A stretch of DNA of 64,000 nt from Antedon mediterranea (lineage: Eukaryota > Echinodermata > Crinoidea > Comatulida > Antedonidae): positions 9,985,001 through 10,049,000 of the forward strand of contig NC_092674.1 in assembly GCF_964355755.1 (NCBI RefSeq). Reading direction: 5' to 3'. The translations under genes were made by a program, and so were the position numbers. Below, in pieces: positions 1 through 64,000 of this stretch (position 1 is its first letter; the number at the start of each line of letters is the position of its first letter). A model generated the notes under the pieces. It was not told the origin of the DNA. It saw only the letters and a program-made list of their open reading frames with translations, and did no database searches.

Positions 1-2510
1 GGACTTCTTTTAAAGTTTTGTTGTTATTGCGTTTCAAGTAAATGTGATTATACTGTACTTGAACCATGAAACAAAGTAACCGCCTATTTTTTTGTTTTAT
101 GCTCTGAGATGACATTTTAGCACAAATAGATTTATATTGTTGTAAATTTTGTTATTTATTTGTTAAATACTAAAACTTTATTTTAATGTGAAGTGAATTG
201 TTTTGATAGTAATTAATTATACATTATTTTTTAAATGATGTGTATTATTAAATGTTCAATTTAAATTTAAATTTCTTATTTTTTAAACTATATCAATTGA
301 CTTGAAAGTAATTTAATTTAGCCTCTAGTTAGTCTGTCTAGGTATTGTGTAAATACTGTACTTAAGTTTGTATACTCTCAATTACTTGTCTATATCTATT
401 CCTGTTGTTCTTTGCAATTTTACAAACCCAGACAAAATAAATGAATTAAAAAAATATTCTCGGATCGAGGTTAGCAAAACGAGGACCGTGTTCTACAAAG
501 GTTATGCTTATAATGGGAATACTTTGCTAAGTTCATTTTGACGCTCCGTTGCATATTAAACGCATTTACAGCAGGTCTATTTTGCGCAGAAATTTAGATG
601 TGTTATATATGCTAAAATTATTTTACCAGTTTAAAGGCAAATGTTTTGTAGGAGCAGTCATTAGTATTATTGTTTTTGTATCATCAAAACAAATATAAAA
701 TTTTGCTTCTTATTGTTAATATGACAGTTACAGTATAAATAACATTTGAAAATACTTCACTATAAATTCTTGGGCTTTGGGAAATTCATCCTGTTCCATT
801 TGCATAATGAGTTATCGGTGGGGATACTGTAGATAGAGAGAGAGTTTTTGCCCAAGGAATAACAATATAGTATACTGTGAATCCCTATTATAAGGGAAAA
901 CCTGAAGTAAGTTGGTTAGTATTAAAACATACTTCCCCTTGTACGTTTCACAAGAAATGTGTCCCCTGACTAGGGGTTTCCGGCGGCTAAATAGTATTAT
1001 TATAAAAAAAAGGTTGAAATACTGCATGCAAACAGGTATACAGGTGTCTTAATTTTAAATGTTAAATTTGCTTAAATTTTTTTTTATATAATATTGATTT
1101 AAATTATGTAACTAATTTGAGTATTTGAATAAACTAAAATTTAAAGTAGATCAACTGTTGAAAGTAAAAAACATTAATTGTCTCAGGTAAAAAAATAATC
1201 ATGATACAATGCATTTGAAAGCTGGTGCAATGTCTGCAAAATAGGACAGTTAGCATAGATGTACTGTTTATGAGGTACTTAATAGCCATTATGATTGCTC
1301 ATTGTAAAGGGGACATTCACAACTGTGTAGAAAACTAGCACCTTACATTTACAATTGGATCGTTACGCTATGTTACTATCACCCCAAAAACGGCGAATCT
1401 CATTGCTGTTTTCGAAATGTGTTCTATTTTTTTATGGCCATATTGTCTGGAAATGTTATGGGCTGTTTGGTATTATAGATAATGGTTTAAGTTTATGTAC
1501 AATTTGTTTTAAAATGTACTGGTTATTTTGTGTGTATGCTGATTACGTATTGAATGAATTCTTTATAGAAGTAGGATGGCAGACAGAGATGTTTGCACAT
1601 AAAGCTTAGGATGTTAAAGTTAAGTCTTCTGGACATTCGTTGACTTGCTGATTGACCTTAGGAATATACTGCTTTTTAACTTTAATTGAGAATCAAATTG
1701 TAATGGTCAAACCAAACATACTGTAATTTTAGTTTTTTTTATGACCTTCGATAAAACCATGCCTTGATTAGATTGCATTTTAAGATGAGTTGTAAATTGG
1801 AAGAAAGGGGAGGTGGATGTTGGTTATGAACAAGAACACTAAATCCCCTTTCCTCTCCCACATGTACAGGCCTGGTTTTGTAATGTGTAAAACAGTAGCA
1901 AATTTTATGCCATATTTTTAATGTACAGTGACTATATTGATTACCTTTTAAAACAAATTGGTGCGTATTTAAAAATTGATACTGTATTATTGAAAAGTTA
2001 TCTAGGGTGGTTTTTATGCTTTTTTTAGAATGGGGAGGTAGGTGTTGTTCATGAAAAAGAGGACTAAATCCCCTTTCCTCTCCTAAATGTACAGGCCTGG
2101 TTTTGTAATGTGTTTCAATGTTCTCTGTGCTATGCACATCATTTCTTCCTCATTAAAATAACATACTGCCTTTATTCTTAGTATGTTATTACAGTGTATT
2201 TATAGAAGATAATGTATCTAAATAGTCTTTGGTAATCTACCATATTTATTTTCAGCTTTGAATTACATGGCTTTTGAAATGTTAGTCAGCTAATATACAT
2301 ATGATAGTTAATACTTTAAGTAGATAAAAAAATGTTAAATAACTTCTTGTAGATTCCATTACAGTGTAATGATCAGTTCGGCAATTTCTGCAATTATGGT
2401 GATCTTGCTCATATTAGAATAGTGTACACTCCTGTATGTAGTGTACAGACTTTGCAATAAAATCTTCTATAATTCCATGCATCATTTATAATTATTTTTC
2501 TCTTTTTCAG
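1..2510 (+). other. Intron of SH3RF upstream of the first visible exon
   Basis: No exon with credible coding sequence was found. The stretch ends in a pyrimidine-rich tract and AG at 2501-2510, so it is read as an SH3RF intron. It is AT-rich. A short direct duplication is visible: about 1800-1890 and 2035-2113 share a CCCCTTTCCTCTCC block followed by a block ending in CAGGCCTGGTTTTGTAATG. A weak copy of the GGGGACA dispersed repeat lies near 822-990. The intronic assignment is an inference, because no upstream exon is in the window. Confidence 0.6.
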
Positions 2511-5500
2511 ACGTGAGAAAACGCAGAAGCGACATTCATTCGGTGCCATCTTAAGTTCGCAGAACAAGTCGCATCGAGATAACCATCATCGTCACTCGAT
2601 GGAAATAGGATCACCCGTGCTACTGAGCTCCAGTAACCCGACTGCAGCAACTCTTATCGACCCTCCTGGACTTGTGTCTTCTATGGGAGCAACAGCGAGT
2701 AGTATATCAACGACCGCAACTAGTTCCAGGAAACCTCAAGCATTACCAACAAATTCTTCTGTACGTCAATTGAATTTATTTTTGTATTGTATTTTAAAAA
2801 TTATAACTACATTTGTTTACTCTTTAACCTGTTTATGCAATTGTTCAGATGCCTTTGTTAGGTAATCATTTTTATTGCAATGACTGCCTCATAAATATAT
2901 ACATTGTAACAAATTAAAATTATATGTTCTTGCAGTAAAAATGTGGAGTTAATGCAGTAACTTCAATATAGATTAATGTTGGAATGATCCCTTAATGTAA
3001 AAACTGATTGTTTGATATATAGCAATAACAATATTTGCCATATATTAGATAAAATAATTTTAAACAGAAGAATTATATATTTGAATTTCTTCCTTTAATT
3101 CGTCAACATCTTTATTCGTAATTTGAACCCACATTACATTAAAAAACATAATAAATTTTCTGATTGGCATGAGTTTTGTCATGTAAAAGATGACTTATAT
3201 TAACTGTGTGAATTTTATTTTCATCTTATAGATTCCAGTTTCTATAGTAACTATGATGCACACACCAAACTCACCAACACTAATGACTGCTGGGACTGCA
3301 GCAGCAGCTGCTGCTCTCAACGGCAATAGGCACTTGAGTGACCAGCCATTTGCAAAATCTCAAGTGGAGGTGTAAGTTTTTTTTGTGAATTAGCATACGG
3401 TTTTTCAAGCTCCGTATACACTATCAAACTAGTTTGACAAAAAAAATTGCGACATGCCCAAATATGGTAGTGATATATACATCATCGTGTCCATATATGG
3501 GCACATCACATTTTTTTGTCACATAAAGTTTGATAGTGTAGACAGATCTTTAGACAATGATGATTCAGAAAATCATCAACACTTTGAAGAGGAGTCATAT
3601 TCACATTGGTTTATGTGAGAGAAATGTATTATACAACATTTACCAAAGAGAGTATATAATTTAACTAGAGGGTCAACTCCCCAATGTAAAAGCCAGTCAC
3701 TGTTTGGAGGAACCACTACCCCTTTGTTGCAGCTTGATATGATCCTCATGCAGAAAAAAAAAGACCTAAATAAATTAATGTCCTGCTCGTATCACTACTG
3801 TAACACTGTCGCCTAACAAATATTCAAATGTCTCAATCTATAGGTACACAGCTGTTTTCTCGTATAAACCTCAAAACCCAGATGAGTTAGAACTTCATAA
3901 AGGTGAATTTTATACTGTCAATGAAAAGTGTCGGGATGGATGGTACAAAGGTCTATCTATCAAAACTGGGCGTATGGGCGTGTTTCCTGGAAATTACGTA
4001 CAAATGTACAAGTAAGTAGAAAAGAAGATAGGTATACAGTAGGATTCCATATAAGAGGACACATGTCTCCTTAAAGTACCCCTGTATAGGGGATGTAGTG
4101 TTTCACCTAGTTTCACTAATAGGGGACCTCCACCGGATATGATCTACTGTATATAATTATTATCGTATATCCTCGGGTATAATCCCACTTCGGGTCTAAT
4201 CCTAGGCATAACCCCAGATATAGTCCCAGTGTTAACTCTTAGTCTGGATGTGGGCCTCTTTCTAGCCAGGTCATTGAGTTTTTACAAGAAATGCTTACCG
4301 TGATAATTTTTTTCCTTAATCAGGGTTTCCCCGCCCGATTCCCAGTGCTGTATCTCCACATAATATCTATTTCCCAGGTATCATAGGAATATTTGGTAAT
4401 ACAGCATCACATGTGGTATCTGTATTATGTAAGATTAGGTTAAGAATTAGGTTACTATTAGATACATGTGAAACACATGTGATGTTGTATTACCAAGTAT
4501 TCCTATGATACTTCAGAAATAGATTCAGTACCAAGAATCGACTTGTTTCCCCGGGTAGTCCCACCTCCAAAGTCTTTTTGCGTTCTTATTCCTGAACCAA
4601 TTCTTGTATTGTCTAAAAAACAAATAGCATATTTTAAAATTAAATATAACAGTGTTCTACCTGATACAATATTGTGTATAACATATAAAACTTCAATAAG
4701 AAAATAAATTTAGAAATGTTAAATTTTCATATTTTTCTACTACTATGAACTATGAATTATAGAAATTTAAAATTATTCTATTTGTAAATTTCTGTCTCTC
4801 ATAAATCTTAGAGCAAGTTTTATTTTGTCTCTGAAATAAATTTTTATTGCATAGTACTTCGAACCATATGGTAGGTCATCATCTGGTAATGTCTCTCTTT
4901 ATGTTTTAAAAAGTAGAACATGGTAAAGAATTGAATATGATTTTGAGACGGACAGGAAAAATCGGATAAACACTATAGACTTAACTAAATTTGAAATACC
5001 GTAAACCTTATTTTTAGGTTATATTATTTAGGGGACACCTTCCCATGAAATACCAGATGGTCAAATGACGAGACCCAATTGATTCAGGGGACACTCTTAT
5101 TAAGGAGACACTTTCTCATGAAAAAAACTAGGAAAGTATTATGTTTTACCATATGCAAACCTCTATTCAAGGGACACTAGTTTGTAGGTTCTACTGTACA
5201 AGATGAGAACGCTTACTAGTAAAGTTCTATTCATATTTTGCAATTAATTTTCATAAATGATTGATAATTGTTTTTCAGATATGATAAACCTCGTAGATCA
5301 TCAGCAAGTAACACATCTGAAATGAATTCAAATTCCCCAATACCAGTAACTATGGCAACTGTTGTAACGTCTACTGCCACAACCGGTGCCACTTCAATTG
5401 CGCAATCACAACTTGTCACCTCTGTAGCAAACCAATCAGGTGCTAATTTACATATACGAAATACAGGTGTCAGTTCAACAGCTTGCCAAACAATGTCTAT

Positions 5501-8160
5501 ATCACAACCAGGTAAAACAGGTGGCCAAGGAATAACAGGTGTCATTTCTGGAAATCCAATTGCGCATCCAGTACTAGAAACCAGAATACAATCTCTTCCA
5601 TCCCATGATGCATCCAAAGTGATTGACTCTCGTACCCAAGCATCAAATCAAAAATTGATATCACAGTCTGAGCGTGCTCAACAGAAACATTCAGCACCTG
5701 GAAATGTTCCATCTCCGGTTGCTAGGCAATCTGTAAACAATTCACCACGTAATTCACCACCTGTGAATCATGCAGTGAAAACAGCTGCAAGCACTCAAAC
5801 AGGTGCACATAGAATGTCAGTACGGACACAACAACCAGTGAGACCAAAACAACCATCTGCTACTTACAGACACGGTTCAGCAAGTCCACCAAATGTGCCA
5901 ATGCAGCCTGCGCAAAATGCTAGATTTGAAAATCAATGTACACAAGGAAATGTTAGTCCTGTTCACACACAGTCAAATGGGAATGTATCAACGCAGTCAA
6001 TGGGAGCAAATGTAAAAATGCGTTCACACAATAAAGTGTGTGTAAATTCACAAACTCAAACTACAACCACTAAAGTGCCAAATAGTGCCATGAATCGTAT
6101 ACAAAATGTACAAAGAACTACTTCGGACCCAGCTAAAGAGGTCCGAAGCAGTTCACCGGGAGCGAGTCCAATGCGTCGTCGGTCAACATCAGCCGGTGCT
6201 AACGACCGACATGCATTACTTCAACCTGGTGCATCTGTAAATAATCAAAGTTCAACTCAATGTGATCGACCTCGTTCACCTCATATTTCGGAAGAACCAC
6301 AACAACCAACTCCGCCAACTAATTACGGACTAAATGTATCACCACATAAAAGTCGTAGACACAGTGAAGGTGAACAAGATAAAAAGCTATCAGTACATAA
6401 ACCTACCAGTCACACTCCACCCCCTGGGTACACACCACCTCCAACGTGTTCCCCACCTGGTTCTCCGCCTCCAGCATATTCTGCAACACCAATGTACTCT
6501 GAATTTGTTCCAAAACCGGTGTATCAAACTGGGCCTGATGGTCTACTGGCTGTGATGGATCCACCGATTACACCTCCAAATAGGACCGTAGCTGATTATG
6601 ATGTCTTCTTTCCAAGTTCAAATGCAGGTGGTTCACCAAAGAATGAAAAGGTATTGTGTTGCTTTTTTATCTTTAATTATTGACCCTCTTGTCTTCCTAA
6701 TGATAATGGGAGCTTTCTATTTCCAACAACCTACAACCTACGTATATTGGCGGGTCATCACCAGGTCCTATTATCCTAGAAAACTATGTCAAAGAATCGA
6801 GAGAGGAAGCCCTGTATGTGCACAATGAATTAACATTAGTGTAAACAGTTCTAAATCCTGCACTGACACAAATAGAAAACTTACTAGTGAAAGAGTCATA
6901 GTATGAAGGTCCAAGACCCAAAAAAAAAAAATCTGTTTTGGAAGTGAAATGCAAAGATTTATAAGCAATTCTGTTCTGATAAAATAAATATTATACTTGT
7001 TCTCTCTTGCAGAAAGAACGTAAGGAAAAAGAACGCTCATCTAGCTTTATGCGCAAATTACGCAAAAGATCAAAATCACCACCAGATGAAAATACACATG
7101 TCAGAACTTCATCATTACCGATTGATGAACAGGCATCTCATGGTGGCAGTAGTCATCATAAATCCAAATCAATGGACAGTACTAGTCGACCCGAAACTGA
7201 GAACGGCACGTCAAATGGAGCGGAACGAAGAGAAAAACCTACAAAAACCCCACCGCTACTCAGAGCTATGTAAGTATTTTCATCATATAATTTATTCTGT
7301 TTTTCAATTTTAGTTAATAGTCGATCCAGACCGCCAATATTTGCACAAAATGATTATTAAAGTTGGAATTCATTTAAACTTGTTTAGCGTGTTACTCTCC
7401 CGAGTGTTGGAACACACAGACGTGAAGTGTTGCAAGAAGTATCACCGCGTACATATTTTGTTCACAAACTTTGATGATGATGAAGTTGTTGAGCTCAGTT
7501 ATCTTAACTGTGTCGACATAAAGCCTGATTACCCCCTTTCCCTGTTTGAATTTAACAGTAATTATTTCCACATCACCCAACCTGCAAATTGTTTTGTTCC
7601 ATTTTTAGCTACTGTATCCAAAGTTTGAAATTGTTAAAATTGAATTGTCTACACATTAAGCTGTTGGTGATAGATATAAAAGTGTCCTAATAAATCATTT
7701 ATGCACACAATTTAATCTCTTTGAAAAATATCTGCGGAAAAAAGTCACTATATATATTATTGAAGTAATAAATCAAATATGTGATAATATGTTATTCAAA
7801 GACACTCATGCTGTCGACAGCTTTAAAACATACAAATCCAGATGATGAATTTTTGTTATGTTTTTTTATTTTTATTAAACTAAATTTGGAGTTGTTGCAT
7901 TTTCACCACTATTATGATACATTATGTGCTTTTGTAAATTTGAAATTATATAGATTTTGATTACAAGTTATTTGATTTTTTTCAGATATAAAGCAGTGGT
8001 ACCATATCCAGCCAACAGCGATGCCGAATTAAGCCTGAAAATTGGAGATGTTGTATACGTACATAAGAAGCGTGACGACGGTTGGTTCAAAGGAACTTTG
8101 AAGAGTTCAGGTCGATCTGGCTTGTTTCCTGGATCTTTTGTAGAACTGTGTACATCGTAA
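2511..8160 (+). CDS. SH3RF1: SH3RF1/3-like protein (POSH), E3 ligase scaffold; 3' six coding exons
   Basis: Exons 2511-2760, 3232-3371, 3844-4011, 5279-6650, 7013-7269 and 7986-8160 all have GT-AG borders and join in one frame to 786 residues plus a stop. The first exon carries [20 protein letters not shown], nearly identical to the conserved SH3RF segment before SH3 domain 3. SH3-3 is at residues about 131-185 (ALYDY-like start, [13 protein letters not shown]). Residues 187-728 form a Ser/Gln/Pro-rich linker. The C-terminal SH3 is at 730-786 ([14 protein letters not shown]) and closes the protein, as in the family. POSH proteins are RING E3 ligases that scaffold Rac, MLK and JNK signalling and act in trafficking. 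RING, SH3-1 and SH3-2 must lie upstream of the window. The visible part is about 250 residues longer than the matching human part, all in the linker. SH3RF1 and SH3RF3 cannot be told apart here; the symbol is family-level. Confidence 0.93.
3232..3371 (+). other. SH3RF1: SH3RF coding exon with polyalanine run
   Basis: The exon is bounded by TATAG at 3227-3231 and the donor GTAAGT at 3372. It encodes a low-complexity segment with six consecutive alanines (GCA/GCT codons near 3298-3315). It ends two bases into the valine codon that opens SH3 domain 3. Human SH3RF1 also has an alanine run just before SH3-3, which supports the exon model. Confidence 0.85.
3415..3545. mobile_element. Palindromic MITE-like element in SH3RF intron
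   Basis: Termini TACACTATCAAACT (3417-3430) and AGTTTGATAGTGTA (3527-3540) are exact inverted repeats. The similarity continues inward through the T/A-rich GACAAAAAAA and TTTTTTTGTC blocks. The centre is itself palindromic (ATGCCCAAATATGG against CCATATATGGGCA). It is about 125-130 bp with no coding capacity. The target-site duplication is unclear. Confidence 0.8.
3844..4011 (+). other. SH3RF1: Exon encoding SH3 domain 3 of SH3RF
   Basis: One exon codes for a full SH3 fold. It has the YTAVFSYKP start, the acidic [11 protein letters not shown]-loop, DGWYKG at the conserved Trp, and GVFPGNYV at the 3-10 helix and last strand. Acceptor CTATAG ends at 3843 and donor GTAAGT starts at 4012. In POSH proteins the SH3 domains bind proline-rich partners of the JNK module and trafficking proteins. 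The aromatic and proline ligand-site residues are intact. Confidence 0.92.
4035..4151. mobile_element. Short inverted-repeat copy of the GGGGACA dispersed family
   Basis: It starts TACAGTAGGATTCCATATAA and ends with the imperfect inverse GGATATGATCTACTGTA. The interior has the GAGGACA / GGGGACC motifs seen in other copies in this window. It lies in the SH3RF intron just after the SH3-3 exon. Confidence 0.6.
4325..4560. mobile_element. Long-stem palindromic element in SH3RF intron
   Basis: GTATCATAGGAATATTTGGT (4378-4397) is inverted as ACCAAGTATTCCTATGATAC (about 4493-4512). The stem continues inward (AATACAGCATCACATGTG) and outward (ATCTATTTC...GAAATAGAT, then CCCAGTGCTG against a diverged copy). 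The core is 4365-4524; outer arms are degenerate. It is non-coding and MITE or foldback-like. Confidence 0.75.
4998..5200. repeat. GGGGACA-family dispersed repeat
   Basis: It carries repeated GGGGACACC / GGGACACT motifs and ends AGGTTCTACTGTACA, the terminal signature of this family (compare 12586). It sits 80 bp upstream of the large SH3RF linker exon. Confidence 0.55.
5279..6650 (+). other. SH3RF1: Giant linker exon of SH3RF with two PPxY motifs
   Basis: This 1372-nt exon (acceptor TTTTTCAG ending at 5278, donor GTATTG at 6651) encodes 457 residues rich in Ser, Thr, Gln, Asn and Pro, with no predicted fold by eye. Many SP and TP dipeptides suit proline-directed kinases. Near the end are two PPxY motifs, PPPGY (6417-6431) and PPPAY (6465-6479), which in general bind WW domains such as those of Nedd4-type ligases. 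The following exon (7013-7269) is Lys/Arg/Ser-rich and leads to the last SH3 domain. Codon frame is continuous on both sides. Confidence 0.88.
7986..8160 (+). other. SH3RF1: Terminal exon: C-terminal SH3 domain of SH3RF
   Basis: After the acceptor TTTTTTCAG ending at 7985, the exon encodes [20 protein letters not shown], then [13 protein letters not shown] and [10 protein letters not shown], and stops at 8158-8160. [13 protein letters not shown] and GLFPGSFVE closely match the last SH3 domain of animal SH3RF proteins, which also ends within a few residues of the stop. This fixes the gene family and the 3' end of the CDS. Confidence 0.93.
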
Positions 8161-8820
8161 TTAAGGGCGTATTTAAAATTCCAGAGCAGTGACGGTTCAG
8201 ATGATATTAAAACCTTGAATTCCAGTATCTATGTTTTATACTGCAGTAGTAAATGCTAAAAGCCTGTTCACACATTTATACTGCAGTAGTAAATGCTAAA
8301 AGCCTGTTCACACATTTATACTGCAGTAGTAAAAGCTAAAGGCCTGTTCATAAATGTCATGATTTCATATCATACCCAAATAGTAGTGGAAATACTGACT
8401 GTGCTTCAAAATACCAGATTAGTGAACGAAACCAATGATATGCAAATCATGCACAAACAATTTCAAGCTTGTGAAATCACCAACCAATCAAATGGTCCAG
8501 AGTGGAAGGAGTCTGAGCTAAACCAATCGACACATCAGTCGTTATAGATTGATGGCAGTTTACCCAACAGATAATGCCAATTCCATTTGTAACAATAAGC
8601 ATAGTTATTAGCTGCTGCCATGTCTGAACAAATTCTAGTTGACATGTGAAAGAACATTCAGTCTGTAGGTGTGAACATGATCTTAGACTACAATGAAAAC
8701 TGTCTATTATTTTGGTGTCAAGATAGTTTCAGGTGTGAAGTCTGGGTTAAAGAACATTAATATATAAACTTGTAAATTACACTGAATCCTACCAAATAAA
8801 TGTACTGTATAACTATAACA
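8161..8820 (+). other. SH3RF 3' untranslated region (probable) with 40-bp tandem repeat
   Basis: This follows the SH3RF stop. A 40-bp unit starting CTGCAGTAGTAAATGCTAAA is repeated almost three times at 8241-8280, 8281-8320 and 8321 to about 8355, the last diverged. The first good AATAAA is at 8795-8800. The 3' end is inferred, not observed. Confidence 0.55.
8795..8800 (+). terminator. Candidate poly(A) signal of SH3RF
   Basis: AATAAA lies 635 bp downstream of the stop codon in plain AT-rich sequence. It is the first canonical hexamer noted after the stop. Context only; no cleavage site can be seen. Confidence 0.4.
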
Positions 8821-9059
8821 TAACAATTCGGAAAGAATTACAATTTTATTATCATTAAGGTGACGAAGTTGAAAGGTACAACTGAGAATAACGGATAAAA
8901 AATAATGTTTAATTTAGACAAAAATTGAAAACAATTTTCTTTTATTTCTATAGTATGTACTCATTTTTTTAGTAAATTTTATATTTATAAAATGCATTTA
9001 TTTTTCAAGAAATTTCTTTTCCAAGCAAGAAAGTACTTTTCTACAATATTTCTTTTGGT

Positions 9060-9269
9060 ACCCCTTTGTAGGTTTTGGGAAAATTAACTAAGTACTCAGC
9101 AGAACCCCACCTTTGGGGAACCGTATTCAGGGGACACTACTGTGAAAAAAAACAAATAATGAGCAATATATGTTTTAACACTAATGCCAACCCCTATTCA
9201 AGAGACGCCCCTATTAAAGGGAACTTTGTTGGAACCTGGAGGTGTTCCCTTAATTAGAGTTTTACTGTA
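9060..9269. repeat. GGGGACA-family dispersed repeat
   Basis: Motifs CAGGGGACACT, CCCTATTCAAGAGACG and CCCTATTAAAGGGAACTT occur, and the copy ends TTAGAGTTTTACTGTA. Motif order and the terminal CTGTA match the copies at 4998 and 12185. Confidence 0.55.
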
Positions 9270-12184
9270 CCTATCATAGCACCTGTGAGCACACATCAGA
9301 ATATGTAGTAGTAACATTATTGTTATTTCTTTCTTTCTTTATTTTCAATTCATCTTTTGAATTTTCATTTATATTCATGTAGAATTATCATCTATCAGTA
9401 TCTCTTTTTGCTAATCCATCAATCCTTATATTATACCACTGTGACTTTTTCAACTAGGTTTTTTTTTATTGTCATTTTTATTGTTTCTCAATATCATTTT
9501 TAGTGTTCATTTTCAGTAACCCATCTGTTTGTGCTGTATCATTGCACCTATGTTGCTATGGTGAAATTGCTCTTTATACTTTAATGTTTAACTTGTATTA
9601 ATATAATATGATCACTTTGGGAGAGACAACAGCTGCTGAAATGTTTCCTTCTTCAGCAACATTACATTGCAAAATTTACGACCCTGTCCGTCAGTAATCT
9701 TCAAATCTAAAAGCAATGAACTTTATTGATCCCAAGGAGCAATGAAAGTTGCTTTGCTGTGATATCGATGAAATATCCTTCTAATATTTGTTAAAGGCAA
9801 AGAGAAAACTTTTTAACTGCCCAACAAAAATGCTGAAAATAGATCATAACAGCATAATTCTTTGAGTCTAAAGCTAGTGTCTCCAACCAATTTATTTGGA
9901 GGTTTCCAGCTAATGAAACTATGATTTTTAGTATTCTCTTAAAAAAAAATTTTCTGATCTGTAAATTTTTTTTTCTATTTTTTTTAGACAAAATCCAGGT
10001 AATAGGTTTTAGTTATCAAAAAGAATCTCTTGGCAAAGTTTTATGCTGCCTTAAAAAAATATGACAATCAATGTACTGTATGTAGGGATACATGCGCAAT
10101 AAGAAAAATGGTAATTATATATTAATGGTGAAATATAGATGGTAATTATGATAAAAAGTATCTATAGTTAATTTGTTTATCTGATCTACCTTAGGACTTG
10201 ATCATATTGTTTTCCAGTTTAAAATCCTTTAATAGAACTTTAGGGCATGTATTCTTGAAGGAGGACTACTAGGTTAGTACAGGACCAAGGTTAATCTGCC
10301 TTCAAAAATACGGACTTGGTTCGTCGCTTATTTCTAGCATATGCTGCTACCTATTTTTATATATTTATACTAAGATATCAAAATCAGTTGATAAAGATCT
10401 CAAGCCATAAGGGAAAGAAAAGGATTCAAGTTCAAACTGTCAGGACAAAGTTGACCTGTGTAGGTTGTGCAGAGTTGGTTTTTATATGCAAGCTCCCATG
10501 GACATGAATTATGGGCAGTGTCCCACATATAAAGATTGCATTTAATTTTATAAACTATTTCAATTAGTAAACTACAAGATAATTAATATGTTCATAGGAT
10601 GAACACAGATTTTATGACCAAACATGGGCAGTGTTTTAAAACTCCCTAAAAATCCCTTGATATTTTTAATGACTACATTACGCCAAGTGTAATGTTTTTT
10701 TTTACCCACGCGACAGTTTACTGTGGATTTTATTTGAGAAAGTGCATAATTCGTTACAAGTGTTATTTTTAACGCATTTTATTTCCACCGATTATTACGT
10801 TAAAACGTTGATATTGACAGTTAGGTGCTTAAGTGATATTATATTTCATGATTTACATTTTCATTGCGTTGATTCCAACACTTTATGGTGTAAGGATTAC
10901 CATAATTTTGAAAGACATTAATATATAGACTTATAAATACCAAGATATTGTACACATGCTACAAAAAAATTAAGTTTAATTAATAAGTGGATAGGCAGTA
11001 ATTTAAGTGATGCATAGTACAGTATTTTGGTATTTGAGATGCTTGTAGTAATCTCTCAACAGAGGGCAGCATAAAACAATAGTGTATCTTTTCATTTTGT
11101 TATGAACCTATAGATTTATACTTAGTTTTATTTAGTCAGTGGGTTATAAATAAATAATGGTATTCATTCCAGAAATTATAGTTAAGTTTAGAGAATTCAT
11201 TCTTTTTTTTAAATGTTAATGGAAAAGGAATTGTGTGCTAGTACATCTGAATTTTTAAGTGTTTATTAATATTTTCAAATGGATATGATGCTTGGAAGCT
11301 TGTTTTATCTTCGTTTTTGTTATCATCTATACTTTGTACTTGCCAAAGATTTTAATATGCAAAATTCAAGATATGATTCTGTTCTGTGTTGTACACTGAA
11401 TATCCCCATCGTATATCTAGTTATTCCTGGTTAGATCCCGTATAGCCTGTTAGACCCAGTTTTTTCTGGTTTGATCCAGGATTGTCTAGTTAAACTGGTT
11501 TTATCCAGGTGGACAGTGTTAGTATAGACTGGTTCTATCCAGATACTAAATGTCAACATTGAATTAACAGTAGTTATATGTGTATTGGATAACAAAATCA
11601 TGAAATTCCATCAAATTAACAATTATTATTCAGGTTAATACATAATTTTCTTTATAATTGTGGACATTTATGAATACCTGTACAAACACACAATGCCATA
11701 AACTTATTAACACAGGGATACAATTCTTATCTTAACCTGCTATTATTTATACTATTGCTCAAAATCTTCGTATTAAAATTAGCAGCATAGACAGTAGTAA
11801 ATGAAATTAGAAATGTATTTGGTACATCATTTTCTTTCTTTACTGTTTTTTGTTGTTTTTTTTTTACTGTAGTATTAATTTTTAAAGATCACCTTATATG
11901 TACTGCAATGCGTTTTGCCAACTAATTTTGATATCAGTAAGTTAATAATAACAATTACTTTTGATACTATAATAATATGATAAAAAAAAATCATCTCATG
12001 ATATGAATATATTTAATAAAGAATAATTAAGATATGTAATACACAGTAGTGCCAAGACAACAATTAAATTAAATAGTAAATGTAAAAATGTCAAGATTGT
12101 CAAATATGTGTATGTTTGTGATTGTATAAATTAGTAATTAAGAAATTTAATTGCTTTCATGTTAAAATATTCTTCAAGATAACA

Positions 12185-12586
12185 GTATAGAACCTCTGTT
12201 AAGGGAACACCTTCAGGACCAAACAATGTATCCTGGGGTGAATATGGGTCATAGTGTTAAAATGTATATTTCCCCCTCATTTGTTCCCGTAATAGAAGTG
12301 GCCCTTCAATAGAATGTCCATTAAATTATTAATTGGGGTGTTCTTTGAATGGGGGTGCCAATTAATTGGAATTTAGTTTAAATAGGGGTGTCCTCTAAAT
12401 AAATAGGGTGTCCCTTAATTGGGGTGTTCTCAAAGAAGGGTTTCCCCTTAATTGGAGTGCTCTCTAAACAGGGGTGTCTTCTAAATAGAAGTGTACCTTA
12501 ATTGGGGTGTTCTCAAAGAGGGGTTTCCCCTTAATTGGAGTGATCTCTAAGTAGGGGTGTCCCCTGAATAGAGGTTCTACTGTAAT
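12185..12586. mobile_element. Longest GGGGACA-family element, with terminal inverted repeats and internal tandem motif
   Basis: The left end AGAACCTCTGTTAAGGG is inverted at the right as CCCTGAATAGAGGTTCT, followed by ACTGTA. Between them, a motif like TTAATTGGGGTGTTCTCTAA (~35-40 bp spacing) is repeated about eight times. It has no coding capacity. The terminal inverted repeats make it a non-autonomous element, the best preserved of about five copies in the window. Confidence 0.7.
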
Positions 12587-13474
12587 AGTTTCTCCAAAGC
12601 ATCTCAGAATTGTACTTTTCTATATTTCTTTAAATTTTAAAACGTATATAAGTTGCATATCCATCAAATAATTTATAAATTCATGAGGATACGGTTAAAA
12701 CGCCAATAAGCACAGAAGAATTAAAATTCTGTTGATATTCTTTTATAAATTATGAAAAATACCAAACCAGTATGAGATACTGGATTTATGTTGAACTAAA
12801 ATAAATATTACAACAAAATATATATTTTTAGTTTATTTTTTATTCTTTGTTTATATGATCTTGCATGATCAGGAAAATAGTAGAGATTGCTTTAATAAAA
12901 AAAAATATTCCTATAAAAGCTGTATTACTCAACTAACTTAAAATTGTCATAAAGGTAATACAGTAGTGTACAATTTAGCAATATAATCTCAATTCAATTG
13001 ATCAAATATCTCCAACATTTTACTAATGGATTACTCCCTATTGTTCTATTATCTTTTGTGTTTGCTATTGTTTTAATTCAATTGCAATTTGCTAGTGTAC
13101 AGCAATACATCTTATTGTTGTATGCTTAGGAGATCTTCCAGCTATTTTTAAGTATCATCTTGTGTTTCTTTATTACTTTTACTTTACTGGAGTTATAATG
13201 AAGATCTATGGAATAAAGGTAGGTAACTTATTTTAACTAAACTGCACAGTACATCTTTATAGGGGTTTTAAAGCAAGCATTTTCCACTAGCCAACAAAAG
13301 ATCCTTTTACAAGGAAATGTGTATTGGGTAAATCATCATAATAAACCATTAGGACCCATAATTTCCCTATGTTTATACACATAGAATAGATCGTATTCCC
13401 CCTGTGTATAAACATTTTTGGCATATGTATCATTTTAAACATAGATTAGATTTTGAAAGGAATAAAGATCAGTA

Positions 13475-13700
13475 GTGGAGCTGTAGCTTAGTGGTTAACG
13501 TGCTTGCCTTCCAATTCCAAGGTCCAATGTTCAATCCTGACCTAGTACCAGGGTTGTAACTCACTACTCTTTCAACTCCACTCCCTAAGCCTCAAATGAG
13601 ACTTAGTTTATAAACACGATAAATTATAAAATAGTTTATCCATCCTGTAATTGGTTAGTCGCTGTTGGATGCGTATGAAATAAAAAATTTTTAAATAGAA
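13475..13700 (+). mobile_element. tRNA-derived SINE
   Basis: An RNA polymerase III A-box-like TAGCTTAGTGG lies at 13484-13494. A B-box-like TGTTCAATCC follows about 35 bp downstream (about 13529-13538). This is the spacing of a tRNA promoter. The tRNA-like head is followed by an unrelated ~150-bp body and an A/T-rich tail near 13680. It does not fold as an intact tRNA (no matching acceptor stem), so it is called a SINE. The copy looks old. Confidence 0.7.
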
Positions 13701-14002
13701 ATTCGGTAGCCTAGGCCCAATGTGTACAAGATATTAGATTTTGGTTGTCCCCATTACTTACAGCGTACTAGCTAGGCTAGGATTAACTCCTTGGTGGTAC
13801 AGGTAGCTAAAATGATGCTCTTAAGTTGTTTTATAAAATGTGTTCAGATCTACCTATACTAAAATAGGATTGTACAATTTCTGCTATTTTGTATATGGTT
13901 TTATAGTGCTTTTTTATATATATACATAGACATTTTCTTTTCTTTACAATCTATACTCAACATGGTAATTTTCATCATGGTTTACCATTTCCCCCTATTA
14001 TT

Positions 14003-14672
14003 TACCTCCGCCAAGGAGGTATATGTAATCGATCGCGTGTGTTTGTCTGTCTGTTTGTTTGTTAGCAGGATTACTCAAAAAGTAATTACAAGGTCTTTAC
14101 CAAAATGAATGTACAGATAGATATGTGGTCAAGGACCATTCCATTAAAATTTGGGACCATTTCAGACCACGGTCCCAATTCTGGACCACTTTTTAGTATA
14201 CTTTTCAGACCTGCTAGTGTTAAAAAGATAGGACAGAATTTGTCAAAAGCCAGCGAGCAGTCTTAAAGTAACAAGTAAACTGAAATTGAATTTTCTCGAA
14301 CTAATTCCAAAAAACTTCATTTTTGTACAAGAGGCAAGAGTTATAATTTGTGATTTGTAATTTTAAAACATAATTTGATTTAATGTGCACGTTTTTGGAT
14401 GCGAGTAGTTTACAAAACCTATTTCTTTTCCAATTCACTCGTTTGATTTTCGCATTGCTGTTCTATTGTTAGTCAACTGAAACTATTGTTAGTTGAAAGG
14501 CTTGTTACATTATTAACCATTACTCCAAACTCGCATACACATGCTTGTAGTGAAATTAGCGTAAATCACAAACAGCATTAAGACACACACAAATATATAT
14601 ATATATTTTTTTACCGGAAAAATCTTATGTAGGAGAATTTTACAGTAGGCGGAGGTATGCACTCTCGGAGTT
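14003..14672. repeat. Dispersed element with ACCTCCGCC / GGCGGAGGT ends, abutting the COQ2 stop
   Basis: ACCTCCGCC (14004-14012) and its inverse GGCGGAGGT (14648-14656) bound a 0.65-kb non-coding segment. The left part has GTTTGTCTGTCTGTTTG and AGCAGGATTACTCAAAAAGT, followed by repeated GGACCA motifs. The right tip, ACTCTCGGAG, ends two bases from the COQ2 stop codon on the other strand. The COQ2 3' untranslated region therefore seems to lie in this repeat. Confidence 0.6.
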
Positions 14673-14677
14673 TTATT
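14672..14677 (-). terminator. AATAAA overlapping the COQ2 stop codon
   Basis: On the minus strand the last Gln codon, the TAA stop and the next base make AATAAA. If used, it would give a 3' UTR of only about 10-30 nt. It may be coincidence; the downstream sequence is a dispersed repeat without a better hexamer close by. Confidence 0.3.
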
Positions 14678-17600
14678 GCGTTTTCTCTTTAGTTTCCTCT
14701 TTGTCCACTTGTCCTAATGTTCCTGCTATTATTCCAGCTAGCAGTATCAAACCAATTCGTTTATTGGAACTAAATTTCTTCCAGCAATCATCTGGGTCGT
14801 TAATATCCAGGGTCCATATCTAAATAAAACAAATTTTAGTTAAGAAATCAGTTTTATTGTGGTAGATAATTTGATAAATATTAACGCATACTAATGTTAA
14901 TAGAGACTTTGAAAATTAGGACGGGAATCGCTTGATCGAAATTACTACTAAATTGCAGCAACTTTCACACAGGGCATGCCCCTGTCCACAATGTTCTAGG
15001 ATAGCTACATTAGCCATTCAAATCGTCAGGATTAATCCCAAAGAATTTCTATGAATCTTAAATACTGTACCACAATACAATTCCAATGTAAATTGAAATG
15101 TTTTAATATCTACAATATATTAATATTTTGGTTAAAACAATGAACATTTCTCTACCATAAAGTGGAACAAAATGTCATTTTGAGACAAGGTCTTTGAACT
15201 TCTACTCATGATGCAAACCGATAGAATATAAGATCAACCTTATCCGCATGCATTATTATCAAATTCTTTTATTATTCCTTTATATACATCATCTTCAAAT
15301 GTATATCACATATTGTATTCAAATTGTTATTATTTGGTTCTATTGGTTAAATAAATATTGTTGCAAATACACTCTGATGGATATAGAAACTCTGATGGAT
15401 ATAGAAACTCTGATGGATATAGAAACTCTGTTGGATATAGAAACTCTGTTCATCCGCTTTTCCCACCATGATACTATACCTGCCAACTTAAAAAATCGGC
15501 CCTCATGCGTGAGACTCGCGCATTATGCGAGGGAGTTGGCAGTTGTATGATACGTAAAGTTCCCCTAAGAAATACCAACCTGGCTAGATAAATGCCCTGC
15601 AACTAGTCCCACAGCTAAGTAATATGGTAACGTTTGGTCACACATATAGCCAGCTAACAAAAGGTTTCCAATCATTGTTGTTCCAAAACCACTCAACCAG
15701 TACTTAGTCTTGTCGCCCATTAGAATTGAAGTTGATTTCAAACCAAGAGTTAAATCATCAGACTTGTCCTGAAAAAAAAAATAGATAAATTTATACATAA
15801 TTTAATTATCTGGTTCTAAACAGAAAAAAAAAGTTAACAAAGTCAACCAATCACAATCAATGATGATAGAATTCAACAGGATAAAAACATACCTGATGTC
15901 CATATATGGTATCGTACACAATTGTCCAGCATATACCACTAGCAAACAGAGGTAATACAACTGACCAATCACAGCTTCCTTGGATAGCAGACCAACCAAC
16001 CAAAATTCCCCAATTCATAGCAAGCCCTACAAACATAAACAAATGAATACTGTACAGTAATTGTGTAAAGTGCTGCTTTTTAGTAAATAAATATTGTGGG
16101 TTAATTCCCAATAAATTAAAACTCACCAAGAAATGCTTGAGGCCAAAATGTAATTCTTTTCATTAGTGGGTATGTGACAACAAGAGCCATAGAAGATGCA
16201 CCTATAATAATACTAGGATGAAAATATGGTTAAAACATTTTTTTATCGATCACACATCTAAGGTTAAAGGTCAACTTATATTATGAATTTCCTTATACTG
16301 TAGTAACCAAAAATATAATTTAAACTTTCAATATTTCTGTACCTGTATGTGTTGAAAGTTGATAGTATAGCGAGGGTAGCAGACAGCTGGGCCCCAAGAA
16401 ACACAAGTGCTTGAAATCTGGATATCTGCCCTGATGCAATTGGTCTTGTTCTTGTCCTAGCAACCTAAAACATATACAACCACATTAAAAATAAATATGC
16501 ACATAAAAAAATAGATTTGATATCTTGTTTAATAGTAACTCAGCACATACACATATGAAGTTTGGTGGTTATAATGCTTGGCTACCAATCCCAGTCCTGT
16601 CAGGATTTTTTCTAATGACAACTTTACTCCCAAAGACTTTTATTAAGACTTCGTTTATGTAGAGCATCTTATGTATATGTTTGTCTTGTGAAAGGGATTG
16701 CCACATTTAAGAAGGATAGTGAATGAATTCGCTTATTATCCTTTGCTTTTTGGCTAATAAATAAAAACAAAACAAATACAGTAATCTAATAGGCATGTGG
16801 AAGATATATGTATAACATTTTTTACAATTTTGTTACTATAGTCACATCTTTGTATTGTATGGTAGGTGTAAGAAAGCACCTTAAAGGACAACTTGACCAA
16901 GGACCATATTTTTACAACGTATTAGGGATGTACATATGATTTCAGAACAATCATGAGATTAAGGATATCGCCGCACACACTCGCCGTACAGCCGTCGCCG
17001 TAAATTGCTGTGAAGTCACAGATGCATCGCAAAATCTACTTCCAGATAAGCAAAAGAAACAATAAAAAAAATTAACATTTATATTTTTTACGTGTGTTTA
17101 TTAGAAATTCTTGCGATTTGCCAGAAAACTCATTAGGTAAATTTTGTGATGGACCTGTAAGGTCACATCAATTTACGGCGACGGCTGTCAGCAAACTCGT
17201 GCGGCGATATCCTTAATTTCGCGACGGTTTTGAAATCATATGTACATCCCTAATAAGTTGTTAAAATATGGTCCTCGGTCAAGTTGTCCTTTAGGAAAAG
17301 ATAGAAAACAGTGTTAGATGTTTTTCTAAATATTGTCAGTGTAAAAGTTTTGCATGCTGTGTTAAAAAATTAAACTAATGCCACATAGAGAAAACATAGA
17401 AATGGCAGAAAGAATGTTTATTATATCCAACTTACAGATTTGTCAAAGTCTTTGTCCCACATGTCGTTAATAGTACATCCAGCTCCTCTCATCAATAATG
17501 CACCAAGCCCACACACACCAAGGTAATAGAAACTGGGAAAAGAACCAGGATTGGCCGCCATGGCGATACTCCACGCACAAGGCAAATATATCAACCAAGT

Positions 17601-18513
17601 ACCTTAAAAACAGAAAAATTGAGCAGAACAATAGAATTAATCTGACGTACAGACCCGTGAATTGAGTTATTGGAGAGGAAGCTGCGTGTGCTTAGCACTT
17701 AGATTATAAAACACACGTCAACATCATTATGATTGGCGGCCCCTCGCAGAATTTATAGTTGGTATCAGATTTGATTTTCCAAACTTGTCTTGGCATTAAC
17801 AAAAAAATAAAAAAGAATAGGAGAAATAAACCTTATGCATTGTACACTTCGCGCTAACCAACCAAAAAAAAAGCAATGGGTTAATCTTTGATTAAAACTG
17901 AGATAGATTGCATGCACTAGAATTTTCAAACCAACCAATCAGAACCCGGTTGACATCTTCTCTCTACTTGCAATGTATTTTGCTTTTCATTGTATAAGAA
18001 ATGTTGCACTCCTTTTTGTAACATTAAAGTTCTAATCCCCTTTCTTTTACATGTCAAAAACTTACCAATTGGTTTATCAAAGCGAATAAGCCGTAGGTAA
18101 GGCTGTGTTTTACTAGGCATCGCATCCACAATTGCACTTGAAGTTGTTTTAAAACTAATATTCCTCTCTTGTTGACAACTGTGAACTCCATAACTAAGCC
18201 TCTCTAATTGGTTCCTAAATATTAAAGTTCTGTTAAATTGACTGGAAAATTTGTTCAATTTAAAGTAATTTGAACAATTTTTTAAAAGATAATTGGAACT
18301 GCTTCTTTGTGAAAAAGTATGACAGCTTTGTTTTGTTGTGTGCGAGTAATTTAAACATTTTGTTGGAATGTCACAATCTTTCTTCTTCCTAGTGCTGATG
18401 ACATGTGTAGTAGTACTTCTTGTGTTTGAAATGACATCATTGATGATAGTGAGCAAGATACCTTGAGAACCTTTGTAGTATATCGGAGGGAATCGTTTAC
18501 AGAGTAAATTCAT
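14673..18513 (-). CDS. COQ2: 4-hydroxybenzoate polyprenyltransferase, mitochondrial (COQ2)
   Basis: Seven exons on the minus strand: 18066-18513, 17436-17602, 16343-16464, 16127-16212, 15893-16026, 15580-15768 and 14673-14819. All have GT-AG borders and one continuous frame of 430 residues. COQ2 joins the polyprenyl tail to 4-hydroxybenzoate in ubiquinone synthesis, in the inner mitochondrial membrane. Both UbiA-family aspartate motifs are present: NDMWDKDFD (residues 195-203) and [13 protein letters not shown] (312-324). Also conserved are [41 protein letters not shown] and WLSGFG. The first ~130 residues are basic and Ser/Thr-rich with few acids, as in a mitochondrial presequence. Length is close to the human enzyme. 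An acceptor-like TTTTAACAG ends 9 bases before the ATG, so a 5' UTR intron is possible. The gene looks functional. Confidence 0.95.
15371..15450 (+). repeat. 18-bp tandem repeat in the last COQ2 intron
   Basis: ACTCTGATGGATATAGAA is repeated about 4.4 times; the last units carry GTTGG for GATGG. It produces a repetitive but non-coding reading frame. Confidence 0.85.
15469..15553. mobile_element. Small palindromic (MITE-like) element in COQ2 intron
   Basis: The ends GATACTATACCTGCCAACT and AGTTGGCAGTTGTATGATAC are imperfect inverted repeats around a CpG-rich centre (GCGTGAGACTCGCGCATTAT). It is about 85 bp, in the intron between the last two COQ2 exons. Confidence 0.65.
16545..16775 (+). repeat. 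Possible degenerate SINE-like repeat in COQ2 intron
   Basis: TGGTGGTTATAATGCTTGGC resembles the A-box part of the SINE at 13475. The segment ends near an A-rich tail (AATAAATAAAAACAAAACAAA, 16757 on). No clear B-box is seen. Confidence 0.3.
16882..17293. mobile_element. 412-bp element with ~140-bp terminal inverted repeats in COQ2 intron
   Basis: TAAAGGACAACTTGACC at 16882 is inverted as GGTCAAGTTGTCCTTTA ending at 17293. The arms match over about 140 bp, including GGATGTACATATGATTTC / GAAATCATATGTACATCC and AAGGATATCGCCG / CGGCGATATCCTT. The centre (about 17025-17150) is not inverted. There is no ORF. Long arms and a small loop make it foldback- or MITE-like. The target-site duplication was not resolved. 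Confidence 0.85.
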
Positions 18514-18746
18514 CCTCGCAATCTGTTAAAAGTAAATAACATTGACGTTACTTTTTGGCTTTGTTGGTATACTGTACATGAAATTGGCAAATACACGTTT
18601 TCAAAATAAACTTAATCTGTCAAATTGTTTGTAGTAGTTTTGTAGTAGGCCTAGACATAATTATGTCTTGAGTTGAGGTGATTAAATTATTTTTTAAAAC
18701 CTTTCCAATATAGGCCTAGGCCCTATATTATTCTCTGCGTCTGGTC
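18514..18746 (-). promoter_or_regulatory. COQ2 5' flank
   Basis: This is the 233 bp between the COQ2 ATG and the target-site duplication of foldback A. It holds an acceptor-like TTTTAACAG (18523-18531 on the minus strand) and the palindrome AGACATAATTATGTCT (about 18652-18667). No TATA box in a convincing place is seen. Foldback A sits within 250 bp of the start codon, so the native promoter is either very short or interrupted. Confidence 0.4.
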
Positions 18747-19867
18747 ATGTTGATAGGGTGTCACGAAACCTAAGACCACGAAAACTAAGACCCCCTAAGA
18801 CCTAAGATCACGAAAGCTAAGACCCAAGAACTAAGATTACAAATATTTATCACCTGCCTTGTATTTTAACTCCCAACATTTATTCTGAACACCACACCTT
18901 AGAATTAGCACTTTTATGAAAAAGAATCAAATAAAAAGTAACAAATACATTCTTAAATTGATGATTTTACAGACGTTTTTCTCGCACACATACGCTACTG
19001 TTTGCGAATTTCGCATGACTAGCCTAACAGTAGGCCGACCCCATGTTCAATGCTTTTGTTTCTATGGAACGTCAAAAGAGCAAAAATTATATAGAGGGCT
19101 GAAAACTCTGTGGAGTCCATCTACAGTGTGGATAGAACAATGTAAAATTAAAATTGTAATGATAATAGTATAATCATGCTAGTACGAAGAAATAAATACT
19201 CGCAAATAAATTTTAATTTAAAAATCATGATAATAAGTTTTTTTTGTTTCGTTTTCTTTCTGTTTTTATACTTGTACTATTATTTTTGCTCTTTTGGCGC
19301 TCCATAGAAACAAAAACATTGAGCATGGGAGGAGTTACAGTATACAAAGAAACACGTCTGTAAAATCATCAATTCAGAGGATTTATTTATTTGTTTTTAT
19401 GTGTTTCTCCTTCTGAAAGTACTTATAAGTCCTAATTTTAAAGTGTGGTATTCAAGATAAAGTTAGTTAACAAATAGTCAAAATACAAGAAAGGCAGGTA
19501 CGGTGCAAAAGAAAAACATCCTCTGAACCAACACAATGGAGTAAATATATACCAACAAACAACCCGTCAAGTTTGTTTGTTGTAAAGAAAAAATATACAT
19601 TTACTCAACGGGCAAAAATAACGTGAGTTTATCTATGTTTTGCGGTAGTATTTAATTATATTTATGGTAATAAATGAAACCTACTATGTTTAAAATTATG
19701 TATGGATAAACAAGTATTGTTTTTAAGCTGTAGTATATCTTAGAATTTGTAATCTATAGTTCTTGCTTGGGTCTTAGCTTTCGTGATCTTAGGTCTTAGT
19801 TAGGGGGTCTTAGCTTTCGTGGTCTTCTAAGTCTTAGTATTAGGTTTTGTGACAACCCATGTTGATA
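18747..19867. mobile_element. Foldback element A (1103 bp) with 9-bp target-site duplication
   Basis: The element is 18756-19858 and is flanked by ATGTTGATA at 18747-18755 and 19859-19867. The ends GGGTGTCACGAAACCTAAG and an inverse ending TTTTGTGACAACCC match with one indel and one substitution. The inverted similarity runs through the CTAAGACC / GGTCTTAG blocks (~95 bp). It resumes further in: CACACCTTAGAATTAG (18893-18908) against CTAATTTTAAAGTGTG (about 19431-19446), and GATGATTTTACAGACG against CGTCTGTAAAATCATC. Nearly the whole element could fold on itself. A separate hairpin lies near 19535-19605. It has no coding capacity, and its interior is related to foldback B. Confidence 0.9.
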
Positions 19868-20002
19868 CCACACTACGATACCCAAGCACCACATTAAGGA
19901 ATAATAATAACCAAAGTGAGCGATCGAATGATAAACTAAACGGCCACAAGGGGTTTCGTACGAAACGACTCCGTAAAAAAAAACAGCCGTTCACTGGGCC
20001 CT
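19868..20002. other. Spacer between foldback A and giant element 1
   Basis: This is 135 bp of apparently unique sequence containing a C/A-rich stretch and a run of nine A. No gene or repeat is recognised. Confidence 0.5.
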
Positions 20003-20157
20003 ACTTGGTGGACCGGCGTGAAGTTGGTTACTTATTCCTTATTCGATATTCAATTTTTTTTGTGAAGTTGGATCCTTATTCGACATTCACATTCACATGT
20101 ATGGGGCGCAATATGTGTAATATTTTAATTAAATGATTTTATACTTACGGCTTAGAT

Positions 20158-23100
20158 TAACTAGGGCTATGATTTATAGTAGGGCTATAACTTCGTTATA
20201 AACGGCATGGACCGGTATGACGATACATGGGTTGGGGCGAGTAGGGTCCAGTCATTTCAGAAAAATACCTCTTACCCCGGTCCATGCCGTCTAGCTGTCA
20301 TTTTACGCCATTTTAAAACGTTACTACAATTTAAGGTTTTCATAAAAAATGCAAAGTAAACGTATGATGTATAGGGCTATAATTACGTTATAAACGGCAT
20401 GGACCGGGATGACGATACATTGGTTGGGGCTAGTAGGGTCCAGTAGTTTCAGAAAAATACCACTTGACCCGGTCCAGGCCGTCTAGCTGCCATTTCACGC
20501 CATTTTAAAACCTTACTACAATTTAACGTTTTTATAAAAAATGCAATATAACCGGATGAAATATAGGGCTATAATTACGTTATAAACGGCATGGACCGGG
20601 ATGACGATACATGGGTTGGGGCAAGTAGGGTCCAGTCAATTCAGAAAAATACCACTTGCCCCGGTCCATGCCGTCTAGCTATCATTTTACGCCATTTTAA
20701 ACGTTACTACAATTTAATTTTTTTTTTTTTATAAAAAATGCAATATAACCGGATGATATATAGGGCTATAATTACGTTATAAACGGCATGGACCGGGATG
20801 ACGATACATGGGTTGGGGCGAGTAGGGTCCAGTCATTTCAGAAAAATACCACTTGCCCCGGTTCATGCCGTCTAGCTGTCATTTTAAGCCATTTTAAAAC
20901 GTTACCGGTACTACAATTTAATTTTTTTAAATACAAAATGCAATATAACCGAATGATTTATAGGGGTATAATTACGTTATAAACGGCATGGACCGGGATG
21001 ACGATACATGGGTTGGGGCTAGTAGGGTCCAGTCGTTTCAGAAATATACCACTTGCCCCGGTCCATGCCGTCTAGCTGCCATTTCACGCCATTTTAAAAC
21101 CTTACTACAATTTAACGTTTTTATAAAAAATGCAATATAACCGGATGATATATAGGGCTATAATTACGTTATAAACGGCATGGACCGGGATGACGATACA
21201 TGGATTGGGGCGAGTAGGGTCCAGTCATTTCAGAAACATACCTCTTACCCCGGTCCATGCCGTCTAGCTGTCATTTTACGCCATTTTAAAACGTTACCGG
21301 TACTACAATTTAATTTTTTTAAATACAAAATGCAATATAACCGAATGATTTATAGGGGTATAATTACGTTATAAACGGCATGGACCGGCATGACGATACA
21401 TGGGTTGGGGCTAGTAGGGTCCAGTCGTTTCAGAAATATACCACTTGCCCCGGTCCATGCCGTCTAGCTGCCATTTCACGCCATTTTAAAACCTTACTAC
21501 AATTTAACGTTTTTATAAAAAATGCAATATAACCGGATGATATATAGGGCTATAATTACGTTATAAACGGCATGGACCGGGATGACGATACATGGATTGG
21601 GGCGAGTAGGGTCCAGTCATTTCAGAAACATACCTCTTACCCCGGTCCATGCCGTCTAGCTGTCATTTTACGCCATTTTAAAATGTTACTACAATTTAAG
21701 GTTTTCATAAAAAATGATATGTAAACGTATGATTTATAGGCCTATAATTACGTTATAAACGGCATGGACCGGGATGACGATACATGGGTTGGGGCAAGTA
21801 GGGTCCAGTCAATTCAGAAAAATACCACATGCCCCGGTCCATGCCGTCTAGCTATCATTTTACGCCATATTAAAACGTTACTACAATTTAACGTTTTTTT
21901 TTTTTTTTATAAAAAATGCAATATAACCGAATGATTTATAGGGCTATAATTACGTTATAAACGGCATGGACCGGGATGACGATACATGGGTTGGGGCTAG
22001 TAGGGTCCAGTCATTACAGAAAATTATCTCTTGCCCCGGTCCATGCCGTCTAGCTGCCATTTTACGCCATTTTAAAACGTTACTACAATTTACGGTTTTC
22101 TTTAATATAAAATGTAATATAACCGGATGATATATAGGGCTATAATTACGTTATAAACGGCATGGACCGGGATGACGATACATGGGTTGGGGCGAGTAGT
22201 GTCCAGTCATTTCAGAAAAATACCACTTGCCCCGGTCCATGCCGTCTAGCTGTCATTTTACGCCATTTTAAAACGTTACTACAATTTAAGGTTTTTATAA
22301 AAAATGCAATGTAAACGTATGATTTATAGGGCTATGATTACGTTATAAACGGCATGGACCGGGATGACGATACATGGGTTGGGGCTAGTCTGGTCCAGTT
22401 GTTTCAGAAAAATACCACTTGCCCCGGTCCATGCCGTCTAGCTGTCATTTTACGCCATTTTAAAACGTTACTAAAATTTACGTTTTTTTAAATAAAAAAA
22501 TCAATATAACCGGATGATATATAGGGCTATAATTACGTTATAAACGGCATGGACCGGGATGACGATACATGGGTTGGGGCGAGTAGGGTCAAGTAATTAC
22601 AGAAACATACTTCTTGCCCCGGTCCATGCCGTCTAGCAGCCATTTTACGCCATTTTAAAACGTTACTACAATTTACGGTTTTTTTTTATATAAAATGTAA
22701 TATAACCGGATGATATATACGTGATAATTACGTTATAAACGGCATGGACCGGGATGACGATACATGGGTTGGGGCGAGTAGGGTCATTTCAGAAAAATAC
22801 CACTTGCCCCGGTCCATGCCGTCTAGCTGTCATTTTACGCCATTTTAAAACGTTACTACAATTTAAGGTTTTTATAAAAAATGCAATGTAAACGTATGAT
22901 TTATAGGGCTATGATTACGTTATAAACGGCATGGACCGGGATGACGATACATGGGTTGGAGCTAGTCTGGTCCAGTTGTTTCAGAAAAATACCACTTGCT
23001 CCGGTCCATGCCGTCTAGCTGTCATTTTACGCCATTTTAAAACGTTACTAAAATTTACGTTTTTTTAAATAAAAAAATCAATATAACCGGATGATATATA

Positions 23101-26100
23101 GGGCTATAATTACGTTATAAACGGCATGGACCGGGATGACGATACATGGGTTGGGGCGAGTAGGGTCCAGTAATTACAGAAACATACTTCTTGCCCCGGT
23201 CCATGCCGTCTAGCAGCCATTTTACGCCATTTTAAAACGTTACTACAATTTACGGTTTTTTTTTATATAAAATGTAATATAACCGGATGATATATACGTG
23301 ATAATTACGTTATAAACGGCATGGACCGGGATGACGATACATGGGTTGGGGCGAGTAGGGTCATTTCAGAAAAATACCACTTGCCCCGGTCCATGCCGTC
23401 TAGCTGTCATTTTACGCCATTTTAAAACGTTACTACAATTTAAGGTTTTTATAAAAAATGCAATGTAAACGTATGATTTATAGGGCTATGATTACGTTAT
23501 AAACGGCATGGACCGGGATGACGATACATGGGTTGGGGCTAGTCTGGTCCAGTTGTTTCAGAAAAATACCACTTGCTCCGGTCCATGCCGTCTAGCTGTC
23601 ATTTTACGCCATTTTAAAACGTTACTAAAATTTACGTTTTTTTAAATAAAAAATTCAATATAACCGGATGATATATAGGGCTATAATTACGTTATAAACG
23701 GCATGGACCGGGATGACGATACATGGGTTGGGGCTAGTAGGGTCCAGTAGTTTCAGAAAAATACCACTTGACCCGGTCCAGGCCGTCTAGCTGCCATTTC
23801 ACGCCATTTTAAAACCTTACTACAATTTAACGTTTTTATAAAAAATGCAATATAACCGGATGAAATATAGGGCTATAATTACGTTATAAACGGCATGGAC
23901 CGGGATGACGATACATGGGTTGGGGCGAGTAGGGTCCAGTCATTTCAGAAAAATACCACTTGCCCCGGTTCATGCCGTCTAGCTGTCATTTTAAGCCATT
24001 TTAAAACGTTACCGGTACTACAATTTAATTTTTTTAAATACAAAATGCAATATAACCGAATGATTTATAGGGGTATAATTACGTTATAAACGGCATGGAC
24101 CGGGATGACGATACATGGGTTGGGGCTAGTAGGGTCCAGTCGTTTCAGAAATATACCACTTGCCCCGGTCCATGCCGTCTAGCTGCCATTTCACGCCATT
24201 TTAAAACCTTACTACAATTTAACGTTTTTATAAAAAATGCAATATAACCGGATGATATATAGGGCTATAATTACGTTATAAACGGCATGGACCGGGATGA
24301 CGATACATGGATTGGGGCGAGTAGGGTCCAGTCATTTCAGAAACATACCTCTTACCCCGGTCCATGCCGTCTAGCTGTCATTTTACGCCATTTTAAAATG
24401 TTACTACAATTTAAGGTTTTCATAAAAAATGATATGTAAACGTATGATTTATAGGGCTATAATTACGTTATAAACGGCATGGACCGGCATGACGATACAT
24501 GGGTTGGGGCAAGTAGGGTCCAGTCAATTCAGAAAAATACCACATGCCCCGGTCCATGCCGTCTAGCTATCATTTTACGCCATATTAAAACGTTACTACA
24601 ATTTAACGTTTTTTTTTTTTTTATAAAAAATGCAATATAACCGAATGATTTATAGGGCTATAATTACGTTATAAACGGCATGGACCGGGATGACGATACA
24701 TGGGTTGGGGCTAGTAGGGTCCAGTCATTACAGAAAATTATCTCTTGCCCCGGTCCATGCCGTCTAGCTGCCATTTTACGCCATTTTAAAACGTTACTAC
24801 AATTTACGGTTTTCTTTAATATAAAATGTAATATAACCGGATGATATATAGGGCTATAATTACGTTATAAACGGCATGGACCGGGATGACGATACATGGG
24901 TTGGGGCGAGTAGGGTCCAGTCATTTCAGAAAAATACCACTTGCCCCGGTCCATGCCGTCTAGCTGTCATTTTACGCCGTTTTAAAACGTTACTACAATT
25001 TAAGGTTTTTATAAAAAATGCAATGTAAACGTATGATTTATAGGGCTATGATTACGTTATAAACGGCATGGACCGGGATGACGATACATGGGTTGGGGCT
25101 AGTCTGGTCCAGTTGTTTCAGAAAAATACCACTTGCTCCGGTCCATGCCGTCTAGCTGTCATTTTACGCCATTTTAAAACGTTACTAAAATGTACGTTTT
25201 TTTAAATAAAAAATTCAATATAACCGGATGATATATAGGGCTATAATTACGTTATAAACGGCATGGACCGGGATGACGATACATGGGTTGGGGCGAGTAG
25301 GGTCCAGTCATTACAGAAACATACTTCTTGCCCCGGTCCATGCCGTCTAGCTGCCATTTTACGCCATTTTAAAACGTTACTACAATTTACGGTTTTTTTT
25401 TATATAAAATGTAATATAACCGGATGATATATAGGGCTATAATTACGTTATAAACGGCATGGACCGGGATGACGATACATGGATTGGGGCGAGTAGGGTC
25501 ATTTCAGAAAAATACCACTTGCCCCGGTCCATGCCGTCTAGCTGTCATTTTACGCCATTTTAAAACGTTACTACAATTTAAGGTTTTTATAAAAAATGCA
25601 ATGTAAACGTATGATTTATAGGGCTATGATTACGTTATAAACGGCATGGACCGGGATGACGATACATGGGTTGGGGCTAGTCTGGTCCAGTTGTTTCAGA
25701 AAAATACCACTTGCTCCGGTCCATGCCGTCTAGCTGTCATTTTACGCCATTTTAAAAGGTTACTACAATTTACGTTTTTTTAAATAAAAATATCAATATA
25801 ACCGGATGATATATAGGGCTATAATTACGTTATAAACGGCATGGACCGGGATGACGATACATGGGTTGGGGCGAGTAGGGTCCAGTCATTACAGAAACAT
25901 ACTTCTTGCCCCGGTCCATGCCGTCTAGCTGCCATTTTACGCCATTTTAAAACGTTACTACAATTTACGGTTTTTTTTTATATAAAATGTAATATAACCG
26001 GATGATATATAGGACTATAATTACGTTATAAACGGCATGGACCGGGATGACGATACATGGGTTGGGGCGAGTAGGGTCCAGTCATTTCAGAAAAATACCA

Positions 26101-29100
26101 CTTGCCCCGGTCCATGCCGTCTAGCTGTCATTTTACGCCATTTTAAAACGTTACTACAATTTAAGGTTTTCATAAAAAATGCAATGTAAACGTATGATTT
26201 ATAGGGCTATAATTACGTTATAAACGGCATGGACCGGGATAAAGATACATGGGTTGGGGCAAGTAGGGTCCAGTCAATTCAGAAAAATACCACTTGCCCC
26301 GGTCCATGCCGTCTAGCTATCATTTTACGCCATTTTAAAACGTTACTACAATTTAACGGGTTTTTTTTTTTTATAAAAAATGCAATATAACCGAATGATT
26401 TATAGGGCTATAATTACGTTATAAACGGCATGGACCGGGATGACGATACATGGGTTGGGGCTAGTATGGTCCAGTTGTTTCAGAAAAATACCACTTGCCC
26501 CGGTCCATGCCGTCTAGCTGTCATTTTACGCCATTTTAAAACGTTACTAAAATTTACGTTTTTTTAAATAAAAAATACAATATAACCGAATGATTTATAA
26601 GGCTAAAATTACGTTATAAACGGCATGGATCGGGATGACGATACATGGGTTGGGGCAAGTATGGTCCATTCGTTTCAGAAAAATACCACTTGCCCCAGTC
26701 CATGCCGTCTAGCTGTCATTTTACGCCATTTTAAAACGTTACTACAATTTAACGTTTTTAAAATAAAAAATGCAATATAAACGCATGATATAATAGGGCT
26801 ATAATTACGTTATAAACGGCATGGACCGGGATGACGATACATGGGTTGGGGCGAGTAGGGTCCAGTCATTTTAGAAAAATACGACTTGCCCCGGTCCATG
26901 CCGTCTAGCTGTCATTATACGACATTTTAAAACGTTACTACAATTTAAGTTTTTTTAAATAAAAAATGCAATGTAAACCTATGATTTATAGGGCTATAAT
27001 TACGTTATAAACGGCATGGACCGGGATGAAGATACATGGGTTGGGGCAAGTAGTGTCCAGTCAATTCAGAAAAATACCACTTGCCCCGGTCCATGCCGTC
27101 TAGCTGTCATTTTACGCCATTTTAAAACGTTACTACAATTTAGCGTTTTTAAAATAAAAAATGCAATATAAACGCATGATATAATAGGGCTATAATTACG
27201 TTATAAACGGCATGGACCGGGATGACGATACATGGGTTGGGGCGAGTAGGGTCCAGTCATTTCAGAAAAATATGACTTGCCCCGGTCCATGCCGTCTAGC
27301 TGTCATTTTACGACATTTTAAAACGTTACTACAATTTAAGTTTTTTTAAATAAAAAATGCAATATAACCGAATGATTTATAGGGATATAATTACGTTATA
27401 AACGGCATGGACCGGGATGACGATACATGGGTTGGGGCAAGTAGGGTCCAGTCATTTCAGAAAAATACCACTTGCCCCGGTCCATGCCGTATAGCTGTCA
27501 TTTTACGCCATTTTAAAACGTTACTACAATTTAAGGTTTTCATAAAAAATGCAATGTAAACGTATGATTTATAGGGCTATAATTACGTTATAAACGGCAT
27601 GGACCGGGATGAAGATACATGGGTTGGAGTAAGTAGTGTCCAGTCAATTCAGAAAAATACCACTTGCCCCGGTCCATGCCGTCTAGCAATCATTTTACGC
27701 CATTTTAAAACGGTACTACAATTTAACTTTTTTTTTGAATAAAAAATGCAATATAACCGAATGATTTATAGGGCTATAATTACGTTATAAACGGTATGGA
27801 CCGGGATGACGATACATGGGCTGGGGCCAGTATGGTCCAGTTGTTTCAGAAAAATACCACTTGCTCCGGTCCATGCCGTCTAGCTGTCATTTTACGCCAT
27901 TTTAAAACGTTACTAAAATTTACGTTTTTTTAAATAAAAAGTGCAATATAACCGAATGATTTTTAAGGCTATAATTACGTTATAAACGGCATGGACCGGG
28001 ATGACGATACATGGGTTGGGGCGAGTAGGGTCCAGTCATTTTAGAAAAATACCTCTTACCCCGGTCCATGCCATCTAGCTGTCATTTTACGCCATTTTAA
28101 AACGTTACTACAATTTAAGGTTTTCATAAAAATGCAATGTAAACGTATGATGTATAGGGCTATAATTACGTTATAAACGGCATGGACCGGGATGACGATA
28201 CATGGGTTGGGGCAAGTAGGGTCCAGTCAATTCAGAAAAATACCACTTGCCTCGGTCCATGCCGTCTAGCTATCATTTTACGCCATTTTAAACGTTACTA
28301 CAATTTAATTTTTTTTTTTTTTATAAAAAATGCAATATAACCGGATGATATATAGGGCTATAATTACGTTATAAACGGCATGGACCGGGATGACGATACA
28401 TGGGTTGGGGCGAGTACGGTCCAGTCATTTCAGAAAAATACCACTTGCCCCGGTTCATGCCGTCTAGCTGTCATTTTAAGCCATTTTAAAACGTTACCGG
28501 TACTACAATTTAATTTTTTTAAATACAAAATGCAATATAACCGAATGATTTATAGGGGTATAATTACGTTATAAACGGCATGGACCGGGATGACGATACA
28601 TGGGTTGGGGCTAGTAGGGTCCAGTCGTTTCAGAAATATACCACTTGCCCTGGTCCATGCCGTCTAGCTGCCATTTCACGCCATTTTAAAACCTTACTAC
28701 AATTTAACGTTTTTATAAAAAATGCAATATAACCGGATGATATATAGGGCTATAATTACGTTATAAACGGCATGGACCGGGATGACGATACATGGATTGG
28801 GGCGAGTAGGGTCCAGTCATTTCAGAAACATACCTCTTACCCCGGTCCATGCCGTCTAGCTGTCATTTTACGCCATTTTAAAATGTTACTACAATTTAAG
28901 GTTTTCATAAAAAATGCAATGTAAACGTATGATTTATAGGGCTATAATTACGTTATAAACGGCATGGACCGGGATGACGATACATGGGTTGGGGCAAGTA
29001 GGGTCCAGTCAATTCAGAAAAATACCACATGCCCCGGTCCATGCCGTCTAGCTGTCATTTTACGACATTTTAAAACGTTACTACAATTTAAGTTTTTTTA

Positions 29101-30186
29101 AATAAAAAATACAATATAACCGAATGATTTATAAGGCTAAAATTACGTTATAAACGGCATGGACCGGGATGACGATACATGGGTTGGGACGAGTAGCGTC
29201 CAGTCATTTCAGAGAAATACCACTTGCCCCGGTCTATGCCGTCTAGCTGTCATTTTACGCCATTTTAAAACGTTACTACAATTTAAGGTTTTCATAAAAA
29301 ATGCAATGTAAACGTATGATTTATAGGGCTATATTTACGTTATAAACGGCATGGACCGGGATGAAGATACATGGGTTGGGGCAAGTAGGGTCCAGTCAAT
29401 TCAGAAAAATACCACTTGCCCCGGTCCATGCCGTCTAGCTATCATTTTACGCCATTTTAAAACGTTACTAAAATTTACGTTTTTTTAAATAAAAAATGCA
29501 ATATAACCGAATGATTTATAAGGCTATAATTACGTTATAAACGGCATGGACCGAGATGACGATACATGGGTTGGGGCAAGTATGGTCCAGTCAATTCAGA
29601 AAAATACCACTTGCCCCGGTCCATGCCGTCTAGCTGTCATTTTACGCCATTATAAAACGTTACTACAATTTAACGTTTTTAAAATAAAAAATGCAATATA
29701 AACGCATGATATAATAGGGCTATAATTACGTTATAAACGGCATGGACCGGGATGACGAGACATGGGTTGGGGCTAGTAAGGTCCAGTCGTTTCAGTAAAA
29801 TACCACTTGACCCGGTTCATGCCGTCTAGCGGCCATTTCACGCCATTTTAAAACGTTACTACAATTTAACTTTTTTATAAAAAATGCAATATAACCGGAA
29901 GATATAATTATAGGGCTATAATTACGTTATAAACGGCATGGACCGGGATGACGATACATGGGTTGGTGCGAGTAGGGTCCAGTCATTATAGAAAAGTACC
30001 ACTTGCCCTGGTCTATGCCGTCTAGTTGTCATTTTACGCCATTTTAAAACGTTACTACAATGTAACGTTTTTAAAAATAAAAAATGCACTATAAACGTAT
30101 GGTTTATAGGGCTATAATTACGTTATAAACGGCATGGACCGGGATGACGATACATTGATTGGGGTAAGTAGGGTCCAGTCATTTCA
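20158..30186 (+). repeat. Satellite 1, left arm: about 51 monomers of 192-200 bp
   Basis: The unit is recognised by TTACGTTATAAACGGCATGG, then ATGACGATACATGGGTTGGGG, then CCGGTCCATGCCGTCTAGC, with TTTTACGCCATTTTAAAACG near its end. Unit starts were measured at 20204, 20396, 20588, 20785 and 20985. Each unit has a 15-bp inverted pair (for example 20983-20997 and 21057-21071) able to form a hairpin. Blocks repeat in higher-order form: three-monomer steps of about 575 bp (22330, 22908, 23482) and a 3107-bp step (20788 and 23895). Confidence 0.95.
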
Positions 30187-33100
30187 CCCACGTATCGTCT
30201 TCCCGGTCCATGCCGTTTATAACGTAATTATAGCCCTATAAATCATGTGTTTATATTCCATTTTTTAATTTAAAAAACGTTCAATTGTAGTAACGTTTTA
30301 AAATGGCGTAAAATGGCAGCTAGACGGTATGGACAGGGGCAAGTGGTCTTTTTCTATAATGACTGGACCCTACTCGCCCCAACCCATGTATCGTCATCCC
30401 GGTCCATGCCGTTTATAACGTAATTATAGCCCTATATATCATCCGTTTATATTGCATTTTTTATAAAAACGTTAAATTGTAGTAACGTTTTAAAATGTCG
30501 TAAAATCGCAGCTAGACGGCATGGACCGGGGCAAGTGGTATTTTTCTGAAACGACTGGACCCTACTAGCCCCAACCCATTTTTTGTCATCCCGGTCCATG
30601 CCGTTTATTACGTAATAATAGCCCTATAAATCATGTGTTTATATTCCATTTTTTAATTTAAAAAACGTTAAATTGTAGTAACGTTTTAAAATGGCGTAAT
30701 ATGAAAGCTAGACGGCATGGACCGGGGCAAGTGGTATTTTTCCGAAATGACTGGACACTACTCGCCCCAACCCATATATCGTCATCCCTGTCCATGCCGT
30801 TTATAACGTAATTATAGCCCTGTAAATCATATGTTTATATTGCATTTTTTAATTTAAAAATCGTTAAATTGTAGTAACGTTTTAAAATGGCGTAAAATGA
30901 CAGCTAGACGGCATGGACCGGGGCAAGTGGTATTTTTCTGAAATGACTGGACCCTGCTAGCCCCAACCCATGTATCGTCATCCCGGTCCATACCGTTTAT
31001 AACGTAATTATAGCCCTATATATCATCCGGTTATATTGCATTTTTTATAAAAAAAAAATTAAATTGTAGTAACGTTTAAAATGGCGTAAAATGACAGCTA
31101 GACGGCATGGACCGGGGTAAGAGGTATTTTTTTTAAATGACTGGACCCTACTCGTCCCAACCCATGTATCGTCATCCCGGTCCATGCCGTTTATAACGTA
31201 ATTATAGCCCTATATATCATCCGGTTATATTGCATTTTTTATAAAAACGTTAAATTGTAGTAAGGTTTTAAAATGGCGTGAAATGGCAAGTAGACAGCAT
31301 GGACCGGGTAAAGTGGTATTTTTCTGAAACTACTGGACCCTACTAGCCCCAACCCATGTATCGTCATCCCGGTCCATGCCGTTTATAACTTAATTATAGC
31401 CTTATAAATCATTCGGTTATATTGCATTTTTTATTTTTAAAAATTAAATTGTAGTACCGGTAACGTTTTAAAATGGCGTAAAATGACAGCTAGACAGCAT
31501 GGACCGGGAAAAGTGGTATTGTTATGCAATGACTGGACCCTACTCGACCCAACCCATGTATCGTCATCCCGGTCCATGCCGTTTATAACGTAATTATAGC
31601 CCTATATATCATCCTGTTATATTGCATTTTTTATTTTAAAAAACGTTAAATTGTAGTAACGTTTTAAAATGGCGTAAAATGACAGCTAGACGGCATGGAC
31701 CGGGACAAGTGGTATTTTTCTGAAACTACTGGACCCTACTAGCCCCAACCCATGTATTGTCATCCCGGTCCATGCCGTTTATAACGTAATTATAGCCCTA
31801 TAAATCATTCGGTTATATTGCATTTTTTATAAAAAAAACGTTAAATTTTAGTAACGTTTTATAATGGCGTTAAATGATAGCTAGACGGCATAGACCGGGG
31901 CAAGTGGTATTTTTCTGAAATGACTGGACCCTACTCGCCCCAACCCATGTATCGTCATCCCGGTCCATGCCGTTTATAACGTAATTATAGCCCTATATGT
32001 CATCCGGTTATATTCTATTTTTCATTTAAAAAAAACTTAAATTGTAGTAACGTTTTAAAATGGCGTAAAATGGCAGCTAGACAGCATGGACCGGGGCAAG
32101 TGGTATTTTTCTGAAACGACAGGAACCTACTAGCCCCAACCCATGTATCGTCATCCCGGTCCATGCCGTTTATAACGTAATTATAGCCCTCTATATCTTC
32201 CGGTTATATTGCATTTTTTTATAAAAAAAAAACTTAAATTGTAGTAACATTTTAAAATGGCGTAAAATGGCAGCTAGACGGTATGGACCAGGGCAAGTAG
32301 TACTTTTCTATAATGACTGGATGCTACTCGCACCAACCCATGTATCGTCATCCCGGTCCATGCCGTTTATAACGTAATTATAGCCCTATATATCATCCGG
32401 TTATATTGCATTTTTTATAAAAAAGTTAAATTGTAGTAACGTTTTAAAATGGCGTGAAATGGCCGCTAGACGGCATGGACCGGGTCAAGTGGTATTTTTC
32501 TGAAACGACTGGACCCTACTAGCTCCAACCCATGTATCGTCATCTCGGTCCATGCATGCCGTTTATAACGTAATTATAGACCTAAAAATCATTCAGTTAT
32601 ATTGCATTTTTTATATAAAAAAAAACGTTAAATTGTAGTAACGTTTTAAAATGGCGTAAAATGATAGCTAGACGGCATGGACCGGGGCAAGTGGTATTTT
32701 TCTGAATTGACTGGACCCTACTTGACCCAACCCATGTATCGTCATCCCGGTTCATGTCGTTTATAACGTAATCATAGACCTATAAATCATTCGGTTATAT
32801 TGCATTTTTTATAAAAAAAAAAACACGTTAAATTGTAGTAATGTTTTAAAATGGCGTAAAATGATAGCTAGACGGCATGGACCGGGGCAAGTGGTATTTT
32901 TCTGAATTGACTGGACCCTACTTGCCCCAAACCATGTATCGTCATCCCGGTCCATGCCGTTTATAACGTAATTATAGCCCTATAAATCATATGTTTACAT
33001 TGCATTTTTTATGAAAACCTTAAATTGTAGTAACGTTTTAAAATGGCGTAAAATGACAGCTAGACGGCATGGACCGGGGCAAGAGGTATTTTTCTTAAAT

Positions 33101-36100
33101 AACTGGACCCTACTTGCCCCAACCCACGTATCTTCATCCCGGTCCATGCCGTTTATAACGTAATTATAGCCCTATATTTCATCAGGTTCTATTGCATTTT
33201 TTATAAAAACGTTTAAATTGTAGTAAGGTTTTAAAATGGCGTGAAATGGCAGCTAGACGGCATGGACCGGGTCAAGTGGTATTTTTCTGAAACTACTGGA
33301 CCCTACTAGCCTCAACCCATGTATCGTCATCCCGGTCTATGCCGTTTATAACGTAATTATAGCCCTATAAATCATTCGGTTATATTGCATTTTGTATTTA
33401 AAAAAAAATTAAATTGTAGTACCGGTAACGTTTTGAAATGGCGTAAAATGGCAGCTAGACGGCATGGACCGGGGCAAGTGGTATTTTTCTGAAACGACAG
33501 GACCCTACTAGCCCCAACCCATGTATCGTCATCCCGGTCCATGCCGTTTATAACGTAATTATAGCCCTATAAATCATACGGTTATATTGCATTTTTTATA
33601 AAAAAAAAACTTAAATTGTGGTAACGTTTTAAAATGGCGTAAAATGGCAGCTAGACGGCATGGACAGGGACAAGTGGTATATTTCTGAAACGACTGGACC
33701 CTACTAGCCCCAATCCATGTATCGTTATCCCGGTCCATGCCGTTTATAACGTAATTATAGCCCTATAAATCATTCGGTTATATTGCAATTTTTATAAAAA
33801 AAGACGTTAAATTGTATTAATGTTTTAAAATTGCGTAAAATGATAGCTAGACGGCATGGACCGGGGCAAGTGGTATTTTTCTGAATAGACTGGACCCTAC
33901 TTGCCCCAACCCCGTGTATCGTCTTCCCGGTCCATGCTGTTTATAACGTAATTATAGCCCTATAAATCATACGTTTATATTGCATTTTTTATGAAAACCT
34001 TAAATTGTAGTCGCGTTTTAAAATGGCGTAAAATGACAGCTAGACAGCATGGACCGGGGCAAGTGGTATTTTTCGAAAATGACTAGACCCTACTCGTCCC
34101 AACCCATGCATCGTCATCCCGGTCCATGCCGTTTATAACGTAATTATAGCCCTATAAATCATACGTTTATAGTGCATTTTTTATTTTTAAAAACCTTAAA
34201 TTGTAGTAACCTTTTAAAATGGCGTAAAATGACAGCTAGACGGCATGGACCGGGGCAAGTGGTACTTTTCTATTATGACTGGACCCTACTAGCACCAACC
34301 CATGTATCGTCATCCCGGTCCATGCCGTTTATAACGTAATTATAGCCCTATATATCATCCGGTTATGTTGCATTTTTTATAAAAAAAGTTAAATTGTAGT
34401 AACGTTTTAAAATGGCGTGAAATGGCCGCTAGACGGCATGAACCGGGTCAAGTGGTTTTTTCTGAAACAACTGGACCCTACTAGCCTCAACCCATGTATC
34501 GTCATTCCGGTCCATGCCGTTTATAACGTAATTATAGCCCTATAAACCATTCGGTTATATTGCATTTTTTATTTAAAAAAACGTTAAATTGTAGTAACGT
34601 TTTAAAATGGCGTAAAATGATAGCTACACGGCATGGACCGGGGCAAGCGGTATTTTTCTGAATTGACTGGACCCTACTTGCCCCAACCCATGTATCGTCA
34701 TCCCGGTCCATGCCGTTTATAACGTAATTATAGCCCTATAAATCATATGTTTACATTGCATTTTTTATGAAAACCTTAAATTGTAGTAACGTTTTAAAAT
34801 GGCGTATAATGACAGTTAGACGGCATGGACCGGGGTAAGAGGTATTTTTCTTAAATGACTGGACCCTACTCGCCCCAACCCATGTATCGTCATCCCGGTC
34901 CATGCCGTTTATAACGTAATTATAGCCCTATATTTCATCAGGTTATATTGCATTTTTTATAAAAACGTTAAATTGTAGTAAGGTTTTAAAATGGCGTGAA
35001 ATGGCAGCTAGACGGCATGGACCGGGTCAAGTGGTATTTTTCTGAAACTACTGGACCCTACTAGCCCCAACCCATGTATCGTCATCCCGGTCCATGCCGT
35101 TTATAACGTAATTATAGCCCTATAAATCATTCGGTTATATTGCATTTTGTATTTAAAAAAATTAAATTGTAGTAACAGTAACGTTTTAAAATGGCTTAAA
35201 ATGACAGCTAGACGCATGGACCGGGGCAAGTGGTATTTTTCTTAAATGAATGGACCCTATTCGCCCCAACCCATGTATCGTTGTCCCGGTCCATGCCGTT
35301 TATAACGTAATTATAGCCCTATATATCATCTTGTTATATTGCATTTTTTATTTAAAAAAACGTTAAATTGTAGTAACGTTTTGAAATGGCGTAAAATGAT
35401 AGCTAGACGACATGGACCGGGGCAAGTGGTATTTCCTGAATTGACTGGACCCTACTTGCCCCAACCGATGTATCGTCATCCCGGTCCATGCCGTTTATAA
35501 CGTAATTATAGCCCTATAAACCATTCGGTTATATTGCATTTTTTATTTAAAAAAACGTTAAATTGTAGTAACGTTTTAAAATGGCGTAAAATGATAGCTA
35601 GACGGCATGGACCGGGGCAAGTGGTATTTTTCTGAATTGACTGGACCCTACTTGCCCCAACCCATGTATCGTCATCCCGGTCCATGCCGTTTATAACGTA
35701 ATTATAGCCCTATAAATCATATGTTTACATTGCATTTTTTATGAAAACCTTAAATTGTAGTAACGTTTTAAAATGGCGTATAATGACAGCTAGACGGCAT
35801 GGACCGGGGTAAGAGGTATTTTTCTTAAATGACTGGACCCTACTTGCCCCAACCCATGTATCGTCATCCCGGTCCATGCCGTTTATAACGTAATTATAGC
35901 CCTATATTTCATTAGGTTATATTGCATTTTTTTGATAAAAACGTTAAATTGTAGTAAGGTTTTAAAATGGCGTGAAATGGCAGCTAGACGGCATGGACCG
36001 GGTCAAGTGGTATTTTTCTGAAACTACTGGACCCTACTAGCCCCAACCCATGTATCGTCATCCCGGTCCATGCCGTTTATAACGTAATTATAGCCCTATA

Positions 36101-37878
36101 AATCATTTGGTTATATTGCATTTTGTATTTAAAAAAATTAAATTGTAGTAACAGTAACGTTTTAAAATGGCTTAAAATGACAGCTAGACGGCATGGACCG
36201 GGGCAAGTGGTATTTTTCTGAAATGAATGGACCCTACTCGCCCAACCCATGTATCGTTATCTCGGTCCATGCCGTTTATAACGTAATTATAGCCCTATAT
36301 ATCATCCTGTTATATTGCATTTTTTATTTAAAAAAACGTGAAATTGTAGTAACGTTTTGAAATGGCGTAAAATGATAGCTAGACGGCATGGACCGGGGCA
36401 AGTGGTATTTTTCTGAATTGACTGGACCCTACTTGCCCCAACCGATGTATTGTCATCCCGGTCCATGCCGTTTATAACGTAATTATAGCCCTATAAATCA
36501 TTCGGTTATATTGCATCTTTTATATAAAAAAAACGTTAAATTGTAGTAACGTTTTAAAATGGCGTAAAATGATAGCTAGACGGCATGGACCGGGGCAAGT
36601 GGTATTTTTCTGAATTGACTGGACCCTACTTGCCCCAACCCATGTATCGTCATCCCGGTCCATGCCGTTTATAACGTAATTATAGCCCTATACATCATAC
36701 GTTTACATTGCATTTTTTATGAAAACCTTAAATTGTAGTAACGTTTTAAAATGGCGTAAAATGACAGCTAGACGGCATGGACCGGGGTAAGAGGTATTTT
36801 TCTGAAATGACTGGACCCTACTCGCCCCAACCCATGTATCGTCATCCCGGTCCATGCCGTTTATAACGTAATTATAGCCCTATAAATCATACGTTTACAT
36901 TGCATTTTTTATGAAAACCTTAAATTGTAGTAACGTTTTAAAATGGCGTAAAATGACAGCTAGACGGCATGGACCGGGGTAAGAGGTATTTTTCTGAAAT
37001 AACTGGATCCTACTCGCCCCAACCCATGTATCGTCATCCCGGTCCATGCCGTTTATAACGTAATTATAGCCCTATATTTCATCCGGTTATATTGCAATTT
37101 TTATAAAAACGTGAAATTGTAGTAAGGTTTTAAAATGGCGTGAAATGGCAGCTAGACGGCATGGACCGGGGTAAGAGGTATTTTTCTGAAATAACTGGAC
37201 CCTACTAGCCCCAACCCATGTATCGTCATCCCGGTCCATGCCGTTTATAACGTATTTATAGCCCTATAAATCATTCGGTTACATTGCATTTTTTATTTTT
37301 AAAAATTAAATTGTAGGACCGGTAACGTTTTAAAATGGCGTAAAATGACAGCTAGACGGCATGGACCGGGGCAAGTGGTATTTTTCTAAAATGACTGGAC
37401 CCTACTCGCCCCAACCCATGTATCGTCATTCCGGTCCATGCCGTTTATAACGTAATTATACCCCTATATATCATCCTGTTATATTGAATTTTTTATTTAA
37501 AAAAACGTTAAATTGTAGTAACGTTTTAAAATGGCGTAAAATGACAGCTAGTAGACGGCATGGACCGAGGCAAGTGGTATTTTTCTGAAACGACAGGACC
37601 CTACTAGCCCCAACCCATGTATCGTCATACCGGTCCATGCCGTTTATCACGTAATTATAGCCCTATAAATCATCCGGTTATATTGCATTTTTTATTTTAA
37701 AAAACGTTAAATTGTAGTAAGGTTTTAAAATGGCGTAAAATGACAGCTAGACGGCATGGACCGGGGCAAGTGGTATTTTTCTGAAACGACTGGACCCTAC
37801 TAGCCCGAACCCATGTATCGTCATCCCGGTCCATGCCGTTTATAACGAAGTTATAGCCCTATAAATCATAGCCCTAGT
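30187..37878 (-). repeat. Satellite 1, right arm: about 39 monomers in reverse orientation
   Basis: From 30187 the same monomer reads on the opposite strand (CCCGGTCCATGCCGTTTATAA, then CGTAATTATAGCCC). The switch is abrupt: the forward unit breaks off after CAGTCATTTCA at 30186 and the reverse unit begins within its ATCGTC block. The arm continues to the right terminal unique sequence at about 37879. Arms differ in length (10.0 against 7.7 kb), so they have expanded or contracted separately. Confidence 0.94.
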
Positions 37879-38035
37879 TAATCTAAGCCGTAAGTATAAA
37901 ATCATTTAATTAAAATAGTACACATATTGCGCCCCATACATGTGAATGTGAATGTCGAATAAGGATCCAACTTCACAAAAAAAATTGAATATCGAATAAG
38001 GAATAAGTAACCAACTTCACGCCGGTACTTGGTGG

Positions 38036-38141
38036 CAGGCCTAGGCTGAGCTAGCTAGGCCTAGCTAGTTATGCCTTGCCTAGGCCTAGTAAAATAGTAC
38101 TAGGCCCCCTAGTAGGCTAGGCTAGCCTAGCTAGCTAGGAA
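38036..38141. repeat. CTAG-rich low-complexity spacer
   Basis: Between giant element 1 and foldback B lie 106 bp dominated by overlapping CTAG, GCCTAGGC and GCTAGCTAGG words, more than a dozen CTAG tetramers. A matching CTAG-rich stretch continues on the far side of foldback B (39065-39110), so B inserted into it. Confidence 0.8.
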
Positions 38142-39072
38142 GTCTAGCCGGCGCTAGTTCCGTTTCGCACCTGTCGTTTATTTCGACTCAAAATTGGTTA
38201 AGTAACTTTATCGTGAGTACCACACCTTAGAATTAGGCCTCAAAAATACTTTTACGAAGGAGATCACACAAAAAGTAAAAAATAAATCCTTTAAATTGAT
38301 GAATTTACAGACGTGTTTCTCGCACATCGGTTTGTGAATTTCGCATACTCCATGTTCAATGTTGTTGTTTTTATGGAGCGCCAAAAGAGCAATCATAATA
38401 GAGGGCTAAAAACTCAGTAAATTGCGTATATTTATTGCATTTATTGGTGAAAATTACGTTCAATTTATCATATTTTGTCAATGTCAATGCAACAAAAATA
38501 TTACTGTTGATACTGTACATGGTTTTTGCAGGAACTTTTAGGAATGAAAATCGACAAATTCATCATCATATTACATGTACTGCTGTAGGGGTATACCTGA
38601 TAGTGATACTAATCTAAATAATATTCCTCTTAGTCTAGGCTATAGTCTTACTCTTAGTTAGGCCTAGGGTTGGTTGCTATTTGAAAACAGCAAATTATTA
38701 GCATTAAAATGTTACAGCATTTTTATTGACAAAATATATTATAATTAAACGTGTATTTCAATAATAAATGCATCAAGACGCATTCCACTGAGTTTTTAAC
38801 CATCTATTGTTGTTGCTCTTTTGGCGCTCCATAGAAACGAAAATATTGAACTTCGAGTGTTAGCTAAATTCGCGAACGGTATGCGAGAATCATGTCTGTA
38901 AAATCATCAATTTAAGGATTTATTTGTTACTTTTTATGTGATTCTTCTTCATAAAAGTACTCATGAGGCCCAATTTTAAGGTGTGGTATTCACAATAAGT
39001 TGCTTAACAATTTGGAGTCAAAAGGAAGTCGAAATAAAAACAGGTGCGAAACGGAACTAGCGCCGTCTAGCC
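38142..39072. mobile_element. Foldback element B (915 bp) with 8-bp target-site duplication
   Basis: The element is 38150-39064 and is flanked by GTCTAGCC at 38142-38149 and 39065-39072. The ends GGCGCTAGTTCCGTTTCGCA and its exact inverse form arms of more than 250 bp with gaps. Interior blocks ACCACACCTTAGAATTAG, TTACAGACGTG, CTCGCACA and GGAGCGCCAAAAGAGCAA are shared with foldback A, while the outermost ends differ. Non-coding. Because the flank is CTAG-rich, the 8-bp duplication is slightly less certain than in A. Confidence 0.85.
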
Positions 39073-39157
39073 TAGCCTCAAGTATCTAGCCTAGGCCTAG
39101 AGGTCTACCTCTGTTCAGCGTGTGTATTCCCTGCTGTCATTCATAAAATCTATAGAG
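39073..39157. other. Spacer between foldback B and giant element 2
   Basis: 85 bp; the first 40 are the rest of the CTAG-rich tract, and the remainder is unremarkable. Confidence 0.5.
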
Positions 39158-39299
39158 CGTATACCGCTTGTGTCAAGCTAGCCGACAATAAGCCAGCCCA
39201 CTTTTATTTTTTCCAGCCGACAATAAGTATGAAACGCCGTTTGTGTATTTTTCACATTTTCAGTATTGCTTAAGGTTTTTATAGTATTAGAAATTCAAT

Positions 39300-42200
39300 A
39301 TTTGTGAGAAAATGGCGGATTGCTCCTGGGAGTCACTTGGTGGGATTATACTAGGGGACCTCCTTAATCGTCAAGTATAAGTTAGAGTAGAACCGCTGGT
39401 CCTGTTTACTCAGCCCTCATCTTTGAAATTTGAGTGTAACTCAATTTCGATTTTTAATATTATAGTGAAATTTGATACTGTATTTGTGAGAAAATGGCGG
39501 ATTGCTCCTGGGAGTCACTTTGTGGGATTATACTAGGGTACCTCCTTAGTCGTCCAGTATAAGTTAGGGTGGGACCACTGGTCCCGTTTACTCAGCCCTC
39601 ATCTTTTAAATCTGAGTGTAACTCAATTACGATTTTTAATATTATAGTGAAATTTGATACTGTATTTGTGAGAAAATGGCGGATTGCTCCTGGGAGTCAC
39701 TTGGTGGAATTATACTTGGGTACCTCCTTAGTCGTCCAGTATAAGTTAGAGTAGGACCGCTGGTCCTGTTTACTCAGCCCTCATCTTTTAAATCTGAGTG
39801 TAACTCAATTACGATTTTTAATATTATAGTGAAATTTGATACTGTATTTGTGAGAAAATGGCGGATTGCTCCAGGGAGTCACTTGGTGGGATTATACTAA
39901 GGTACCTCTTTGGTCGTCCAGTATAAGTTAGAGTAGGACCGCTGGTCTTGTTTACTCAGCCCTCATCTTTTAAATCTGAGTGTAACTCAATTACGATTTT
40001 TAATATTATAGTAAAATTTGATACTGTATTTGTGAGAAAATGGCGGATTGCTCCTGTGAGTCACTTGGTTGGATTATACTATAGGGTACCTCCTTAGTCG
40101 TCCAGTATAAGTTAGAGTAGGACCGCTGGTCCTGTTTACTCAGCCCTCATCTTTTTTAATCTGAGTGTAACTCAATTACGATTTTAAATATTATAGTGAA
40201 ATTTGGTACTGTATTTGTGAGAAAACGGCGGATTGCTCCTGGGAGTCACTTGGTGGGATTATACTAGGGGACCTCCTTAATCGTCAAGTATAAGTTAGAG
40301 TAGAACCGCTGGTCCTGTTTACTCAGCCCTCATCTTTGAAATTTGAGTGTAACTCAATTTCGATTTTTAATATTATAGTGAAATTTGATACTGTATTTGT
40401 GAGAAAATGGCGGATTGCTCCTGGGAGTCACTTTGTGGGATTATACTAGGGTACCTCCTTAGTCGTCCAGTATAAGTTAGGGTGGGACCACTGGTCCCGT
40501 TTACTCAGCCCTCATCTTTTAAATCTGAGTGTAACTCAATTACGATTTTTAATATTATAGTGAAATTTGATACTGTATTTGTGAGAAAATGGCGGATTGC
40601 TCCTGGGAGTCACTTGGTGGAATTATACTTGGGTACCTCCTTAGTCGTCCAGTATAAGTTAGAGTAGGACCGCTGGTCCTGTTTACTCAGCCCTCATCTT
40701 TTAAATCTGAGTGTAACTCAATTACGATTTTTAATATTATAGTGAAATTTGATACTGTATTTGTGAGAAAATGGCGGATTGCTCCAGGGAGTCACTTGGT
40801 GGGATTATACTAAGGTACCTCTTTGGTCGTCCAGTATAAGTTAGAGTAGGACCGCTGGTCTTGTTTACTCAGCCCTCATCTTTTAAATCTGAGTGTAACT
40901 CAATTACGATTTTTAATATTATAGTAAAATTTGATACTGTATTTGTGAGAAAATGGCGGATTGCTCCTGTGAGTCACTTGGTTGGATTATACTATAGGGT
41001 ACCTCCTTAGTCGTCCAGTATAAGTTAGAGTAGGACCGCTGGTCCTGTTTACTCAGCCCTCATCTTTTTTAATCTGAGTGTAACTCAATTACGATTTTAA
41101 ATATTATAGTGAAATTTGGTACTGTATTTGTGAGAAAACGGCGGATTGCTCCTGGAAGTCACTCGGTGGGATTATACTAGGGTACCTCCTTAGTCGTCCA
41201 GTATAAGTTAGAGTAGGACCGCAGGTCTTGTTTACTCAGCCCTCATCTTTTAAATCTGAGTGTAACTCAATTACGACTTTTTAATATTATAGTGAAATTT
41301 GATACTGTATTTGTGAGAAAATGGCGGATTGCTCCTGGGAGTCACTTGGTGGGATTATACTAGGGTACCTCCTTAGTCGACCAGTATAAGATAGGGTGGG
41401 ACCACTGGTCCCGTTTACTCAGCCCTCATCTTTTAAATCTGAGTGTAACTCAATTACGATTTTTAATATTATAGTGAAATTTGATACTGTATTTGTGAGA
41501 AAATGGCGGATTGCTTCTGGGGGTCACTTGGTGGGATTATACTAGGGTACCTCCTTAGTCATCCAGTATAAGTTAGAGTAGGACCACTGGTCCTGTTTAC
41601 TCAGCCCTCATCTTTTAAATCTGAGTGTAACTCAATTACGATTTTAAATATTATAGTGAAATTTGGTACTGTATTTGTGAGAAAACGGCGGATTGCTCCT
41701 GGAAGTCACTCGGTGGGATTATACTAGGGTACCTTCTTAGTCGTCCAGTATAAGTTAGAGTAGGACCGCTGGTCTTGTTTACTCAGCCCTCATCTTTGAA
41801 ATCTGAGTGTAACTCAATTACGATTTTTAATATTATAGTGAAATTTGGTACTGTATTTGTGAGAAAACGGCGGATTGCTCCTGGAAGTCACTCGGTGGGA
41901 TTATACTAGGGTACCTCCTTAGTTGTCTAGTATAAGTTAGAGTAGGACCACTGGTCCTGTTTACTCAGCCCTCATCTTTTAAATCTGAGTGTAACTCAAT
42001 TACGATCTTTAATATTATAGTGAAATTTGATACTGTATTTGTTAGAAAATGGTGGATTGCTCCCAGGAGTCACTTGGTGGGATTATACTAGGGGACCTCC
42101 TTAATCATCCAGTGTAAGTTAGAGTATGACCGCTGGTCCCGTTTACTCAGCCCTCATCTTTTAAATCTGAGTGTAACTCAATTACGATTTTTTATATAGT

Positions 42201-45200
42201 GAAATTTGATACTGTATTTGTGAGAAAATGGCGGATTGCTCCTGGGAGTCACTTGGTGAGATTATACTAGGGTACCTCCTTAGTCGACCAGTATAAGTTA
42301 GGGTAGGACCGCTGGTCTTGTTTACTCAGCCCTCATCTTTTTAAATCTGAGTGTAACTCAATTACGATTTTAAATATTATAGTGAAATTTGGTACTGTAT
42401 TTGTGAGAAAACAGCGGATTGCTCCTGGAAGTCACTCGGTGGGATTATACTAGGGTACCTCCTTAGTCGTCCAGTATAAGTTAGAGTAGGACCGCTGGTC
42501 TTGTTTACTCAGCCCTCATATTTTAATCTGAGTGTAACTCAATTACGATTTTTAATATTATAGGGAAATTTGGTACTGTATTTGTGAGAAAACGGCGAAT
42601 TGCTCCTGGAAGTCACTCGGTGGGATTATACTAGGGTACCTCCTTAGTTGTCCAGTATTTAAGTGAGAGTAGGACCGCTGGTTATGTTTACTCAGCCCTC
42701 ATCTTTTAAATCTGAGTGTAACTCAATTACGATCTTTATTATTATAGTGAAATTTGATACTGTATTTGTGAGAAAATGGCGGATTGCTCCTGGGAGTCAC
42801 TTGGTGGGATTATACTAGGGGACCTCCTTAATCGTCCAGTATAAGATAGAGTAGGACCGCTGGTCCCGTTTACTCAGCCCTCATCTTTTAAATCTGAGTG
42901 TAACTCAATTACGATTTTTTATATAGTGAAATTTGATACTGTATTTGTAAGAAAATGGCGGATTGCTCCTGGGTGTCACTTGGTGGGATTATACTAGGGG
43001 ATCTCCTTAATCGTCCAGTATAAGTTAGAGTAGGACCGCTGGTCCCGTTTACTCAGCCCTCATCTTTTAAATCTGAGTGTAACTCAATTACAATTTTTTA
43101 TATAGTGAAATTTGATACTGTATTTGTGAGAAAATGGCGGATTGCTCCTGGGAGTCACTTGGTGAGATTATACTAGGGTACCTCCTTAGTCGTCCAGTAT
43201 AAGTTAGAGTAGGACCGCTGGTCTTGTTTACTCAGCCCTCATCTTTTAAATCTGAGTGTAACTCAATTACGATTTTAAATATTATAGTGAAATTTGGTAC
43301 TGTATTTGTGAGAAAACGGCGGATTGCTCCTGGAAGTCACTCGGTGGGATTATACTAGGGTACCTCTTTAGTTGTCCAGTATCAGTTAGAGTAGGACCGC
43401 TGGTCCTGTTTACTCAGCCCTCATCTTTTAAATCTGAGTGTAACTCAATTACGATTTTTAATATTATAGTGAAATTTGATACTGTATTTGTGAGAAAATG
43501 GCGGATTGCTCCTGGGAGTCACTTGGTGGGATTATACTAAGGTACCTCTTTGGTCGTCCAGTATAAGTTAGAGTAGGACCGCTGGTCTTGTTTACTCAGC
43601 CCTCATCTTTTAAATCTGAGTGTAACTCAATTACGATTTTTAATATTATAGTAAAATTTGATACTGTATTTGTGAGAAAATGGCGGATTGCTCCTGTGAG
43701 TCACTTGGTTGGATTATACTAGGGTACCTCCTTAGTCGTCCAGTATAAGTTAGAGTAGGACCGCTAGTCCTGTTTACTCAGCCCTCATCTTTTTAAATCT
43801 GAGTGTAACTCAATTACGATTTTAAATATTATAGTGAAATTTGGTACTGTATTTGTGAGAAAACGGCGGATTGCTCCTGGAAGTCACTCGGTGGGATTAT
43901 ACTAGGGTACCTCCTTAGTCGTCCAGTATAAGTTAGAGTAGGACCGCAGGTCTTGTTTACTCAGCCCTCATCTTTTAAATCTGAGTGTAACTCAATTACG
44001 ACTTTTTAATATTATAGTGAAATTTGATACTGTATTTGTGAGAAAATGGCGGATTGCTCCTGGGAGTCACTTGGTGGGATTATACTAGGGTACCTCCTTA
44101 GTCGTTCAGTATAAGTTAGGGTGGGACCACTGGTCCCGTTTACTCAGCCCTCATCTTTTAAATCTGAGTGTAACTCAATTACGATTTTTAATATTATAGT
44201 GAAATTTGATACTGTATTTGTGAGAAAATGGCGGATTGCTCCCAGGAGTCACTTGGTGGGATTATACTAGGGGACCTCCTTAATCGTCCAGTATAAGTTA
44301 GAGTTGGACCGCTGGTTCCGTTTACTCAGCCCTCATCTTTTAAATCTGAGTGTAACTCAATTACAATTTTTTATATAGTGAAATTTGATACTGTATTTGT
44401 GAGAAAATGGCGGATTGCTCCTGGGAGTCACTTGGTGGGATTATACTAGGGTACCTCCTTAGTCGTCCAGTATAAGTTAGAGTAGGACCGCTGGTCCTGT
44501 TTACTCAGCCCTCATCTTTTAAATCTGAGTGTAACTCAATTACGATTTTAAATATTAAAGTGAAATTTGGTACTGTATTTGTGAGAAAACGGCGGATTGC
44601 TCCTGGAAGTCACTCGGTGGGATTATACTAGGGTACCTCCTTAGTTGTCCAGTATCAGTTAGAGTTGGACCGCTGGTCTTGTTTACTCAGCCCTCATCTT
44701 TTAAATCTGAGTGTAACTCAATTACGATTTTTAATATTATAGTGAAATTTGATACCGGTACTGTATTTGTGAGAAAATGGCGGATTGCTCCTGGGAGACA
44801 CTTGGTGGGATTATACTTAGGGTACCTCCTTAGTCGTCCAGTATAAGATAGGGTGGGACCACTGGTCCCGTTTACTCAGCCCTCATCTTTTAAATCTGAG
44901 TGTAACTCAATTACGATTTTTAATATTATAGTGAAATTTGATACTGTATTTGTGAGAAAATGGCGGATTGCTTCTGGGGGTCACTTGGTGGGATTATACT
45001 AGGGTACCTCCTTAGTCATCCAGTATAAGTTAGAGTAGGACCACTGGTCCTGTTTACTCAGCCCTCATCTTTTAAATCTGAGTGTAACTCAATTACGATT
45101 TTAAATATTATAGTGAAATTTGGTACTGTATTTGTGAGAAAACGGCGGATTGCTCCTGGAAGTCACTCGGTGGGATTATACTAGGGTACCTTCTTAGTCG

Positions 45201-48200
45201 TCCAGTATAAGTTACAGTAGGGCCGCTGGTCTTGTTTACTCAGCCCTCTTCTTTGAAATCTGAGTGTAACTCAATTACGATGTTTAATATTATAGTGAAA
45301 TTTGGTACTGTATTTGTGAGAAAACGGCGGATTGCTCCTGGAAGTCACTCGGTGGGATTATACTAGGGTACCTCCTTAGTTTTCCAGTATAAGTTAGAGT
45401 AGGACCACTGGTCCTGTTTACTCAGCCCTCATCTTTTAAATCTGAGTGTAACTCAATTACGATCTTTAATATTATAGTGAAATTTGATACTGTATTTGTT
45501 AGAAAATGGCGGATTGCTCCTGGGAGTCACTTGGTGGGATTATACTAGGGGACCTCCTTAATCATCCAGTGTAAGTTAGAGTATGACCGCTGGTCCCGTT
45601 TACTCAGCCCTCATCTTTTAAATCTGAGTGTAACTCAATTACGATTTTTTATATAGTGAAATTTGATACTGTATTTGTGAGAAAATGGCGGATTGCTCCT
45701 GGGAGTCACTTGGTGAGATTATACTAGGGTACCTCTTTAGTCGACCAGTATAAGTTAGGGTAGGACCGCTGGTCCTGTTTACTCAGCCCTCATCTTTTTA
45801 AATCTGAGTGTAACTCAATTACGATTTTAAATATTATAGTGAAATTTGGTACTGTATTTGTGAGAAAACAGCGGATTGCTCCTGGAAGTCACTCGGTGGG
45901 ATTATACTAGGGTACCTCCTTAGTCGTCCAGTATAAGTTAGAGTAGGACCGCTGGTCTTGTTTACTCAGCCCTCATATTTTAATCTGAGTGTAACTCAAT
46001 TACGATTTTAATATTATAGGGAAATTTGGTACTGTATTTGTGAGAAAACGGCGAATTGCTCCTGGAAGTCACTCGGTGGGATTATACTAGGGTACCTCCT
46101 TAGTTGTCCAGTATAAGTGAGAGTAGGACCGCTGGTTATGTTTACTCAGCCCTCATCTTTTAAATCTGAGTGTAACTCAATTACGATCTTTATTATTATA
46201 GTGAAATTTGATACTGTATTTGTGAGAAAATGGCGGATTGCTCCTGGGAGTCACTTGGTGGGATTATACTAGGGGACCTCCTTAATCGTCCAGTATAAGT
46301 TAGAGTAGGACCGCTGGTCCCGTTTACTCAGCCCTCATCTTTTAAATCTGAGTGTAACTCAATTACGATTTTTTATATAGTGAAATTTGATACTGTATTT
46401 GTAAGAAAATGGCGGATTGCTCCTGGGTGTCACTTGGTGGGATTATACTAAGGTACCTCCTTAGTCGTCCAGTATAAGTTAGAGTAGGACCGCTGGTCCT
46501 GTTTACCCAGCCCTCATCTTTTTAAATCTGAGTGTAACTCAATTACGATTTTTAATATTATAGTGATATTTGGTACTGTATTTGTGAGAAAACGGCGGAT
46601 TGCTCCTGGAAGTCACTCGGTGGGATTATACTAGGGTACCTCCTTAGTCGTCCAGTATAAGTTAGAGTAGGACCGCTGGTCTTGTTTACTCAGCCCTCAT
46701 CTTTGAAATCTGAGTGTAACTCAATTACGATTTTTAATATTATAGTGAAATTTGGTACTGTATTTGTAAGAAAACGGCGGATTGCTCCTGGAAGTCACTC
46801 GGTGGGATTATACTAGGGTACCTCCTCTTAGTTGTCCAGTATAAGTTAGAGTAGGACCACTGGTCTTGTTTACTCAGCCCTCATCTTTTAAATCTGAGTG
46901 TAACTCAATTACGATCTTTAATATTATAGTAAAATTTGATACTGTATTTGTGAGAAAATGGCGGATTGCTCCTGGGAGTCACTTGGTGGGATTATACTAG
47001 GGGACCTCCTTAATCGTCCAGCGTAAGTTAGAGTAGGACCGCTGGTCCTGTTTACTCAGCCCTCATCTTTTAAATCTGAGTGTAACTCAATTACGATTTT
47101 TAATATTATAGTAAAATTTGATACTGTATTTGTGAGAAAATGGCGGATTGCTCCTGTGAGTCACTTGGTTGGATTATACTAGGGTACCTCCTTAGTCTTC
47201 CAGTGCAGTATAAGTTAGAGTAGGACCGCTGGTCCTGTTTACTCAGCCCTCATCTTTTTAAATCTGAGTGTAACTCAATTACGATTTTAAATATTATAGT
47301 GAAATTTGGTACTGTATTTGTGAGAAAACGGCGGATTGCTCCTGGAAGTCACTCGGTGGGATTATACTAGGGTACCTCCTTAGTCGTCCAGTATAAGTTA
47401 GAGTAGGACCGCAGGTCTTGTTTACTCAGCCCTCATCTTTTAAATCTGAGTGTAACTCAATTACGACTTTTTAATATTATAGTGAAATTTGATACTGTAT
47501 TTTTGAGAAAATGGCGGATTGCTCCTGGGAGTCATTTGGTGGGATTATACTAGGGTACCTCCTTAGTCGTCCAGTATAAGTTAGGGTGGGACCACTGGTC
47601 CCGTTTACTCAGCCCTCATCTTTTAAATCTGAGTGTAACTCAATTACGATTTTTAATATTATAGTGAAATTTGATACTGTATTTGTGAGAAAATGGCGGA
47701 TTGCTCCCAGGAGTCACTTGGTGGGATTATACTAGGGGATCTCCTTAATCGTCCAGTATAAGTTAGAGTAGGACCGCTGGTCCCGTTTACTCAGCCCTCA
47801 TCTTTTAAATCTGAGTGTAACTCAATTACAATTTTTTATATAGTGAAATTTGATACTGTATTTGTGAGAAAATGGCGGATTGCTCCTGGGATTCACTTGG
47901 TGGGATTATACTAGGGTACCTCCTTAGTCGTCCAGTATAAGTTAGAGTAGGACCGCTGGTCTTGTTTACTCAGCCCTCATCTTTTAAATCTGAGTGTAAC
48001 TCAATTACGATTTTAAATATTATAGTGAAATTTGGTACTGTATTTGTGAGAAAACGGCGGATTGCTCCTGGAAGTCACTCGGTGGGATTATACTAGGGTA
48101 CCTCTTTAGTTGTCCAGTATCAGTTAGAGTAGGACCGCTGGTCTTGTTTACTCAGCCCTCATCTTTTAAATCTGAGTGTAACTCAATTACGATTTTTAAT

Positions 48201-51200
48201 ATTATAGTGAAATTTGATACTGTATTTGTGAGAAAATGGCGGATTGCTCCTGGGAGACACTTGGTGGGATTATACTAGGGTACCTCCTTAGTCGTCCAGT
48301 ATAAGATAGGGTGGGACCACTGGTCCCGTTTACTCAGCCCTCATCTTTTAAATCTGAGTGTAACTCAATTACGATTTTTAATATTATAGTGAAATTTGAT
48401 ACTGTATTTGTGAGAAAATGGCGGATTAATCCTGGGGGTCACTTGGTGGGATTATACTAGGGTACCTCCTTAGTCATCCAGTATAAGTTAGAGTAGGACC
48501 ACTGGTCCTGTTTACTCAGCCCTCATCTTTTAAATCTGAGTGTAACTCAATTACGATTTTAAATATTATAGTGAAATTTGGTACTGTATTTGTGAGAAAA
48601 TGGCGGATTGCTCCTGGGAGTCACTTGGTGGGATTATACTAGGGTACCTCCTTAGTCGTCCAGTATAAGTTAGAGTATGACCGCTGGTCCCGTTTACTCA
48701 GCCCTCTTCTTTTAAATCTGAGTGTAACTCAATTACGATTTTTTATATAGTGAAATTTGATACTGTATTTGTGAGAAAATGGCGGATTGCTCCTGAGATT
48801 CACTTGGTGAAATTATACTAGGGTACCTCCTTAGTCGACCAGTATAAGTTAGAGTAGGACCGCTGGTTCTGTTTACTCAGCCCTCGTTTTTTTAAATCTG
48901 AGTGTAACTCAATTACGATTTTAAATATTATAGTGAAATTTGGTACTGTATTTGTGAGAAAACGGCGGATTGCTCCTGGAAGTCACTCGGTGGGATTATA
49001 CTAGGGTACCTCCTTAGTCGTCCAGTATAAGTTAGAGTAAGACCGCTGGTCTTGTTGACTCAGCCCTCATATTTTAAATCTGAGTGTAACTCAATTACGA
49101 TTTTTAATATTATAGGGAAATTTGGTACTGTATTTGTGAGAAAACGGCGAATTGCTCATGGAAGTCACTCGGTGGGATTATACTAGGGTACCTCTTTAGT
49201 TGTCCAGTATAAGTGAGAGTAGGACCGCTGGTTATGTTTACTCAGCCCTCATCTTTTAAATCTGAGTGTAACTCAATTACGATCTTTAATATTATAGTGA
49301 AATTTGATACTGTATTTGTGAGAAAATGGCGGATTGCTCCTGGGATTCACTTGGTGGGATTTTACTAGGGGACCTCCTTAATCGTCCAGTATAAGTTAGA
49401 GTAGGACCGCTGGTCCCGTTTACTCAGCCCTCATCTTTTAAATCTGAGTGTAACTCAATTACGATTTTTTATATAGTGAAATTTGATACTGTATTTGTGA
49501 GAAAATGGCGGATTGCTCCTGGGTGTCACTTGGTGGGATTATACTAGGGTACCTCCTTAGTCGTCCAGTATAAGTTAGAGTAGGACCGCTGGTCCTGTTT
49601 ACTCAGCCCTCATCTTTTTAAATCTGAGTGTAACTCAATTACGATTTTAAATATTATAGTGAAATTTGGTACTGTATTTGTGAGAAAACGGCGGATTGCT
49701 CCTGGAAGTCACTCGGTGGGATTATACTAGGGTACCACCTTAGTCGTCCAGTATAAGTTAGAGTAGGACCGCTGGTCTTGTTTACTCAGCCCTCATCTTT
49801 GAAATCTGAGTGTAACTCAATTACGATTTTTAATAATATAGTGAAATTTGGTACTGTATTTGTGAGAAAACGGCGGATTGCTCCTGGAAGTCACTCGGTG
49901 CGATTATACTAGGGTACCTCCTCTTAGTTGTCCAGTATAAGTTAGAGTAGGACCACTGGTCCTGTTTACTCAGCCCTCATCTTTTAAATCTGAGTGTAAC
50001 TCAATTACGATCTTTAATATTATAGTGAAATTTGATACTGTATTTGTGAGAAAATGGCGGATTGCTCCTGGGAGTCACTTGGTGGGATTATACTAGGGGA
50101 CCTCCCTAATCGTCCAGTGTAAGTTAGAGTAGGACCGCTGGTCCCGTTTACTCAGCCCTCATCTTTTATATCTGAGTGTAACTCAATAACGATTTTTTAT
50201 ATAGTGAAATTTGATACTGTATTTGTGAGAAAATGGCGGATTGCTCCTGAGAGTCACTTGGTGAGATTATACTAAGGTACCTCCTTAGTCGTCCAGTTTA
50301 AGTTAGGGTGGGACCACTGGTCCCGTTTACTCAGCCCTCATCTTTTAAATCTGAGTGTAACTCAATTACGATTTTAAATATTATAGTGAAATTTGGTACT
50401 GTATTTGTGAGAAAACGGCGGATTGCTCCTGGAAGTCACTCGGTGGGATTATACTAGGGTACCTCCTTAGTCGTCCAGTATAAGTTAGAGTAGGACCGCT
50501 GGTTTTGTTTACTCAGCCCTCATATTTTAAATCTGAGTGTAACTCAATTACGATTTTTAATATTATAGGAAAATTTGGTACTGTATTTGTGAGAAAACGG
50601 CGAATTGCTCCTGGAAGTCACTCGGTGGGATTATACTAGGGTACCTCCTTAGTTAGTTGTCCAGTATAAGTAAAGAGTAGGACCGCTGGTTATGTTTACT
50701 CAGCCCTCATCTTTTAAATCTGAGTGTAACTCAATTACGATTTTTAATATTATAGTGAAATTTGATACTGTATTTGTGAGAAAATGGCGGATTGCTCCTG
50801 GGAGTCACTTGGTGGGATTATACTAGGGTACCTCCTTAGTCGTCCAGTATAAGTTAGAGTAGGACCGCTTGTCCTGTTTACTCAGCCCTCATCTTTTTAA
50901 ATCTGAGTGTAACTCAATTACGATTTTAAATATTATAGTGAAATTTGGTACTGTATTTGTGAGAAAACGGCGGATTGCTCCTGGAAGTCACTCGGTGGGA
51001 TTATACTAGGGTACCTCCTTAGTCGTCCAGTATAAGTTAGAGTAGGACCGCTGGTCTTGTTTACTCAGCCCTCATCTTTTAAATCTGAGTGTAACTCAAT
51101 TACGATTTTTAATATTATAGTGAAATTTGGTACTGTATTTGTGAGAAAACGGCGGATTGCTCCTGGAAGTCACTCGGTGGGATTATACTAGGGTACCTCC

Positions 51201-51414
51201 GTAGTCGTCCAGTATAAGTTAGGGTGGGACCACTGGTCCCGTTTACTCAGCCCTCATCTTTTAAATCTGAGTGTAACTCAATTACGATTTTTTATATAGT
51301 GAAATTTGAAACTGTATTTGTGAGAAAATGGCGAATTGCTCCTGGGAGTCACTTGGTGGGATTATACTAGGGTACCTCCTTAGTCGTCCAGTATAAGTTA
51401 GAGTAGGACCACTG
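39300..51414 (+). repeat. Satellite 2: about 66 monomers of 182 bp
   Basis: The unit contains ATGGCGGATTGCTCCTGGGA, GTCACTTGGTGGGATTATAC, GGGTACCTCCTTAGTCGTCC, GACCGCTGGTCCTGTTTAC and CTCAGCCCTCATCTTTTAAA. GCGGATTGC positions at 39315, 39497 and 39679 give a 182-bp period. Higher-order structure is strong. Five-monomer blocks of 913 bp repeat essentially exactly (39569 and 40482 carry identical 183-bp frames). A 3.46-kb (19-monomer) step links 41511, 44968 and 48427. Most units carry GGTACC and a GGACC-N3-GGTCC dyad. Confidence 0.95.
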
Positions 51415-51679
51415 GACAACTAAGGAGGTACCCTAGTATAATCCCACCGAGAGTGACTTCCAGGAGCAATCCGCCGTTTTCTCACAAATACAGTACCAAA
51501 TTTCACTATAATATTTAAAATCGTAATTGAGTTACACTCAGATTTAAAAAGATGAGGGCTGCTGAGTAAACAGGACCAGCGGTCCTACTCTAACTTATAC
51601 TGGACGACTAAGGAGGTACCCTAGTATAATCCCACCAAGTGACTCCCAGGAGCAATCCGCCATTTTCTCACAAATATTG
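51415..51679 (-). repeat. Satellite 2, short inverted arm (about 1.4 monomers)
   Basis: Orientation flips at about 51414: GGACCACTGG is followed at once by ACAACTAAGGAGGTACCCTA, the reverse strand of the unit. Only about 265 bp of inverted satellite precede the right terminal repeat. Giant element 2 is therefore a very asymmetric foldback, compared with element 1. Confidence 0.9.
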
Positions 51680-51832
51680 AATTTCTAATACTATAAAAAC
51701 CTTAAGTAATACTGAAAATGTGAAAAATACACAAACGGCGTTTCATAGTTATTGTCGGCTGGAAAAAATAAAAGTGGGCTGGCTTATTGTCGGCTGGCTT
51801 ATTGTCGGCTAGCTTGACACAAGCGCGTATAC

Positions 51833-52379
51833 TCATGTTTTTTCGTTCAGAAGGAAGGAAGGAAGCATGCAGCAGCTCCATATATGGTTTTATTTGAATA
51901 CTGCCATCTATAGTTTCTCAGAGTGGTTTGCTTGCATCATCAGTGGGTGGAGAGGAGGTGGTAGGTGGTACTGGTGGTTATTTAAGGGGCGCATTTGATA
52001 ATCGTGCCAAAACTAGCTGTGATATTATAAAAAAAGATATGTTTTTCGATCTCTACTTAATTAAATACATTATTAACAATTGTAGGGGTTTACCGTCGAA
52101 AATTGATGGGACCATAATGTTCACTGCATCATCTCAATCATCATAGATATACAAATTACTCATTATCATGATCACTATCCTCATCACCAAATTATTTGGG
52201 GAACAATGATTATTGAGTAACTTGTATACCTCCACGATCTAGTTTTAATAATTACCTTTTTAGGCCTAACCACATCACAAAAACTGAATCAGCTTGACTG
52301 GAATCTTGTTTATTCGTTCATCGTATGTGTAATCGTAATTCCATCAAATGAAATGTGTATGGCATAGTGTTTCATTTGT
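51833..52379. other. Spacer right of giant element 2
   Basis: Contains a GGAAGGAAGGAAGC microsatellite near 51852. No gene or repeat family is recognised. Confidence 0.5.
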
Positions 52380-53430
52380 ATGTCTGTACATGCTACCTTG
52401 GTATGGAACGGTGTTTCGTCTGTCTGTCGGTATGCTCCTACCGTATTTGTATTGAACAGTCTTTCGTCTGTGTTCTCATTTGATATGTCATGAAACAATT
52501 GTTTCTTCTGTCTTTCCATATGCTCCAACTTGTATAGAACAGTCTTTCGTCTGTATGTATTCCTTTGGTACGACATCATGACAGAATAATTGTTTTGTCT
52601 GTCTGTCCGTATGCTCCTGTTTGTATGGAACAATCTTACGTCTGTCTGTGTGCTCCTTTGGTACGTCATGAGATTAATTGTTTTGTCTGTCTGTCCGTAT
52701 GCTCCTATTTGTATGGAACAGTCTTTCGTCTGTCTGTGTTCTCCTTTGGTACGTCATGAGAGAATTGTTTCGTCTGTCTGTCCATGCTCCTATTTGTATG
52801 GATAAGTCTTTCGTCTGTCTGTGTTCACCTTTGGTACGTCGTGAGAGAATTGTTTCGTCTGTCTGTCCGTATGCTCCTATTTGTATGGAACAGTCTTTCG
52901 TCTGTGTCCGTATGCTCATATTTGTATGGAACAGTCTTTCGTCTGTCTGTGTGCTCCTTTGGTACGTCATGACAGAATTGTTTCGTCTGTCTGTCCGTAT
53001 GCTCCTATTTGTATGGAACAGTCTTTCGTCTGTCTGTGTGCTCTTTTGGTACGTCATGACAGAATTGTTTCGTCTGTCTGTCTGTATGCTCCTATTTGTA
53101 TGGAACAGTCTTTCGTCTGTCTGTGTGCTCTTTTGTACGTCATGAGAGAATTTTTCGTCTGTCTCTCCGTATGCTCCTATTTGTATTAAACAGTTTTTCG
53201 TCTGTCTGTGTGCTCCTTTAATTCATGACAGAATTGTTTCGTCTGTCTGTCCATATGCTCCTATTTGTGTGGAGCAGTCTTTTGTCTGTCTGTGTGCTCC
53301 TTTATTTAATTTATGACAGAATTCATCTCGTCTGTCTGTCCGTATGCTCCTATTTGTATGGACCAGTCTTTCGTCTGTCTGTGTGCTCCTTTGGTACGTC
53401 ATGATAATTGTTTTGTCGGTCTGTCTTTCC
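52380..53430 (+). repeat. Pyrimidine-rich minisatellite, ~85-90-bp units, about 12 copies
   Basis: The unit is built from TATGCTCCTATTTGTATGGA, ACAGTCTTTCGTCTGTCTGT, GTGCTCCTTTGGTACGTCAT and GAGAGAATTGTTTCGTCTGT. It is most regular at 52560-53430 and degenerate at 52380-52560. Because unit lengths vary, several frames stay open on both strands; these are treated as shadows. Confidence 0.9.
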
Positions 53431-53467
53431 ATGGAGGTATAACATTTCTAATTTTATACCTCCATGG
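53429..53467. repeat. Perfect 13-bp inverted repeat (hairpin)
   Basis: CCATGGAGGTATA (53429-53441) and TATACCTCCATGG (53455-53467) flank a 13-bp A/T-rich loop at the right edge of the minisatellite. There is no poly-U tract or coding context; the function is unknown. Confidence 0.8.
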
Positions 53468-53789
53468 TCTTTCTCTGCGTATGCACATTTGGCATAAAAT
53501 GAGAGAACAATGTCGTTTCGTCTGTATGTCCGCCGTATTCCGGTGTGGCTTAACATTAAATAAAACTAGATAAGCAAACATTTCTATTTCATGTGTATCA
53601 TTTTTATTAGTTAACCATGGTAGAAACAAAAGTAAATCTACACTGTTTTAAAACATATTAATACATAAACTAAATACAGTAGTCCTAAACAATATTTATA
53701 ATAATGAATTATATCTTACTAGTACGACTAAGTTTTTCATCGAAAAATTATAGAATGTTGATGCAGCCAGTAAAAGAAATTCTGAAATA
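53468..53789. other. AT-rich spacer between minisatellites
   Basis: Nothing recognised; a last degenerate TCGTCTGTATGTCCG unit occurs at 53518-53532. Confidence 0.5.
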
Positions 53790-54293
53790 GAGGACATCTC
53801 ATGTGACGGTTTGTATATGATGAGACCCCAGATTACATCTATCAGAGTACATTAATAAATAGAGGGCATCTCATGTGACGGTTTGTATATGATGAGACCC
53901 CAGATTACATCTATCAGAGTACATTAATAAATAGAGGGCATCTCATGTGACGGTTTGTATATGATGAGACCCCAGATTACATCTATCAGAGTACATTAAT
54001 AAATAGAGGGCATCTCATGTGACGGTTTGTATATGATGAGACCCCAGATTACATCTATCAGAGTACATTAATAAATAGAGGGTATCTCATGTGACGGTTT
54101 GTATATGATGAGACCCCAGATTACATCTATCAGAGTACATTAATAAATAGAGGGCATCTCATGTGACGGTTTGTATATGATGAGACCCCAGATTACATCT
54201 ATCAGAGTACATTAATAAATAGAGGGCATCTCATGTGACGGTTTGTATATGATGAGACCCCAGATTACATCTATCAGAGTACATTAATAAATA
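53790..54293 (+). repeat. Seven near-identical 72-bp tandem repeats
   Basis: The unit starts GAGGGCATCTCATGTGACGG, continues TTTGTATATGATGAGACCCC and ends with ACATTAATAAATA. CATCTC at 53795 and 53867 gives a 72-bp period, and 504 bp give seven units. Only two one-base differences were seen (GAGGAC in unit 1, GGTATC in unit 5), so the array is recent. There are no spacers between units, so it is not a CRISPR array. Confidence 0.95.
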
Positions 54294-55235
54294 TTTTGTT
54301 TACAAATAAAATGAGAACAAATAGTAATGACCATTTTGAATATAAATTAATCATTACAAAGAGTAATAAAAACAAATGCATTTATCAGATACATACAACA
54401 TAAAAACAGTATATAGCTTTACTTCAACCGTTTATTTGTATATTCTAGTAGATACATTAAGATAAGGCCATATTGTAGCCTACTATACGGTAATATACTG
54501 TATGCATTACAACTTCTTTACCGATACTATAGCCACCTACTCTGTCGTTTTGTATACAATGATCATTCAAAATACCTTCACCAAAATACAGTAAACCGAT
54601 AAGTATAATAATTAAACAGTCTTTCTAAATACGTATCATCTTGCGTAGATGCGTACCAAAATATGTGCAGCAGCACAAATTCTGGATAATTCACTTATTA
54701 ATTAACTGTGGGCTTATTTTGATTACCACGTTTTGGACTGTTGGGATAAGAATCAATTTGATAGTTTGGATGAAAATGTGTCGTAACGTCACAAAAAAAA
54801 CATAACTTGACGACGACAAACTGTAACGTATAATTGTGATTCCACCCCACCCCATTTATCAGCATGTTTACATGTGGTTTTTTTTCACTGGTTATCGCCA
54901 TGAACATCAGATCATACGTTTCTCTTCATTCTTAATAATATAGCCTATAAGTCTGTCTCGTTCACTAAAAATAAGAATTTCTGCCAGTAATTTAGGTCAC
55001 TGAAATAATTTAATTTGGGACTCATAATACTAGTCAAACTAATGCTAGGCATTATAGTCATGTTTAGCTTGTTGGTGATTGATCTGTATAATTATACAAA
55101 CACATGCAGAGTAAGCAAAAAAATAATGAAAAACTTAAATCAAAACTCTGATCATAAAGAAACTATTCACATCATTCATCTGATGGGACTCTTTTACTAT
55201 TTTAATGAAGCACAATATGCCTATAATCAAATTAT
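54294..55235. other. AT-rich intergenic sequence downstream of the NLR gene
   Basis: No credible gene. Short open frames (54698-54907 and 55015-55248) have no recognisable similarity or codon regularity. It would contain the 3' UTR of the NLR gene if that gene is expressed. Confidence 0.5.
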
Positions 55236-55550
55236 TTACATTAACTGATACCGTAGCTTGCAATTCTGCATGTGAAGTGTTTGCAACTTAGGTGCCTTTT
55301 TCAAGAAGGTGACCAGTAAAGTAGCATTAATGTCACCTAAATCATTATTGCCAATATAAAGTTCTTGTATACGCTATCATCATTTCATTCATTACGTCAC
55401 CTGATAGTTTGCAACCATTCATACCAAGTAAAGTACCATCAATGTCACTGATACAATTACCCCAAATAGAAAGTTCTTGTAGTGCCAACTCATTTACTCC
55501 ATACACTCTCATCATTTCATTCATTACGTCACCTGATATGTTGCAACTGT
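55236..55550 (-). pseudogene. Frameshifted LRR tail of the NLR gene
   Basis: Directly after the NLR stop, the LRR pattern goes on in a second frame from 55554 (MNSCNISGDVMNEMMRVYG, then ALQELSIWGNCISDIDG). It changes frame again near 55370 to give ELYIGNNDLGDINATLL and KKAPKLQTLHMQNC, ending at a stop at 55236-55238. One repeat is shortened by a deletion (DGTLLG joined to MNGCKLSG). The tail could be the lost C-terminus, or the frame breaks could be assembly errors. Confidence 0.75.
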
Positions 55551-58500
55551 TCATTCCAATTTAAGCCGCTTAGGACACTTACTCAGAAAAGTACCAAGTA
55601 TAGTACCATCAATGTCACTGATACAATTACCACAAATAGAAAGTTCTTGTAGTGTTAACTCATTTACTCCATACACTTTCATCATTTCATTCATTACGTC
55701 ACCTGATATGTTGCAACTGGTCATGCTAAGTTTAAGCAGCTTAGGACACTTACTCAGAAAAGTACCAAGTAAATTACCATTAATGTCACCGAAACAATTA
55801 CCCGCAATATAAAGTACTTGTAGTGCTAACTCAGCTTTTCCATACACTCTCATTATTTCATTCATTACGTCACCTGATATGTTGCAACTGCTCATGTAAA
55901 GTTTAAGCAGCTTAGGACACTTACTCAGAAAAGTACCAAGTAAAGTACCATCAATGTCACTGATACAATTACCCCTAATAGAAAGTTCTTGTAGTGTTAA
56001 CTCATTTACTCCATACAGTTTCATCATTTCATTCATTACGTCACCTGATATGTTGCAACTGTTCATGTCAAGTTTAAGCAGCTTAGGACACTTACTCAGA
56101 AAAGTACCAAGTAAAGTACCATCAATGTCACTGATACAATTACCACTAATAGAAAGTTCTTGTAGTGCTAACTCATTTACTCCATACAGTTTCATCATTT
56201 CATTCATTACTTCACCTGATATGTTGCAACTCCTCATGTAAAGTTTAAGCAGCTTAGGACACTTACTCAGAAAAGTACCAAGTAAAGTACCATCAATGTC
56301 ACCGATACAATTACCCCTAATAAAAAGTTCTTGTAGTGTTAACTCATTTACTCCATACACTTTCATCATTTCTTTCATTACGTCACCTGATATGTTGCAA
56401 CTGTTCATGCCAAGTTTAAGCAGCTTAGGACACTTACTCAGAAAAGTACCAAGTAAAGTACCATCAATGTCACTGATACAATTACCCCAAATAGAAAGTT
56501 CTTGTAGTGCTAACTCATTTACTCCATACACTCTCATCATTTCATTCATTACGACACCTGATATGTTGCAACTGTTCATGTAAAGTTTAAGCAGCTTAGG
56601 ACACCTACTCAGAAAAGTACCAAGTAAAGTACCATCAATGTCACTGATACAATTACCCCAAATAGAAAGTTCTTGTAGTGTTAACTCATTTACTCCATAC
56701 AGTTTCATCATTTCATTCATTACGTCACCTGATATGTTGCAACTGTCCATGTCAAGTTTAATCAGCTTAGGGCACTTACTCAGAAATGTACCAAGTAAAG
56801 TACCATCAATGTCACTGATACAATTACCCAAAATAGAAAGTTCTTGTAGTGCTAACTCAGCTTTTCCATACACTTTCATCATTTCATTCATTACGTCACC
56901 TGATATGTTGCAACTGTTCATGTCAAGTTCAAGCAGCTTAGGGCACTTACTCAGAAAAGTACCAAGTAAAGTACCATCAATGTCACTGATACAATTACCA
57001 CGAATAAAAAGTTCTTGTAGTGTTAACTCATTTACTCCATACACTCTCATTATTTTATTCATTACGTCACCTGATATGTTGCAACTGTTCATGTAAAGTT
57101 TAAGCAGCTTAGGACACTTACTCAGAAAATTACCAAGTAAAGTACCATCAATGTCACTGATACAATTACCCCTAATAGAAAGTTCTTGTAGTGTTAACTC
57201 ATTTACTCCATACACTTTCATCATTTCATTCATTACGTCACCTGATATGTTGCAACTGTTCATGTCAAGTTTAAGCAGCTTAGGGCACTTACTCAGAAAT
57301 GTACCAAGTAAAGTACCATTAATGTCACCGAAACAATTACCCGCAATATAAAGTACTTGTAGTGCTAACTCAGCTTTTCCATACACTCTCATTATTTCAT
57401 TCATTACGTCACCTGATATGTTGCAATTAATCATAGAAAGTACAACCAATTTAGGAAACGTATTCAAGAAAGTACCCAGTGAAGTACCATCAATGTCCCC
57501 AAGATCATTATCATTGATACTGAGTACAACTAAATTTGGTATAGCTCCTTCATTACACTCATTTATATCATGTATAACTTTTCCGGATAGATTACACTCA
57601 TTCATCTCAAATGAAAGATAAACAACCGATATCATCATTAACCAATGTAGTAAAGAGGCATCAATATTTCTGAGATTATTATTACTTATGTTGAAACTGA
57701 GTAAGGCCATAGTACCACCTATTTTTTTTAACTCTCTAATCATATCATTCATTTCTTCACCTGATAGATTGCAATTACCTAAATCAAGGTGAATGGCCAA
57801 AAGGTATACAATGTGTGCAAGAATGTTTCCTTTACCATCAGGTGATAATGTTTTACAAAAGGTACTAAAATCAAATCCATTAAGAATCAAGCTATGAACT
57901 TGCCACAGAAGGTCTATAAAATGCTCCCCCTCAACTGAATTTGAATTATTGTACTTAATTAACATCTTTAATGACTTTGATATATCATTGTGTTGGTCTA
58001 GGTTTTTGCTGACCATGTGCGTTTTTAAGGCACTGGTCACAGTATCACGATGTTGATTTTTAACACATTTGAAGTAAACATTTATGAAAGTACGATAGAT
58101 TGATAAATTGTTTGAAAGCCAATGCTTTAAGAATTTACCTGCATCAGCACCAAAAAATCCAACAGCATGCATATTTGCTCCTGTTAAAAATTGTCCTGTT
58201 ATTGCCGTCGATTCGTTCGTGCCTTCTCTTTCACAAAGTTTGTATAGATAAAATCCTGCTAATGCTTCTTGTATCAAGATGTGTGTAGGCATGTATACCT
58301 CAATTTTTGAATCAGACCTTGAACCTGATGCTTGTTCATCAACAAATCCTAGTTTAATTGCCAAGTTAACTAGACTTTTATCTTCGTTAGCTTCCAAATC
58401 TTTTTTGTTAATTGAAAATTGATTTTTTTTCAAGCTTTTATACATACACTTTCCTAAGAAAGTCATAGCATTTACATATTTTTCTGGGATGTCTTCAAAT

Positions 58501-59419
58501 TTCAAAAATGGTTTGTCTCCTGTGTTATATTTTACACAGTAATGATTCAAAATACATCGAAAAAGTTCCTTGAAAAGATCAGCAAGATTAGAAGGAAGAC
58601 TTTGTTCTTTGTCTTCATAAATAATACAAATTGAAAGAAGTAGCATTGGCTTTTTGCATAATTCATACGCTAAAATGTTCTTGGTCTCTTTTATTTCTTG
58701 CTGAAGGTCATTCCCAAGTTTAGGCTTATTAAATATTTGGAAATAATTGTCAATGTACTTTTCGATACTATCTTGATTAAATCCTTCAACTTTCACGTGT
58801 ATATCACACATTCTTATAAACTCATCTATGTTTTCTGACCGTGAAGTGAGTAGCACAGCGCTCTTTTCTAATGTGGTTTTCTTAAAAAGACTTATCAAGC
58901 TTTTATTCCTAAAGCGTACTTCATCTAACCCATCTAATAATAATACAATTTTATTGTCATGATTGTTAATAAATCTCTTTATTAACATTGTATCTCCTGG
59001 GAGATATGTTTTGAAATTGAAATCTTCTTTATCCAGTTGTTTTTCAATCAGATCATAGATACTCTTGCCTTCTTCTAAATCTCTTAACTCCAATAAAAAA
59101 ACAATTTTACCTTCAAACGCCATTGGTTTGCTAATGGTTGTGCTGTATGCTAAATACTTTAATAGAGTTGTTTTACCAATACCAGCCTCACCAGAAATAA
59201 GAACTCTACATCCAGCTGTGGATTTGATATTATCTAATAATTCTGGTAATGTTGTTGGATGACTGTTCTTCCTCTGATTATCTTCTATGACAAGGTTTAA
59301 TTCAGTGAAAATTTCAATATTTAAATATGATTGGCTATCCATTATCGATGGCGTAAATCGTTCATTATTTGTATGGCACAATCTTTGTTGTCTATCACGC
59401 AGGTAGTTTTCTATTATTT
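55551..59419 (-). CDS. NACHT-LRR (NLR-type) innate immune receptor, large exon
   Basis: One exon of 1288 codons opens after a TTTTACAG acceptor (59420-59427) with the frame continuing upstream of any ATG; the first ATG (MDSQSYLN) is near 59342. A NACHT NTPase follows: P-loop GEAGIGKTTLL (about residues 76-86), Walker B KIVLLLDGLDE (157-167) and sensor LLTSRS. Helical linker regions lead to LRRs from about residue 540. The last ~630 residues are eleven 57-residue units (each two ~28-residue LRRs) with consensus NCISDIDGTLLGTFLSKCPK and NSCNISGDVMNEMMKVYG. NLRs sense danger or microbial signals through the LRR and oligomerise by NACHT. The N-terminal signalling domain (Death or CARD type in relatives) is not seen and would be on an upstream exon. 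The 3' end is frameshifted. Confidence 0.9.
55560..57430 (-). repeat. Eleven 171-bp intragenic LRR repeats
   Basis: Units of 171 bp (57 codons) align along the NLR exon; for example, the plus-strand word GATATGTTGCAACTG recurs at that spacing. Units are close to identical at DNA level, apart from a few codons on the LRR beta-strands. Such similarity points to recent tandem duplication or gene conversion inside the gene. Confidence 0.92.
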
Positions 59420-59427
59420 CTGTAAAA

Positions 59428-60479
59428 TAAGCAAAATAATTCGATCAACCAATATCATTTATAAAAAGCCTTTTTTTGGACATAATATGATATGTATACT
59501 CTAAAAAGACTAACAGGAAGTTGACCAAATATAACTGTAAATATGGACATCTGTTTAAACAATGATGATAATCAAGAACCCCTGTGCGTAATGTTTGTTT
59601 AGCAACCATTCACAGAATATCGTTTGGGAGGAAGGAATTACTTTTCTTTGATGATACAAAGCCTCCCGGATCAATTGCACATGTATAACTATGCCTACGG
59701 TTCATTATAAACAAAGAGAAAAAAATACCCTAATACGCAAAAATACATATGTTCAATTTTAGATAATAATTTATTTAAAATTCATAAATACCAATGCCAT
59801 AAACTTATGTTTAACCAATATACCAAATGAATTCTATATTTAACACTTTTACTCTCAGTACCGGTACTATCCACATGGCGTTATTTTATGCAATATGATA
59901 TAGATAAATTCACATTTGTATCACATGTATCTCCAATATTATAAAAGCTTAGATTACTATTTGGTTAATACTAAAAGGGTCGATAAACGGATGTAAAAGA
60001 TGTTGCATCACACATTTGACACTATACTAGACAAATTGTAGATACCACTGATCTGATTGATTGATTGATTTATTATGGAGAAATACGATACATATACACT
60101 TATTTCTCATGATAGTAGCCTACTGAGAATCTGGATGTTCAGAGTTGGTTGATAGATGCAGGTGTAAGTTGATCAGTCTATTTCGTGCCTGCTTACCTGG
60201 ATAAACCGTCAATATAGCCTCTCTCTCCGAAGAGAGGATACAATTTACGAAAAAGAAAAATCCGTATATATAACATAGCACCCCTATCGGATAATGCACG
60301 CATCCGTAACCACGCCCTCAAGAGGGAGCCATCCAACGTAGTAGCGTCAACATTTCTTTTCGTACTGCCATTGTGTTCATACGTGATACAAAGAACCCGA
60401 TAGAATTCCAGGAATTCAGAGAATACAAGCCGAAGCTAAGTTCCTTTGTTCAGTCAATATAGTGATTAGACAGGCTTAG
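59428..60479. other. Region upstream of the NLR exon, no exon identified
   Basis: About 1 kb of AT-rich sequence, read as NLR intron and/or intergenic DNA. It contains GATTGATTGATTGATT (60056-60071) and two adjacent hairpin-prone pieces (CTCTCTCCGAAGAGAG at about 60220). No Death-fold coding exon was recognised. Confidence 0.45.
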
Positions 60480-60509
60480 TCATTCCTGTTAAGCAACTTG
60501 TTGCTCAGA

Positions 60510-61873
60510 AAATCACAGAAAAACGTGTTAGCAAATCTATTGAAATTGCAAACAAAGGTGGTAAATCTTGTAAAGACTTTTGGAAAGTGCTAAAAGGCAA
60601 TACAAATAACAGTAAAAATATTCAATGTATTAAATCAAGAGACTCTGGTGAAAACATTGTCGAAAAAGGGAAAATGAATGAGGTTGTAAAAGATTACTGG
60701 GAAAATCTTGGCAAAGCCAATATGAATCTTAATGATTGCGGTACTTACCTTACAAGTCGTTTTGTTAATAATATTAGAAATCAAACAAAAACAAATTGTA
60801 CATATGATAAAGATGTTGACGAAAATTGTTTGTATGATGTTAAGATAGATTATGATATTGTAAAAGAGGCTATACTAATGGCAAAGAATAATAAGTCACC
60901 AGGTCTAGATAATATAACAAATGAATTAATTAAGAATGGTGGCAACAAATTAATCAGATCTATATTAGACCTATTTTTACAAATTTTAAAACTAGAACAA
61001 ATACCAAGCGAGTGGAATATTAGTGTAATTGTTCCTATTTACAAAAAAGGGGATCGCAATGATCTCAATAATTATCGAGGGATATCGTTAACCTCCTGTA
61101 TATCCAAAATTTTTAATAGGATAGTTGCCAAAAATACCTCTCTCTATCTTGAAGACAATGCTATTCTTTCGGAAGTCCAGGGAGGCTTTCGACCTTCGTA
61201 TAGATGCGAAGATCATATCTTTGTTTTAAAGAGTGTAGCGACTTGTCGCTTACAACAGGGTAAGCATACATACATGGCCTTCTTGGACTTCCGAAAAGCA
61301 TTTGATAGTGTATGGAGAGACGGCTTAATGAAATCAATTTGGAATACAGGAATAAGAGGAAAGGTATGGAGGATGATTGATAAGCTTTATGCTAATGTTA
61401 AAGGTAAAGTCTCCTCTGGTATAATTGATACAGATATTTTTGATATTGATCAAGGAGTAAAGCAAGGGTGCGTTTTATCACCTGTTTTATTTAGCATCTA
61501 CATAAATGAGTTTACCAAAATGTTAAGATCCAAGGATATATGTATTAGAGTAAATGATACATGGATGGGTAGCCTTTTTTGGGCTGATGATATTGTATTA
61601 TTAGCTAACAATGAACTGGAAATGAAAAGAATGTTAGACCTTGAAGGAAATTTTGCTAAGGAATGGAAATTATGCTTTAATTTTGAAAAGTCAAATATAC
61701 TGATAACTGGTAAACGTGTTGATAAAGTAAGACAGTGGAAATTAGGTAATGGCTTTATATCTGAAACTGAATCATATAAATATCTCGGTGTACATATTTC
61801 TCGTAAATTAAATGACCATATACAAATTGAGAATGTTATAAAAAAAAGGTCAAAGATTAATAGCGTACGTTAA
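60510..61873 (+). pseudogene. LINE reverse transcriptase, first open segment
   Basis: An open frame runs from upstream of the first ATG (60587) to a stop at 61871-61873. RT motifs are in order: VIVPIYKKGDRNDLNNYRGI (finger), QGGFRPSYRCEDH, AFLDFRKAFDSVW (first catalytic Asp), GVKQGCVLSPVLFSIYINE, then FWADDIVLL (catalytic Asp pair, with Trp in place of the common Tyr or Phe) and KYLGVHI. The stop follows a run of eight A at about 61841; the frame resumes in the next register, so a one-base change broke the ORF. It is non-functional as it stands. Confidence 0.9.
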
Positions 61874-62105
61874 ATCAATTATCAGTAGCTTTGATAACTT
61901 TAACAGAGTATATTATGGGGATACTCTGTGGAGATCGATAGTTCTCCCATCTATCAACTATGGTTGTTCAGTATGGTGCTCTTTAAGTAGAATAGATATA
62001 GATAAACTAGAGCGTCTCCAGCTCCAAATGGCGCGTTATATCTTAAAAGCACCTCGAAATACATCTTGTGCCGCCTTATGGAGAGCTTGGTTGGTCTCCA
62101 ATTAA
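61855..62105 (+). pseudogene. LINE middle segment in shifted frame
   Basis: In a different register the protein continues QRLIAYVKSI, then VLPSINYGCSVW, LERLQLQMARYIL and ALWRAWLV, a typical post-RT thumb/connection region with no internal stop until about 62105. It bridges the RT segment and the C-terminal segment and shows that both belong to one broken ORF. Confidence 0.8.
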
Positions 62106-62871
62106 CGAGATTCATAACGCTCTTTGTATGAAATACTTCCATAGAATTATAAAGATGGAAAACTATCGATGGCCAAAAATTATGTTTATTGGAATGCTAC
62201 AACTTAATTGTGAATTTAAAAACTTAAGGTATAAGTTTCTATCTTGTATAAATGATATTCTCTTGAAGTGTAATTGTGAATCCAAAAATATTTTCACCAC
62301 TCTCTCAAATTATAAAGAAGTCTACTTTCCAATTTCTGAAATCTTAAGAAAACTTAACTATATAATGATAGATGAATGGAGAATTGAATTACAAAATAAA
62401 TCAAGTCTCCACATCTACGAAACATTAAAATCAAAACCTGGACTTGAAAATTACTTAATTGATAAAACTAATTTTGAAGGTGCTGCATTAAAATTTAAAG
62501 CTCGTTCAAATACTCTACCTTTGAATGATAGAACTGCAAATTGGAATATTGATAATAATAAAAAATGTAAATTGTGCGGTACAAATTCGGACGAAGACAT
62601 CCATCATTTCATCCTTAATTGTCCAGCTTTAAATAATATACGTAATCAGGAATTATTTAATTTATATGTGGATATGTATAGAAATGGCAGCAAAGATATG
62701 TTTGATACTTTTTATACTTCTCCTGAAAATGACAAACTTAAATATATTTTGGGATACTCAGATAATTTAATTGATGAAGAGTGTGAAAATATTTTGGATA
62801 GTTTTTGTAAAAGATACCTAAAACAAGCATGGCAATTTCGAAATGATTCACTGAATTCCATGACTCAATAA
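62068..62871 (+). pseudogene. LINE C-terminal segment with zinc knuckle
   Basis: 267 codons from an incidental ATG continue the post-RT region (GELGWSPINEIHNALCMKYF). They include CKLCGTNSDEDIHHFILNCP, a CxxC...H...C motif typical of the C-terminus of many LINE ORF2 proteins. The stop is at 62869-62871. A frameshift near 62080 separates it from the middle segment. Confidence 0.85.
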
Positions 62872-62913
62872 CTATGTTATCTACATTGCTACATTAAGTA
62901 AATTGAAAAAAAA

Positions 62914-63094
62914 GTGGGGGGGGGGAGGAGTTGGGGGTTTCTTGTAATAAGCTGTGTTTATCAGCTGATTTTATTTTATTTTATACACTTTTACTATATC
63001 TTGTTTTGTATTCATTGTGTAAAGTAATAATCTACTGTATGTATCGATGTAAATTGGGGGGTGGGGGGGGGGGTGTAGGATAGGGGTTGATAGT
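62914..63094 (+). other. G-tract-rich LINE 3' UTR
   Basis: Two clusters of long G runs (about 62914-62938 and 63055-63090, including a run of 10-12 G) lie on the sense strand of the LINE 3' UTR. Both can in principle form G-quadruplexes. Confidence 0.75.
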
Positions 63095-63219
63095 TGCTTT
63101 TGCCTTTTTTTACTTTTCTGTTAATTGTTATATTTTATATTGTGAAGGATGCACCTTTGTGCTAAGTGTGCCACCGATCTAAAGGTGTAATTCCAAATAA
63201 ATAAATAAAAAAAATAAAT

Positions 63220-63423
63220 TCCTTGTTGTGTGTGGATACGTTCAAATCCGTCATTCTAGGCTTATCTAGAGGATTCTAGTTACGTTTGAAAACGTTGTTT
63301 TAGGCCTAGAATAGAAATAGCGATACGTTGCAAATCGTTATCCTAGCGTGCTAGGATAGAAACAAGTACACACGCCGTTAGTTACGTGTACGTTGTGTAA
63401 CAATACGATTGTTAGTTGGCACT
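63220..63423 (+). other. 5' non-coding region of a second retroelement
   Basis: Sequence between the LINE tail and the Gag-like ATG. It has repeated words ATACGTT, TCTAG, GCCTAGAATAG and CCTAGCGTGCTAGG with short dyads, and a higher CpG content than the surroundings. It could be part of a terminal repeat, but the matching 3' copy is outside the window. Confidence 0.4.
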
Positions 63424-63903
63424 ATGCCAAAATCAGAGTGCATACAGTGCAAGGGTCCCCGTGCTACGACCAACAAGTGGGATCGGCACGCAAGATGCAT
63501 TAATTGCCGTTCTTGTAGTGAGGCGGCTCCGTGCGATATTTGTGTCCGGTGGACGCCTGCGAAGTTTGCGTCGCTACCTAAGCCTCGGGATCGTGTGGAG
63601 GTCACTGACCCCACACCGTGTGTAACTCAGGAAACAGTTGTTAGTCAGCCTACACCTGCACGCGAGAATGCTCCTCCCGCGATGGCTGCCTCCGCTGCAG
63701 CTGCGGCCGATCCGGATGTTCTCTCCCCGGCGGTCATGCAAGCTATCTCGGCAGCGGTGAGAGCGTTGCCTAGGGAGATGCCCTCTGCAACCTCTCCTCA
63801 TACCGGCCCTCCCCAAGTTCCGTACATCGAACTTCGGCCCCCGCCTCAGACGTCTGTGTCTGTGAGGGCCCGTCCATCGTCAGAGGGTACGAGTCCGATT
63901 TGA
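63424..63903 (+). CDS. Cysteine-rich Gag-like ORF1 of a DIRS/LTR-type retroelement (5' end)
   Basis: The ATG at 63424 (MPKSEC) opens a 159-residue frame to the stop at 63901-63903. A Cys/His cluster follows the start (CIQCKGP, DRHARCINCRSC, CDICVRW), spacing C-x2-C-x14-H-x2-C-x2-C-x2-C-x6-C-x2-C. After it comes an Ala/Pro/Ser-rich segment. Such short Cys clusters at the start of ORF1 are seen in Gag-like proteins of DIRS- and Gypsy-type elements of marine invertebrates. GC content is much higher than the surrounding DNA, so it is foreign to the local background. The protein probably continues in another frame after the stop (see 63855-64000). Enzyme domains would lie beyond the window, so the class is tentative. 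Confidence 0.6.
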   Translation: MPKSECIQCKGPRATTNKWDRHARCINCRSCSEAAPCDICVRWTPAKFASLPKPRDRVEVTDPTPCVTQETVVSQPTPARENAPPAMAASAAAAADPDVLSPAVMQAISAAVRALPREMPSATSPHTGPPQVPYIELRPPPQTSVSVRARPSSEGTSPI

Positions 63904-64000
63904 CGATGGTCACGCTCTCTGATGAGGAGCGCGTGAGAGAGCGTGAGGGACCGGAGGGTGAGGGCCTGCAGGCATTAGTGCTTCGTACTGTCCCGGCGGT
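63855..64000 (+). pseudogene. Likely frameshifted continuation of the Gag-like ORF
   Basis: In the register of an ATG at 63905, the sequence reads GYESDLTMVTLSDEE from about 63870 and stays open to the window edge (32 codons after that ATG). The acidic text and lack of stops suggest ORF1 continues here after a one-base change near 63850-63900. Too short to be sure. Confidence 0.4.

Follow-up and report, generated by a model that had tools for sequence, protein, structure and literature searches.

Two neighbouring foldback-type elements enclose long satellite arrays in a crinoid genome

It has long been asked how satellite arrays come to occupy new places on chromosomes. Classical foldback elements have inverted arms of tandem repeats, built from units much shorter than those reported below, and are flanked by 8–9 bp duplications, while Mutator superfamily elements produce target-site duplications (TSDs) of 8–11 bp. 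The closest known system to the elements analyzed here is Tetris of Drosophila virilis, described as having a terminal domain on the outside, inverted arms in which a ~220-bp unit is repeated in tandem, and TSDs of 8–10 bp, from which its authors argue toward the Mutator superfamily (PMC4079207). In that account, Tetris has no conserved open reading frames (ORFs), its assembled arrays contain as many as 66 repeats, fibre-FISH reveals long arrays between two terminal domains, and larger arrays may have disrupted transposition (PMC4079207). Tandem repeats in foldback-like terminal repeats have also been proposed to act as secondary transposase sites (PMC3573991), and, for the TCAST transposon-like elements of Tribolium, a related sequence is reported to bear a mariner-type transposase domain (PMC3411249).

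Here we analyzed a 64,000-nucleotide stretch of the Antedon mediterranea genome (the window), in which two intact, TSD-flanked elements with satellite arms, A and B, lie ~1.1 kb apart. They provide a directly testable case in which the jump of a whole array can be set against the insertion of a small element followed by growth.

Element A spans positions 20012–38026 (18,015 bp). A 9-bp duplication, ACTTGGTGG, abuts both outer edges in direct orientation (20003–20011 and 38027–38035, both +), and the inverted ends, i.e., ACCGGCGTGAAGTTGG and its complement, lie immediately inside it. The left terminal inverted repeat (20012–20179, +) is non-satellite sequence. Its right counterpart (37859–38026, −, BLAST limits) matches it over 168 bp at 99.4% identity and overlaps the TRF-defined satellite end by ~10 bp, and a gapped alignment of the two yields one substitution in 165 columns plus one 3-bp indel. 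When used as a BLAST query, the left end returned two matches in the window, both being A’s own ends. Subterminal direct repeats are present in the left terminal repeat (GTGAAGTTGG at its positions 7 and 51, TCCTTATTCGA at 25 and 62). The sequences flanking the two duplications are unlike each other and are not mirror images.

The interior of A is a single satellite (TRF), running forward from 20180 to 30186 and inverted from 30186 to 37869, and no unique spacer was seen by eye between the arms at ~30186. Wrap-around alignment of the ~194-bp monomer identified 52 monomers in the left arm (20180–30186, +) and 41 in the right arm (30186–37868, −), of which 51 and 39, i.e., 90 overall, are full. 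An earlier note on this stretch had placed ACTTGGTGG exactly outside both ends and described these ends as perfect inverses, and both statements hold at the positions given above. The near-identical terminal sequence it put at ~150 bp is indeed present on both sides but extends over 165–168 bp, and the interior it described is one satellite in opposed arms with a monomer of ~194 rather than ~195 bp.

The two arms of A differ in length and have diverged by ~8.5% in sequence, with mean pair identities of 0.922 and 0.910 within arms and 0.915 between arms. Monomer-run analysis, which we used to detect block duplications in both A and B, identified a block of 11 monomers repeated at a distance of 14 monomers in the left arm of A (98.8% identity), and a 7-monomer block recurring 5 monomers away in the right arm (98.4%). 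Of the 90 full monomers, 71 had their nearest neighbour within their own arm, compared to ~45 expected without regard to arm. The remaining 19, together with inverted matches between the arms that reach 793 bp at 95% identity, show that the two arms have exchanged sequence or share ancestry further back in time. On the two sides, the outermost monomers are 91.7% alike, close to the average left–right pair (0.915), so that identity falls sharply where the terminal repeat ends.

The monomer of A includes a near-complementary 18-bp inverted repeat, and the fold of a single monomer was more stable than expected (z −2.6; none of 200 shuffles equally stable). The 14-bp hairpin arms are better conserved (0.99 and 0.98) than the rest of the monomer (0.94), and 57 of the 90 monomers retain perfectly matching arms. 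However, none of these 57 displayed a compensatory change, and we therefore rejected a conserved hairpin structure in favour of sequence conservation as the safer reading. We also rejected a derivation of the monomer from the terminal repeat, since no significant similarity between the two was found in A or in B (p from 0.21 to 0.99 across eight tests).

Element B (39165–51825, 12,661 bp) encloses the 182-bp satellite neighbouring A. Its inverted ends begin with CGCTTGTGTCAAGCTAGCC and are abutted on both sides by the 7-bp TSD CGTATAC (39158–39164 and 51826–51832, both +), which contains the palindrome GTATAC. The left terminal inverted repeat (39165–39298, +) carries AGCCGACAATAAG twice, 35 bp apart, and the right one (51678–51825, −) has one extra 15-bp unit; with this unit gapped, the two differ by 2 substitutions in 133 aligned columns. 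The left arm (39299–51415, +) comprises 67 monomers, 66 of them full, and is opposed by a short inverted right arm (51416–51677, −) of 262 bp, i.e., ~1.4 monomers. Blocks of 11 and 8 monomers are duplicated at a distance of 19 (98.9%), and a 5-monomer block recurs 5 monomers away (99.9%). The consensus of B folds no better than its shuffles. As in A, the terminal repeats of B carry subterminal direct repeats, which range from 10 to 19 bp across the two elements.

Between A and B sits a third foldback, C (38150–39064, no strand assigned), of 915 bp with imperfect arms of ~350 bp. Its flanking repeat reads GTCTAGCC (8 bp), or TCTAGC (6 bp) when the end is shifted outward by one base. When compared with one another, the ends of the three elements were not significantly similar (p = 0.60, 0.53, and 0.23), and nothing beyond 9-bp words is shared between the monomers of A and B. 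Given this lack of similarity in monomers and ends, we counted A and B as separate families, and an unrelated neighbour built to the same plan, which the earlier note had overlooked, is the strongest fact supporting the foldback reading of A.

Next, we evaluated how often such structures arise by chance. Scanning for exact inverted ends of at least 12 bp abutting a direct repeat of 7–10 bp retrieved only A and B from the window, compared to a total of 7 matches across 200 order-2 Markov shuffles; C was missed because its ambiguous border base pairs with its counterpart. A stricter scan (14-bp end, 7-bp repeat), which detects B and is blind to the 9-bp repeat of A, gave no match in 100 shuffles. 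Wide inverted-end scans were flooded by matches within the satellites, so that only the outermost rows were used, and among the matches listed 20 of 20 matching end bases were found only in A, B, and C. The 9-mer ACTTGGTGG itself recurs 31 times among the 67 monomers of the left arm of B and once in its right arm, against a background of 0.3% of 9-mers matching for the B consensus and 1.8% for the whole B array. We considered whether A had targeted a relic of the B satellite, but the empty site of A is no more B-like than shuffles (p = 0.65), and the recurrence is likely a coincidence.

The coding content of both elements is small. Counting ATG, GTG, and TTG starts, the longest internal ORF is 64 aa in A and 61 aa in B, and one 95-aa ORF begins outside A and crosses its left edge. 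Pfam searches with 15 distinct of the 23 stop-to-stop ORFs of at least 100 aa in the window identified no transposase domain, and Rfam, including ribozyme families, gave no match in the window at gathering thresholds. For the ORF at 5268–6683, no homologue was found at E 0.001. Elsewhere in the window, an ORF at 60470–61873 encodes a reverse transcriptase whose closest named relatives, among the best 120 of 1884 matches, are from echinoderms: Antedon mediterranea (91% identity, 35% of the query covered), Anneissia japonica (73% identity, 33% covered), and Amphiura filiformis (58% identity, 90% covered). Neither viral contigs, searched for an exact 26-bp pattern of the end, nor prokaryote contigs, searched for an exact 21-bp pattern of the monomer, gave a match, as expected for animal sequence.

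In both A and B, terminal inverted repeats surround opposed tandem arrays, and TSDs of 9 and 7 bp, respectively, abut both ends. The best reading is that they are non-autonomous DNA transposons of the foldback type, unrelated to each other, and that their arms have turned into satellite arrays. More specifically, we consider that A is one foldback insertion that landed with tens of diverged monomers aboard and grew afterwards, with B representing an unrelated family of the same build, and assign this reading a probability of roughly 0.6.

The order of events proposed for A comes from comparing the age of its array with that of its insertion. Between the terminal repeats, 1 site in 165 has changed (95% interval 0.02–3.3%). 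The average difference between full monomers is 8.4%, or 5.5–5.7% on conserved columns, the lower value being obtained once variable columns and a poly-T stretch are dropped. The probability of observing at most one change in 165 sites is 7e-4 at a divergence of 5.7%, and 1e-3 at 5.5%. Because the monomers have diverged far more than the terminal repeats, much of the array is probably older than the insertion. Among the 90 full monomers, 20, 37, or 43 lineages exceed the 3.3% bound under single, average, or complete linkage, respectively, such that ~4–8 kb of the satellite should predate the insertion, if terminal repeats keep time. In B, the same comparison gave 2 of 133 sites against 3.9% (P = 0.10), or 3 of 134 under an alternative count (P = 0.23).

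However, gene conversion between the terminal repeats of A could make the insertion look too young. With the outermost monomers only 91.7% alike, such conversion would need to have ended close to the terminal-repeat border, unless monomer turnover has wiped out its trace. At the same time, the multi-kb block duplications at ~99% identity show that the array kept growing later. The earlier proposal that the satellite moved as one unit is favoured for A by the divergence comparison, although conversion could mimic this signal and part of the array grew late.

Alternatively, a small foldback with few monomers may have inserted, and the arrays then grown in place through unequal exchange and the duplication of blocks. 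Such an order is preferred in the literature, growth after insertion having been proposed for Tetris (PMC4079207) and for tandem-repeat MITEs (PMC12628747). It also accommodates the block duplications at 98–99.9% identity in both elements, the excess of same-arm nearest neighbours in A, and the lopsided arms of B (67 vs. ~1.4 monomers), which are suggestive of one-sided growth. Unless conversion intervened, however, it conflicts with a monomer divergence of 5.5–8.4% in A next to a single changed site in 165 between its terminal repeats (P ~1e-3), and we regard it as less likely. In another scenario, a pre-existing satellite array would have been enclosed by two opposed short elements, the pair having moved together or merely looking like one element. 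The dissimilarity of terminal repeat and monomer means that the satellite need not stem from the element. Against this, the duplication sits outside the pair, no duplication was noticed by eye at the inner borders, and in both A and B the arms reverse within the array as in a foldback, making enclosure improbable.

Large inverted repeats are a recognised source of assembly error, and the array length could be mis-assembled; still, a right arm created by a folded-back or mis-joined read is very unlikely for A, with its non-mirrored flanks, a TSD that is direct and abuts both ends, arms of 52 and 41 monomers only 91.5% alike across arms on average, and the unrelated element B displaying the same plan. 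These same features, i.e., unlike flanks, a direct abutting duplication, and unequal, diverged arms, uphold the earlier note’s view of A as one TSD-flanked foldback-type element.

Returning to A as a single insertion that carried a diverged array, the process might have unfolded as follows. A transposase encoded elsewhere in the genome would have cut or copied A by its ends, possibly with the subterminal direct repeats in the terminal repeats of A and B serving as secondary binding sites. Joining of A to a staggered target cut would have generated the 9-bp duplication. The arms would already have held tens of diverged ~194-bp monomers on landing and then grown through multi-monomer block duplication inside each arm. 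The satellite would thereby represent passenger DNA, amplified partly before and partly after insertion. Since one copy each of A and B was seen in the 64-kb window, we infer the mobility of the 18-kb form, as we do the transposase, the move as one unit, and the order of growth and insertion. The TSD of B, at only 7 bp and with a palindrome inside it, and the lack of a transposase domain among the ORFs scanned also weigh against this reading. The 9-bp TSD of A fits the 8–11 bp range of Mutator-like elements while the 7 bp of B do not, and CGTATAC matches the 7-bp TSD length of the P superfamily, to which Galileo belongs.

Taken together, these observations suggest that satellite repeats can be carried along by mobile DNA. 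Much more tentatively, unrelated satellite arrays in this lineage may routinely be the cargo of giant (10–20 kb) foldback transposons that move with tens of monomers aboard. Transposition, and not only unequal exchange, would then spread ready-made arrays, and long opposed arms would not abolish mobility.

Several described systems share parts of this plan. Galileo, a Drosophila element of the P superfamily, has long terminal repeats with internal repetition, which in one subfamily takes the form of ~210-bp tandem repeats, and 7-bp flanking sequences as in B, yet is described with two or three repeats per arm and terminal repeats of up to ~1.26 kb in D. mojavensis (PMC3573991). The TCAST transposon-like elements of Tribolium carry satellite monomers in their terminal inverted repeats and a TSD in some copies, but the account given of them has a maximum of 1,181 bp, one nearly complete and one partial inverted monomer, and a 3-bp duplication (PMC3411249). 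Galileo and TCAST elements, as described, thus share parts of the plan of A and B at a much smaller size. According to a review, miDNA4 and Xstir, both of Xenopus, and a MITE of the clam Donax resemble A and B in holding an internal satellite array within a terminal-inverted-repeat element (PMC12628747). FB of D. melanogaster and the sea-urchin elements are called foldbacks in the Tetris paper, the latter in a mention only (PMC4079207). No kb-scale satellite foldback of the A and B kind from a crinoid or other echinoderm was found in the literature searched, which leaves many subscription papers outside.

The suggestion in the earlier note that A may be an undescribed class is not supported on comparison with Tetris, which, as described, has the same architectural plan (PMC4079207). 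There are differences: Tetris is described with terminal repeats reaching 1,735 bp and with a middle domain of its own, three copies being structurally complete and TSD-bearing, and its terminal domain and repeat share 37 bp (PMC4079207), a link that was not found in A or B. A and B are themselves TSD-bearing copies, with arms of up to ~10 kb and ~12 kb, respectively, and with no middle domain seen. Overall, the plan of A and B was already known, and what is new in the literature searched is its size with everything intact, no middle domain, and two unrelated families co-occurring: two sequence-resolved giant copies in a crinoid, ~1.1 kb apart, each with ends and TSDs preserved. Tetris prompted the suggestion that larger arrays may disrupt transposition; in A and B, the two ends and the two TSDs are preserved around ~93 and ~68 monomers, respectively, and the divergences in A hint that a large array can move.

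The second satellite in the window is enclosed by an inverted-repeat element of its own (element B, 39165-51825), which is bordered by a 7-bp duplication, CGTATAC, and whose 182-bp unit is present as 67 + ~1.4 monomers. The 9-bp duplication at both edges of element A, the neighbouring foldback-type element, recurs within this B satellite (39299-51677): ACTTGGTGG occurs 31 times in the left arm, across its 67 monomers, and once in the right arm. Comparing the A duplication site with the B satellite, we found no similarity beyond this 9-mer, and its presence in the B arms is probably coincidental. Between A and B lies a third foldback, the 915-bp element C (38150-39064), with a duplication of either 6 or 8 bp.

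The satellite monomer of element A (20180-37868) itself contains an 18-bp near-complementary inverted repeat with consensus arms TAAACGGCATGGACCGGG and CCCGGTCCATGCCGTCTA, the first of which falls within the monomer's most conserved 15-bp stretches. This repeat may be a protein-binding site.

Two further tandem arrays follow B: an imperfect ~86-bp array based on TTTCGTCTGTCTGTCC (52412-53425), and 7.1 copies of a 72-bp unit at 99% match (53785-54293), the latter probably young. On the plus strand, two separate ORFs (60470-62871), one encoding a reverse transcriptase and the other a zinc-binding RT-associated domain, look like a non-LTR retrotransposon remnant. A NACHT/leucine-rich-repeat frame occupies the minus strand at 55551-59444, open stop-to-stop over 1297 codons; the TRF repeat at 55422-57497, with 12.1 copies of a 171-bp (57-codon) unit at 91% match, suggests a coding-repeat expansion.
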